Source: Cymodocea nodosa
Taxonomy: Eukaryota; Streptophyta; Magnoliopsida; Alismatales; Cymodoceaceae
Direction of reading: 5' to 3'
DNA: 64,000 nucleotides
NCBI GenBank assembly: GCA_036874045.1
Contig: CM072339.1
Span: 14,639,501 to 14,703,500, forward strand
Numbering within the stretch: the first letter of the stretch is position 1; the number at the start of each line of letters is the position of its first letter. A program made the position numbers and the translations under genes. Positions 1-64,000 of this stretch are shown in pieces. Under the pieces are notes generated by a model. That model searched no databases, had not been told where the DNA came from, and saw nothing but the letters and a program-made list of their open reading frames with translations.

Positions 1-44
1 TTTACATTTACCAACGAAATAAGTCCATTGGTTAACTTGTTAAT

Positions 45-1345
45 TATTTAGAATAAAAAAGTGTAAAATATTAATGATTAATTGCATAATATTTAACTTA
101 GCATATGAGAATTAAGTCATTATGTTATAATTACATGATTATATGCCTTAATTAAAGAATGTGCATAATTCTAGTGAATTAGCGTTAATTAAGTATATTT
201 GCGAACTATCGATGAGTAATAGGCTTTTTAATTCCTAGCTATCTAAATTGTATATTATTTCGGAGAGTTACATTGTATGTGCTAGACAATTGTATTTTGA
301 ATGCTTATAGAGTATTTTATTATTATTTCAAGAAGGAAACATGTTGAAACATTAATACATGACTTAAGTGGTTTTTCAATAAGTTAGATGCTAATAATAC
401 AAAATGTATTTAAGCATTGGATAGTTAGGTTTGCAAGTATCTAGAATACCTTTTTATTGTAAAAAAATTACTGAGGGCATGTGTTGTGATCTGAAAACTT
501 GACTTAAATTATCTTTCGAAAGGTTAAAGGCTAACTATCCAAAATGCATATAAGTTTCAGATAGTTAGAGTTCTCAACTATCCAAAAAGTCTTTTTACCA
601 TCGTAAAGTTAGGATTATGCACGTGTTGAATTTAAATATTTTATTATGTCACATGAGTTGCACATGTTTTATATTATATTTTTATATTAAGTCTGTTGAG
701 TTAATAGTTAAGTCAATGGAGTAAGTCTGTTGAGTTACACTAACTTCACAGACTAGTTATTTTCTAATATGCCACTGAGTAGCTGCAAAAACAAGAAATT
801 TGAAGGAAAACCATGATTGCATGTATCATGTAGGAATTAACTTGTGGAATGAAGAAGAAATCATCATCATTGATATGAATGAAGAAAATCCAACTGATCA
901 TTTAAGCAAATGTAGTTACTATAGAAAGAAATATAAAAAAGAAGAGGAGAAAATCAAAGTGTGGGTGGAGAACTACGCTAACTACAAGAAGAGTTAGAAG
1001 TTCCTTGAAGCTGCACAACACCACCACAATCATCAACCATCGGAGGTCTATAAGGATACTTTTCAAATGTTAGGTTGATTCTGAGCCAAACATAGTGATT
1101 GACAACTATTGTGAGGAGTGATTGCGTCATAAGAAGGGAAGCTATTTTCACTAAATAGCGACTCATCTCTCAGGAGATCGTAAAGCTTCTAGCCTTGGTT
1201 TTCAGGTTGATGCTAATATATTGAAGAGGAGATCAACTTACAAGTCTCAGTTCACGATTCTATAAGGAGAGGAGGTATGACTGTAAGTGATTAAGTTTTC
1301 ATTGGTATAAGCATGTCGCATGTAGTGACAGAAGTTCTTAGAAGT
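45..1345 (+). mobile_element. Truncated gypsy-family LTR (copy A)
   Basis: This stretch aligns by eye with the full LTR at 40313-42454. The start is degenerate (TATTTAGAAT for TGTTTAGAAT) and is followed by the family's AT-rich U3, the TAACTCAACG-type motifs near 683-745, a TATA-like ATATAAAAAAG near 928 and the conserved leader to about 1340. The U5 end is missing. Small ORFs inside it are LTR sequence, not genes. About 150 bp after it (1346-1495) I cannot assign. The start is approximate. Confidence 0.7.
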
Positions 1346-1495
1346 TTACTAATCATATATAGAAGTTCTTAGCCTAGATTTATATACTGATACTTTACTG
1401 AGTCGTTCATAACTCAATGCACAAAATAAGATATTTAAACCTTTTGCATTTAGAGTTTTATTTTCTTTTTCAATAACTGTCTAAGTATTATAAAG

Positions 1496-2220
1496 AGTAG
1501 TTAATAGATTATATAGTTGGCCTAAAAAATGACTCTTTAAATCTAGTAACCTAAGATCTTGATCAGATTTGAGATTGTTAACTGAAAGCTTGATACATGA
1601 GTACACTAGAAAGCTCTTGTATGATTCAAATTTTTCAAATTAACTTTTAAAGTAAAAATATGCATATACTGTTCTCAAAAGATAAAAGTGTTTTGTGAAA
1701 ATATAGATATCTTTTGAATCGAGTATACTTTCTATTATCTATGATTACTAAAGTATGAATCTAGATTAGACTTTTGAAGTTGTTTATTTGAGATACAATT
1801 CATTATTCTACTTGTTTTAATCATATTGAGTTTAATTGTATTTTGATTCATATGTAGTTTAAATTTATTTTGGAAATTATATTGAAAAATTAAGGATGAA
1901 AGATGTTTGAAAAAGATAAAAATGATAATATAATTACCACTTATGTGATGATAGTATATTTTGTATGTAAGTTGCATACATTTTAAATATATTTCCAGGT
2001 TTGAGGGAAGAAAATAATGTTAAATTAGATTACTGAATTAATATAGAATATCTTTATATTAATTTAATCTCAGTATTTTGAAGGTATGAAATGAAGAAAT
2101 AATTTTTTTAAGGAATACTGATTTCTGAAGAATAGAACTAATTCTAGAACTTTAGAAAGACCAACTAGTTAGATTTTAGTAGTTTGCTAAGGGACTAGCA
2201 AAAGTTAGGTATGGGGAAAG
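1496..2220 (+). mobile_element. 3' internal (untranslated) fragment of the gypsy family, ending in PPT
   Basis: The sequence matches the 3' untranslated internal region seen at 5060-5767 and 39660-40312. It ends in a polypurine tract (about 2209-2220, GGTATGGGGAAAG) that directly abuts the next LTR. In an LTR retrotransposon the PPT primes plus-strand synthesis and marks the 3' LTR. No gag, pol or F-box coding remains here. Confidence 0.7.
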
Positions 2221-4110
2221 TGTTTAGAATGAAAAAGTGCATAATATTAACGATTAAATAATGGTTAATTATATAATAATTAGCTTACCATATGAGAATT
2301 AAGACATTATGTTATAATTACACTATTATATGCTTTAGTAAAAGAATCTACATTATTGCAAGGAATTAATGTTAATTAAGTACATTTCTGCACTATCAGT
2401 GAGTTACAAGCTTTTTAATTCCTAAGTATTTGATTGTTTGTTATTTTGGAGAGTTACATTTCATGTACCGGACAGTTGTGTTTTAAACGCTTAAAGAATA
2501 TTTTATTATTTCCTAGAGTACACGTGTTGAAATCTTAATACATGACTTAAGTGGATTTTCGGTAAGTTAGATGCTAACTATCCGAAATGCATCTAAGCAT
2601 CGGATAGTTAGGTTTGCAAGAATCCAAAATACCTTTTTATCATAAAACTGATTAAGGACATGTGTTGCGATCTAGAAACTTGACTTAAGTTATCTTTCGG
2701 AAGGTTATGTGCTAACTATTTGAAATGCATCTAAGTTTCAAATACTTATAGTTGTAACTATCCGAAACATCTGAACTCGTTAATTCAGAATTATGTACAT
2801 GTTGAAATTAAATACTTTATTATGTCATATGAGCTGCACATGTATAACTCATTAAGTTAGCATAACTATATGCTGCTAGTTACTTGAATATACACTTAGG
2901 TAATGTGTTGTGTTGCTATTATATGCTTATAAGTTATTTCTTTATTACACGTGTTTTATAGTTAAATCAACGAAGTAAGTTCATTGAGTTACACTTATTC
3001 TACGGACCATTTATTTTCTAACATGCAACTATAGCAATTGTAGAAATAGGAAATTCGAAGGAAAGCCATGATTACACGTATCACGCAGGAATTAACTCAT
3101 GGAATGAAGAAGAAATCACTATCATTAATATGAATGAAGGAAATCCAACCGATCATTTAAACAGAAATAGTAACTACTGAAAGAAATATAAAAGAAGAGG
3201 AGAAAGACGAAAAAAATGTGAAGTGGAGGACTGCATTAACTACAGGAAGCATCAAAAGTTCCTTGAAGCTCTACAACACCACCAAAATCACCAACCATTG
3301 GAGGTCTGTAAGGATACTTTCTGGATGTCAGGTCAATTCTAAGCCAAACACGGTGACTGACAACCATTGTGAGGAGTGATCGTGTCGTAGGAAGGGAAGT
3401 CGTTTTCACTGAGCACCGACTCATATCTCAAGAGATTATAAAGCTTCTAGCCTTGGTTTCAGGTTGATGCCAATATACTGAAAAGGAGATCAACTTACAA
3501 GTCTTGGTTCATGATTCTATAGGGAGATGAGGCAAGATTGTAAGTGATTAAGTTTTCAGTGGTGTAATCGCATTGCATGTAGTGACAGAAGTTTTTACTA
3601 TCGATAGAGATTTTTACAGTTTACCTTTTTCTTATCTTCAGGAACATATCAAAACAAAAATACCAAAAACAACTAATATTCTGTGTTTACATTTAGTATA
3701 AAAGTGTTGTATTGTTTGTTTTGTATCATGATTAATGTTATCATTGTCAGTATTACGAATATTTTATGTTTGTTTGATTCAGAAAATAATAAGTAGTTTT
3801 ATTATTTACTGAAATTGATTCGTCTAGGATACTTAAAAATCTTAATGATTATTGTTTGAAATATCTGAGTATTAGTGTTGCTTAATGACAAATCTTAGAT
3901 TAACTAACATTAAAAAGCTTAATTGATGTTATTTACATTTTATGGAACTATCCAATGGATGGCCAAATTTCTCTATAAATAGTAGTATTTAACTAGAAAG
4001 GTTGGCTTGTGGAGTTAACTTAAGTCCATGAGGTTAGTCTGTTAAGTTAGCTGTAACTCCACGAACTAAATCCGTTGAGTTAATTGTAATTCAACGAAGT
4101 GCTTAACTGA
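2221..4110 (+). mobile_element. Gypsy-family LTR (copy B), U5 truncated
   Basis: The LTR begins with TGTTTAGAATG immediately after a PPT. It carries the U3 repeats (CGGATAGTTA-type motifs), a TATA-like ATATAAAAG near 3185 and the leader with the conserved antisense-open stretch. Near 4110 it joins straight to 3' internal sequence instead of continuing through U5 to a CA end, so about 300 bp of U5 is missing. The right boundary is approximate. Confidence 0.72.
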
Positions 4111-5767
4111 ACACATATTTAAATGGAAAGTTTTTCAGAATCAAAAATTGAAAGATATTAATGGAGATATAAAAGAACAAAGTATGTGATTAATTACTTA
4201 CCTAAATTTATATTTATGCATAGTTCGTGTAGTTATTCATTAACTCGACGAACTTAACAAACTAAGTTCGTTGAGTTAAGTGCTAAGTTAACAAAATAGT
4301 TTATCATGCCTACTAGTATATACTATATTTATTATAAATCTTTTATATTGAGGACAATGCAAAATGTAGGTATGGGGGAGAGGTAATTAGATTAAAATCC
4401 AAGTAATCTTGTTAATAAGAGGAATTAGGATTGTGTTGCAAATTTCTATGAAAACTAGAAATTTTTTTTTATGAATTTTACTGTAACTTTTTGAAATTCC
4501 CTACAACTATCTGAAAAATTTTGATAACTATTTGAAAATTATTTGGAACTTTCTAATAGATGAAACTATAAATTTTTTTTATTATAACTACTTGAATGTT
4601 ATATTTAAGATTTTATAAGATGCTACAATACTTTACTATAAATATAAATCTGGTATAGTATCTTATGTTTTTATTAAATTTTAGAGTTTAATAGTTTTAC
4701 GATTTTAAAAGAAAATCAGATTGCTTAATTGAAACTCAAAAAATTATCTGAAGTCCTGAAATGTTGAAATATTGATTTTTAGATTAAATGAAATGCATAC
4801 GATGAATGATACATTTAATTTGATTGATTAAACTTATAGAATGATTTACGTATAAATCATATTAAACTACAGAAAAAGTATGAAGTTATTGATATGGATT
4901 CATATTTTTTAGTGGATTGTAGAAGGAGGATTATATGAGATTTTTGTTTTATTACATCTATATTAAGAAAATACATATATATACTGTGTTGAAAAAAAAA
5001 AACTTTAAGAGTTTATTGAATTGTTTGATGACGAGCCTTTTGTACTTGAGTAGATAGATATGTAAGAATTGTTGACCTGAAAAATGACTCTTAAAATTTG
5101 GCAACTTAAGATTTTGATCAGATCTAGGATTGTTGACTAAAAGTTTGATACATAGGTATATTAGAAAGCTCTTGTATAATTTAAGCTTTTGAAATTAACT
5201 TTTAAAGTAAAAATATGCATATACTATTCTGAAAAGATGAAAGTGTTTTATTAAAAATACAGATATCTTTTTAATCAGGTATACTCTCTGTTATTTATGA
5301 TTACTAATGTATGAATCTAGATTAGACTTTTGAAGTTTATTTGAGATACAATTCATTATTCTTCTTGTTCTCATCATATTAAGTTGAATTGTGTTTTAAT
5401 TCGTATGCAATTGAAATTTATTTTGGAAATCATATTTGAAAATTTAGGATAATAGATGTTTGAAAGAAAAATTGATTTTATAACTACCACCTATTTGATG
5501 CTAGTATATTTTGTATATAATTTACGTATTTTTGAAATATATTTAGAGGTAGAGGAGAAAGAAAAATGTTAAATTAGATTACTAAATTGTAGAGAATATC
5601 TTTATATTAATCTAATCTTAGTGTTCTAAAGATGCAAAATGAAGAAATATTTTCACAATGAATATTGATTTATGAAAAAAAAAAATAGTTCTAGCACTTT
5701 AGACAAACTACTTAACTAGATTAAATTAGTTTGCTAAGGGACTAGTAAAAGTTAAGTATGGGGGAAG
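4111..5767 (+). mobile_element. 3' internal fragment with internal and terminal PPTs
   Basis: This matches the region after the F-box gene at 38815-40312. It holds an internal purine tract at about 4368-4382 (AGGTATGGGGGAGAGG) and the terminal PPT at 5754-5767 (AAGTATGGGGGAAG) before the next LTR. There is no ORF of interest. The F-box gene and everything upstream are absent, so it is a 3'-end relic caught between two LTRs. Confidence 0.7.
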
Positions 5768-7798
5768 TGTTTAGAATGAAAAAGTGCATAATATTAATGG
5801 TTAAATAATGATTAATTGCATAATATTTAGCTTATCATACGAGAATTAAGCTATTATGTTATAATTGCACAATTATATGCCTTAATTAAAGAATGTGCAT
5901 AATTTCAGTGAATTAGCATTAATTAAGTATATTTATAAACTGTTAGTGAGTTATAGGCTTTTTAATTCCTAGGTATCCAAACTATTTGTTATTACAGAGA
6001 GTTACATTATATGTGTCAGACAGTTGTATTTTAAATGCTTATAGAGTATTTTATTATTATTTCAAGAAGTGTGTTGAAACCTTAATACTTGACTTAAGTA
6101 GTTTTTCAATAAGTTAGATGCTAACTATTCGAAATGTGTTTAAGCATCAAATAGTTAGGTTTGCAAGTATCTGAAATACTTTTTTATCATAAAAAAATTA
6201 CTAAGGACACATGTCGTGATCTGAAAACTTGACTTAAGTTATTTTTTGAAAAATTAGAGACTAACTATCCAAAATACATATAAGTTTCGGATAGTTACAG
6301 TTCGTAACTATTCAAAAAGTCTTTTTACCATCGTAAAGTTAGGATTATGCATGTGTTGAATTTAAATGTTTTATTATGTCATGTGAGTTGCACATGTTTT
6401 ATATTATATTTTTATATCAAGTTCGTTGAGTTAATAGTTAAGTCAACGGAGTAAGTTCGTTGAGTTACACTAATTCCATGGACTAGTTATTTTCTAATAT
6501 GCCACTATGAGTAGTTGTAGAAATAGGACATTCGAAGGAAAACCACAATTGCATGTATCACATAGGAATTAACTTGTGGAATGAAGAAGAAATCACCATT
6601 GTTGATATGAATGAAGGGAATCCAACCGATCATTTAAGCAAAAGTAGTTACTATAGAAAGAAATATAAAAAGAAGAGGAGAAAAAATAGTGCAGGTGGGG
6701 AATCATGCTAATTGTAAGAAGCATCAAAAGTTCCCTGAAGTTCCACGACACCACCAAAATCACCAACCATCAGAGGTTTGTGAGAATACTTTCCGAATGT
6801 CGAGTCGATTCCAAGCTAAACATGGTGACTGACAACCACTATGAGGAGTGATCACATCATAGGAAGGGAAGCCATTTTCACCAAACATCGACTCATCTCT
6901 CAAGAGATTGTAAAGCTTCTAGCCTTAGTTTCGGCTTGATGCCAATATACTAAAGAGGAGATCAACTTACAAGTTTTTGTTTTTGATTCTATAAGGAGAG
7001 GAGGCATGACTATAAGTGATTAAGTTTTCAATGGTGTAATCACGTCATATGTATTGACGGAAGTTCTTACTGTCGATAGAAAATTTTTACATTTCACCTT
7101 TCATTCATCTTCAAGAAAATATCAAAACAAAAATACCAAAAACTAATTATTTATAATTAGCATTTATGTGTGTATTGTTTGTTTTGTATCATGATTAATG
7201 TTATTATTGTTAGTATTGTGAATGTTTTATGTTTAGTGGATTCAGAAAATAGAAAATAGTCTTATTGATTACTAAAATTGATTCATACATAATACCCAAC
7301 AATCTTAATGGTTATTGCCGAAATATCTAAATGTTAGTGTTGATTAATGATAAATTTTAGATTAACATTAAAAGCTTAAATGATGTCATTTACATTCTGT
7401 GGAATCACACAATGGATGACTGAATTCCTTTGTGAATAGCAAATCTTAATTGGAATTTATTAGTGAAGCTCGTGGAGTTAAGTCTACGAGGATTGTCTGT
7501 TGAATTAACAGTAACTCAATAGAGTAAGTCTGTAACTCAACGGAGTAAGTCCGTTGAGTTAGCTGTAACTCAACGAAGTGCTTAAATTAACATATATAAA
7601 ACTCTAGATGTAAAAATCAAAATAGTACATAATTCTTACTCAATCTCTATGAGATCGACCTATACTTGCACACAAATACAATAGACACTGTGCACTTGTA
7701 ATTAAGAAAAAAACAAACTGGATTTAATATCTAATTTGCAGATATTGTTTGTTACTTTTAATAGAACTTATAAATATACATTTAAAAGTAACTAACCA
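5768..7798 (+). mobile_element. Gypsy-family LTR (copy C)
   Basis: It starts TGTTTAGAATG after a PPT. It carries the full U3, TATA-like ATATAAAAAG near 6664, and leader. It reaches the R-U5 signature typical of plant gypsy LTRs near 7650 (gatcgacc, tacttgcac, agacactgtgcactt). The 3' end is placed at an AACCA near 7798 by analogy with AAATCCA in other copies. No clear primer binding site follows. Confidence 0.7.
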
Positions 7799-7936
7799 AA
7801 AGAAGATTTACTTTTTCTAACCAAACATTAACCAACATAGTAAGTCTATTGGTTGTCATTTTGAGTTACTATGTAATGTAATGTAATGGAGTCTACCTTG
7901 TTATGCTTTTGTGTGTTGTTTTGACTTTATAAAAAT

Positions 7937-9838
7937 TTAGTTAGTAACGAAGACCTTAGTAGTCACTAACTGATAAATAAGATCCCTATAGAACAACTTC
8001 TTTTTAATATTTGAAATTTTAGAAATGAAGACCATGAACCAATTGATTTGAATCTGATTGAGCACTGCATAGGTAGCAATCTTAAAAAAAGTTAACAGTT
8101 CCAAATTATGGCTCTACCATTGATAAATAGTCTTGTTCAGAATAAGAGCAATCAAATATGCTCTGCCCTTTAGCTGTTTCAATCTATTAAGCAAAGCAAC
8201 GTGAGGATCAATGGCCATATCATTCTTCATATCTTGTTCTGACCAATTAGCTGTAGTAGTGGATTCAAGAATTTCTAAACTTTCTTTTTTCAATCCCAAA
8301 ATAGTAAACATAAACTCAAGTGTTGGGAAAATATATTCTTTAGTGACATTGCAAACCAAAATGCCTTCTTAATTATGTAAATTTGAATAGAAAGCAGGGA
8401 CTAAACCATCAACTCTTCAATTTTAACCAAAAGTAGGAATTACCAGCAATAAACCTTGGAAGTCAAATAATTCTTTGATATATTTCATAAAATTAAAATC
8501 CATTAGCTTGTTATACAAAACATCATACCCCTTAATTATATTAAATACAAAGTAGGCCTATTGATTCCTAAATAAACTAAGTTAATTCCCTCCATATTTT
8601 TTGGATCAGCAAATATGATAGATGTTTCTATAAGAGTAACTCCATGCGTTAAAGCAAGTTCCTAAGCAAAACTTTTCTCTCTAATAGGAGGAATGCCAGC
8701 CATCTCTAAAAAATATGTTTGTGTATGCTATGGAGAAGGAATCTCCACTTGCTCTTGTGCAAATTCTATTTCAATAGCCTCTTGTGCATGCATTTGTGCG
8801 GTATCATGACATATCAATCTCTCTTCATCACTAGAGGTTAGGCTAAAGGAAAAACTATATTATGTAGTAGACCATTTTTTTCTATCTATAAAATTCTAAA
8901 GAGTCTAGTCATCATCTTCAACTTCAATTTTTATTTCTAGATCATCTTCATCAATTGAGAGGATTGACTGTGATCGGCCTATGATGCCCTATTTTCTCTC
9001 CATTCATGAAAATCTACTTGAGCAGCTAGGATAGTAACTTCTAGTGTCTCTCTTGCTACCATATAACTGTGAACAATGAAGTCAAATTGACTTTGTTCAT
9101 TAGCATTTTCTAGCATGCTAGAGAGGGGTGTGGTTTGAACCCTTGCTGATTTATTCATAATGTAAGTAATAACATAATATATTTGTTTTTGAAACCATAG
9201 CTCAACCTTTACATGAATTACTTCCTAAGTTAATAATTTCTAAGGTCTCATCCTTTGTTCATCTAATACTATTTTATTAACTTCTACATCTATTAACCAT
9301 CAAATATTTAGAGGTATGTGCACCCCTCCAACTTGAACCTTTGGGGTAAATAGGCCAAGTTGGTACTTCAAAACTTTTAATTCCTTTTTCGAGTAGAATA
9401 TCTTATTCTACTAATTATGTGCTAGTCAGCAATGGTAATTTGAAATTTTTGAACATCTAACAATTTTATCCATTCATTAATTGAGAGTGGTGTCCTAGTA
9501 ATAATCTAAAAATCAGTGGCACTAGCCCTATAAGTACTTCTCCTTAAATGGAAGGGATTTCCAATAGTTAAACATAATATTTCCCATTGGAACCAAAATT
9601 GGCACCTCTTAAACAGCACTACATGTGCTAACTCATTCTTGGGATGTAAAGTTGTTTCTTTTTCAACTTCATTAAGAATCCATGTAGTGATTTTTTGTTT
9701 CATAGATTTAGGTACCTTTATGTGTGCAAGTTTGCACATATATATGCATTTTGCCAATTCTACTTCAAGTTCATCCAACTCCCACTCCTGCACTACATTT
9801 TTCTTTCTCTACATGGAATGCTAGTTGGTGGCATTCAT
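7937..9838 (-). pseudogene. Accessory ORF with putative plant transposon protein domain, copy 1
   Basis: On the minus strand this decayed ORF parallels the one at 43176-45380. The N-terminal block (ELDELEVELAK, IKVPK, NELAH, WFQW) matches ELQKVESELF, IQIPQ, NEVAL, WFKK there. The C-terminal block has IFPTLEF-x5-GLKKE, then LLNRLKQLKGRAYLIA, then INWFMVFISK and KKLFYRDLI. Such proteins are known as 'putative plant transposon protein' and are carried by some LTR retrotransposons; their function is unknown. Several in-frame stops are present, and it lacks the C-terminal coiled coil of copy 2. It lies tail-on to the U5 end of the plus-strand LTR at 5768-7798. Confidence 0.6.
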
Positions 9839-10170
9839 GCTAAATTTCTCAAAATTTAGAGTGGTTATCCAATTGTAGGAGGAAGATGAGGAACCCATTT
9901 GATGAGGGTTAGGAGGAACCAATACAAAGAAGTAGAATAAACACAAAGAGTCGTGAGAGAATGTTTATCAATGAAGTAGTCATTAAGGATTTAAATGAAT
10001 TTAATTAGGTAATGGGATGATGATACTAGGCATTGGTAAATCAGATTACCAACGAACTAGCCAATGGTAAACTAGATTACCAACGAAGCAATCATTGGTA
10101 AACCAGATAACCAACAGAGTAACCATTCTTTAAATAATAATAATCAATGATATAATCATCTTGTTAGCTT
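9839..10170. other. Gene-free spacer with alternating short motifs
   Basis: No coding region was seen. From about 10020 to 10140 it holds degenerate repeats pairing an 'accaacgaa' type word with its inverted partner 'attggtaa'. These resemble the TAACTCAACG/CGTTGAGTTA arrays elsewhere and lie upstream of the accessory ORF. Confidence 0.4.
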
Positions 10171-11808
10171 AAGTGTACATTTTTATAAGTAACAAGCCAT
10201 TCTACGAACAAGATTTAAGTTTAGTAAATTTGTTCCTTAAATTAACTGTAAGTACACAACGTCTATTATATAAGTGTGCAAGAACAAGTCGAATTTATAG
10301 GAAATTGTTGAATTTTGACTCTTTTAAATTTTCATAGTTAGAGTTTAGTGTATACTACTAATTTGCTCCCTTTGTTGATTTACTAGTAACTCAATAGTCT
10401 AAGTTCGTAGAGTTACAGTTTATACAACAAACTACCATCGTTGAGTTACAGATAACTCAATAAGTTCTTTAATAACTTCTTATTAATATCGATGATTGTA
10501 GAAGAATACGACCATCCACTAGGCGATTCTATAAATTGCAAAGAACATCTCTTGCACTCTTCAAATACTATTTTATATTAGATTAAACATTAATCAATTC
10601 TAAGAGTCAAATACTCCAAATGGTAAACAAATAAATCACGATTACAAAGATTTATACTAACTGTTTTCAATATTTAATCATACTATTCTATATTAACTGA
10701 AATAAGATAAACACAAAACATTTAAACAAATAATACAAACACATGATACAAACACAGAACTTGATAAATATAATGATGTAAATGTAAATAGATATTTGTT
10801 TTGATTTTTGTTTTGTTTTGTTCCTCAAGATGGATAATTCATGATAGGAAAAATTCTCTATTGAAAGTAAAAAAAACTTTCGTTACTATATGTGATGCGA
10901 TTATACCTTTGAAAATTTAATTCACTTACTATCAAGTACTCCTCTCCCTACTGGATTGCGAACCTAAACTTTTTTAAATTAATCTCCTCTTCAGCATAGC
11001 AGCATCAACCCAAAACCAAGGCTAGAAGCTTTATTGTCTCTTGAAAGATGATTCAGTGTTTGGTGAAAATGTCTTTCCTTTTTGTGACACGATCACTTCT
11101 CACAATGGTTGTCAATCAATATGTTTGGCTCGAAATCAACCCAACATCTAGAAAGTATCATCATAAACCTTCGATGAATGATGATTGGTGGTAATGGTTG
11201 TGGTAGCTCAAGAAACATTTAACACTTCCAATAGTGAGCATGGTTCTCCCCCCTTCCTTCATTCTTTCTCCTTTCCTTTTATATTTTTTTCTCATAATAA
11301 CTACTTCTGCCAAAATGATTGGCTGGATTTCTTCATTTGTATCAATGATGGTAATTACTTCTTCATTCCATGATCGAGATCATGGCATGGTTCATGCAAT
11401 GTAGTTTCCTTACATATTTAGTACAACTATTCATAATAGAATATTAGAAAGTAGCTAGTCTGTAGAGTTAGTGTAACTCAACGGATTTACTCCATTGACT
11501 TAACTATTAACTTAACAGACTGACTTCTTTGAGTTATAGCTTAACTCAATAGACTCGTTCAGTTCTACAATTTAATAAAATAAATACTTATATAACATTT
11601 AACATTTAATATGTAAAAGAAGTAATTTTTAATCATTCATAACTAATTATTAATTAACATTAATTCCTCTAAATTATGCACATTCTTTAATTAAGGCTTA
11701 TAATTGTAAAAATATAACATAAGGGCTTAATTCTCATATGATAAGCTAAATATTATATAATTAAATATTCATTAAATGCTAATATTATGCATAATTTTAT
11801 TCTAAACA
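10170..11808 (-). mobile_element. Gypsy-family 3' LTR on the minus strand (copy D)
   Basis: Read on the minus strand, it starts TGTTTAGAAT at 11808, directly after a PPT (complement of CTTCTTCCATACCT at 11809-11822). It runs through U3, the leader and the U5 signature near 10240-10330. The U5 tail differs from other copies but matches the fragment at 18476-18560, so these two belong to the same element or subfamily. The left boundary is approximate. It is the 3' LTR of the gag/F-box element lying to its right. Confidence 0.68.
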
Positions 11809-14342
11809 CTTCTTCCATACCTAAGTTTTGCTAGTCCCTTAGCAAACCTATTATAGTCTTGCTAAAAAGTTTCTTTTTCTTAAAGCGCTAGGACAACAAT
11901 ATTTATCTTTTTTTTTAAATCTGCACTTTCCTACAAAAATCCAATCTTAAAAAGTTATTCAATCTCACACATATCAATTCAAATAGAGATTTATGCACAT
12001 GTTTTTCACTATCCAGGTCTAATCTAAAATCATACGTACTTTATATAGATGATGACATTAATGAAAACTTTAATGTACATATTTTCATCCTTTGAAATAT
12101 TGATTCATCTTGGCAATAAGTGTATTTATCATATCTACTAAAAATTATTGCTTCCTTATTGATTGTAAAAAAATTTCTTGCCTTGCTAAAAAAATTGGAA
12201 TGGCAAATGGTGCAAATGCATATTTGGGAAAGAGTTTTCTCTTTACTCTTTTTTCTTTCTTTTTCTCTTTTCTTTTTTCTAGAACATAGATCGAAGTCAT
12301 AATTTCAAACTTTCCTAATCAAATTGCTGCATGATATGCTACACAAAAATTGTATGGCAAGATAGACATTTAAAGTAATAAATAAGGAAGATAATTCCCA
12401 GATAGACAAAAATTTAGTACCTTACCCCAATATTATTATGGGATGATCCTACATTCATTAATGGCCTTGATTAACTTCATTATAAAGATGAAAATACACA
12501 ATGGTTGAAACTATTCAAAGATAGCTAGAAATGATTTTTTCATATCTATTGAAGTGAAATACATGGAAAATGATTTCATCTCTTCAACTGAATAATGTTA
12601 TAAAGTTTCAGCAATTTTAGTATAAAATTTTGGAAGGTTTCAATAATGTATCTAATAGTTTCAAATATTTTGGAGGGCTTCAATTTTCTTCTGTCGGAAG
12701 GTTTCAATTTTTCAAAAGATTTCAATAAAAATTTAAAAAAAAATCTTCAAAAAATTGCAAAAAAATCCTAATTCCTAAAAATGACAAGGTTTAATTTGAT
12801 TTTAATCTAATTACCCTCATACCTACATTTTGCATTGTCCTCAAAGTAATAAATTAATAGAATATACATTACATGATAGTAGACATGATAAATTGATTTC
12901 CTTGGCTTAATTCTTAAGTCAACAAACTTAGTTCATTGAGTTAGTACATAACTCCACGAACTACGTAAGAATGCTATTAAATGAAAGGTAATTAATAAGT
13001 GTACCTTATTCAATTATAACTCTATTAATATCTTTTGAACTTTGTTCTTAAGATGTCCTTCATTCACCAAAATTAACAATATAGCAAATAAAACTAAAAC
13101 ATATATTTTTATATGCATTGTGTGGAATCTAGGCTCTTATACCTTTGTGAAAAGACCTCTAGATTTTGATAATGTAAAAATCAATGTGAGGAAACAAATT
13201 GTATTTCATAGGCCAGCAAAAACAAATACAGACAATTCAGTAAAAGCTGCTAGATGAAAGTAGGAACTTCAAACAGTTCAAAAACAGTTTAAGGCTTAAA
13301 TATCTGAAAGATGAGGAATTTTGGAAGGTTACCAGGTTAAGTATTCGAAAACAAGCTTAAAAGTAGCAGGAATGCTTTTCAGAAAGTTACAAGGCTATCT
13401 GAAAACAAGAAGTCTCTCGAAAGGATAGATAACTATTCAAGTTTTTTGGAGAGTTACAAGATAACTATTCGAGTTTTTGGAAGGTTATAAACCTAACTAT
13501 CTAAAAATCAAATAAAATTAAAAGGATATATAAAGAAAAATATGCAGAACGGTAACTTACCATATTTGGGATTAGCAGATCAGTAAGTACAATAGGACGA
13601 ATGACGTTAAAAGAAATATGATCGTTATACCTCTTGGTATAAGTATGATTAGTAAGTAAAAGAAAAAAAGGATATAGAGAGAACGATTATTATGTACATT
13701 TATACACCAAGCTCTATAGAAATCACTGATATACTCTAGATTCAAATTCAACAAAGTGCAAATACAAGTGAAGAGCTCTCTACACTATAAATCTTTGATT
13801 GACTCAAGCTATTAGTTTACTGAAGTTTTCAACCTAAAAACTTCTGAGATAGGTTGGTTAGAGCTATGACCAAAAGGCTTAAATTTGATTGGTTGGTTCT
13901 TACTTTGACCTTAAAGTAAGTGATTGTAAGTACCAAAGTAGATAGTGAAGCCCAAGTAACCTTTAAGGGTGGACTAACCATTAGTGGTGAACCACCTAAA
14001 AACTCCTTATGTATTTCATCTCCTTTTTCTTTGTGGTGCATTAGATAGTTGATTTATTCTTACTTCTACATAATTGAAAATCATCCTTAAACTACAAAAT
14101 TAAATATACAATTAAGTAATTTAATAGTTTTACCATTAACCCCCCTCTAGTAAGCCATTTGGTCCTAACACTTTGGTGGCTTACAAGCAAGCTAGTTGGT
14201 TTCTCAAAATAAATACCAACAAACTAGATTGATGATAAATTTTTTTTTCTTTTAAGACAAATAAAGCATAATTTATATGAAAAATAACAAAAAAATATAC
14301 TAATTTTTCCTTTAATTCATAAATGCAAATACATTAACACTG
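11809..14342 (-). mobile_element. 3' internal region of minus-strand F-box element, with PPT
   Basis: Untranslated sequence between the F-box pseudogene and the LTR, homologous to 38595-40312. It holds the terminal PPT at 11809-11822 and a weakened internal purine tract at about 12812-12823 (complement CCCTCATACCT). A copia solo LTR interrupts it at 13148-14170. Confidence 0.65.
13148..14170 (+). mobile_element. Copia (SIRE-like) solo LTR with 5-bp target duplication
   Basis: The 1023-bp unit begins TGAAAAGACC and ends CCATTTGGTCCTAACA. Just before the end is the 'acccccctctag' motif that SIRE-type copia LTRs often carry. Identical CTTTG target-site duplications flank it at 13143-13147 and 14171-14175. 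The empty site is visible in relatives near 35230-35250 and 38720. No internal domain is present, so it is a solo LTR. Confidence 0.8.
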
Positions 14343-17187
14343 AATCACTATTATTGAAACAAAGTTTAAGAACATGACTAAAAAGTAATGACATATAGAA
14401 TGAATGTATCAGTCCATGCAAAACCTTTAGACATTATCCTTTTAGCTTTTAATTCTAATTCTATGGAATTTTCTTGTCTCTTTAACTGATAAACTTGTAG
14501 TATATTATCAACACTAAAAATTAGAGTATTACATTATGAAATGAAATGTAGAAATTGTTTCTCTTCTCGACCATGATGGTATAGATGTTTCTACTTCTAC
14601 AAACAATTCAATGTACTCATTTCTCCATTTTCATTCATTTAGATATTCTATTATCCAAATTTGAAATTTCATAAGGACATCTCACCATCTGACTAGACAT
14701 AAAGCAGGATAATTAGATTCATTATACCATAATCCAAGTTGAACTTTGTCATATTGGGTGGATGGAGATTCAATTATAATCTAGGTATATGTTAGGGATA
14801 ATGTTATTATCCATTAATATGTTTATATTTTGATTAGTGACAAAATGATTTTCACTTAAGTATGCAAAATGATGAATTTCATAAATAGTATCAAGTTCAT
14901 AAGTTTAAGTATAATCGTAAATTTATCTAATTTATAACTCTAGTTTAAAACTATACAATTTATCTAAGTATATAATTTTACAGAGAATCGTAAAATTCTA
15001 ATGATAAATTATGAACAGTCGTAAAGTTATGACTTTAACGTTACGAATCTTTGTAAACTTATGATATACAGAATCTGTAAAGTTATAAGGATAACTTGAC
15101 AGACCTCCGTAAGATTATCTCTTAAGGAGTTCGTAAAGTTATAAATCTAGTATAGATAGTTTATAATAAATAAAGTATTATACTTTACACATGTCAGATT
15201 GTAAGAGTCTGTAAAGTTAAGTGAATAAATTTATGGATGTTCGTAATGTTCTGCTATACATAAGCTCGTAAAGTTATGGGTATTAACTTTATGAAAGGTC
15301 GAAATATTAGCACTTTGATTAATTTATTTAATTGTTATATTTTTATATTTAATTAAAGTTTTGGTGTAGGATTATTTATTTTGCAAATAACATGTGACAC
15401 ACACGTACTCACACATGTTCCATCATATTCTTAAAGACTCGGTCAAATATTTATAGATGACAATCAAAGATCAATTTGATAAAGTCAAGATTAAAGATCG
15501 TGGTTCGGAAAAAATCTTAAACTGAATGGGTCCGTTGAGTAAAGCTTGACTCAACGAAGTAAGTTCATTGAGTTACAATTAAGTCCATGAGGTAGGTCCA
15601 TTGAATTACAATTAAGTCCATGAGGTAGGTCCGTTAAGTTACAATTAAGTCCATGAAGTAAGTCTGTTGAGTTTCGCTAACTCCATGAACCAATTATTCC
15701 TTGACAATCATATAGTGAGTGGTTGTAGGAAATTTGAAAGAGAGAACGTGTATGCAAGATCGTGTGTAAACAGTTAGATTTTCTCAATGTAATATAAATT
15801 AAGTAAAATCGATGTTTGGAAGTCAGTTCCCTTTCGGTGAAAACTCCTAAGAGAAAATTCTTAAAAGACTTGAAGATACTTGGAGAATGAGAGCTGAAAG
15901 TCATCAGAAGAAACTTTGTGGCAACAATACTATTACTTGAAGATTTAAGATTTTGCCATATCTACAAGAGGAAAGTTTTATTATGTTTGTGCCTTCATGA
16001 TTAATTCCTCTTTGCTTTATCTCGTTAATTGAAAAAGAGAACCTATCCACAAGAGGTGTTGTAGAAGAAACTCTAAAAGGTGTTCTTTTAGAAGAATTTT
16101 AGGGAATTTTACGAGATCACGTAAAGTTGTGTAGATAACTATACAAGGGTTGGTATAATTAGCACGGTAACTGTACGATGATTTGTATAGTTAGAGGGAG
16201 AACTTGATGAAAGATCAATGCCTTGTTAAGTTGATTTTTCTTTGAGTAAAGCAGTAATACACCAGGTTTTAAGTGAACCAAAAACTCCTAAGGATAGTGA
16301 ATTCTTAAGTAGGGACTCAAGGAGTGGATGTACCCTAGTTGAGGGGAACCACTATAAATTATTTGTGTGTTTTAATCTCTATTTTATTTTTGCATTACGT
16401 AGATTTAAAAAGGGACCAAAAATACTACGAAATTTGTAGTATACTTAATTCACTCTCCCTCTTAAGTATAAACCTTTTCTAACAATATAGGTAAATTTTC
16501 TACCATTTCATCATAACTATCTATGCTCACTATGTATAGATTGGATCTAAATGTAACTAATACATTTGAAACTAGATATATATAACCATCAAGTGTTACA
16601 TGAGTTTTGTTAACTACTATTCTATCTTTTAGATATGCTATAGTATTCTCATGCCAACATCTTTTCTCAAAATTGTAAACGTTCAAGTGTAATCTTTCAT
16701 CCCAATTTCTAGTTGGTCTCTAATAAAACAATTTATATGGCATAGTTAAATTCCAATTAGAAAATGTTAATGTTACCCTTGAATTTTCATTGGGAACTTC
16801 AAAAGTACTTGATTTTCCAATACTAAATTCTTCTCTAGTGATAGGATTTCTAATAAAAATATATGGTAAAAGCATAAGATACCTTGATTAGTTTTATGAA
16901 TGATCATCCTACATCATTTCCCATAATACATCCACTCCTCTTAATGCATTATATGGAATTCTAGTAGTTTCTTCTATACTCATATATTCATAACTTACTA
17001 TACTATGATTGAATAATTTCCATAAGAATCCATCATTGATATTGGTCATCTTCGTAGCTTGCATTCTATGGAAATAACTTTTTGTTGTACAATCTTTAAT
17101 CTACTTTGAGACACAATGCAATCTACACAAATATTTAACAAACAAATAACTTAATACTTCTCTTAGTGTGTTTAGTGGCAAATCCAT
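14343..17187 (-). pseudogene. F-box/FBA-like gene in a retrotransposon, copy 3 (split, decayed)
   Basis: This is the third copy of the F-box gene found at 35399-36535 and 37455-38594. The N-terminal F-box is still readable (LREVLSY, CRLHCVSK), but the family ATG is mutated to TTA and an ATG three codons later takes its place. A middle block at 16462-16686 (THVTLDGYIYLV, LYIVSIDSYDE) matches the other copies closely. The C-terminal quarter lies at 14343-14785. A copia solo LTR of 1.7 kb (14790-16484) splits the gene, and several stops are present. It lies directly downstream of gag in sense orientation, as the other copies do with their gag tails. Confidence 0.7.
14790..16484 (+). mobile_element. 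Copia-like solo LTR inside the F-box pseudogene
   Basis: The 1695-bp insertion has perfect 6-bp terminal inverted ends (TGTTAG...CTAACA) and the 'ttcactctccctctt' motif near its right end, typical of SIRE-like copia LTRs. Flanks GTATA (14785-14789) and ATATA (16485-16489) form a target duplication with one mismatch. The F-box reading resumes on both sides. Internal 15000-15300 has dispersed 'cgtaaagttat' words and 15535-15690 has CGTTGAGTTA-type arrays. Confidence 0.75.
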
Positions 17188-17439
17188 AGTTTCTAATTGT
17201 TGTGATTCTATATTTAGCATCATAAAAACAAAAATTAACATTAATAATTAACTTAATACTATGCTCATTGAGTTAAGTAGTAACTCAATGGAATAAGTTG
17301 GTTGAGTTAAGTAATAACTCCATGAACCTAAGAACAATAAAACATATTTTTGTTATATGTTCAAAGTTCTCTATGTTTTGTTGTTTTTCTATTTTTTTAT
17401 AGTATACATATATATTATTTATAATAATTATATTACTTC
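17188..17439 (-). other. Leader between gag and F-box pseudogene
   Basis: This non-coding gap lies between the gag tail and the F-box ORF. It carries a TTGAGTTA/TAACTCAA array at about 17265-17335 and an ATATAG followed by AATCA just before the F-box start. The same layout is seen at 36536-36720 and 37267-37454. Confidence 0.5.
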
Positions 17440-18475
17440 ATTTTGCTTCTCTCCTATAGGAGGTATCAATTTTATTTACATTTCTATTTAAAGGATTCAA
17501 TATTAATTGACTAGGTAATCCTCTTGTAGGTTTAACATCGATTGGTTCTTTCATTATAGGTATATTTTTATTCATGTTTCGATTTTAGACTATAGTATTT
17601 TCAAATACATGATCTAAATGATTGTTCATGTTTTGAATTATCTTTTCTAATTTATTTATTCTAGCTCCTTGTTTTATTAATGCTTTATAACTTTGATTTT
17701 TATCATTTATATTCTCTCCTCCTTGGAAATTATTATTTCTCTAAGATAGATTTGAGTAATTTCTCTAATTAAAATTGTAAAAATTAGTAAAATTATGTCT
17801 TTAGTTTCTAGTATAAATAACATCTAAGTCATTCATGCTTGCATTTTGTTTTGCTAGCTTTTGATTTAGTAATAACTCTTCTATTTTCTTTGTTAATTCA
17901 CTTAATTTGACTTCAAACATAGTGCTCGAATCAATTTCATGCATTTCTCTAGGTCATACTTTTCTATCTCAAATAGTTTCAGCCAAGTTTTCCTATTAAG
18001 TAGTTTTTTTTGCAAAATTTTCTATGCTTCTTCACTACATAGTTTCAAAATTCTATTTTGATATGTAAATTCTAACAAATATTTTATTACAACATCTATA
18101 CCTTCATAAATTATACATTTTAATTGAGTTTTACTCATTGCATGATGTAGACATTAACTTAGTAAATCTTTAAATCTTTCAAAGTATTTCCAAAATGATT
18201 CTCCTTATTTTTGGCTACACATTAATATTTCTTTTTTCTTCTTAATTATCTAGTGAGTAGGATAATATTTTTCTAGAAAAATTGAAAAAAGTTCAATCCA
18301 CATAGAGATTGAATCAGGAGATAGAGTATATAGTAATTTCTTAGCTATATTTTTTAAAACAAAGAGAATATATCTAAATTTAATAGCATCTATACTCATA
18401 TTAGACATTCTCATCATTTGACAAATCTCATTAAATTCTCTAAAGAAATAATAAGTGTCTTCTCTTTCTAATTAA
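17440..18475 (-). pseudogene. gag: Degraded gypsy gag (retrotransposon gag domain)
   Basis: Minus-strand reading gives the plant retrotransposon gag signature in order: FREFNEICQMM, LSPDSISMWIELFSIFLEKYYP, then FWKYFERFKDLLSQCLHHAM. This matches the W-x-x-L-x8-FL-x-KYFP and ERFKDLL-x-CPHHG pattern of Athila/Tat gags. The tail (NFQGGENIN, then ARINKLEKIIQ, then PTRGLPSQ) is a coiled-coil-like region also present at the palindrome centre. In-frame stops are frequent. Gag directly abuts an LTR fragment, so the leader and primer binding site are deleted. The F-box pseudogene follows, with no pol between them. Confidence 0.7.
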
Positions 18476-18903
18476 CAAGCAATTCCACGAACAAGATTTA
18501 AGTCTAATAAATCCGTTCGTTAAATTAACTACAAGTACATAGTGTCTATTGTATAAGTGTGCAAGAAGAGGTCAAACCCGTAGAGAATGGTTGAAATTTG
18601 ACTCTTTAAATTTTCATAACTAGAGTTTAGTGTGTATTGCTAATCTTCTCACTCTATTGATTTACAATTAACTCAACGAACTACCCTCGTTGAATTACAG
18701 TTAACTCAACGAGCTCTTTAGTAACTTCCTATTAATTTTACTGATTGCAAAAGAATACACCTATCTATTGGGCGATTCTATAAATAGCAAACAACTTCTC
18801 TTACGTTCTTCAAATGCTATTTTATATTAGATTTATCACTGATCAATTCTAGCATTCAAATACTCCAAACAATAAACAAATCAATCACGATTTTAAACAA
18901 AGA
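18476..18903 (-). mobile_element. Truncated 5' LTR (R-U5 part) of minus-strand F-box element
   Basis: About 430 bp match the U5-side of the LTR at 10190-10620, including 'acgaacaagatttaag' and the 'tctattgtataagtgtgcaag' region. The U3 half is absent; copia sequence begins at about 18905. It marks the right limit of the gag/F-box element. Confidence 0.65.
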
Positions 18904-18959
18904 TGAAATCCTATGTGCATGGTTCAAGAAACTACTTTAGGTAGATATAAAATTAGTTA

Positions 18960-21029
18960 GTATTTATAGAGATCATTTCTTTTATAAAGGAATACTAGAT
19001 GAAATTCGCTTGGAACTCAAAGATACAATTGAAAGTATCAATTTTATAGGTATTAAAAGTAAGTTTGACATAGAATACAAAATGAAGTGTGTTGAAATTA
19101 CATTCTTAGAAGAATATACAAAATATTTGGAAAAAAGAGTAAGTTTATCTAACAGAATACCACAAACATCGATAAATGGAACTAGACTTGCACCAATTGA
19201 GGAAAGTGAATATGAATCTGTAATTTCAACACCTTTGTATGCATCGTCAACTAGAAAAAATCTAAAACACTTGTAAATCAAGAAAAAGTACAGTAACTTA
19301 TAAAAGTCATTGTTGTAGAAAGCGCTTTTGATGAATTACAATAGAAAGATATGTTAGAATAGATGCACAAAAGTATAGCTAAAATACAAGAAGAAAAGTT
19401 GACCTGTTATAAGAGAAAGAGTTATAAAGTTGAAGAAATAGGAAGTTGTTTTAGATAGTTTGGAAACAACTTTTTATGATAAAGAAAAATCAGATGAGAT
19501 GATAATTCTGAAGGACAATGTATGTTTAGAAATTGTACCTTATATTGCATTTGAAGAAGCTATCAATAAAGAAGTTTCATTACATTTTAAAGATACATAA
19601 ATTAATAATGATGATGAAACTTTATTAACATTGAAAAATAGATCAAGTTTTTCTATGGATACAAATCCTAATGATATGGAAATTGATAAATTTGAGCATC
19701 AAGTAAATCAAGTTGAACAAGTTATTACTAAAGTTATTACAAATGTTCAAGTAGTAATAAGTTCAAAGGTTGACTTGTCTGAAGTTGAGACAATTGAAAA
19801 GAAAAGACTTTAGAAGAGCCTATTAAAAATTAACTGAAAAATTCCACAAAAATAGAAACAAAGAATTCACAATATGACAAAATGGAAATATCTGTTGAAG
19901 AAAATGTTAATGAATAGACAAATACAATGATTGCTGAATCTGAAGAAACTAATAGTTTTGAATTTTCTATGAAAATTGAGATTATGGATGTTGAAAATAT
20001 TGAAAATGTTCCTTATACTATTGAAACTAAAGATACAAGCTTACCAGAGTAGCTTCAAGATACAATTATAGCAAAGGAACATAATAACATTCATACTAAA
20101 GAAGGCAATCCTAAAGAAGATATTAATTTAGAAATTAGGCTTTAGGTGTCACCCACTAAATTTCTAACTATAGAAATTCAAGGTAATGGTTTATATTTTA
20201 GATCTGATGAAACATTGTAGAGATACAAAATTTTATTTCATATCAAATACTACATGCAAGACCATTCAAGTTTAGAATTTTGTTGATTATTAGAAACTTA
20301 TTTGAATTTCAAGGTTCGATTTAATTCCTACCAATTGGAACAAAATGGAAACAATGTAAAAAGCTTATTATATCTTTTTACAGTAATCTAGTACAGACAA
20401 ATAATTTGTTGAAAACTCAAGTTTGTCAACAAGAGTTTACTTTATCTCCTAAGTTGATTTATGAAGTCTTAGGTTTAAGAAATGGAGTTATTATGACAAA
20501 CAGATTTAATATAGTAAGACAACTAGAATGGGATATACATTTGTTATCTAAAGTTCTAGAAGTATATTCAGAAATGAGATTAATGGAGAATCTAAATGTT
20601 GAAGTTAGGTTTAATGTAAATATTTTTCATGCTAATTTATTTCAGAGAGTTGGACACAATTTGAAAGTAAACAAAAGTTGTTTATATATAACTTATGATA
20701 TACTAAACAGAATTCAGATAAATTAGTTTGATATATTTAGATATCAATTACAACATATGAGCTCAAAATTATTTTATGGTAATACTATATATCAAATCAT
20801 TGCAAACCAATTAAATTTATCTATATGGCTATATAAGATAAAAGGCATAAGAGCATTTAGTGTAAAAGATTTGCAAAAATATTAGCAACAACAACAAATT
20901 GATTCAAAACAAGTACAACAACTACCTCTAGATTTAGATACAGTTTTAAGTGAGATAAGAAATGATATTAGGTATCTAGGAGACAAAATTTGTAATGTCA
21001 TAGGAGAAACCTTATGGAGGAATAGATGA
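18960..21029 (+). pseudogene. SIRE-like copia 3' ORF with putative plant transposon protein domain
   Basis: A long degraded plus-strand coding region ending in TGA at 21027. Its C-terminal half reads LFEFQG, then ISFYSNLVQTN, then EFTLSPKLIYEVLGLRNG, then INxFDIFRYQ and SKLFYGNTIYQ. This parallels LFEFQG, SYFYANL, ITSELLHNIFGLKNEG, INWSTVFISK and KKLFYGDLIP in the gypsy accessory ORF at 43176-45380. FY(A/S)NL is a hallmark of the putative plant transposon protein family. The N-terminal part is acidic and repetitive, with no domain I recognise. A PPT and copia LTR follow, so it sits where SIRE elements carry an extra (env-like) ORF. Several stops make it a pseudogene. Confidence 0.6.
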
Positions 21030-21353
21030 ATGTAATGTCATTATTTGTTTACTTGTAAATTTGAATACAAATACAATGTTTGTATATATTGTTGAATATT
21101 TGAATGTTATATTTGGCTGTAAATATGTTTCAAAGTTAAACCAAAGTTTATACAGAGTTTGTTGTAAATTTTATCTCATATATGAGTTTGTAATCATCTT
21201 TTTTGATTAATGACAAAAAGGGGGAGATGATTATATCTTTAAAGTATAATATATTAGTTTTCAATAGGAGATGAAATTTTGTGTTAGTTGTTTATTGAAA
21301 AAAAAAGTGTTAATTGATTTAATATATTTTTGTCATCATCAAAAAGGGAAGAT
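21030..21353 (+). promoter_or_regulatory. Copia 3' untranslated region with two polypurine tracts
   Basis: AT-rich non-coding sequence. It contains GACAAAAAGGGGGAGATGA at about 21211-21229 and AAAAAGGGAAGAT at about 21341-21353, the latter immediately before the LTR. Both resemble the SIRE-family PPT. Confidence 0.6.
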
Positions 21354-21608
21354 TGTTGGGAATTATTTTTGATGATGTGTGCAAAACTTTAATTAATCAT
21401 ATTTAATCAATTAATTTTGTTATTTAAGAAGTTAAATTAAGAATATCGATTTATATAGAAAATGATTTAAAGTTATATTTTTGTTTGTATTGGATTTGGA
21501 AATATGCTAAGTTACATAATATGTTATTGAGTTATACTAACTTTTTATACAACTTGTCATTAAGTTAACATGCATTTTTAATGTTTAGCATGATATGTGA
21601 TTTAATTT
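21354..21608 (+). mobile_element. Truncated SIRE-like copia 3' LTR
   Basis: It begins TGTTGGGAATTATTTTTGATGATG, the usual start of SIRE-type LTRs, right after the PPT. The LTR breaks off near 21608, where purine-rich gypsy-like sequence starts. Confidence 0.6.
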
Positions 21609-21698
21609 CATATGAGGAGGACTTTGAGTGGAGAAATGAGGCTAGAAGTGGGGTGATGAGAGGAATGGTGTGGAGGTGAAGGCTAGGGTTGTGGAAAG
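21609..21698 (+). promoter_or_regulatory. Purine-rich tract before a second gypsy-like LTR
   Basis: About 90 bases are strongly G/A-biased, ending in GGAAAGGGGGAGATGGGAG. The directly repeated LTR-like sequence starts immediately afterwards (TGGGATTTTCC), so the end of the tract is a plausible PPT. Confidence 0.45.
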
Positions 21699-24435
21699 GG
21701 GGAGATGGGAGTGGGATTTTCCTTGGACGCCCACCCTATCTTTTATAAGCTCCTTCTATGCCTTGATGCCCTTGGATCTTGATCCAATGGATGAGAATTG
21801 ATCCACTTAATTTTCTACATTTAATCCTCATTCATTTTCAAATTCCTACAAGATACTTTACTTTTAAGAAAAAGAAAGAACATTACCCATACCACATTAT
21901 ATGAAGCCAAATAGAATACATCATAATGAGATTAATTTTCATCTAAAATGCATGATATGGGAATAAGTTATTAATTTAACTTACTATTTAAATTTATGCA
22001 TAACAAAGCCTTAATAACTCATATGTAGAATTATTTAACCCATAAAAATATGCAACATTTTAGCCCAAATAGTGTCATGTGTTGACTCTCGATTTGTTTG
22101 AAAGATCATCATCAATAATATTAGTCAATCTTGAGGTGTCACATGTAGCTAATGTGTTAAGGTATTGTAAAGCATAGATTTGTGGGGTTTATTATATATT
22201 AAAGCATGCATTGTAGGGATTTCAAGTGCACATTACACGACTTTAATATTAAATTACACAAAAAATATATTTTTTAGACCATGCATGTTTTATGAGTAAA
22301 AAATGAAATAATGCACAAATCTATCTTTAATGGAATTAATGCCAAGTCAAATAACCCATGTGTCAATATTGCATCTTATAAATGAATCACATGTTACACA
22401 CTTTTAGTGCACACATGTATCTTTTCAATTGCTAATTTCATAGGTGCCTTCAAAAGTAAAATCATCATAATATGAAATGAAATACATGAACTTAGTTATA
22501 ATAGAATTCATTATTTATTTCCTATATTTATAAAGAATGTCTCATTATGAGAGAAAATGTGGAATGAACATATAATATTTATGGCATTTATATTTCATGG
22601 AGGCTTTATTCTCTTTAGTTAAATGAATGAATGTTTAAGGATACTTATATGTATAACTTGGTTGTGAGGATTAAATGTTAAATAGGGATGATCATAACCA
22701 TTGGATGGAGAAAGATGGTTGGAATCAATTCTAGCCATTGGATCTACAAGAAGACCAAAAACCACCTCTATTTAAAGACCTTGGGTGGCCAAGAGAGGGG
22801 TATCTCTCATTTCTCACTCCAACCCTAACCATTCTCGTCCTTCAAAGAGCCCCCTCCTCTTCCAATAGCAAGCTGATTGCGTTTCCAGCAGCATCCCCTT
22901 CTCCAAGGTGGTGTTCCATCCCTCTTTATAATTGAAGCACATCTTGGAAGCTCCATTGGTGGCCCTTCTTGGGTGTTGGTGGCTTGGAGCAAGGTGGCAA
23001 CCTTGGGAAGGCTTGGACGTTGCACTTGGGTGGTGTAAAGGAGCATCTTCAGCATTAGGTTGAGGAAAATAAGAACTCTCTTGGGAGCTTGAAGGAGGTG
23101 GACAATTGAGAAGTTTCCTCTTGCAAGTTAGGGAAGACTCCCTCCAAGGGGACCTCCAAGTGGTGAGAACTTAGAGAAAACGTGGCTACTGGAGTGGGTT
23201 TGACCAACCTTGGAGCAACTTGTTTTGAAGAAAAATCGTTCTTCAAGGTAAAATGGAAAGAAGGAGAGATCCCTATGCATACTTTTCTATTCATGTTATG
23301 TTTGTGTGCATAGGTAATATGTTCCATTTGTGTTCATGTGTTTTTTGTGTTGTTATCATGTTATTTCATTGCATTGTAGTGTAACTCGTATGTTAACTTT
23401 ATATTCTAGTAGTTGAATCAATGATTTAATGATTTGAATGTTGGTTTCCCTTATGTATATGTGAATATATGTAGTGTAGATACAAAGTCTAGGTGAATGC
23501 TTGTGTGTAGATTATTCATTTGGCTTGGATTCATGTACAGATTTTAGGTTATTTTGTTTTACATATAACTCAAAATTTCCATAGTCTTTTTGATCGATTT
23601 TTGATGCATTTTTGTACACTTTCAAGTCTAGTTTCCATCTGTGCCTTTAATGGAATTTTTAAATGAGTTTTGGTAGGGTTTTCGATTTTTCCTTTTTGAA
23701 GTTGCAGTAGTTTTGAATTTCTAGTTGAGTACTAGATTCTATGCTCGACACCTATGTGGTGATTGTGCTGCATACTTTTTGGAAAGTTGTCCTCTTAATT
23801 TTCCTTGTTAGTACTTTGAGTCTAGCTTCAAAGCACTATGATTTTGTAGTATTTCATGGAGTATTGACTGAGATATGGTTTTTGCACCGAAGGTGCATTT
23901 CCAGAAATTTTACAAAATAGTTCTGCGCCCTTTTTATAAATCCGATAGTATTAGTGTTTTAAAATGAGTGAGACCACGAAATAACTAACATTTCAAAGAT
24001 AACTCAATGACCTTTCCAACACATATTTTCTCTTGATTTTTCAATATCCAAGTTGGAAGTGATGAGAGTTAGAAGTTGAGCTAAATTTCTGTGATTACAA
24101 GGTCAACACTCATTGAATTGTCTTGAGTTCCTAGGGTTTAGCCTTAGGAACTTAATGGATTTTTGGGTTTTATTTGAATTATTTAGTATATTTTTGTAAT
24201 TCTTAACTTACTAACATGTAATTAGCATTTTCATGATGTGGATATTTTGCTGAATAATTATTTCAATAAATTCATTTAAAATAAATTCCTTGTGGATTCG
24301 ACCCATATTTGCACAATTACTATAATAGGCACCGTGCACTTCCGATATAAATGTAAAATTTGCAATTTTGTTATTTAATTTAATAAAACACAAAAGCGTT
24401 ATAAGTTTTTGAAAGATATGTATAACACACAAAAA
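21699..24435 (+). mobile_element. Second gypsy-like LTR type (about 2.7 kb)
   Basis: It starts TGGGATTTTCCTTGG. A TATA-like TATTTAAAG lies near 22769, and the transcribed part becomes GC-richer (22800-23300). Near its end is the plant gypsy U5 signature (cttgtggattcgaccc, tttgcac, ggcaccgtgcactt at about 24288-24342). The first 470 bp recur directly at 24436-24909. Small ORFs inside are on both strands and match nothing I know. The lineage cannot be assigned without internal domains. Confidence 0.5.
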
Positions 24436-24909
24436 CATTACTCCTTGTGGGATTTTCCTTGGACACCCACCCCATCTTTTATAAGCTCCTTCCATGCCTT
24501 AATGCCCTTGGATCTTGATCCAATGGATGAGAATTGATCCACTTAATTTTCTACATTTAATCCTCATTCATTTTCAAATTCCTACAAGATACCTTGCTTC
24601 TAGGAAAAAGAAAGAACATCACCCATACCACATTATATGAAGCCAAATAGAATACATCATAATGAGATTAATTTTCATCTAAAATGCATGAAATGGGAAT
24701 AAGTTATTAATTTAACTTACTATTTGAATTTATGCATAACAAAGCCTTAATAACTCATATGTAGAATTATTTAACCCATAAAAACCCATAAAAATATGCA
24801 ACATTTTAGCCTAAATAGTGTCATGTGTCGACTCTCAATTTGTTTGAAAGATCATCATCAATAATATCAATCAATCCTAAGGTGTCACATGTAGCTAATG
24901 TGTTAAGGT
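24436..24909 (+). mobile_element. Abutting truncated second copy of the same LTR
   Basis: This is a direct repeat of 21699-22170 (offset about 2736 bp) with scattered substitutions and a short duplicated 'cccataaaaa' near 24776. Similarity ends at about 24909. It starts within a few bases of the end of the first copy, giving an LTR-LTR tandem with no internal region. Confidence 0.65.
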
Positions 24910-25002
24910 ACCATGTGATAGCCTATATGGCATAGGAGCCTAGTCGATAGGGCAAAAGAACAATGTCGAAATGTCTAGTAAGTTTACATAATCACAGCAA
25001 TG

Positions 25003-25200
25003 AGTCCATTGGGTTCATGTAAGGACAACAAAGGGGAGATAGCAAACTTGCACAAATGGCATGAGGAAGCCTATGGGGTTCAGGTAAACAACATGGAGGA
25101 GGTTCATTGAATTCAGGTAAATACTACGAAGGGGATCCATTGAGTTTAGGTAAACACAATAGAGAAGGTCCCTTAAGTTTAGGTAAACACAATGAATGGT
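25003..25200. repeat. Minisatellite, about 33-bp unit
   Basis: Four to five degenerate units contain a core like 'ttcaggtaaacacaatg'. On the minus strand they translate to a repeated YLN pattern, which reflects the repeat rather than a gene. Confidence 0.75.
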
Positions 25201-25299
25201 TAGATGTCTACGCAAGAAATAAAAAATGTCAATTCAACTAGTGTCTAGGAGAATGATAGGTAGTCTCTTGATCAACGAGGGAAGGGATCGCAAAGCAAT

Positions 25300-25425
25300 T
25301 TTCCGCATGACAAAAAGAGGAATGTCAAGTAAATTTTCACCTAACAAAACAAGAGTGTCAAGTGATTTTTCACTTGATGAAGTAGGGGAATGTCAAGTGA
25401 TTTTTCACCTAACAAAGGGGTGAAG
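25300..25425. repeat. Short tandem repeat, about 35-45-bp unit
   Basis: Three units share 'gtcaagtgatttttcac' and vary in spacing. It lies just after the 33-bp minisatellite; no gene was seen. Confidence 0.65.
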
Positions 25426-26808
25426 GCCTCCCAAGGCCACAAAGGATACAAAAATGGGAAGGTTAGAAAAGTGAGGTGTCAACACCTACACTTAACCTAA
25501 CTTGTCCAAACTCAATTGAGTGACCCAATGCACTTAACCTAGCTTGTTCAAACCTGATTGGCCCAACCCCTTATTTATGGCCATCACAAACACAAACACA
25601 TCTTGACTATGTGATGAACACATCCTTGCCTAATCTACCATCTTCTTCCTCTACCTAGAGACCAACCTACAACTCTAACAAACGACTACACCCATGTTGA
25701 TGCAAATCTCACCAAAGCCTTCAACAAATTTCATCATTTTCCTTTGAAACAACTCCTGCCACACCTATGTCACTGCCAACTTTGATGACATCATTATTTT
25801 TTGCAATCATCAGTCACCATCTTCTACTGATGAGCTACAAATCCACTCACTTAGAATACTACAATCACTTAAACGTACACTAATAAGAACAAAGAGTCTT
25901 CAACCTCTCTTTCCACACTTGAAAACCCCATTTTGGGAGATCTCCCAAGCCATCTTCCCTAGCTGTAATGACCCTTTATCGACATCTAGTGCATTCACAA
26001 TTACATCACCTCTCTCTAAAATCTTTAAAAAACCCTTGAAATATCCCCTTTAAACTACCTAATGCCTTTTGACACTCTTAGACATGCCCTTGTACATCAT
26101 ATAGTTGAATTCTCATGATCCAACTTTTAGGAACCATTCAATATACTACTAACTATGGTTTTCTTTTAATTTCAAAGTCGACATTAGAGTTTAGTGAGTA
26201 TGAATTTTGCTTTTTCAAATGCACAATTACATGTAATTTTGGTTTAATAAGGAATCACCAAATTTACTTGAAACTTACTAGAAAAGATTGAAGCTTTATA
26301 AGAGAGATGAATAGTGAAAATTTTAAAAAATTCCCTTTCAAAAAAATATTTGAAAGAACATCATACTAGTTATTAAAATGTCAATTAAAAACCATTAAAA
26401 ATATGAACTTGAAATCATATGCATAAGTTAAGATCATAAACATAAACAACAAGAACATAAGATTTTTTAGATGGTTCACTAAATAGCTACATCCACCCCA
26501 AAGGAATCTACTTGAACCAAATTTCTTAGTATTTTTACAAGTGCACACCAAAATCTTTAGAAACAAGGTTAATCAAGTGTTTTATTGGGAAATCATTTCA
26601 ACCCACTAAGTGAAAACACTCCTTATACTTAAGGGATCTACAAATCCATGGACACCTCACCATAACTCAATGAACAAGGTCTTCAATTCAAAAAAAAGCT
26701 TACAAAAAATTGTAATGAAAAACAAAATCCCTTGGTGGAAAACTTTGTTGGAAAAGGTGATCTTACTTAAAAGCTTCTTCAAATTCTTCCAAAAATAATT
26801 GAAGTCAA
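25426..26808. other. Gene-free stretch
   Basis: I see no convincing coding region, LTR end or RNA gene here. A CA-rich, pyrimidine-biased section lies at 25480-26100 and AT-rich sequence at 26150-26800. Short ORFs such as 26610-26798 have no recognisable features. Confidence 0.4.
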
Positions 26809-26821
26809 GGGCCTCTTTGTG

Positions 26822-28547
26822 TGTAGGATCGTATGGCTATACAAGAGGGTGCTGAATTGTGTATTTTTAATATTTTCTAAAATATAATTGAAACTTTAAA
26901 ACTCAAAAACAAGTCGAGACATTGTTTTCATAAAATCATTTTTATTCAAGATTTCAATTACACTATACAATTCAATTCTCCTCAGAAATTGTAGATGCAA
27001 TTATATCTCGATACCATGTATCATCTAAACAATTTCATAAATACAAATAGAGAAAACTAATTTACGGAATTTAAAACTTTTCTCCCTGTTTGAGATCTTT
27101 CTTTTTCTTCTTCAGCAATTCTTCAGTGACGAATATCTTGTATTTCTCTGCTTCACCAAATTTACTTTCTTCTGATACTTCAAATCTTCAGTGACATAAA
27201 TCTGACCTTTTTTGCTTCACTGAATTTTCTTCCGCTTGAGAGATTTTGCTCGAAGAGGTGTTTTTGATCCCTAAAAAAGATTTTTCTTTTGGTGTGTAGG
27301 AATGGTTTGATCTTTGAAAAAATTTTTCGTTTTGTGTGCAAGGATAGTTTGATCAATGAGAATTCTATGCCTTTTATATTGTATCTTCATTTCATACATA
27401 TCCTTCACGTTTAACCACTACTAGTTTTCCACTTTTTCCTTCATCGAAACACATGCATTCTAACCCACGTTTATATTTCAAATTTTCTTTAATCATCAGT
27501 CCTGAATCTCTAAAAAATTTCCTGCAAAATAAACTTTCTCGTCCAAAATTTTTTCATCAGTGTAATAAGAAGTCGTTACTTTAATGTTAACTAAATGAGT
27601 AACACAAGTATATATATAACTTAACGTTTCTAACTTAACGAGTTCCTCATGTGACATTTCACGTGACAAGTACTGTAGCTAACTCAATGAACTAAGTCTA
27701 TGGTGTTATGCTAACTCAACGAACCAGCTTAACCTTTCTTTCGGAAGGTTAAACGATAACTCACCGAAAACAGTTTAAGTTTCGGATAGTTACGGTTTTA
27801 AGTCACCGAAAAACTCTTTATATTATAAAACTAGTGAGACACGTGTCAAGACATGAAAACATGACTTAAGTTACCTTTCAGATAGTTACGACTGTAAGTG
27901 TCCGAAAAAAAACTTTAACTCATCGATTCAGTAATAAACAAATGTTTTTATAATAAGAATTTTACCACGTGCAAAAATAACAACTTAAGTTTATAACGCT
28001 AACCTAACACGTTGCCTTAGTGTTTAATATAGCAACTCAATGCGTTTAGTTATGTTAACTTAACGAGTTAAATATGTGCACCTCACGTGATACAATAGAA
28101 CATTCGTAACTTATAATTTCACCACGTGTATAACACTAACTTAACGAGTTCGTCTCTTCTTTACTCACTAACTTAACGAGTTATCATGTGACCTATTTTA
28201 ACCTTTAAGCCTCTAACTTAACGAGTTCTCACGTGACCTCTATACAAACAAAACTCTAACTTAATGAGTTGTCTAAATGTGCACTATTCATGATACAGAA
28301 GATATGACTTTAAAACATATCATGTTTTTCATTAAAAACACACGTTAACTTAACATTTAGCTAAATGAGAAATTAATGTAACGAAATGACTAGTTATTAA
28401 CTTCAGATCCAATACAGATAAGTATTTATATTAGTAAGTTTTTTCTGTATTAATTGATGATTTTAATTTCTTTTCACAAGCAATAGTAATTGAGCAAATA
28501 TGATTATTTTCATTCAGCACACATCATCAAAACAAAAATACTCAACA
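26822..28547 (-). mobile_element. SIRE-like copia solo LTR with perfect target duplication
   Basis: On the minus strand it starts TGTTGAGTATTTTTG at 28547, and its other end reads ATACGATCCTACA. A 'caccctcttg' motif lies near that 3' end. Identical TTGTG duplications flank it at 26817-26821 and 28548-28552. It is 1726 bp long with no internal domain. Inside are TAACTCAACGA-type words (27600-28380), TTCGGATAGTTA words and a palindromic G-box GACACGTGTC (27838-27847), as in the gypsy LTRs. It landed about 12 bp inside the left terminus of the PIF/Harbinger element. Confidence 0.85.
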
Positions 28548-28552
28548 TTGTG

Positions 28553-29049
28553 CATGTTTCCCATTAGGAAATGAAATGACGAGAGATGTAGGAAATTGTG
28601 GGAAATGGAAAAGCTAGGATATGACAAGACATGATAAAAAATGAAATATTATTTATGTACACTAAGAAATAATAGGAAATCACAGTAAATAAAATGTTGT
28701 TTGTGTACGTCGAGAAATGATAGGAATTATGAAGTGTTTGTGCACTTGTAGGAAATGATTGGAAATATATAATTTAAGAATTTTTAAATTATTAAACATT
28801 TTAAATATAAAATATTTAAATTTGAAAAGCAAAATTATAAATAATGTATTATATATTAACAATTTATATTACTATTAAGAAAATTTTAGTTGTAATTATA
28901 TTAACTTTTTCATTAAAAATTATAATTCATTACAAGTAATTCTCAAATTAAAAATGTCACATATTATTTCTTTCCCACATAGAGTACATAATATGTTCAC
29001 ACAATATATTAGTTATTCTTTTTCATTGATCTACACTACAAGATATATT
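28553..29049 (-). other. Subterminal non-coding region of PIF/Harbinger
   Basis: It carries repeated 'aggaaatga'/'gggaaatgg' words (28560-28770) and then AT-rich sequence. Such subterminal repeats are plausible transposase-binding sites. No coding was seen. Confidence 0.4.
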
Positions 29050-30097
29050 TTATTCTTTAACATGAATAGGTGATTCTTCTTGCAAATCATCAGTATTTTC
29101 TCAAACTAATTCATCTACGAGATCTTCAAGTAAATCTTCATGATCTGCTCTTTTAATAAAATTATGTAAGAGAAAATATACTAAAACTATCTTCACTTGT
29201 GTTTCAAACAGATGTGCCATATATCCTCGTAAAATGACAAAATGATGCTTAATTACTCCAAATGTACATTGAATTACACTTCTCAGTTGTGAATGTTTAT
29301 AATTGAAGTTCTCGATTGCATTATTTGGAAGTTGATTCTGATCATATTCTAATAAATGATATCATACACCTCGATATAGAGAAATAAATTTAAGGTGATT
29401 TAGGAATCTTTCATCGACCAAAATATACTATAATTATCAACTTATACAATTCTATATTAAAAACTAAAAATAATGTAAACATAATTAAAACATATTATGT
29501 GGGACTTTTAGCCCATGTCATCAAAAAGTAGTATCTTATGAAATTCATACATCTATAGTTGATCCTTCCCATCCTACAAGAACGTATGTGATCTTTATGT
29601 CAAAATTACAAGCTATTAATACATTTCGAGACAAGTTTCCTTTTTGATTTCTGAATCTAGCATTTTCTTCTTCATAAATGGTGGCGTTAACATGTGTGCC
29701 ATCGATAGTGCTATTGCAATCTTAACAAAATTTGACAATGTCAATTTCATTAAAAATACTAGTAATGAATTAGAAGACACAACATAATATAATGATTAGT
29801 TTACCTTAAAATATGGGTAGACATTTGGATTTTTAATTATGCCTGATGTTGTTGTAGAGGGCTTAGCTATAAGTACATGATGTAATCTAATTATAACATT
29901 AACAATCTCATTGAAGTATGTGCTAATTGTCTAAGAGGATTGATAAAATTACTCAATTGTCACTCCATACTATTGGTTCTAACCCATTGTAACTAGAAAA
30001 ATTGTTAGTTTTTCTTCTATACTTATACTTCGATTATCTTCTATTACTTGTTCCCTTCTAAGCAATCCACAAAATTGCATGAATACATGTTGACTCA
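29050..30097 (-). pseudogene. PIF/Harbinger transposase (DDE_Tnp_4-like), degraded
   Basis: The minus-strand reading is collinear with HARBI1-type transposases: RSISIEEKLTIFLVT, then TISTYFNEIVNVIIRLHHVL, then NPNVYPYFK, then CNSTIDGTHVNA with the first catalytic D, RNQKGNLSRNVLIAC, FDIKITYVLVGWEGSTIDV with the second D (about 29551-29553), then LPNNAIENFNYKHSQLRSVIQCTFGVIK and the conserved YFLLHNFIKR. The third acidic residue, normally E in V-I-E-R-x-F-G, is Q here (codon 29269-29271). A probable intron of about 80 nt lies around 29735-29812. Several stops and the E-to-Q change make it inactive. Confidence 0.78.
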
Positions 30098-30579
30098 TTT
30101 AATATATTTTTCAACAGTTGTATGTTTGGTGAGGTATCATAGGATCTAGCAACCTCCTTATATAAATTTTTCCTTTATTACTATATATTTGTTTTACTGC
30201 TTGAGGAATGAAATCTACAATATAATGTGCAAGTGTTGTTGACAATTGTGCAAGTAACATTACTAGCTTATGTCATCTTTATTGTTGTCTTTGTAATAGT
30301 TGTTGCATATGTTCTTCATCATTCTCCATTTAAATACCAACTACCTGCATAAGTACATCATTATAATAACATAAATAGTAACATAAATACTTAACACAAA
30401 TATTTAACGTGAACCTATGAAACATAAACCTTGACATACTAAATTCAAATGAAATAAATGTGAATTACATATGTCTAACTAGAAAACAATAAACATAAAA
30501 ACATCAATCTTTCCCCATATAGTAGTCACAACTTTAATAATGAATATAAGTTTTAGTCTTTTGGAAAATTAAATTGTAA

Positions 30580-31241
30580 TCAATTCATTTGCAATGCATT
30601 AGTACATAAGGTTAAAAAAATTGCTCTCATTGGATTCTTTGGCAATTGCATAGCTAATAATTATTCATCCTCTATAAGCTCTAGTAAATCAAGTATTTAG
30701 GGAACACATTCCTCTATCTCTCTTCTTAAGGTAGTTTTCTAATATATCTCATGATCTTGGTCCACAATCTTCTAAATAACATCAGTAATACAATTCACAG
30801 ACTTAGTAATAGATTCAGCATGTGGTTGAGCTCTTTTCCTTTATCTTTTAATTACATTTTTTGTAGTAAATGAGCTTGGACTGCCTTCTCCCTCTTCAAC
30901 ATTAAGAAATGTTGATGGAATCTAAGTATTGAAAACAGGAAAGGTCTCTACAAGTTCTTCAGGTTCCACTTCCTATGTCTGTTGTAAATCTTCAAGAACT
31001 ACACTCTTTTATAGATCATCTTCCAAGTCTTTATCCTACTTTCAACATGTTTTTTCTCAACATTTAGAGATGTCTTATTATTGTATTATGTTATCACTTT
31101 ATTCCATGTATTTGATCTGATTTTCCCATCCTGTTACTTTACATTTCCTTCTCTAATTTTTGCTGCTAAAATACCTAAAAATATTTCATCCTATTTGGTG
31201 ATCTAGTCGACGTATTTTTTCTTCTCAAAAATCATTTTCAT
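30580..31241 (-). pseudogene. Myb/SANT-like protein of PIF/Harbinger, degraded
   Basis: The second PIF/Harbinger gene encodes a DNA-binding partner that brings transposase to the ends. The N-terminal half reads DEIFLGILAAKIREGN, TWNKVI and VEKKHVESRIKTWK, matching the Myb/SANT-like domain. The C-terminal part ends AMQLPKNPMRAIFLTL, as in related plant proteins. Stops interrupt it. It is in the same orientation as the transposase and upstream of it, the usual arrangement. Confidence 0.68.
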
Positions 31242-32374
31242 AAAAATTACAACTTTATAGATAAAAAGGAGACCTACATATTGACAATGATGATACATTC
31301 CCTTAACAATTGCAATGAAGGAAAAATAGAGACAATATTTGTTCAAAAAAGTTCACATATATCCAACTATTTTATTGTAACTAAACAAAGAATTTGGAGA
31401 AAATAATTTAAATTTTTATCCCATGGTCACAACTACAAATGCTTTTCATAATTCTCATATACATCTATTATATTATATATGCAATTCCTTTTTTAGAAAA
31501 TATAAAATGGGCTTGGTTGAATGAATTTGCATACTTGAGGAACACATAAGGTGTTTTTTCTATTGAAATGATACAAACATTACTAACATTCTTCATTGAG
31601 GTGAGGTTAATTTTGAACTGATGGACCAATAAGAGAGGCTACCTTCATCTCATTAACTAGTTGAAGTATCTTCATCGTTTATGAGTTCATTCAAGGGACT
31701 CAAAGGACTATTTTAATTTCTAGGCAAGCATATCCCATGTCTCTGTTAAGTGATTGAAATAGGTTTGTTAATTAATGAATCATCATGACATTCAACCCCT
31801 TGACTTATACAATCTCATCCAAGCATTCAGAATGCACAAATCTTAAGCTTAACTTCAAAAATCCATATCTTTAAATTCACACATAAAAAAATTCAAAAAA
31901 GTGCTTGTTGGAAAGGTATTTTTATTTTCTAAATGATGGCTTTGATGCCCTAATTACATTTCTACAAGAAACTCACCAAACAATTAGATTTTAGTAACAA
32001 CATAGTTTAGTGGACACAAAAATTCTGCACAATACTTCTTTACTCTAAAAATCATAACTAAATGTAGACAACTTAGAATTTAGTGAAATTAAAGCCCAAG
32101 TACTGTTAACACAACATTCAACATGTAGGTTGTAGCATGGACACACAAACAAGCAATGCAAAACATCAACAACAAAGGCAAATCAACAAATCAATGAAAT
32201 AAGCACACTATTTGAAACATCAATAATAAATGCAAAACCATTGTAAAAATCAATAAGCACATCATCGAATGCAAAACAACAAATGCAAAATAGATCTTAA
32301 CAGCAAAAATGAAACCACTAGAAAAAAGGGGAAAAAATGGTGAACAACAGTGGAAAGGAATGTACCACCAGAGG
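31242..32374. other. Non-coding part of PIF/Harbinger upstream of the Myb/SANT-like gene
   Basis: AT-rich with no recognisable domain. Presumably it holds the element's promoter and 5' untranslated sequence; no clear TATA box stands out. Confidence 0.35.
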
Positions 32375-32690
32375 ATAGGCATGAAGCTGTAGAGATGTGC
32401 GCGAAGACATGGAGATGTGTGTGAAGCTATAGAGATGTGCATGAAGATGCGAAGATGTGTGTGAAGCTATGGAGATGTGCATGAAGATGCGAAGATGTGG
32501 GTGAAGCTATGGAGATGTGTACAAAGCTGCAAAGATGTGCGTGAAGCTACGAGGTGTATGCAAAGCTATGAGATGTGCATGAAGCTACGAAGATATGCGT
32601 GAAGCTATAAGATGAGTTGCTGCAAGCAATAGGCATGAAGCTACAAAGATGTGCGTGAAGTTGCGAAGATGTGCGCGAAGACACAAGGTC
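32375..32690. repeat. Minisatellite, about 20-bp unit, in PIF/Harbinger
   Basis: Roughly fifteen degenerate units of the form gagatgtgcatgaagatgcg / aagatgtgtgtgaagctatg form an array of 20-mers, with single-base slips in some units. It lies about 130 bp inside the right terminus. Confidence 0.85.
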
Positions 32691-32815
32691 AAGTTGCAAT
32701 AGATTTCCTAGTGTAGAAGGAGGGGGGAGATGGAAAATGAAATTTTCATTTGCTTTTATATGGTGGCAGTGGGGGGAAATGATTTCCTCCCATTTCTAAT
32801 ATGCACAAACAGATC

Positions 32816-33169
32816 AAAATGGTAGAAATGACTTCATCTCCCACTATGACATGTCATTTCCTAGCAAAGTTTGAGAGTCAAAGGAATAAGAGAGAAACTT
32901 TCAAAACCCAAAAAGATAATATATATAAAAGTTCTATGTCTAATTTTGCAAAAGTCTAATGTCTAGTTTTTTGAATAAAATGAAAGGCTATCAAATTGAT
33001 TGATATGCCATTTTTCGATACTCCTGTTAAAGATCACAAAATCAATACACGAATTAAAAGTTTGGATCTTCTCCTACTCAACTTCCATAAATTAAATGAA
33101 ATGTTGAAAATTATTTTGGTATGATATTTGCTCATCCTCAAACCCAACATGATCAAATGGTGTGTGGAT
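32816..33169. other. Short unassigned spacer between PIF/Harbinger and gypsy sequence
   Basis: No ORF or repeat was recognised. It ends at the primer-binding-site-like modules of the following minus-strand LTR. Confidence 0.35.
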
Positions 33170-33241
33170 AGCCAAATGTTTGGTTACCTATCACGACACC
33201 AGAAAACCTGATTGGATCTCTAACAACGCACCAGAAAAACT
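33170..33241 (-). promoter_or_regulatory. Two tandem primer-binding-site-like modules
   Basis: On the minus strand, just past the LTR end, are TTTTTCTGGTGCGTTGTTGG and, about 33 bp on, GGTTTTCTGGTGTCGTGATA. Both resemble a tRNA-Asp type site (TGGCGCCGTTGCC...) with changes that look like C-to-T decay. The same modules occur at 50618-50708. Confidence 0.5.
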
Positions 33242-34229
33242 TGGATTTGTTAACTTCTGTTTTTACTTAGTTAATTTATCTTTATGTCTATTCTTTTTTA
33301 GAAGTAAACAAATAACCTTTCACACAAATTAGATATTAATTCCAATTTATATTTTAATTGCAAGTGCATAGTGTCTATTGCATTAGTGTGCAAGTACAGG
33401 TCGATCTCATAGAGAATTGTTTAAGAATTGAGAACTATTCCGTTTGTAACAATCAAATTAATATCTTCAATAAGCCCTCCGTTGAGTTACAGTTAACTCA
33501 ACAGACAAAGTTCGTTAAGTTATGGCTAACTCAACGGACTAACCTCGTGGACATAAGTTAACTCCATGAGTCTGCCTTTCCTATTTGATACTGTTATTTA
33601 CAAAGGAATTCGACCAACTATTGGGCAGTTCCACAGATTGTAAATAACATCAATTAAGCTCTTTAATGTTAGTAAACATTGGATTTATCATTAAGTATAC
33701 TAACATTCAGATAATTCAAATAGTATCCACTACAATCTTTAAGTCTTTTGTACGAACTAATTTCAGTAAACTGTAAAACTAAAACAAACATAAAACAATC
33801 ACAACATTGACAAAGATAATATTAATCACGATACAACACAAACAATACAACACTCAAATACAAAATACAAACACAGATAAGTTGTTTTTGGTATTTTTGT
33901 TTTAATATGAACATGGAAATGGGCGAAAGGTGAAATGTAAAGTAATCTCAGTCGACAGTAAATACTTCCGTCACTACATGCGACGCGATTACACCACTGA
34001 AAATTAAACCACTTACAATTCTGTCTCCTCTCCCTATAGAATCGTGAGTCAAGAATTGCAAGATGATCTCCTCTTCAGCATACAGGCATCAACCCAAAGC
34101 CAAGGCTAGAAGCTTTACGATCTCCTGAAATATGAGTCGGTGCTTGGTGAAAATGGCTTCCCTTCCCACGACGCGATCACTCCTCACAGTGGTTGTCAGA
34201 CACTATGTTTGGCTCGGAATCGACCCGAC
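33242..34229 (-). mobile_element. Partial gypsy-family LTR (copy E, R-U5 part)
   Basis: It ends AAATCCA (minus strand) at 33242 and matches 50709-51700 almost word for word. At 34229 it joins 3' internal sequence, so the PPT and most of U3 have been deleted relative to the right arm. It closes the left arm of the palindrome. Confidence 0.75.
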
Positions 34230-34233
34230 ATCA

Positions 34234-35398
34234 AAATACAAAAAGCTTAAGTACCTATCTGCTCAAGTACAAAAGGCTCGTGATCAAACAAGTCAATAAA
34301 CTCTCAAAGTTTTTTTTTTTTTTCTTTCTTTCTTTTTTTCTTCTTTTTTTTCTTTTTTTCAAAATACAAAAACAAAACAAAACATTAATCACATACTATA
34401 TATGTATGTATTTCATTAATACAGATGTAGTAAACACCAATCTCATATAGTCCTACTTCTATCATTTATTGAAAATATGAATCCATAACAATAAGCTCAT
34501 TACTTTTTCTATAGTTTAATAAGATCTACACATAAATCATTCTACAAGTTTAATCAGTTAAATTAAATGTATCTTTAATCATATGTGTTTCATTTAATCT
34601 AGAATTCATATTTTAGCTCCTTCAGGACTTTAGATAATTTTTTTCATTAAGCATTCTGATTTCATTTTAAAATCGTGAAACTATTAAACTCACGAAATTC
34701 AGAAAAAAACATAAGATACTATATTTAGATTTGCATAAATAGTAAATTCTATAGCATCTTATATAGCCTTCTAAATATAACATTCAAGTAGTTACAATTT
34801 ATAAAAATTTTACAGTCTCAATTATCGGATATTTACAGCAAGTTCATAAAAAATTTTCAATTTCCACAAAACTTTGCAGTACCATTTTAATTCCTTTAAT
34901 TAACAAACTTACATGATTGTTACTTTAATTACCTCCCCCCCATACCTACATTTTGCATTGTCTTCAATGTAAAAGATTTGACAATAAATATAGTAATTGT
35001 AGCAGGCATGAATATAGTTTCGTTGATTTAGCACCTAACTCAACAAATGAGTTTAAATCTAAATTCAGGATAAGTAATCAATTACATACCTTGTTTCGTT
35101 TATATCTCCTTCTGCATATTCCGATTTTTGATTCTGAAGAACTTTTCATTCATAGATAAAAGCAAAATATATAACAAAATAACATTTAACAGATATTGAT
35201 AAATCAGTGTCTTGTGTGGAACCCAGACTCCTATGCCTAGTGGCTCACAAGCAAGCCAGTTGGATTCCCAAAATAGATACCAACAAACTAGATTGATATT
35301 TTGTTTTTTTTCTTTTATAAAATAAAATGAAAACTACATTTTAAAAAAAAATAAAATAAATGTAGAATACACACAACATTAAACACACAAAATCACAT
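34234..35398 (-). mobile_element. 3' untranslated internal region, left arm
   Basis: This matches 38595-39665. It contains the internal purine tract at 34931-34947 (complement ACCTCCCCCCCATACCT). The terminal PPT is lost in the deletion at 34229. Short ORFs here are shadows. Confidence 0.65.
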
Positions 35399-36535
35399 CT
35401 AAAGAACATGATTGAAAAGTAGAAACAAATGGAATAAACGTGTCAGTCCAAGCAAATTTTTAGGCATAATTTTTCTGGTTATTAATTCTATTTTAATGCA
35501 GTTCTTGTTCCTTCTTAATTTGTAAACGTGTAATATATTATAAATGCCAAATACAAGTGTATTACCATTAATGATATGAAATGCAGAAAGAGATCCTTTT
35601 CGATTCCAAGGTAATGTAGTAGTTTCTATTTCTACATCTATTTCAATATATTCCTCTTTCCACTTCCATTCATTTATGTCTTTCATAATCCATATTTGAA
35701 ATTTCATCAATTCATCCCACCATCTTATCAGACATAAAGTAGGATCATCATATTCATTATACCACATTCATATTTGAATTTTATCAAATTCTGCAGATGG
35801 TGGTTTAGCTATTTCTCTCGGTATAGGTAAAATTTCTATATATTCATCATAACTGTCTATGCTCACTATTTATAAATCAGATCCAAATGCTATTGATATA
35901 TCTGTGACTAGATATACATATCCATCAAGTATGACATGCAAGTTGTTAATTAATGATTTCTGGCCTAGATATATCATAATATTTTCAGTCCAAGATCTAT
36001 TTAGAAAATTATACACACTTAAGCGTAATTTTTCTCCTCAATTTCCTGTAGGTCTCCAATAATATAATTTTTTAGGAATGGTAGAATTTTTATCAGAAAA
36101 TTTTAAAGCCGACCCACAATTTACAATTGGTACTTCATATCTATTAGGTCTTCCTATATTCCATTCTTCTCTTGTTATAGGATTTCTTATCAAAATATCA
36201 GGTAATAGACTTGCATACCTTGGTCTGGCCCTGCATATGATTAATCCTTCATCCATCCCCATAATATGATCTATTCCTTCTAATGTGTTGGGTGAAATTC
36301 CAGTAGTTTCTTCCATATTTAGATATTCATGGCTAATTGAACTACGATTCAATGACCTCCATATGAATCCATCACTAATCTTAGTCATTTTTGCAGCTTG
36401 TAGTCCTTGAAAATATTTTTCTTCAATATAGTCTTTAATTTCCTTTGATACACAACACAGCCTACACAGATCTTTAGTTGACAAGTTACTCAGTACTTCT
36501 CTCAGTGCATCCAACAGTAATTGCATCAATTCCAT
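35399..36535 (-). pseudogene. Retrotransposon-borne F-box/FBA-like gene, copy 1
   Basis: F-box proteins are substrate-recognition subunits of SCF ubiquitin ligases. From ATG at 36535 the N-terminal 40 residues fit the F-box: LLLDALREVLSNLSTKDLC then RLCCVSKEIKDYI. An F-box-associated-like region follows: ILIRNPITREEWNIG (about residues 113-127), YYWRPTGNW, VILDGYVYLV, IVSIDSYDEYIEILP, and a tryptophan-rich RWWDELMKFQIWI block. The length of about 378 codons suits a plant F-box protein. There are in-frame stops at 36038-36040 (a W codon in the expected reading), 35870-35872 and 35768-35770, and a 1-nt deletion within about 25 codons of the end; otherwise one frame is kept. None of these defects is shared with copy 2. 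A conserved TTATACAG lies 9 bases before the ATG. Confidence 0.75.
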
Positions 36536-37012
36536 TTGTCGATTCTGTATAACACAAACAAAAATTTAGCAGAGACAAAAATTAACATAACTACTACACA
36601 CCCTCGTGGAGTTAAGGCATAACTCAACGGACTAAGTTCATTGAGTTAAGGACTAACTCTACAATACTATTAATTATAAATAAACATATATATATAGATA
36701 GTTGCTTCAGTTATGTTACTTCATTCAGCTATCCTCCCAGAAGAGGTATCAATTTCATTGACAATTCTATTGACAAGGTTAGGTATTGCTTGTACTGGCA
36801 ATCCTCTAGTAGGTCTAACTTCCATTGATTCCTTTTGTCTAAGTGGTATGTTTCTAATCTGATTTTGAATTGCAGCATTTCTAAATACAAAATCCAAACG
36901 ATTGTTTAATTGTTGGATTGTCTTTTCTAATTTCTCTATTCTAGATCCTTGTTCAAGTAATGCTTCATAACTTATATTCTTCTCATTTATATTTTCTCCT
37001 CCCTGGAAATTG
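36536..37012 (-). pseudogene. Gag tail and pre-F-box leader, left arm
   Basis: Minus-strand reading from the centre gives NFQGGENINEKNISYEALLEQ, then GSRIEKLEK and PTRGLP, the coiled-coil-like gag C-terminus also seen at 17440-17700. A leader follows with a TTGAGTTA/TAACTCAA array at 36605-36655. The N-terminal gag and all of pol are missing. Confidence 0.6.
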
Positions 37013-37266
37013 TAAGTTATGAAGGATTATTGGAACAAGGATCTAGAATAGAGAAATTAGAAAAGATAATCCAACAATTAAACAATCGTCTAGATTTTGT
37101 ATTTGGAAGTGCTGCAATTCAAAATCAAAATAGAAATATACCACTTAGACAGAAGGAACCAATGGAAGATAGACCTACTAGAGGATTGCCAATACAAGCT
37201 ATACCTAATCTTGTCAATAGAACGATCAATGAAATTGATACCTCTTCTAGGAGGATAGCTGAATGA
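37013..37266 (+). pseudogene. Gag C-terminal fragment, right arm
   Basis: The open frame at 37030-37266 encodes a coiled-coil-like segment (GSRIEKLEKIIQQLNNRLDF) and PTRGLPIQAIPNLVNR, ending in TGA. It matches the C-terminus of the gag at 17440-18475. Its 5' part is cut off at the palindrome centre. Confidence 0.6.
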
Positions 37267-37454
37267 AGCAGCATATCTGAAGCAACTATCTGTATGTATA
37301 TATGTTTTTATTTTTAGTTAATAGTATCGTAGAGTTAGTCCTTAACTCAATGAACTTAATTCGTTGAGTTATTCCTTAACTCCACGAGGGTGTGCAGTAG
37401 TTATGTTAATTTTTGTCTCTGTTAATTTTTGTTTGTGTTATATAGAATCAACAA
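37267..37454 (+). promoter_or_regulatory. Leader of F-box copy 2 with motif array and putative splice acceptor
   Basis: It holds a TTGAGTTA/TAACTCAA array (about 37325-37390), then T-rich sequence ending TTATATAG (37438-37445), nine bases before the ATG. The same T-rich run and (C/T)AG precede F-box copies 1 and 3. This could be a 3' splice site for a subgenomic message; that is inference. Confidence 0.4.
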
Positions 37455-38594
37455 ATGGAATTGATGCAATTACTATTGGATGCACTAAGGGAAGCATTGA
37501 GTAACTTGTCAGCTAAAGATCTGTGTAGGCTGTGTTGTGTATCAAAGGAAATTAAAAACTGTATTGAAGAAAAATATTTTCAGGGACTACAAGCTGCAAA
37601 AATGGCTAAGATTAGAGATGGATTCATATGGAGGTCATTTAATCGTAGTTTAAATACCCATGAATATCTGGCTATGGAAGAAACTACTGGAATTCCACCC
37701 AATGCATTAGAATGAATAAATCATATTATGGGGATAGATGAAGGATTAATCATATACAAGACGAGACCAAGGTATGCAAGTTTATTATTACCTAATATTT
37801 TGATAAGAAATCTTATAACAAGAGAAGAATGGAATATAGGAAGACTTAATAGATTTAAAGTACCAACTGTAAATTGTGGGTCATCTTTAATATTTTCTGA
37901 TAAAAATTCTACAATTCTTGAAAAATTATATTATTGGAGATCTACAGGAAATTGGGGTGAAGATTTACGCTTAAGTGTGTATAATTTTCTGAATAGATCT
38001 TGGAATGAAAATATTATGATATATCTAGGACAGAAATCATTAATTAACCAAACACATGTCATACTTGATGGATATATATATCTAGTCACAAAGATATCAA
38101 TAGCATTTGGATCTGATTTATACATAGTGAGCATAGATAGTTATGATGAATATATAGAAATTTTACCTGTATCGAGTGATATAGCTAAACCACCATCTAC
38201 AGAATTTAATAATATTCAAATAGGAATGTGGTATAATGAAGAAGATGATCCTACTTTATGTTTGATAAGATGGTGGGATGAACTGATGAAATTTCAAATA
38301 TGGATTATGGAAGACATTAACGAATGGAAGTGGGAAGAGAAGTATATTGAAATAGATGTAGAAATAGAAACTACTACATTACCCTAGAACCAAAAAGGAT
38401 CCCTTTCTGCATTTCATATCATTAATGGTAATACATTTGTATTTGGAATTTATAATATATTACATGTTTACAAATTAAAAAGGAACAAGAACTGCATGAA
38501 AATAGAATTAATAGTAAGAAGAACTATGCCTAAAAAGTTTGCTTGGACTGATACATTTATTCCATTTGTTCCTACTTTTCAATCATGTTCTTAA
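37455..38594 (+). pseudogene. Retrotransposon-borne F-box/FBA-like gene, copy 2
   Basis: The best-preserved copy. One frame runs 380 codons from ATG at 37455 to TAA at 38592-38594, interrupted only by TGA at 37713-37715 (GGA in copy 1) and TAG at 38385-38387 (TGG in copy 1), with no frameshift. The F-box is at residues 5-40 (LLLDALREALSNLSAKDLC, RLCCVSKEIKNCI). The rest is F-box-associated-like: NLITREEWNIGR, YYWRSTGNWGEDLRLSVYNF, THVILDGYIYLVTKI, IVSIDSYDEYIEILP, RWWDELMKFQIWIMED. It lies in sense after the gag tail and before the 3' untranslated region, PPT and LTR. Activity is unlikely unless the stops are bypassed. Confidence 0.78.
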
Positions 38595-40312
38595 GCTGTA
38601 ATTTTGTGTGTTTAATGTTGTGTGTATTCTACGTTTAAGTATAAATAAAAAAAATAACAAAATATCAATCCAGTTTGTTGGTATCTGTTCTGAGAAATCA
38701 ACTGGCTTGCTTGTGAGCCACCAGAGGCATAGGAGCTTGGGTTCCATACAAGACACTAATTTATCAATATCTGTTAAATGTTATTTTGTTTTATATTCTG
38801 CATTTATTTGTGAATGAAAAGTTTTTCAGAATAAAAAATCAAATATGCAAAAGGAGATACAAACAAAACAAGGTATGTAACTGATTACTTATCCTGAATT
38901 TTAAATCAAAGAAACTGTATTCATGTCTACTACAATTACTGTATTTATTGTCAAATCTTTTACATTGAGGACAATGCAAAATGTAGGTATGGGGGGGGGG
39001 GTAATTAAAGTAACAGCCATGTAAGTTTGTTAATTAAAGGAATTAAAATGGCACTGCAAAGTTTTGTGGAAATTGAAAATTTTTATGAACTTACTGTAAC
39101 TATTCGATAATTGAGACGGTAAAATTTTTATAATCTGTAACTGCTTGAATGTTATATTTAGAAGGTTATATAAGATGCTATAGAATTTACTATTTATGCA
39201 AATCTAGATATAGTATCTTATGTTTTTTCTGAATTTCATGAGTTTAATAGTTTCACGATTTTAAAATGAAATTATAATGCTTAATGAAAAATCAATAAAT
39301 TATCTGAAGTCCTGAAGGAGCTGAAATGTGAATTCTAGATTAAATGAAACACATATGATTAAAGATACATTTAATTTGACTGATTGAACTTGTAGAATGA
39401 TTTATGTGTAGATCTTATTAAACTATAGAAAAAGTATGAGCTTAATGTTATGGATTCATATTTTCAGTAAATGATAGAAACAGGACTATATGAGATTGGT
39501 GTTTTACTTCATCTGTATTAATGAAATTCGTACATATATAGTATGTGATTAATGCTTTGCTTTGTGTGTATTTTGATTGAAAAAAAAAAAAAAAGAGGGA
39601 AAAAAAAAATTGAGAGTTTATTGACTTGTTTGATCATGAGTCTTTTGTACTTGAGCAGATAGGTATGTAAGGATTGTTAACCTGAAAAAGGACTCTTGAA
39701 ATCTGACAACCTAAGATCCTAATTAGATATGGGATTGTTGACTAAAAGCTCGTTACATGGGTACATTAGAAAGCTCTTGTATGATTCAAGCTTGTCAAAT
39801 TAACTTTTAAAGTAAAAAAAAAAAAAAAACATATACTGTTCTGGAAAGATACAAGTGTGTTGTGAAATACAGATATCTTATGAATCGAGTATATTTTTTG
39901 TTATCTAGAATTGCTATAATATGAATCTAGAATTGACTTTTGAAGTTGTTTTAATAGAGATACAATTCTTTATTCTATTTGTCTTAATCATATTGAATTG
40001 GATTGTACTTTGATTCGTATGTTGTTGAAATTTCTTCTAGAAATCTTATTGGAAAATTCAAGATGGTAGATGATTAAAAGAAGAACAAACGATAATATAA
40101 TTAACACCTATGTGATGATGATATACTTTGTATGTAATTGACATATATTCTAAGTATATTTGCAGGTTGATTACTGAAACTTATAGAATATATATTCTTA
40201 TGCTGAATAGAAGAAAAAACAAGAAGAGGAATTAATTCTAGCACTTTTTGATAGACCAATTAATTAGATCTTAGTTTGCTAAGGGACTAGCAAAATTTAG
40301 GTATGGGGGAAG
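38595..40312 (+). mobile_element. 3' untranslated internal region with internal and terminal PPTs
   Basis: About 1.7 kb follows the F-box stop. An internal tract AGGTATGGGGGGGGGGG lies at 38985-39001, and the terminal PPT AGGTATGGGGGAAG at 40299-40312 directly precedes the LTR. An A-rich run lies at 39580-39611. No coding was seen. Confidence 0.7.
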
Positions 40313-40635
40313 TGTTTAGAATGAAAAAGTGCATATTATTAACGGTTAAATGATGGTTAATTGCATAATATTTAGCTTATCATATAAGAATTAAGCCATT
40401 ATGTTATAATTACACTGTTATATGCTTTAATTGAACAATTTGTTTAATTTTGAGGAATTAATGTCAATTTAGTACATTTCTGAACTATCGCTAAGTTGTA
40501 GGTTGTGAAATTCTTAAGTTTCCAAATTTTCTGATATTTCGAACAGTTATGTTTAACAGATCGAATATGTCAGATAGTTATGTTTATATTGCCGAATAGT
40601 TATGTTTTGAAAGAATATTTTATTATTTCCAGAAG

Positions 40636-41047
40636 TACACATGTCGAAACCATAATGCATGACTTAAGTGAACTTTCAGTGAGTTATCTATAACTATCCG
40701 AAATTGCAGCTGGGCATCGAACAGTTATACTTGTAACCCTCCGAAATCTCTTTTTATTTATAAAATAGCTATGGACACGTGTCATGTTCTGGTAAAGTGA
40801 CTTAAGTGGATTTTCGGTGAGTTAGCTGTAACTATTCGAAATGTATCTGAGCATTGGATAGTTAGACCTGTAACTCTCCGAAATGGGTATTTTATTATTA
40901 AACTGTTGCTGACACGTGTCGAGATCTGGTAGATTTACTTAAGTTATATATTGGTGAGTTAGCTGTAACTATTCGAAATTGCAGCTAAGCATCGGATAGT
41001 TAAGTTTATAAGTATCCGAAATGCACCTAAGCATCGGATAGTTAAAT
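40636..41047 (+). repeat. U3 tandem repeats (about 137 bp) with G-box/ABRE-like palindromes
   Basis: Three units start around 40636, 40774 and 40911. Each has ACACGTGTC-type sequence, then GACTTAAGT, TCGGTGAGTTA, a pair of inverted GGATAGTTA/TAACTATCC words and a T-rich end. ACACGTGTC contains the CACGTG core bound by plant bZIP/bHLH factors. The minus-strand LTR at 50709-52906 has matching units (G-boxes near 52263, 52421 and 52539). Confidence 0.7.
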
Positions 41048-41273
41048 TTATGCACATGTTTTATAATTAAATCAACGAAGAAAGTCCGTTGAGTTATCTA
41101 TAACTCCACAGATTATCTATTTTCTAATATGCCACTGTAGCGGTTGCGAAAACAGGACAGTTGGAAGAAAAACCACGATTGCATGTATTGCATAGGGAAA
41201 AGAAATCATCGCTGTTGATATGAATGAAGGAAATCCAACCGATCATTCAAGCAGAAGCAGTTACTACTGAAGA

Positions 41274-41285
41274 AATATAAAAGAA
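41274..41285 (+). promoter_or_regulatory. LTR TATA box
   Basis: AATATAAAAGAA lies between the U3 repeats and the conserved leader. It is conserved at the same place in the LTRs at about 3185, 6664 and 53574, and in complement near 51865. It probably sets the start of the genomic RNA. Confidence 0.5.
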
Positions 41286-42454
41286 AAGAAGAAAAAGAAA
41301 TCCAGTGTGTGATCGATGGACGGGTAGTGTATATAGAGGAGGAGCACTAAGCTTTCTACAGACAATATCGACGATTCTTCGAAGTATCACACCAACCATC
41401 GTTACCACCACTATATCCACCATAATCACCAACCATCGGAGGTCTGTGAGAATACTTTCTTAATGTCGGGTCGATTCCGAGCCAAACACATTGCCTAACA
41501 ACCATTGTGAGGAGTGATCGCATCACGGGAAGGGAAGCCATTTTCACCAAGCGCCGACTCATATTTTAAGAGATTATAAAGCTTTTAACCTTGGCTTCGG
41601 GTTGATGCCTATATGCTGAAGAGGAGATCATCTTACAATTCTGGACTCGCGATTCTATAGGGAGAGGAGACAGAATTGTAAGTGGTTTAATTTTCAGTGG
41701 TGTAATCGCGTTGCAAGTAGTGTCGGAAGTATTTACTATCAAGTGAGATTACTTTACATTTCACCTTTCGCCCATTTCCATGTTCATATTAAAACAAAAA
41801 TACCAAAAACAATTTATCTATGTTTGTATGTTGTATTTGAGTGTTGTATTGTTTGTGTTGTATCGTGATTAATGTTATCTTTGTTAGTGTTGTGATTGTT
41901 TTATGTTAGTTTTAGTTTTACAGTTTACTGAAATTGGTTTGTTCAAAAGACTGAAAGATTTTAATGGTTATTGTTTGAATTATCTGAATGTTAGTATTGC
42001 TTAATGATAAATCCAGTTTTTACTAACTTTAAAGAGCTTAATTGATGTTATTTATAATCTGTGGAATCACCCAATGGTTGACTGAATTCCTCTGTAAATA
42101 GCAGTACTAAAAAGAAAAGACAGGCTCATGGAGTTAACTTAAGTCCACGAGGTTAGTCCGTTGAGTTAGCCATAACTCAATGAACTTTATCCGTTGAGTT
42201 AACTGTAATTCAACGGAGGGCTTATTGAATATATAAATTTGATTGTTAACAAACGGATAATTCTAAACTTTTTAGCAATTCCCTGTGGGATCGACCTGTA
42301 CTTGCATACTGATATAATAGACATTGTGCACTTGCAGTTAAAGTACAAATTGGAATTAATATCTAAATTGTATTAAATGTTGTTTGTTTACTTCTAAAAG
42401 AAAGAATAAGGATAAAGATAAATTAACTAAGTAAAAATAAAAGTAACAAATCCA

Positions 42455-43175
42455 AGTTTTTCTAGTGTAGTGCTGGGAAAACGCAAACATGTACCACTAT
42501 TAATTTCAAATTTTGGTAACCGCTAAACCGACGAAGTTTCGTTTGTGGTTAAAAGAATAAACGTTCTGCTTAATCCACGAACTAACCTTGTTGAGTTACA
42601 GATAACTCAACGAAACAAAGTCGATTGCTATTGCTAACTCCGCGAACTAACTTCGTTAAGTTAAAGATAACTCAACGGAGTGACCTTATATTAAATTACT
42701 AACCTCGTGGAGTTAAGTTTAACTCAACGAACTTACTTCGTTCAGTTAACACTTAGCAACCTCTAAGTTTTACTGCTCGTAAGTACCTCTCTGTTTTTTT
42801 TCTTTTTCATTCTACTAACTAAAATAAAGTTAAATCTATGTCATTAATGCATCATTCTAATCAAAATTCATTTAAGTTTGAACATTATATAAATATTTAA
42901 CTTGCAGGTCATTTTATGTTATGTAGAATTTACATTTTACCTTGCAACATACAGAAATTTTCAAGCATTTATCCTGTCATTCAACAAATTGTAAATCTGT
43001 TAAACATTCATTCATAATATTCCACAATTTATATAACATTCAATTCATTTCATCATTCTAAACACACATGAAAAGTATATCTGAAAATTTATATTCATTC
43101 ATATGAATCGATTTACATTACAAATATATCAGACATTTTTCATACAATTATATACAAGTAGATGAACAATACAAT
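42455..43175. other. Primer-binding-site remnant, motif arrays and AT-rich spacer
   Basis: Immediately after the LTR, AGTTTTTCTAGTGTAGTGCT (42455-42474) resembles a decayed primer-binding-site module. From 42565 to 42760 is one of the densest TAACTCAACG/CGTTGAGTTA arrays, with at least eight alternating words. The rest is AT-rich 3' flank of the minus-strand accessory ORF. No gene was seen. Confidence 0.5.
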
Positions 43176-45380
43176 TTAATCTCTATTCCTAAGTTCATCT
43201 ACTTCCTTCTGAAGTTTTTCTAATTGTAGCTCTAATTGATTAATTCTCTCTACAGCTCCTATAATTCCTCCAGAAGGTACAGCTATCTCTGCAGCTACAA
43301 AATTTTTGTACTCTTTCACTGAAATGGTTCTTGATCTAATCTTTTTTTATGCCCATTTCGTGAAATCAATACAATCCACCATCAGTAGTGGAATCAAATC
43401 TCCATAAAACAATTTCTTCTTTACTGTTTTTAGCTTGGAGATAAAAACTGTAGACCAATTTATTGGAATTCTATTTACAACTGCAAACGTGGCCCATTTG
43501 ACAAATTGACTCAGTTCTATGTCATGGCCTTGTCATTGATAGACATTCTTAATTAAAATGTTGGCTATCATGTGTGCTTTACCATTTAAATGTTTCAGTC
43601 TATTTAATAAAGGCACGTCAGGATTGATAGTCAAACTGTCCTTGATTTCCTGTTCTGTCTATTCAACGGTAGTTGTACTTTCCAAAATTTCCTACCCTTC
43701 ATTCTTTAATCCAAAAATGTTGTGGAGAAGCTCTGATGTTATCTGTACATCTGCTTCCTCCACGTACCAATTAATTGTCCTTCTTCTTATCTCAAATTTG
43801 CATAAAAATAGGACACTAGATTCTCATATACTGTATGCCCTCTTTCTTGAGAAATAAAATTCAGTAGACCTTGGAATTCAAATAATTCTTTGATTTCTTG
43901 CATTCCATCCTAATTTACTGGTCTATTATATATAACATCATAACCGCTAATCTCTTGATATTTATTATAAGCTTCCTGACTCCAAAAATGTACTTCATTC
44001 AAAACTGTTGTTTCAGTCGGGTCAGGAATGTGACTTTGTTGTTCCAAAGGGGTTTATTCTTGATCTTCCTCTACCATAGGCTAAACTTGAACATGTTCTA
44101 CAGTTTCCTGAATTTTTACTTTTGCTTTTGTCTGTGGTGGTGAGCTGGCAAAACTCTCCACTCTATCTTGAATTGTTTCATTAAATTCAGTAGAATCTGC
44201 AAAGTCATTTTTGTCCAAATGGCTTCGTTCAGCTTCTTCTTCATTTTCAGTTCTTTCTTCTTCCTCCTAACTACCAATCTGCTTTGTCAGTGTTCTTTCT
44301 GATTCTGTAGCAGATTGGGATGGAGTCACGAGCAATTCAGTGTCTACCTTAATTTCTGTTTTTTCTTCTTGTACAGGCTGCAGACTAATTTCAACTTGAT
44401 TTTCTTCTTTTCTTTGCTCTTGCTACTGCTGCTCCTGCTCCTCAGAATCGGATAGCAGGTTTATAAAAATTGGCTCCATAGGCCCTGTTGCTATTGGTAC
44501 TTCAATTTATCTTTTTGACACTCAAGCACTATCTCTTTTCCTTTCCTTCGTGTGATTAATTGTGCCTGGTCTTCCTCTTCTTCTTCTGAGATTAAATCTA
44601 AAAACAAAGGCTCTGCACGCCTTTGAGCCATAAGTACTAGCTCTTCTTGTTTAATTTTTCCAATAATTGTTGGTCTTGAAGGACCAACTTCAGCTTCTTT
44701 TGTAGCAAATCTGACAGCAGTTCTGGCAGTAGCTTCTTGATGTTGTTCCACTTTAATTTTATATTAGGCTTGCAATTTCTCTGCAGCCCTCTTTTTGCGT
44801 AGTGCATCAAACACTAGATGTGCTTTGGCTACTACTAAATATTTTGATTTTCCTTGGTTTCTTCCAACTTAAACCAGTGCTTGAAATTCTTTTAACTCTT
44901 CTCAATCGAAGGCCCCAATATTTTTGCTCCTGCCATTAGCTTAAATGGTGGAACTGAAGGTCCTAGCTGCTGTTCCTCAAGAATAGGTCTTTCAGCAGTC
45001 GGCTCCTCTTGTTATTCCTCTACTTGTTGTTGTCGCCTTATTGCACCCCTTGCACGACCAACAATGCACTTTTTGAACCACAATCTGGTTTTGCGTTTGA
45101 TTAGTTCTAGGGCTACTTCATTGTTCGGACTTATTTTTCTCTCTTTGCTTAAAGTAATTTCTGTCGCTACTTTTATTTTTGTTTCTACTATTTGGGGTAT
45201 TTGTATACCCAAATCAACCAAAAATGTTCTCAAGTTGAAGAGTTCTGATTCTACCTTTTGTAGCTCTTTCTCTCTTGTCGAATTCTGAATCTTCTACCGC
45301 GTGTGCCATTCTTCTAATTCCTTTAGTAACTATGTTGTGTCAACTGCATCTTCCCAGAACTCAGGTGTCATCTTCCTCAT
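43176..45380 (-). pseudogene. Accessory ORF with putative plant transposon protein domain, copy 2
   Basis: On the minus strand from ATG at 45380 (MRKMTPEFWEDAVD) to TAA at 43176-43178, about 730 codons. The N-terminal coiled-coil-like part reads REKELQKVESELFNLRTFL. A long Glu/Gln-rich middle follows (about 44150-45000). The domain then has LFEFQG, SYFYANL, INWYVEEADVQITSELL, IFGLKNEG, LLNRLKHLNGKAHMIA, INWSTVFISKLK, KKLFYGDLIP. The C-terminus is a coiled coil (INQLELQLEKLQKEVDELRN). FYANL plus WYV(E)..D...T.ELL.IFGL is the plant transposon-protein pattern. At least one frameshift (near YANLR) and several stops are present. It is read in the same direction as pol and downstream of it. Confidence 0.68.
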
Positions 45381-45927
45381 CGTGGAGTTACACAACAGCA
45401 TGGAATCACTCTAATCTCTACTGTTCTAAATTCTAAATGGTTTGCTGGATAATGCCCCCAAAACCCTAGGTTTTAGTTTAAATAAGCCCTAAGTTTAGGC
45501 AGGTAATCGGGTCATTTCCTAAACCAACTATTGCTCTCTCATCCGCGGTCTTAGCTACAGTACTCCGTTGAGTTACAATTAACTCAACGGAATAAGCTCA
45601 TTGACTAACTCAAGACTCAACAGAGTAAGTTCATTGAGTTAAGTGTAACTCAATGGACTTCCCGTACAAATAAATATAATAAAAAAAAACTTAAGATAAT
45701 AGTTTTTCTATTTTTTTACTGGTTTAACCGATATTATGTTTCGGTCAGACCTAATTTTTTTTTCGATTGAACCAATACTATGTTTCAATAAAACCAAATT
45801 TTTTTACTTAAAATTAATATAGATATTTTTATGTTCCGGTCATATCGATGGATCCGATTAGTTGAACCGCAACGATTTTTATATTTTATAATTTTTTTTT
45901 TTTTTATAAACATAAAAAACTGATTTC
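45381..45927. other. Intergenic region with motif array and degenerate 50-bp repeats
   Basis: 45560-45665 carries a TAACTCAACG/CGTTGAGTTA array just upstream of the accessory ORF. 45715-45880 has about three degenerate units with 'gtttcggt', 'accaaat' and long T runs. No gene was seen. Confidence 0.5.
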
Positions 45928-47079
45928 TTAGTAAGTAAAGCTTGAGTAGTCCACTACTCTAACTTCTTCTATAATTCCAAAGGAGCTTTTTGGTGTTTTC
46001 AGAATAAGTCTAAGTCTTTGTACATTTAATTTAAATATATTCTGATTTTTAGGATTTTCAATTTCAATAGCTCCATAAGGATAAATATTTCGAACTATGT
46101 AAGATCCTGCCCATCTAGATCTTAATTTTCCTGAATGGTTATGGAGCCTAGCCATATAAAGATATACTTTTTGTCCTATTTCAAAGCTTTTTGGAATAAT
46201 TTTCCTATAATGCCAGAATTTCATTTTCTCTTTTTCTCTTACAGTTTTCGAATAAGCTTCATTTCAAAATTCTTCTAATTCAATTAATTACATTTTCCTA
46301 TTTTCAGAAGCTTGATTTAAATTAGTATATAGAGTTTTTAATGCCCAATAAGCTTTATGTTCTATTTCAGCTGGTAAATGACAACTTTTTCCATATACTA
46401 GCCTAAAAGGTGACATACCTAAGCTTGTCTTATAAGTAGTTCTATAAGCCCAAAGTGCATCTATCAATCTATTAGCCCAATCTGTTCTAGTAGGATTTAC
46501 TACTTTTTCTAAGATTAACTTAATTTGTTTGTTTGCACTTTCTACTTGTCCACTTGTTTGCGGATGATATGATGTTGCAATTTTGTGGTTTACTCCATAT
46601 TTCTTCATTAAGACTTCAAAACTTCTATTACAGAAATGAGTTCCTCTATCACTAATAATAGCTTTAGGTATTCCAAATCTAGCAAATATATCAGTTCTTA
46701 TAAATTGTATTACCACTTTGTTGTCATTAGTTTTTATAGGAATAGCTTCTATCCATTTAGATACATAATCCACCCCCAACAATATGTAATTAAATTGATT
46801 AGACAAAGGAAATGGACCCATAAAATCTATTCCCCACACATCAAAGATTTCAACCTCAACAATAGGATTAAGAGGCATCATATTCCTCTTTGATATTCTT
46901 CCTATTTGTTGACATCTTAAACAACTTAAGCAATATTTATGAGCATCTTTGAATAGTGTTGGCCAATAAAATCCACATTGCAGAATTTTTGCAGCAGTTT
47001 TCCCTGAACCAAAATGCCCTCCACAAGCTTGGTCATGACAAAAGACAATATGCTCGGATATTCTGTTTCTGGAACACAC
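45928..47079 (-). pseudogene. pol: Gypsy integrase (pol C-terminal region)
   Basis: Integrase inserts the cDNA into the genome. The zinc-binding HHCC domain is visible ([22 protein letters not shown]). It is followed by the catalytic core with D in WGIDFMGP, D in IISDRGTHF and E in [10 protein letters not shown], spaced as in D,D-35-E enzymes. The C-terminal part (46224-45928) has GKLRSRWAGSYIVRNIYPYG, matching the GPF/Y-type module of Athila/Tat integrases. A stop near 46285 separates the two parts in one frame. The C-terminus ends before a gap and the accessory ORF. Confidence 0.85.
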
Positions 47080-47393
47080 CTCCTTAAAACTAGATCAAGA
47101 CATTTCTTAAATAAGTATGGGTCTTCCCAATAGTAATATTTTACTCTTGAGAAAAATAATTTCTTATCCTATGTATTCCAATCCTTAGGTGTTAAATCAA
47201 TAACTAAGTAATTAACTATGTCTGCATACCAAGGTATTGTGTTGATGGTCATTAATTGTTCATCAGGAAAATTATCCTTAATATCAATATTTGATTTTTC
47301 TATTTGTAATCTTGATAAATGATCTGTTACTACATTCTCACAACCTTTTTTATCTTTAATTTCTAGATCAAATTCTTGTAATAATAATATCCA

Positions 47394-47657
47394 TCAGATC
47401 AATCTAGGCTTAGTCTTTTTTTTTGCTATTAGATGTTTTAAAGCTGAATGATCCATGTATAATATTACTTTAGCTCCAATCAGATATGATCTAAACTTTT
47501 CTAAGGCAAACACAACAGCTAATAGTTCTTTTTCAGTAGTTGTGTAATTAACTTGAGCATCATTTAAGGTTTTACTTGCATAATGAATCACTTTAGGAGA
47601 TTTTTCTATCTTCTGTCCCAACACTGCTCCTATAGCAAAATTAGATGCATTACACAT
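47394..47657 (-). pseudogene. pol: Gypsy RNase H domain
   Basis: RNase H removes the RNA strand during reverse transcription. The reading [14 protein letters not shown], then [35 protein letters not shown], then [13 protein letters not shown] shows the expected motifs, with acidic residues in the E-K-E-L-L and Y-M-D-H-S-A positions. The usual leading D is N in this copy (C-N-A-S for C-D-A-S), which would impair catalysis. Stops separate it from the reverse transcriptase. Confidence 0.82.
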
Positions 47658-47675
47658 TAATTCAAATGGATGGCT

Positions 47676-48427
47676 CTAATCAAGTGCTTGAATTGTAGGA
47701 GTTGAAATTAAGCTAGTTTTAAGTTTGAAAAATGCTTCCTTGCAATTTTTATCAAAGTTAAATGGAACATCTTTTAATAGATTAGCTAAAGGTCTAGCTA
47801 TCTTGCTAAAGTCTTTAATAAATCTTCTATAAAAATCAGCATGTCCTAGAAATGATCTAATATCTTTTACTGATTTAGGTTCTGGTAGATTAGAAATTAC
47901 TTCTATTTTAGCTTTATCTACTTCCAACCCTTTCTTAGAAACAACATGCCCTAAGACTATTCCTTGTTTAACCATGAAGTGACATTTTTCCCAATTTAGC
48001 ACTAGATTTTTTTCCACACAGCGTTTTAATATTAGGTCTAAATTTTTTAAACAAACTTCATATGAATTGCCATATACAGTAAAATCATCCATAAATATTT
48101 CTAAAAGTCTTCAGTCATTCCAATAAATATGCCTTGCATACACCTTTGAAAGGTAGTTGGTGCATTGCATAATCCAAATGACATTTTCTTAAAAGCATAA
48201 GTTCCATTAGGACAGGTGAAAGTTGTTTTCTCTTGATCCTCTAATGCTACTGGAATTTCATTATAACCTGAATACCCGTCTAGGAAATAAAAATATTCTT
48301 GCCCTACTAATCTTTCCAGCATTTGATCTATAAAAGGTAAGGGAAAATGATCTTTCCTAGTCACAGCATTCAGCTTTCTATAGTTTATACATACTCTCCA
48401 ACCTGATTGAATTTTAGTAAGTATCAC
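47676..48427 (-). pseudogene. pol: Gypsy reverse transcriptase
   Basis: Motifs are in order: GWRVCINYRKLNAVTRKDHF, PLPFIDQMLERL, FLDGYSGYNEIP (catalytic D), KTTFTCPNGTYAFKKM, SFGLCNAPTTFQRCM, then after a frame change MDDFTVYG with the catalytic D-D pair, VLGHVVSKKGLEVD and DIRSFLGHADFYRRFIKDFS. The wording is close to Athila/Tat (non-chromovirus) elements. A frameshift near 48095 splits it. Confidence 0.88.
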
Positions 48428-48684
48428 GTCTTGACTTTCATTTCTAATAACTGTTAATCTTGATTTCTTGGGAACTACATGGATTGGGCTAACCCACGAG
48501 CTATCAGAAATCGGATAAATTATGTCATTATCTAATCATTTTACTATTTCATTCTTGACTACTTCTTCAAGGTTTGGATTTAATCTCCTCTCAGGAATTC
48601 TAACAAGTTTAGCATTTTCTTCTAAATATATGTGGTGACAGCATAAAGTTGAACTTAACCCTTTTATATCAGTCATAGTCCATC

Positions 48685-49200
48685 CTATTGCTTCTTTATA
48701 ACTTTCACATCTTTTAATTTAGCTATTTGATCCTCTTTTAAATCTAAAGCAATAATGATTGGACAGGTTCGTTTCTCTTCCAAAAATATATAGGTTAATT
48801 CAGGAGGTAAATGTTTTAATTCTAAATGTTGCTCATCAGAAGCTAGAGCTCCTAATTGAACATCATCATTTTCTAAATTAGTTTCTTCCAAATCTCCTTC
48901 TATATTTATGCTTTCACTTTCCTCTAAAGTTTCAGAATTGATTTGCCTATTTAATTCTTCTTGAATCACATCATCTAACATATCTCCTTCATCCTCTAAA
49001 AAGTCTATGGTATGTAAGGACATTTCTAACTCCTTAAACCTTTCTAGTTTGAAAATATTTAATTGAGTATCCTCATTGCCATATGATAACTTCATTACTC
49101 CAGTTTTACAATTTATAACAGCCCCTGATGTTGCTAAAAATGGTATTCTCAAAATTAAAAATGTATCACTATTTTTATACTTAATTTGTTGGGAATCCAA
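48685..49200 (-). pseudogene. pol: Protease-RT linker region of gypsy pol
   Basis: An open 171-codon stretch reads DSQQIKYKNSDTFLILRIPF then FLATSGAVINCKTGVMKLSYGN, continuing the protease domain (the ATSGA-I-x-C-x-x-G-x-M-x-L-x-x-GN motif follows the active site in such elements). It then becomes acidic, ending near the conserved PPELTYIFLEE segment that precedes RT. Confidence 0.7.
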
Positions 49201-49289
49201 AATTACAATATCAATAGGATATATAAAGTTTTTGATTTTAATTAAGGCATCCTCTATTTTTCCTTTAGGGTATCTTATACTTCTATCAG

Positions 49290-49472
49290 TTAATTGAATA
49301 ACCGTACTAGTAGAGTTAAGCCTTCTAATCCTAAGGATGCAAATATATCACTTGGCATAACATTTATACATGCACCTAAGTCTATTAAGGTTCTTTCTAG
49401 AATAGTATTTCCTATGGTGCATGATATAACAGGGATTCTAAGATCAAATAACTTTTTAGGAATTTGTGGCAA
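49290..49472 (-). pseudogene. pol: Gypsy aspartic protease
   Basis: PVISCTIGNTILERTLIDLG then ACINVMPSDIFASLGL matches the retrotransposon protease active site, where plant Athila/Tat elements have (A/L)-x-D-L/S-G-A-x-x-N-x-MP. It would cleave the Gag-Pol polyprotein. Stops lie on both sides. Confidence 0.8.
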
Positions 49473-50232
49473 AAATAGGGAACTACTTTGCTTAGCTAAA
49501 AAGATCTTTTTAAGAACTTTTCGCTCTCTTTTCTTAGTACACCAATCCTTTAGAAATTTAGCATAAGGTGGTATTTTCTATAATAGATTTAACAAAGGAA
49601 TGTTAACTTGTACTTTTTCAAAAATTTCTTTGATTTTTTCTTATTTTTCAGGTATTGCTTGTTGTAATCTTTCAGGATAGGGTGCTAAAGATTGTGATTT
49701 GAAAGATTCTTTTTCTTTTAGTTGATTTGTTTGATCATTTTTAGCTTCATTAGCAGATTAAGATTGTTCTTCAGTGATTTCTAGATTTTCAACTATTACA
49801 TTTTCATTATCATTTTGATTTTTACTCTTATCCACCTTCATATTATTTTCATTTTGAGTTCTTGGTGGTATATCAGTTCTAGATCTTAATGTTACACATA
49901 CATCTTCCAGATTTTTGTTACTCTCATGATATTTTTGCATATCACTTTCGTGATTATGATCTTCAATTGTTTTTAGTTTTAAAGTGCATTCTTTAAATTC
50001 TCTTGCATTAGTATTTTCTTTTGGCTATGTATTTTGCAAATTATGCAGATCTATAACATTATAATTTTCATTATCTTGTTGCACAACTTGTATTTTCATA
50101 GTATATTCGTCCGATGCTTTTAGTTTTCTTTCCAGATCATCTAATCTCATTGCATTCAATTTTTGATCAATTTTCATTATGATTTTTTCAGTTTCGTAAA
50201 TTATATCCATTTTAGGTTCTGAATATACTTTC

Positions 50233-50568
50233 TTATAGTTTAATTGGTTGACTTCTTATTGCTGACATATAAAGTATACTACGCTCCAGTCTGTCATACC
50301 TATCCCAAACTTCAGTGTCTCTCAACATATTACACATTCTATACTGACCATTAGTTGGGTAAACTATAGGATTCTCATACTCGGCTCTATTATATTGAGG
50401 ATAATTCATTTGTTGTTCATGGGATCTAACCATCTGCAAACGTCTCAGTTTCAAACAGTCAGAAATGTCATGACAATCAGAATTGCAGAATTCACATATG
50501 CTAACTACAGGTTTTAGAAATCTTTGAGCATAAGCATATGCCATATTCTCAATTACAGAAGAAAACAA
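50233..50568 (-). pseudogene. gag: Gag C-terminal fragment with CCHC zinc knuckle
   Basis: CEFCNSDCHDISDC fits the C-x2-C-x4-H-x4-C RNA-binding knuckle of retroelement Gag. Only about 100 bp separate it from the primer-binding-site modules, so the main gag domain (as at 17440-18475) is missing here. Fragments between 49758 and 50210 continue the gag-pol linker in other frames, with stops. Confidence 0.7.
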
Positions 50569-50617
50569 ACAACTCTGGCTATTAAAACGAAACAGCTCTA
50601 ACAGTTGTTTATATTAA

Positions 50618-50708
50618 TTTCCCAGCAATGACGCCATAGAACTTGCTTGGTTACCTAGCACGACACCAGAAAACCTGATTGGATCTCCAACAACGCACCA
50701 GAAAAACT
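50618..50708 (-). promoter_or_regulatory. Three tandem primer-binding-site-like modules
   Basis: Directly after the LTR on the minus strand there are three modules about 33 bp apart: TTTTTCTGGTGCGTTGTTGG, GGTTTTCTGGTGTCGTGCTA and AGTTCTATGGCGTCATTGCT. Each resembles the tRNA-Asp-type site TGGCGCCGTTGCC seen intact at 54753-54770. Confidence 0.55.
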
Positions 50709-52906
50709 TGGATTTGTTAACTTTTGTTTTTACTTAGTTATTTTATCTTTATGCCTATTCTTTTTTAGAAATAAACAAACAACCTTTCACACAAATTAGA
50801 TATTAATTCTAATTTGTATTTTAACTGCAAGTGCACAGTGTCTATTGCATTAGTGTGCAAGTACAAGTCGATCTCATAGAGAATTATTTAAGAATTGAGA
50901 ACTATTCCGTTTGTAACAATCAAATTAATATCTTCAATAAGTCATCCGTTGAGTTATAGTTAACTCAACGGACAAAGTTCGTTAAGTTATGGCTAACTCA
51001 ACGGACTAACCTGGTGGACTTAAGTTAACTCCACGAGTCTGCCTTTCCTATTTAATACTTCTATTTACAGAGAAATTCAGCCAACCATTGGGCGGTTCCA
51101 CAGATTGTAAATAACATCAATTAAGCTCTTTAATGTTAGTAAGCATTGGATTTATCATTAAGCATACTAACATTTAGATAATTCAAACAATATTCATTAA
51201 AATCTTTAAGTCTTTTGAACGAACTAATTTTAGTAAACTGTAAAACTAAAACAAACATAAAACAATCACAACACTGACAAAGATAACATTAATCACAATA
51301 CAACACAAACAATACAACACTCAAATACAAACACAGATAAGTTGTTTTTGGTATTTTTGTTTTAATATGAACATGGAAATGGGCGAAAGGTGAAATGTAA
51401 AGTAATCTCAGTCAATAGTAAACACTTCTGTCACTACATGTGACGCGATTACATCACTGAAAATTAAACCACTTACAATTCTGTCTGCTCTCCCTATAGA
51501 ATCGCGAGTCCAGAATTGCAAGATGATCTCCTCTTCAGCATACAGGCATCAACCCGAAGCCATGGCTAGAAGCTTTACGATGTCCTGAAATATGAGTCGG
51601 TGCTTGGTGAAAATGGCTTCCCTTCCCGCATCCTCACAATGGTTGTCAAGCACTGTGTTTGGCTCGGAATCGACCCGACATCAAGAAAGTATCCTCACAG
51701 ACCTCCGATGGTTGGTGATTATGGTGGTGGTAATGATGGTTGGTGTGGTACTTCAGAGAATTACCGATACTATCTGTAGAAAGCTCGGTGCTCCTCCTCT
51801 ATACACACTGGCCATACCCATCGATCACACACACACCCCTTTACTTCTTTTTCTTCTTTTCTTTTATATTTCTTCAGTGGTAACTGCTTCTGCTTGAATG
51901 GTCGGTTGGATTTCCTTCATTCATATCAACGACGATGATTTCTTCTCCCAACGTGATATGTGCGATCGTGGTTTTTCCTTCCAACTGTCTTGTTTCTACA
52001 ACCGCTATAGTGGCATATTAGAAAATAAATAGTCCGTAGAGTTACAGATAACTCAATAGACTTGCTTTATTGATTTAACTATAAAACATGTGCATAAATT
52101 TAACTATCCGATGCTCAAGTGCATTTCGAATACTTACAACTTTACTATCCGATGCCTAGATGCATTTCGGATACTTACAACTTAACTATCCGATACTCAA
52201 GTGCATTTTGGATAGTTACAGATAACTCACCGGTATATAACTTAAGTAAATCTACCAGATCTCGACACGTGTTAGCAACAGTTTAATAATAAAAGAAACA
52301 TTTCGGAGAGTTATAGGTCTAACTATCTGATGCCTAGATGCATTTCAGATAGTTAGAGATAACTCACCAAAAATCCACTTAAGTCACTTTCCTAGAACAC
52401 AACACGTGTCCACAGCTATTTTATAAATAAAAGGAGATTTTGGAGAGTTACACATATAACTATCCGATGCCCAACTGCAATTTTGGATAGTTATAGATAA
52501 CTCACCGAAAGTTCACTTAAGTCATGCATTATGGTTTCGACACGTGTACTTTAGGAAATAATAAAATATTCTTTTAAAACATAACTGTTCGGTAGTTTAT
52601 ACATAACTATCCGATACATGTTCAGTATGTTATACATAACTATTTGAAATATGTTCGGTATGTTAAACATAATTGTCCGAAATATCAGAAAATTCGGATA
52701 CTTAAAAATTTCACAGCCTGTAAGTTACCAACAGTTCAGAAATGTACTAAATTAACATTAATTCCCCAAAATTAAGCAGTAATTCTAATTAAAGCTTATA
52801 ACAGTGTAATTATAACATAATAACTTAATTCTCATATGATAAGCTAAATATTATGCAATTAACCATCATTTAACCGTTAATAATATACACTTTTTCATTC
52901 TAAACA
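50709..52906 (-). mobile_element. Full-length gypsy-family 5' LTR (copy G)
   Basis: The 2198-bp LTR begins TGTTTAGAATG at 52906 and ends AACAAATCCA at 50709 (minus strand). It is followed by primer-binding-site modules and then gag-pol, so it is the 5' LTR of the pol element. It has three U3 G-boxes, a TATA box near 51865 and the conserved leader. No matching minus-strand 3' LTR lies at the left; instead a plus-strand LTR (40313-42454) faces it. Confidence 0.85.
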
Positions 52907-53218
52907 CCAAACTTGATGTCATCAAATGACATATCGATGGTCAAATTTGATATTTCATTTATCATAGTTTGAGGCTCCATGCCACAAAAAAAAATCCTAA
53001 TAGGCAACATTGGTATGTCATCTATCCAATTTCAGATTGGATAGAAATTAAATTTCTTTTTAACTAACTCCAAATGCATGCCCCTACCTTGGGCCCCTCC
53101 CTTATAAGAATCAAATGGGATGTCGTTACTTAGTGATGGTATGTCATTTGATTAATTCACCCCCCTACAAGAATCAAATGGAATGTGGTTACTAGGTGAT
53201 GGTATGTCATTTCTTTTT
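52907..53218. other. Unassigned spacer with about 62-bp tandem duplication
   Basis: No gene. From about 53096 to 53215 a unit containing 'aagaatcaaatgg', 'atgt', 'gttact' and 'aggtgatggtatgtcattt' occurs twice in tandem. A TATGTCAT word recurs at least four times across the spacer. Confidence 0.6.
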
Positions 53219-54738
53219 GGTATGTCACGTGAGATGAACATGTTTAACTCGTTAAGTTAGCATAATTGTATGTGTTGAGTTACATGAATATACACTAAGG
53301 TAATGTGTTATATTAGTAGCTTATTTCTTTATTGCATGTGTTTTATAGTTAAATCAATGAAGTAAGTCCGTTGACTTATCTATAACTTGACGGACCATTT
53401 ATTTTCTAATATGCCACTATAGCAGTTATAGAAACAAAACATCCAAAGGAAAACCACGATTGCACGTATCACGCAGGAATTCACTCGTGGAAAGAAGAAG
53501 AAATCACCATCGTTGATATAAATGAAGGAAATCTAACCGATTATCTAAGCAGAAGCAATTACTACAGAAGAAATATAAAAGAAGAGGAGAAAAATAAAGA
53601 AAGTGTGGTTGGTAGTGTATGTAGAGGTGGAGGACCGCACTGACTACAGGTAGTGTCGGAAGTTCCCTGAAGCTCCACACCACCACTAAAATCACCAACC
53701 ATCGGAGGTCTGTGAGGATACTTTCCTAATGTTAGGTTGATTCCGAGCTAAACACGGTACTTAACAACCACTATGAGGAGTGATCGCGTCGCTGGAAGGA
53801 AAGTCATTTTCACCAAGCACCGACTCATATCTTAGGAGATCGTAAAGCTTCTAGCCTTAGTTTCGGGTTGATGCCAATATGCTGAAGAGGAGATCATCTT
53901 GCAATTCTGGACTCACGATTCTATAGGGAGAGGAGACAAGATTGTAAGTGATTAAGTTTTCAATGGTGTAATCACGTCGCATGTAGTGACAAAAGTATTT
54001 ACTGTCGATAAAGATTTTTGCATTTCACCTTTCGCTCATTTTCATGAACATATCAAAACAAAAATATCAAAAACAACTTATCTATGTTTACATTTAATAT
54101 TTAAGTGTTGTATTGTTTGTTTTGTATCGTGATTAATGTTATCATTGTTAGTATTGTGAGTGTTTTATATTTGTTTGATTTAGAAAATAGTTTTACAATT
54201 TACTAAAATTGATTCGTTCTAGATACTTAAAGATTTTAATGGTTACTGTTTGAAATATCTGAATGTTAGTATTGTTTAATGATAAATCTAATATTAACTA
54301 GTATTAAAGAGCTTAATTGATGTTATTTACAATCTGTGGAACTGCCCAATGGTTGGTCGAATTCCTTTGTAAATAGCAGTATTTAACTAGAAAGATAGGC
54401 TCGTGAAGTTAACTTAAGTTCACAAGGTTAGTCCATTGAGTTAGCGATAACTCCACGAACTAGGTCCGTTGTGTTAACTGTAATTCAACGAAGTGCTTAC
54501 TAAACACATAAATTTCAATATTAAAATCGAAACAGTACACAATTCTTACTCAATCTCTATGGGATCGACCTGTATTTGCATACAAATACAATATACACTG
54601 TGCACTTGCAGTTAAAATACAAATTAGAATTAATATCTAATTTGTGTGAAAGGTTGTTAGTTTACTTCTAAAAGTAATTATTAATATAAGCATAAAGACA
54701 AATTAAATAAGTTTAAAAACAGAAGTTAATAAAACCCA
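53219..54738 (+). mobile_element. Gypsy-family LTR, 5' truncated (copy H)
   Basis: It aligns with the LTR at 2221 from about position 600 onward, through TATA near 53574, the leader and the U5 signature near 54545-54610, and ends AAAACCCA. A near-perfect primer binding site follows, so it was a 5' LTR. The first 600 bp are missing. Confidence 0.75.
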
Positions 54739-54752
54739 AGAACAAGCATTTC

Positions 54753-54770
54753 TGGCGCCGTTGCCGAGGA
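54753..54770 (+). promoter_or_regulatory. Primer binding site, tRNA-Asp type
   Basis: TGGCGCCGTTGCCGAGGA differs at one base from the complement of the plant tRNA-Asp 3' end used by Athila-like elements. It lies 14 bp after the LTR end. No coding sequence of the element survives downstream. Confidence 0.75.
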
Positions 54771-56449
54771 CCAGTTGTCCGATCTAACCTTTCATATCAA
54801 TACAAAATACATCTCAATTAAATGGTTACTTAGAGAAATCTTATAAATAAGATTTCAACAATGACATGTTGAACTCAAAAAATAACTATTATATTTAAGA
54901 TATTTTGGTCGAGAATATGTTGAACTCAAAATATTTTGGTCGGGAATATGTTGAACTCAAAAAGATTTCAACAATGATATGTTGAACTTAAAAAATAACA
55001 TTTTAGTTCGGAAATTCATTTTCCCAACCTTTACACTTGATTAGAATTTAATTTCTCAAGAAATTTGAATTCCAAAATGTACAAACAACTCATCATTCGA
55101 AATCTAATGGAAAAAATTTTCAATTTCGCTAGATTCTGAGTGCACAAACCCCACCTTAAATTCATTCATTTCCTTTACCTTGATACCTATCTAACTTGAG
55201 TCCTTTGAACTCTTCTTATTTTCGTTTTCATCAACGTAAATAGATTTTCTATAAATACTTTCTTTACGATGATATCATTAAGTTTTTCATTATCAAAACT
55301 TTTAAAGGAATTTTCTTAACAATCTTCTCAATTACGATGATGACAAAACTTAGTGATCGTTACATTTAGTGCAAACATTCTCACTCATTTTAACTTCATT
55401 CACATCCATACATTCATAACATATTCATACAATCATAGAAGTCTTTTGTTCTTTGTCAGTCTCCTTTTTGTCATTGTTAAAGTGAGAAAGACTCCCCTAC
55501 TTCAAAGCTCCCCTTGCAAATAATATCTTTGCATAAGAATACCACAAAAAAATATAAAGCAAATATGCACCAATATATAAAATCTAAGGAATAAGTTCAA
55601 CAATAGAACCATAATCAAAAGAAAAAATAGTTTAAAAGTTTGGCAATAAAAACAATAGTTTGTCCATCAATACAACATAGGAATTAATATACAGAAATTT
55701 CTCCTATTTGATTGATCTCGAGATGATGCAAACTTTGGACTTTTCTTTCTAGCGAGTTCTTTAAATTATCATAACCTTCAATGATGTTGCCATATAACTC
55801 TACAAAGTGATCTAAATATTGAATCTTTCAAATGACAAAAGCTTCCTTTTTTCACAGTTTTGCGAGTCTACAAGAACCTCAACCTCAAATCCTCCGTAAT
55901 CTTCAGAAAACTTCTGGTCTTCTTGGTGGAAATCAGTGCACAATCAGGTTTCACGATGATTTGAATAGTTTTAGGTCTTGAGAGTGGTGTTTAAGGGTGT
56001 ACCCAATGAAAAATGAAATAGAGTTAATATATTGGTTTGTTGGATTCATGGGTCAACATATCAATTGTCACACCATAATAGTATGTTGTTGCCCTTAATA
56101 GTATGGGGAAAAATTTAAACTTAGAATTTTCAAATGTTTTGCACGTACCAATACGAAGCATTGAAATTTTGATCTATTCAACCCTATCCTGAAGAAACAA
56201 ATAGTGCACTAGTCCTATCTGTCAATATGCCAAATACATCTTCTTGTAGATTTTAAGAAATCTCTGTAACTCAAAAATAGTGTTTCCTATGATTTAATGA
56301 AATATCAAAAAACCAATCCAGAAATCTGTCATACATATGCTGATAATTTTTAATGGTATGTTGATTTTAGTAATAGATCTTATTATATTTATGCAAATGG
56401 CATCCTGAATTATTCAAATAATACAACCTTCAAGTTTTTTTAAATCTTA
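54771..56449. other. Gene-free stretch with short tandem repeats
   Basis: 54855-55020 has repeated 'atgttgaactcaaaa' units alternating with 'attttggtcggaat'. The rest is AT-rich. 55131-55175 ends in TGCACAAACCCC, resembling a PIF/Harbinger-type terminus. I could not define an element or gene. Confidence 0.4.
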
Positions 56450-56752
56450 ATAAATTATTATTCATCAAATGATTTAGTAAATATATCAACTAATTGATTT
56501 CTCATAAAAACAAAGTAAGAAAATGATATGTAAAATATTTTTTGACAAATTAATAATACTATTGCTATCATAATAAATATGAGTTGATTCAAAAACTTAA
56601 TTTTATAATTTTTCCTGATTTCTGTCATTTATAAAAAAAACTTAGACACAACATAAACCAACAATAGCTACATATTTAACTTCTACCATTGAAAGTGTTA
56701 GAGTCCAATTTGTAGTCACTAACATATTGTTTATGAAGGTGAAATCAAGATA
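56450..56752 (-). pseudogene. Copia RNase H fragment
   Basis: On the minus strand, NNMLVTTNWTLTLSMVEVKYVAIV is followed after a disruption by IYYDSNSIINLSKNILH. This matches the end of copia pol (ALSSAEAEYMA, then IYCDNQSAI-x-LAKNP). Several stops; upstream domains are absent. The neighbouring TIR-like element may have cut it. Confidence 0.6.
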
Positions 56753-56754
56753 CT

Positions 56755-57532
56755 ATTTGTGCTAGAAAGTTAGGAATTAAAAATTAAAAAGTTGAAAAAA
56801 TTTTCTTAATTTTTTAGGATTTATGCCACATAGAAAAGTTAAGAATACATTAAAAGATCAGAAATTTCAAACCTTTAAACTTCCTCTCATCAGAAAGTTG
56901 GGAAAGTAGTATAGGAATTATCTCAATTCAATTAATTATTTTATTATTAAAATTAATTATAATTAAAGTATATATTGTTAATATAATTAAATTATAATAT
57001 ATTAATATAATATTTTTTTATTTAATTAAAGTATTATATTATTTTAATTATTACTTTGTAATATACTTTATATAATATATTATTATTTTAATTAAAATTA
57101 CTTCATATATACTTTAATATAATTAAAGTATATTAATATAATATATTATTTTATTATTGTTAATATAATTAAAGTATATATTGTTAATATTATTTTATTT
57201 AATTAATTATTTAAATATTATTTTATTAATAATAAAATATTAATTATTTTAATATATTTTTTATTAATAATATAAATATAAATTATTTTATTATTATTAA
57301 TATTATTTTTATAATATTAAAATCATAAAATATTATTTTTATTTAATTAATATTATTATTTTATTATATAATACTATTTAATATATAATATTAAAATTTC
57401 AAGAATTATATAATTTTCCTAACTTTCTATTGGTAGTACAAATACTTTTAAATTTTACTTTTTGACTTTTTGATTCCTAAATTTTCTGATTTTCTATTTA
57501 TTAACTTTTTTAACTTTCTTGGTGGCACAAAT
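56755..57532. mobile_element. AT-rich TIR element (MITE-like)
   Basis: The ends are imperfect inverted repeats: ATTTGTGCTAGAAAGTTAGG at the left and, in complement, ATTTGTGCCACCAAGAAAGT at the right. Between about 56930 and 57400 the sequence is nearly pure A/T, with many small palindromes. It has no ORF. The ATTTGTGC end resembles the PIF/Harbinger termini in this window; membership is inferred. Confidence 0.45.
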
Positions 57533-58035
57533 GGACTTCAAGAGAGTGTTTGTACATGTTAGAAAGTTCAAAAATAAAAGAAATGGAAAGTTTAGACTCT
57601 TATAAATTAGAAAGTTCAAATTCTTAAAAAAATCAATGGTATTTGTGTACGTCTCAAAAAGTCAAAAAAGTTAAAATTCCCATAAGGGGGTTTGTGCCGA
57701 ATGGAATATTCAAAATTGAAATATATTTTTTTAATCAAAGTATTCTAATAATTAATTTTAATTTACTCTATTTCTTCATTTCATAATACTTACATTTTAA
57801 GAGAAAATATCAATTCTTCTTATTTTTATTTATTAATAATATTATAAACAAATTGAACAAAAGTTGTGTTGTTCATTATCTATTTGAATATAACATATCA
57901 CAAACAATTACTTTTCAAAATTGCTAACTAACATACAACATATAAATAAAATTCACAATATAAATATAAATTGTCAACATACAAATGTTCAAATATTGTA
58001 ACATAACAAGTTGACAAAGTTACATATAAAATGAT
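57533..58035. other. Gene-free stretch
   Basis: AT-rich. Words such as 'gtttgtacatgttagaaagttc' and 'gggggtttgtgc' echo the TIR-like ends nearby, suggesting further small-element debris, but no boundaries can be set. Confidence 0.35.
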
Positions 58036-58432
58036 TTAAAAGTTATGTCCATCCCACATAACAGTCTTCATATTGTCACATATTTCATCTGCTATTTATT
58101 TTCGAAGTTCTTATGTCATTTCTAATGTACTATCTATATGTGAAAGCTCATATTCAATAATTCCAATTTCTTCATTTTTCAAATCAAATTCAGCTAACTC
58201 ATCTTCTAGATCTTATATCAACATTTTTCTTTGTAATACTTGCATTTATGTCATTATTATATTTTTATATTACCTTGTTTCATGTTTCGACTTTAACTTT
58301 TTTATCATGTGTCTTTTCATTCCCTTCATTTAAAACATCTTCTAATATACCTAAAAATGTGGCATCTACTTTTTCATTCCAACTAATGTAAGATTTTTGT
58401 CTATCTTGTGTTGTATTATCTATACTAGCCAT
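58036..58432 (-). pseudogene. Second Myb/SANT-like PIF/Harbinger ORF, degraded
   Basis: From an ATG at 58432 the reading SYISWNEKVDATFLGILEDV then LNEGN is the Myb/SANT-like N-terminus (compare DEIFLGILAAKIREGN at 30580-31241). After a stop, INASITKKNVDIRSR continues the domain, and the end (IADEICDNM) resembles these proteins' C-terminus. No transposase is seen beside it. It is a remnant of another element. Confidence 0.6.
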
Positions 58433-59868
58433 ATCTAATTTGCATAACATATATATAAATGAAAAATACATCATTAAAATAAGAAAAATCAAGATTAATG
58501 GTGTGTTAAAGTTAACAACATATACAAAGGAAATTATGACATACACACCAAAATCAGTAATATGCCATTTTTTATAAGAAAGAGTAAGTTGAATCCTATC
58601 ATGGAAAATAAAATTCATTTAGACAAACAAAAAATGATTAACCAATAATTAGTGCAACCCTTGTATGTTTATATCAATTTTTCGAAAAACCATTTAGAAT
58701 GAATGATCTACCATTTAGCATATGAGTATAGCATGTTGTATAGTAATAATATACATATGATTTGATTTTGTGATAAATTTATAAGGAAGCCTAGAAATGG
58801 ATATTAGTAAAAAAAGGTAATAGGTATATAGATCTCATAAGGCTGAAAGTGAGGCTACTTAGAAAGTTGGTATGCAAGAAGTAAGTTGGTAGGAAGCATA
58901 GTGGGAAGCCTCTTGTGACACTTGTTGTGATTGTGGATAATGAAAATTGGAGATTAAATTTGATTCATCTTGTCCTAGTTTACTACGCTGACTTGTAGGT
59001 GGATCATAAAAATGTTAGATCTAAGTATTTTAACTTAAAATCTATAGAAATCATTAATTATACTAGTAAACATGCCTTGGACTAATTAAAATATACTGAA
59101 ATATAAAACTTATAACCACAAATGATAAACATGCCTTAGACTAAAACCTATAAACAAACAAATAGTCTAATTGATGTATTCAAAGACTTTATAGTTAGAA
59201 GAAAAGATGAGGTCCACCGAGAACACCCCACATTTGAATATGGAAGAAAAGAAGGATGGCATAGGACGGTAGGTGGAGGATGGAAAAAATAATATTAAAA
59301 CAAAGACAAGGATGTTCATACACACCATAGCACACTATGCGAGTGGAGGCACGCATGATGAAATAAACGAGGGAAAACACATGCACCCCCTCTTTCATCT
59401 TACCGTGATCTTCTTACCCACTCGAGCAGATTTGCAAATTGTGATCCTTTGTGCTCGACGGGTAGAGGAGGAGATGGGTTCTCGAAGGAGTGTTCTATTT
59501 CTTTTAGATAAGAGATCAATGTTAGAAAATTCCAAATGCGAAAAACCTAGAGATGATAAGAGGAGTGCCAACCTAAACCATGCTAAGAGAGGCAGATGTA
59601 GATCAAATACTCTTTGCACCAAAGATGCAATGACTCTTCTCAATGATGACCTCTGCTAAGCGGGAAAGGAGTACATGAAATTGAGGGAAATTTTCCGATG
59701 AACAAGAGAAATAGAGAGATCATTGAGAATACTGACACTTTTTTTAGGTAAGGGGGGGTGTTTGAAATCTTAGAAAATCTCTCCTTTTATATAAATAGGT
59801 ATAAAATTTTCTTTGATTTTATTTCTTTCATTTATGAGAATTCTAACAAGGTACAAATTGACTCCTTA
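58433..59868. other. Mostly gene-free; one unexplained short ORF
   Basis: AT-rich with nothing recognised. A GC-richer patch at 59200-59660 has a 128-codon plus-strand ORF (59273-59659, starting MEDGKNNIKTKT) overlapped by an 82-codon minus-strand ORF. Neither shows a domain, signal or good context, so I do not call a gene. Confidence 0.35.
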
Positions 59869-60784
59869 AAGGAGGTTTGTGTACTTGAAATTTGAATTCT
59901 ATGAAATTTAAATTCTAACAGAATTTGATGGAAAAAATTTAAAATTCAAGTGTTTGTATATGTTTAGGAATTTAACGTAAATTAAAATTTAGGTATTTAT
60001 GCATATGACAGAATTGATTTTTATTTAATAAAATTAAAAAAAAATAAATTGAAGTAATTAGAGATAACCCTCTCTCTCTCTCTCTCTCCCTCCCTCTCTC
60101 TCTCACACATACTCTCCCTCTCTCTCCCTCTCTCTCTCTCTCTCTCTTCCCCTCTTCCTATCTCTCTCTCCCTCTCTCTCTCTCCTTCTCCCTCTTTCTC
60201 TCTCTCTTCCCCTCTCCCTATCTCTCTCTCCCTCTCTCTCTCCTTCTCTCCCTCCCTCTCTCTCTCTCCCTCTCTCCCTCTCTCCCTCTCTCTCTTCCCC
60301 TCTCCCTCTCTCCCACTCCCTCTCCCCTCTCTCTCTCTCCCTCTCTCTCTCTCCCTCTCCCCCTCTCTCCCTCTCTCTCCCTCTCTCTCTCTCCCTCTCT
60401 CCCTCTCTCTCTCCTTCTCTCCCTCCCTCTCTCTCTCTCTCCCTCCCTCTCTCTCTTCCCCCCTCCCTCTCTCCTCTCTCTCTCTATCTCTCTCTCTCTC
60501 TCCCTCTATTTATTTCTCTCTCTCTCTCTTTCTAATAATCTTACCATAACCTCTTTCTCTTATAAGTAAAACACGTAAGTAGGAGACATAAGAGAAGAGA
60601 TAACAAGCTAAGATAGAATTTGATTTTTGATCTTTTAAACTTGGAAAATAAATTCTGAGAGTTACTAAAGAGACGGAATTCAATTTCCGTAAAATGAATT
60701 TTATAGATATACAAACAACATTCTTATAGAATTGAATGAAATTTTTTTTCCTTTCTATCGAATTCCATATGCACAAACCCTTCT
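59869..60784. mobile_element. PIF/Harbinger-type TIR element with TTA target duplication
   Basis: TTA flanks both sides (59866-59868 and 60785-60787). The ends are AAGGAGGTTTGTGTAC and, in complement, AGAAGGGTTTGTGCATA, with 'ttgaattct'/'ggaattc' words inside. TTA duplications and GGTTTGTGCA-like ends fit non-autonomous PIF/Harbinger elements. It has no ORF and contains a long CT array. Confidence 0.55.
60068..60530. repeat. CT/CCT microsatellite, about 460 bp
   Basis: An almost uninterrupted polypyrimidine run of CT with CCCT, TTCC and a few A interruptions. Long arrays like this are mutable and can form triplex DNA. Confidence 0.95.
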
Positions 60785-60787
60785 TTA

Positions 60788-62573
60788 GCATCTCGATTTT
60801 ATTTACAAAGAATCTTGGTAACTTCTAATTGACACAACAAATCTCTGGCCATCAGAAAATTGGCATTCCAATTGTATCGACAACGTGCCATTGCCGTTAT
60901 CGTGCATGGTTGGTAATGAACCTCGTCAAATCAAATAAATATTTTATTGGCATATAATTAATCAATCAATTGTGACAACTACCATTTGCAAAATTTATTT
61001 AATAAAGTAGTAGTTAGTACATATTGTAAAAAGAAATCACTATTCTTCACTCTCTTTACTAAACCCCACTATTCCTAATAGTGAGGGGGGCTCTTCAAGT
61101 TGTGAAGAGGTGGACTTCGTAAGCTTGGTCAATGGTTTAATGTAAATGGCAAGGTGTTAGCCTGTGAATAACACTGAATTATAACGTAGGGTTCAATTAG
61201 GATTTACCTGAGAAATAGACATATCTATTTAAGGAACAACCGTAAATTCTTGTGCATTTATGGTTGACTGACTTATTTATTAGTTTTACATCATTACATT
61301 TATCAAAATCAAAGATAAAAAAAATCGAATCACGTTTCCGTTCAAATTTCATTTAAGCATGTTTAGTTTAGCAAAAGAATAATTTAATTCATGATTCACC
61401 TTAAAGTCAACGATCATGACACATGTATACACGATATACTAAGGAGGTATTTGTATATCTAGAAAATGACAGAAAATGTAGGAAATAAAATTTTCTAGGT
61501 GTTTGTATATCAGATAATTTTTCATCATTTTCCCTTAATATATAAGAAAAATTTTCTTTTGTTTTCCAACCTTTTTCATGTATAACAACTAACTCAAATA
61601 TGTTGTGCTCATGTTTATATTTGTAACTTCAAATTAATTTACCACTTTACGTCAATCATTTTAAGAAAAATTAATTTGCTAAACGTACTAAATTAGACAA
61701 GATCGTGTCATTTCACGTTTCGTATTAAAGTAGAAAAAGAGAGAGTGGTATAGTTTTGTTTATTTTAAAAACGAGTTAATTTTTCATAAGATATTGTGCA
61801 GAAAATTTATTAGTAAAATCTGATAATAATGTAATATATTTTATTTTCATGAACTGGAGGATTAAAACAATGGAAGAAAAAAAAGTAATTTCATTTTGAG
61901 AGCAGATAACTCCAATTTGACTCTACCTTAAAAATGAATTAAGTGAATGATAACCAAAGTGATATCTTCACTCAGGATATCGTGAGGAACTTGTATTTAA
62001 TTACTCTTTACTTTAACTTTAACTTTGTAATTGTGTGACAAAAGCAATGCAAGTTCATGAAAGTTAAATTTTAAATTTAAGTTTTGAATTTAAATTGTAA
62101 TCTGATATTTTTAACCAATTCTAACAACCTTTGTACGAGAAGTGGAACTAAAATTAAGAGTAACCAAATATGCACATAAATATGAAGGGGTAGTAGTACT
62201 ACTAGAAAGGTAAAAATTATATCAATGCACATATTCAAATATGTATTTTTATTTCTATAATTTATTTTAAAATAATTTACTTAAAATTTATTTATTTATT
62301 TATTATTTAATTTATCAATAAAAATATAAATAGAAATATTATATTTTTATGTTCTATCATTTTCATTAACTATACAAGTACCTTAAATTTAATTTTTCAT
62401 TATTCTTTTTTTCCTAAAACAGTAAAAATTTCACTTTCTGTCGTTTTGATCTTTCCGTCGTCTTATTTCCGGTACAGACAGAAACGTCTTGCTGGCGAGT
62501 CATTACTGGCATCGGCAATCTCTTCCCTTCTCTCTTTTCAGTTCTGCTCACTTGGTTCGACTCAGATCTGACA
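60788..62573. other. Intergenic and promoter region of the translocator gene
   Basis: No gene until 62574. 61440-61560 holds two 'ggtgtttgtatatc'-type words like the TIR ends nearby. The last 150 bp become less AT-rich and pyrimidine-rich, as expected of a plant 5' UTR. TATA-like sequences near 62320-62350 are too many in this AT-rich DNA to single one out. Confidence 0.4.
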
Positions 62574-63035
62574 ATGGCGAAGGAAGCAGAGGATCCTTCG
62601 GCAGTGCCGGGAGCAGCAGCCGGGTGGCCGGAAAGGAAGGATGGCCTCGTTACCTACGCATATCTCCTCCTCTACGTCGCCCTTTCCAGCGGCCAGATTT
62701 TCTTCAACAAGGCATTTTTCCTTTCCTCCGTTACTTTCTTCCTCAGATATTCTTGGACTTCTTCCTCTTTTTACCCTGTTGTTGTGGTTTGAAGTGGGTG
62801 TTGTCGTCGAAAGAGATCAACTTCCCTTACCCCGTGGCGCTTACACTACTCCACATGGTCTTCTCCTCCGTCCTTTGCTTCATTGTCACCCAAGTCTTTA
62901 AGGTCACATAACTCACATTCCTGTTGTTGATCACTACTCCATCCATTTTCTTTTTCTCTCATTGTTGTTTTTAACACCATGCTCGGATGATGACGACCAG
63001 ATTGTTAAGATTGAGCAAGGAATGTCGCTTGATGT
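62574..63035 (+). CDS. Sugar-phosphate/phosphate translocator-like protein (first three exons, gene runs off the window)
   Basis: These plant membrane carriers (drug/metabolite transporter superfamily) exchange phosphorylated sugars or related solutes; the exact substrate is unknown. Start ATG 62574 has a good context (ACAATGGCG). Exon 1 (62574-62711) gives 46 residues, including LVTYAYLLLYVALSSGQIFF and NK, the first membrane helix. Exon 2 (62795-62902) gives WVLSSKEINFPYPVALTLLH then MVFSSVLCFIVTQVFK, the second helix. Exon 3 (63001-63035) gives IVKIEQGMSLDV and ends in a split codon before GTGAGT. The wording follows Arabidopsis At3g14410-type proteins. Intron 1 (83 nt, 62712-62794) is GC-AG; intron 2 (62903-63000) is GT-AG. 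The next conserved segment was not found before 64000. Confidence 0.85.
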
Positions 63036-63370
63036 GTGAGTATTTCAAATTTCCATTTGCTTCTTCTCTTCTACATTTTCAGCTGCAAAGAACTTCACTT
63101 AACTTCTGTCTTACAATTTGAAATTTTCATGTGAACTTTCCATAATGGAGGAATTTCAGGCTTGATGTCAAACTGACTGATCACGCTTCCCCATGCTTAT
63201 AGTGGGGAAAAGAGTGGTTGGGTTACAATTGGAAAACTCCTACACAATTTTGTGGATTTGTTTTTGCAAACAGAAGCACAGAAAGCTCATGTATGAAATC
63301 CATTTGGTTCATGCACTTCATCTAGGTTCACATCTTGTTCACCTAATCTTTGGTGAAATGTTTGCATAAT

Positions 63371-63820
63371 AACTTTTTGCCTTCAAAACAGACCAATAAG
63401 GGAATGAGATGTCTTTAACACAATGCCTGTATAAGGTCATGACATTTTATGTACTAAATCATGATGTGGAAGTGGAATGATGTATTATTGAAATAGAATG
63501 GTGCAAAATTGATTGGAGGTGAGCTTTACAGCCTAGGTTTTTTTCCCAAGGGTTAGATGCGTAGGAGGGGCCACCCAACACTGGTTGCCTATGCCATAGT
63601 AATAACGTTTTTGTCTTCAAAATAGACCAATAAGGGAAGGAGATGTCTTTAAGGAAATTTCTATGTAATATCATGGGCTTTTTTGTGCTAATTATGATGT
63701 AGAATGATGTGTTGTGGAAATAGAACAGTGTGAAATTGATTGAGAGTAGCCTTTATAGCCTAGGATTTAGCCCAAGTGATGGATGAATGAGGTGCCTAAC
63801 ATTGAGTGCCTAGCATAATC
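63371..63820. repeat. Tandem duplication (about 233 bp) in intron 3
   Basis: 63371-63603 and 63604 to about 63820 share 'agaccaataaggga', 'gagatgtcttta', 'gaaatagaa' with 'gtg', and 'tagcctagg' in the same order. They lie in the putative third intron of the translocator gene. No coding was seen. Confidence 0.75.
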
Positions 63821-64000
63821 TTACACCTATGGTCATGGTCATGTCAGAGTGTTTGGCACTCACTACAAGTGCAACATTAGATGCCCCATTTAAGACATGT
63901 TACACCTAAGATAGCTCTCTCACAAAGAAAGTATGCTCTTGATTTATTAGAGGAAGCCAACTTTCTAGGACATAAACTAGAACGAACTCCCATTGAGTAA

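What the first reader, a model, noticed from the sequence alone, without database searches (positions are those of the whole stretch)
35399..38594. An LTR-retrotransposon family that carries an F-box gene after gag
The ORFs at 36535-35399 and 37455-38594 have a clear N-terminal F-box (LREVLSNLSTKDLC, RLCCVSK) and an F-box-associated-like remainder. A third copy (17187-14343) lies directly downstream of a recognisable gag in sense orientation. All three sit between the gag tail and the 3' untranslated region/PPT/LTR, where pol or env would be. F-box proteins select targets for ubiquitin ligases, so such an element might target a host silencing or replication factor. I know of no retrotransposon family with this layout; that is a gap in my knowledge, not a search result.
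Basis: partly seen in the sequence, partly recalled or inferred. Interest (0 to 1): 0.88.

Follow-up and report, generated by a model that had tools for sequence, protein, structure and literature searches.

The report
Retrotransposon family carrying an F-box gene
An abundant family of plant jumping genes carries its own F-box gene, the kind of gene cells use to mark chosen proteins for destruction, placed after its gag gene and apparently made from a spliced message; what it destroys is unknown.

Summary
All three window copies have a Pfam F-box above cut-off, right after a Ty3-type gag. In the unnamed host genome (374.6 Mb) the gag-tail+F-box unit recurs: 41 of 42 reported matches cover it, two being the window's own (40 best of 4870 candidates scored). 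It sits inside elements that have pol: a TSD-bounded 16.6 kb copy and two more stretches read integrase–ORFX–gag–F-box on one strand. The window's pol and copy c2 lie between 5-bp repeats TTTGG/TTTGG. So the capsid-type gag lies downstream of pol, in an intron-like GT...AG stretch. Two fetched copies lack exactly that stretch, and the spliced junction occurs at 200 places (reversed-pattern control 0), so spliced RNA was evidently reverse-transcribed. In-frame dN/dS is low in divergent pairs (0.19-0.38), but the stop-codon test depends on the tree. I read it as a spliced accessory gene making an SCF substrate receptor; SKP1 binding and target are untested. I found no published parallel in the open-access library searched. 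Interest 0.83; new variant of a known kind.

The parts
52907..52911 (.). 5-bp target-site duplication (TTTGG on the minus strand) at the 5' end of the window's main element
50644..52906 (-). 5' LTR (TG...CA) of the main element
   Evidence: 94.2% identical over 1035 sites to the 3' LTR
50619..50638 (-). primer-binding-site-like sequence (TATGGCGTCATTGCTGGGAA), 5 bases after the LTR; other copies read TGGCGCCGTTGCCGGGGAA
   Evidence: tRNA-Asp assignment is recalled
50236..50544 (-). start of ORF1: ATG, then a CCHC zinc-knuckle-like stretch (motif read by eye), with no capsid (PF03732) match
   Evidence: no Pfam hit here or in the same part of L024
48688..49347 (-). protease region of ORF1 (no Pfam hit in this broken copy; Asp_protease_2, sub-cut-off E 0.0014, in L024)
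47679..48535 (-). reverse transcriptase (two open pieces)
   Evidence: PF00078 E 1.5e-16 and 3.1e-8
46291..47094 (-). integrase
   Evidence: PF00665 E 2.1e-15, PF17921 E 3.7e-11
43100..45290 (-). ORFX, broken; its relative in L007 has a weak, sub-cut-off PF20167 match
36724..37011 (-). tail of gag, just upstream of F-box copy c2
   Evidence: tblastn with L009 gag, 80% identity
36532..36555 (-). splice-acceptor-like sequence TTATACAG|AATCGACAAATGG before c2
35399..36535 (-). F-box copy c2 (broken: 3 in-frame stops, late frameshift)
   Evidence: PF00646 E 3.5e-8; stops
33177..34234 (-). 3' LTR of the main element, lacking its 5' part
33172..33176 (.). 5-bp target-site duplication (TTTGG) at the 3' end of the main element
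37015..37263 (+). tail of gag upstream of F-box copy c1 (inverted second copy)
37435..37458 (+). splice-acceptor-like sequence TTATATAG|AATCAACAAATGG before c1
37455..38594 (+). F-box copy c1 (broken: 2 in-frame stops)
   Evidence: PF00646 E 4e-7; stops
40300..40312 (+). polypurine tract GGTATGGGGGAAG
40313..42489 (+). 3' LTR (TGTTTAG...AAACA) of the inverted second copy
17441..18471 (-). gag (capsid domain) of the third copy
   Evidence: PF03732 E 1.7e-10; tblastn
17193..17215 (-). splice-acceptor-like AATATAG|AATCACAACAATTAG before c3
16486..17196 (-). F-box copy c3, 5' two-thirds
   Evidence: PF00646 E 1.4e-6
14369..14777 (-). F-box copy c3, 3' third, after a 1.7 kb insertion
   Evidence: tblastn
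10182..11808 (-). 3' LTR of the third copy, after GGTATGGAAGAAG|TGTTTAG; the low-coordinate end is the last base of detected similarity, not a fixed LTR end
   Evidence: start position counted by hand from the print

Best explanation
This is a high-copy Ty3/gypsy LTR-retrotransposon family of a plant that encodes an F-box protein as a standing accessory gene. Layout: 5' LTR - PBS - ORF1 (zinc knuckle, protease, RT, RNase H, integrase) - ORFX - gag capsid gene - F-box gene - PPT - 3' LTR. SHOWN: this order on one strand in one TSD-bounded element, and most of it in two further stretches; an intron-like stretch (GT...AG) holding the gag gene; its exact absence in 2 of 16 copies examined, with the joined sequence at 200 places by pattern. 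SUPPORTED BUT NOT SETTLED: coding selection in the family's history. INFERRED: LTR-driven full-length RNA serves ORF1 and is the genome. Splicing out about 1.56 kb joins an upstream exon with an in-frame ATG (MESFRL-NRQ-MELM...) to the F-box frame, giving a protein of about 388 residues. Its F-box would dock on host SKP1, and its remaining ~330 residues would choose a target for SCF ubiquitination. The likeliest target is a host factor that limits the element, such as an RNA-silencing component, as some plant-virus F-box proteins do; a target of the element's own (Gag) is the main alternative.
For: F-box over the Pfam cut-off in 5 of 5 copies scanned (c1, c2, c3, L007, L009; best E 3.8e-10 in L009). 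Gag or gag tail directly upstream in 13 of 16 F-box copies examined. Genome search with gag tail+F-box: 41 of 42 reported matches cover the query to within 2 bases, on 15 contigs, 39 of them outside the window (only the 40 best candidates were scored, which favours complete matches). Integrase + ORFX + gag + F-box in order on one strand in L024/L007, L009 and L031. TSDs: window TTTGG/TTTGG, L007 AGTAT/AGTAT, L009 AGTGT/GGTGT, i.e. 2 of 3 perfect. Splicing: donor GACTG|GTATGT and acceptor ACAG|AATC in L007; L035 and L036 read GACTG|AATC exactly; 200 places, control 0. Acceptor AG kept in 7 of 9 aligned copies, donor GT in 4 of 5. Selection: median dN/dS 0.43 in frame against 0.565 and 0.73 in the other two (44 pairs), and 0.19-0.38 in the 9 pairs with c3; in frame no stop position is shared by more than 4 of 16 copies, while the shifted frames have 38 and 42 positions with a stop in more than half of the ingroup copies. 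Gag and F-box distances track each other, r 0.92 (0.76 without c3).
Against: No SKP1-binding test or target; the C-terminal part has only sub-cut-off FBA matches and no PDB relative; the fold attempt failed (pLDDT 31). No RNA data: splicing is inferred from genomic junctions, and the 200 places may descend from very few spliced ancestors. 13 of 16 copies have an in-frame stop. In close pairs the coding frame is not distinguished (for example c1-L009 dN/dS 0.80 in frame against 0.26 and 0.43 off-frame). The stop-codon test (2 internal, 16 terminal branches, p 0.007) reads recurrent stops as parallel hits: 5 ingroup positions recur, and if each were one shared event the count would be 5 against 9 and the test fails (p 0.79); 2 of those 5 carry different stop codons, so are independent. 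L035 lacks RT and ORFX by non-intron deletions, so F-box retention there may be hitch-hiking. L013 has a truncated gag with no F-box match in the 1.8 kb that follow. Gag's own expression is unexplained.
Confidence: 0.6

Rival explanations
1. Passenger: a host F-box coding sequence was once captured between gag and the 3' LTR and has since been copied without doing anything for the element, as with the gene pieces in maize Bs1.
For: Gene capture by plant LTR elements is well known (PMC13317346 and PMC3726574, passages seen). 13 of 16 copies have an in-frame stop. Close pairs look near-neutral, and the stop-codon test fails if recurrent stops are shared by descent.
Against: Low dN/dS in divergent pairs (0.19-0.38 with c3); conserved acceptor, an in-frame exon-1 ATG, and gag-less spliced copies still carrying the F-box.
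Confidence: 0.24
2. Self-regulation: the F-box protein turns over an element product (for example Gag or integrase) and so limits copy number or times particle assembly, rather than attacking a host factor.
For: F-box and gag adjoin, and the junction seen in L035 and L036 removes gag from the message that carries the F-box.
Against: No direct evidence; the spliced copies keep the F-box, where there is no gag in cis to regulate.
Confidence: 0.12
3. The three copies are one host F-box gene (family) duplicated together with TE flanks.
For: c1 and c2 are indeed one inverted duplication.
Against: TSD-bounded elements contain it; 39 places outside the window join gag tail and F-box; 3 of 20 evenly spaced samples of one contig hold copies.
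Confidence: 0.02
4. Composite origin: the element is a fusion of a pol element that lost its 5' capsid gene and a second gag-carrying element, the fused form then multiplying; the F-box came with the second partner. This concerns origin rather than present action.
For: 6 of 6 ORF1 starts found have a zinc knuckle but no gag match on their side of pol (in L012 pol itself was not found in the stretch). Window copy c3 runs from LTR-like sequence straight into gag and F-box without pol. Template-switch fusions of LTR elements are described (PMC1950507, abstract seen).
Against: No LTR match over 120 bases lies between ORFX and gag in L007 or L009; a leftover PBS there was not searched for; c3 may simply be a deletion.
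Confidence: 0.3

Closest known systems
Athila / OTA clade of plant Ty3/gypsy elements with a sense extra ORF between pol and the 3' LTR (Athila4, Bagy-2, Cyclops; named in PMC6317226 and PMC7264820)
   Same: Ty3 order of RT-RNase H-integrase, long element, extra sense ORFs after integrase, PBS type (recalled), weak PF20167-like ORFX; a spliced message is reported for barley Bagy2 (PMC7264820, passage seen).
   Different: The survey PMC6317226 gives the Ty3/gypsy order as GAG-PROT-RT-RH-INT (passage seen); here the capsid gag is 3' of pol and inside an intron-like stretch, and an F-box gene follows it. Membership in the clade was not tested with a tree.
Gene-capturing LTR elements (maize Bs1; [quoted passage not shown]
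   Same: Host-type coding sequence carried inside an LTR element.
   Different: Transduced aORFs are described as present in one or a few copies (PMC7264820, abstract seen); here the gene is a standing part of a high-copy family with its own splice acceptor.
Plant-virus F-box(-like) proteins: polerovirus P0, nanovirus CLINK, crinivirus p22
   Same: A selfish element encodes its own F-box protein that could use host SKP1 (starts of abstracts, passages).
   Different: RNA or ssDNA viruses, different proteins; in our case SKP1 binding and target are untested.
TR-GAG non-autonomous elements
   Same: Copies such as c3, read alone, show LTR-like sequence, gag and an extra ORF without pol.
   Different: The family has pol; c3 looks like a deleted derivative. 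TR-GAG was seen only in a search listing.

Membership tests
Ty3/gypsy LTR retrotransposon | LTRs with TG...CA ends, PBS, PPT and 5-bp target-site duplication | tested here: met
   TSD perfect in 2 of 3 elements, 4 of 5 bases in the third
Ty3/gypsy LTR retrotransposon | RT-RNase H-integrase order | tested here: met
Ty3/gypsy LTR retrotransposon (canonical) | gag 5' of pol | tested here: not met
   6 of 6 ORF1 starts lack a gag match; gag lies after ORFX in L007, L009, L031
Athila clade (OTA) | RT phylogeny within Athila, no second RNase H, no chromodomain | tested here: inconclusive
   no chromodomain or significant second RNase H in the Pfam scans of the pieces given (RVT_3 only E 0.059); no RT tree was made
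Athila clade (OTA) | Athila-type 3' ORF (PF20167-like; the link to Athila is recalled) | tested here: inconclusive
   PF20167 E 0.0017, 18.7 bits against a 45-bit cut-off
F-box protein | F-box domain over Pfam's cut-off | tested here: met
   5 of 5 copies scanned
F-box protein | SKP1 binding / SCF assembly | not testable with these tools
   none; structure model useless (pLDDT 31)
F-box protein with FBA/kelch substrate domain | recognisable C-terminal substrate domain | tested here: inconclusive
   FBA_1 E 0.04-0.077, under cut-off, in c1 and c2; none in L007 at E 0.1
env-like sense aORF class | sense ORF between pol and 3' LTR | tested here: met
env-like sense aORF class | made from a spliced message | tested here: inconclusive
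   exact intron-like junction in genomic copies; no RNA examined
env-like sense aORF class | transmembrane or envelope features | not tested
   an F-box protein is not expected to have them
TR-GAG non-autonomous element | no pol | tested here: not met
   pol lies in the same element

The most novel reading that the evidence does not exclude
A plant LTR retrotransposon organised like a complex retrovirus: pol first, capsid gene and accessory gene behind it, the accessory gene made from a spliced message and encoding an SCF substrate receptor that removes a host defence protein, for example a silencing factor. This would be a Vif/P0-like weapon held in what are probably thousands of genomic copies.
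Probability: 0.35. Interest if true: 0.94.

Novelty: new variant of a known kind. Interest (0 to 1): 0.83.

Why it matters
For many extra genes of plant LTR retrotransposons the function is not known. An F-box points to one testable biochemical route: SKP1 binding and degradation of one target. If the target is a silencing or DNA-repair factor, it would show a retrotransposon using the host's ubiquitin system against its host, as some viruses do. The capsid gene 3' of pol and inside an intron-like stretch also bears on how such elements balance Gag against Pol. Because copies are many, annotation pipelines may count them as host F-box genes.

Tried and rejected
Considered and rejected: (a) host gene with random TE flanks: TSDs and genome-wide contiguity. 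(b) Non-autonomous gag+F-box element lacking pol, my own view: overturned by L007, L009 and L031. (c) LTR starting at the first G-run, giving 3.5 kb LTRs, as I assumed up: corrected. (d) Palindrome made by self-primed reverse transcription of one RNA: c1 and c2 differ by 8% with dN/dS 0.50, so two parents seem likelier; left unexplained. (e) Deletions of RT and ORFX in L035/L039 as further splicing: the ends are not GT...AG.

Led nowhere: fold of the F-box protein (pLDDT 31); PDB searches (0 hits; 3 chance hits, E 0.92-1.6); protein-database searches with the F-box (0 hits; the RT control gave 7995, so plant proteins are held, but the word-seeded search can miss diverged F-box proteins); IMG/VR scan (4 pattern matches, 0 relatives); Rfam at gathering threshold and tRNA (none). 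The count of unspliced junctions was asked 10 times and never answered, so the spliced fraction is unknown. The protein search of the own genome for host relatives of the F-box was asked twice and not answered, so the capture source is unknown.

Results against my reading: 2 of 16 copies have no gag upstream (spliced) and 1 (L024) is truncated there. L013 has a truncated gag and no F-box match after it; L012 and L027 are rearranged or deleted copies, L027a having LTR, only the tail of ORFX, then gag and F-box, with no pol match. L009 and L027b have lost the acceptor AG and L031 the donor GT. Gag's frame +1 also shows an internal/terminal syn/nonsyn difference (p 0.0027, opposite direction), so that test alone is weak.
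Full report
WHAT THE WINDOW HOLDS. The window is AT-rich DNA with nested Ty3/gypsy elements; it is C7:14639501-14703500 of an unnamed 374.6 Mb genome in 28 contigs. That it is a plant rests on the retroelement's nearest named relatives, not on a name. Three F-box copies exist: c1 37455-38594(+), c2 36535-35399(-) and c3 17196-16486 plus 14777-14369(-). All three pass Pfam's F-box cut-off; the C-terminal F-box-associated match is below cut-off. Gag (PF03732, E 1.7e-10) lies directly upstream of c3, and gag tails adjoin c1 and c2. All three window copies are broken by stops. c1 and c2 are arms of an inverted repeat, 34246-39671.

ONE ELEMENT IN THE WINDOW. The pol on the minus strand (RT, integrase) has a 5' LTR at 52906-50644 flanked by TTTGG. 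A truncated LTR in the same orientation ends at 33177 and is followed by TTTGG. The two LTRs are 94.2% identical over 1035 sites (K2P 0.061). So pol and c2 belong to one integrated element of about 19.7 kb on the minus strand, into which an inverted second copy of the gag-tail–F-box–LTR stretch (c1 and LTR 40313-42489) has been built. The window element's own gag is missing apart from its tail, so pol–gag contiguity is seen only in the other copies.

THE FAMILY IN THE GENOME. I took 20 stretches of 10 kb at roughly 1.5 Mb steps on contig C1; 3 of 20 hold an F-box copy (L007, L009, L012). Of 5 further stretches from 9 to 16 Mb of C1, 2 hold copies (L027 two, L031 one). Extrapolation to thousands of copies is rough. 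The tool's loose first look gave 4219 and 4870 candidates, of which only 150 and 40 were scored. A DNA query spanning gag tail and F-box gave 42 matches: 41 cover it to within 2 bases on 15 contigs (two are the window's c1 and c2), and one is a 61-base piece; because only the best candidates are scored, complete matches are favoured. Six places picked by me from the 150-row PF00646 list were all this F-box (6 of 6, 82-89% identity over the best stretch; gag tail upstream in 4, spliced in 2); the picks were not random. One of them (L034) has a fully open 379-codon frame.

LAYOUT. In L024+L007 (abutting), L009 and L031 integrase, ORFX, gag and F-box follow one another on one strand, with RT before and LTR after in the first two; in L031 RT lies outside the stretch and the F-box is cut. 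L007's element runs from C1:7993790 to 8010425 (16,636 bp) with TSD AGTAT on both sides and LTRs 96.1% identical. L009's element has AGTGT/GGTGT and LTRs 94.9% identical; its 5' LTR is interrupted, so the 5' flank is less certain. At the 5' end ORF1 begins soon after the PBS with a zinc-knuckle-like stretch (motif by eye). In 6 of 6 such starts (window, L005, L012, L014, L022, L024) no gag match lies there. The capsid-type gag (PF03732, E 2.8e-17 in L009) is a separate gene of about 395 codons after ORFX. The canonical Ty3/gypsy order GAG-PROT-RT-RH-INT (PMC6317226, passage seen) is thus not met. Other copies are deleted or rearranged: L012 has an inverted LTR against gag, L027a has no pol match, L013 has a truncated gag without F-box.

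SPLICING WRITTEN INTO THE GENOME. In L007 and L009 GCTTCAGACTG is followed by GTATGTAATT, and in L007 the F-box ATG is preceded by a T-rich run and ACAG|AATCGACAA. L035 and L036 join GCTTCAGACTG directly to AATCGACAAATGG, dropping about 1559 nt with the entire gag frame (L007 4137-5695, counted by hand). The junction is intron-like to the base; one-base sliding is possible because of a shared G. The pattern occurs at 200 places with at most 2 mismatches (96 forward, 104 reverse; reversed pattern 0); among the matches whose letters were shown both AATCGACAA and AATCAACAA occur. The simplest reading is that spliced RNA has been reverse-transcribed and amplified; the number of independent events is unknown. 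Upstream of L035, RT and ORFX are also missing, but those ends are not intron-like. The junction puts an exon-1 ATG in frame with the F-box (MESFRL|NRQMELM; frame seen).

SELECTION. With 10 copies, 44 pairs: median dN/dS 0.43 in frame, 0.565 and 0.73 in the two other frames; the 9 pairs with the distant c3 0.19-0.38; close pairs up to 0.99, where the coding frame is often not the lowest. On a 16-copy tree rooted by c3, root branches left out, new stop codons number 2 on internal and 16 on terminal branches (p 0.007); off-frame 27/45 and 24/39 (p 0.44, 0.59); syn/nonsyn 89/153 internal against 92/240 terminal (p 0.023). For gag the stops are 1 against 18 (p 0.0023). These counts treat recurrent stops as parallel. 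Of 14 ingroup stop positions 5 recur (codon 311 in four copies); counted as one inherited event each, the contrast vanishes (p 0.79). Two of the five carry different stop codons in the two copies, so are independent, and 13 codons are mostly TGG, one change from a stop. Even so, the frame itself is plainly kept: no stop position is shared by more than 4 of 16 copies, against 38 and 42 positions with a stop in more than half of the ingroup copies in the shifted frames. Gag and F-box distances agree (r 0.92, 36 pairs; 5 of 5000 label permutations as high; r 0.76 without c3), so they travel together.

HOW IT PROBABLY WORKS. See Best explanation. Shown: domain, position, integration, intron-like junction. 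Supported, not settled: selection. Inferred: SKP1 docking, target degradation and the benefit to the element. Precedents for F-box(-like) proteins in parasites of plants are viral: P0, p22, CLINK (starts of abstracts in the listing, passages).

NOVELTY. Searches in the open-access PMC library listed no paper that, by title and start of abstract, treats an F-box gene as a resident of an LTR retrotransposon family or gag 3' of pol. The word F-box does not occur in the main text of the aORF review PMC7264820 (part 1 of 3 read, term search in 107), the Retand study PMC11963269 (term search), the REXdb survey PMC6317226 (term search) or the rice/sorghum capture survey PMC3726574 (term search); the gene-capture review PMC13317346 shows 0 for F-box in the count and 0 for ubiquitin. 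Supplements could not be read, subscription papers are not held, and an F-box extra ORF could hide in supplementary tables. I therefore call it a new variant of a known kind: an LTR retrotransposon with a sense accessory ORF between pol and the 3' LTR.

Noticed in passing
34246-39671 and 42489/42490: The second copy (c1) sits head-to-head with c2 with only ~38 bases between the arms, and its LTR end (...AAACA) is joined directly to the ORFX-gag spacer of the main element: an integration-like end on one side, a palindrome centre on the other. Mechanism unexplained.
   Followed up: partly
1-7801: Three LTR-bearing units in a row in the same orientation (47-1340, 1513-4117, 4122-7801), consistent with elements sharing LTRs; F-box/UTR remains also lie just upstream of the 5' LTR of the L007 element (L024 2204-5590).
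   Followed up: partly
15529-15693, 33476-33541, 42155-42220, 45562-45660, 50943-51008 and others: A ~33-base, partly self-complementary motif (TCCGTTGAGTTA...TTAACTCAACGGA-like) recurs in LTRs and spacers; one repeat family lists 17 copies.
   Followed up: no
C3, C26, C28 and other places of G000: Several PF00646 places have identical scores on different contigs, and 6 of 6 places that I opened were retroelement copies, so an unmasked F-box gene count of this genome would be inflated.
   Followed up: partly
20325-20723 (+): Open stretch that looks by eye like part of ORFX, on the opposite strand next to c3; no Pfam hit.
   Followed up: no
L022:5088-6785 (-): Long open frames that look by eye like a Ty1/copia-type RT, next to the L009 element's 5' LTR.
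   Followed up: no
62450-62908 (+): Exon-like frame that by eye resembles a plant sugar-phosphate/nucleotide-sugar transporter N-terminus; no Pfam hit for the stretch given.
   Followed up: no
60070-60533: 464-base CT repeat giving long spurious open frames on both strands.
   Followed up: no
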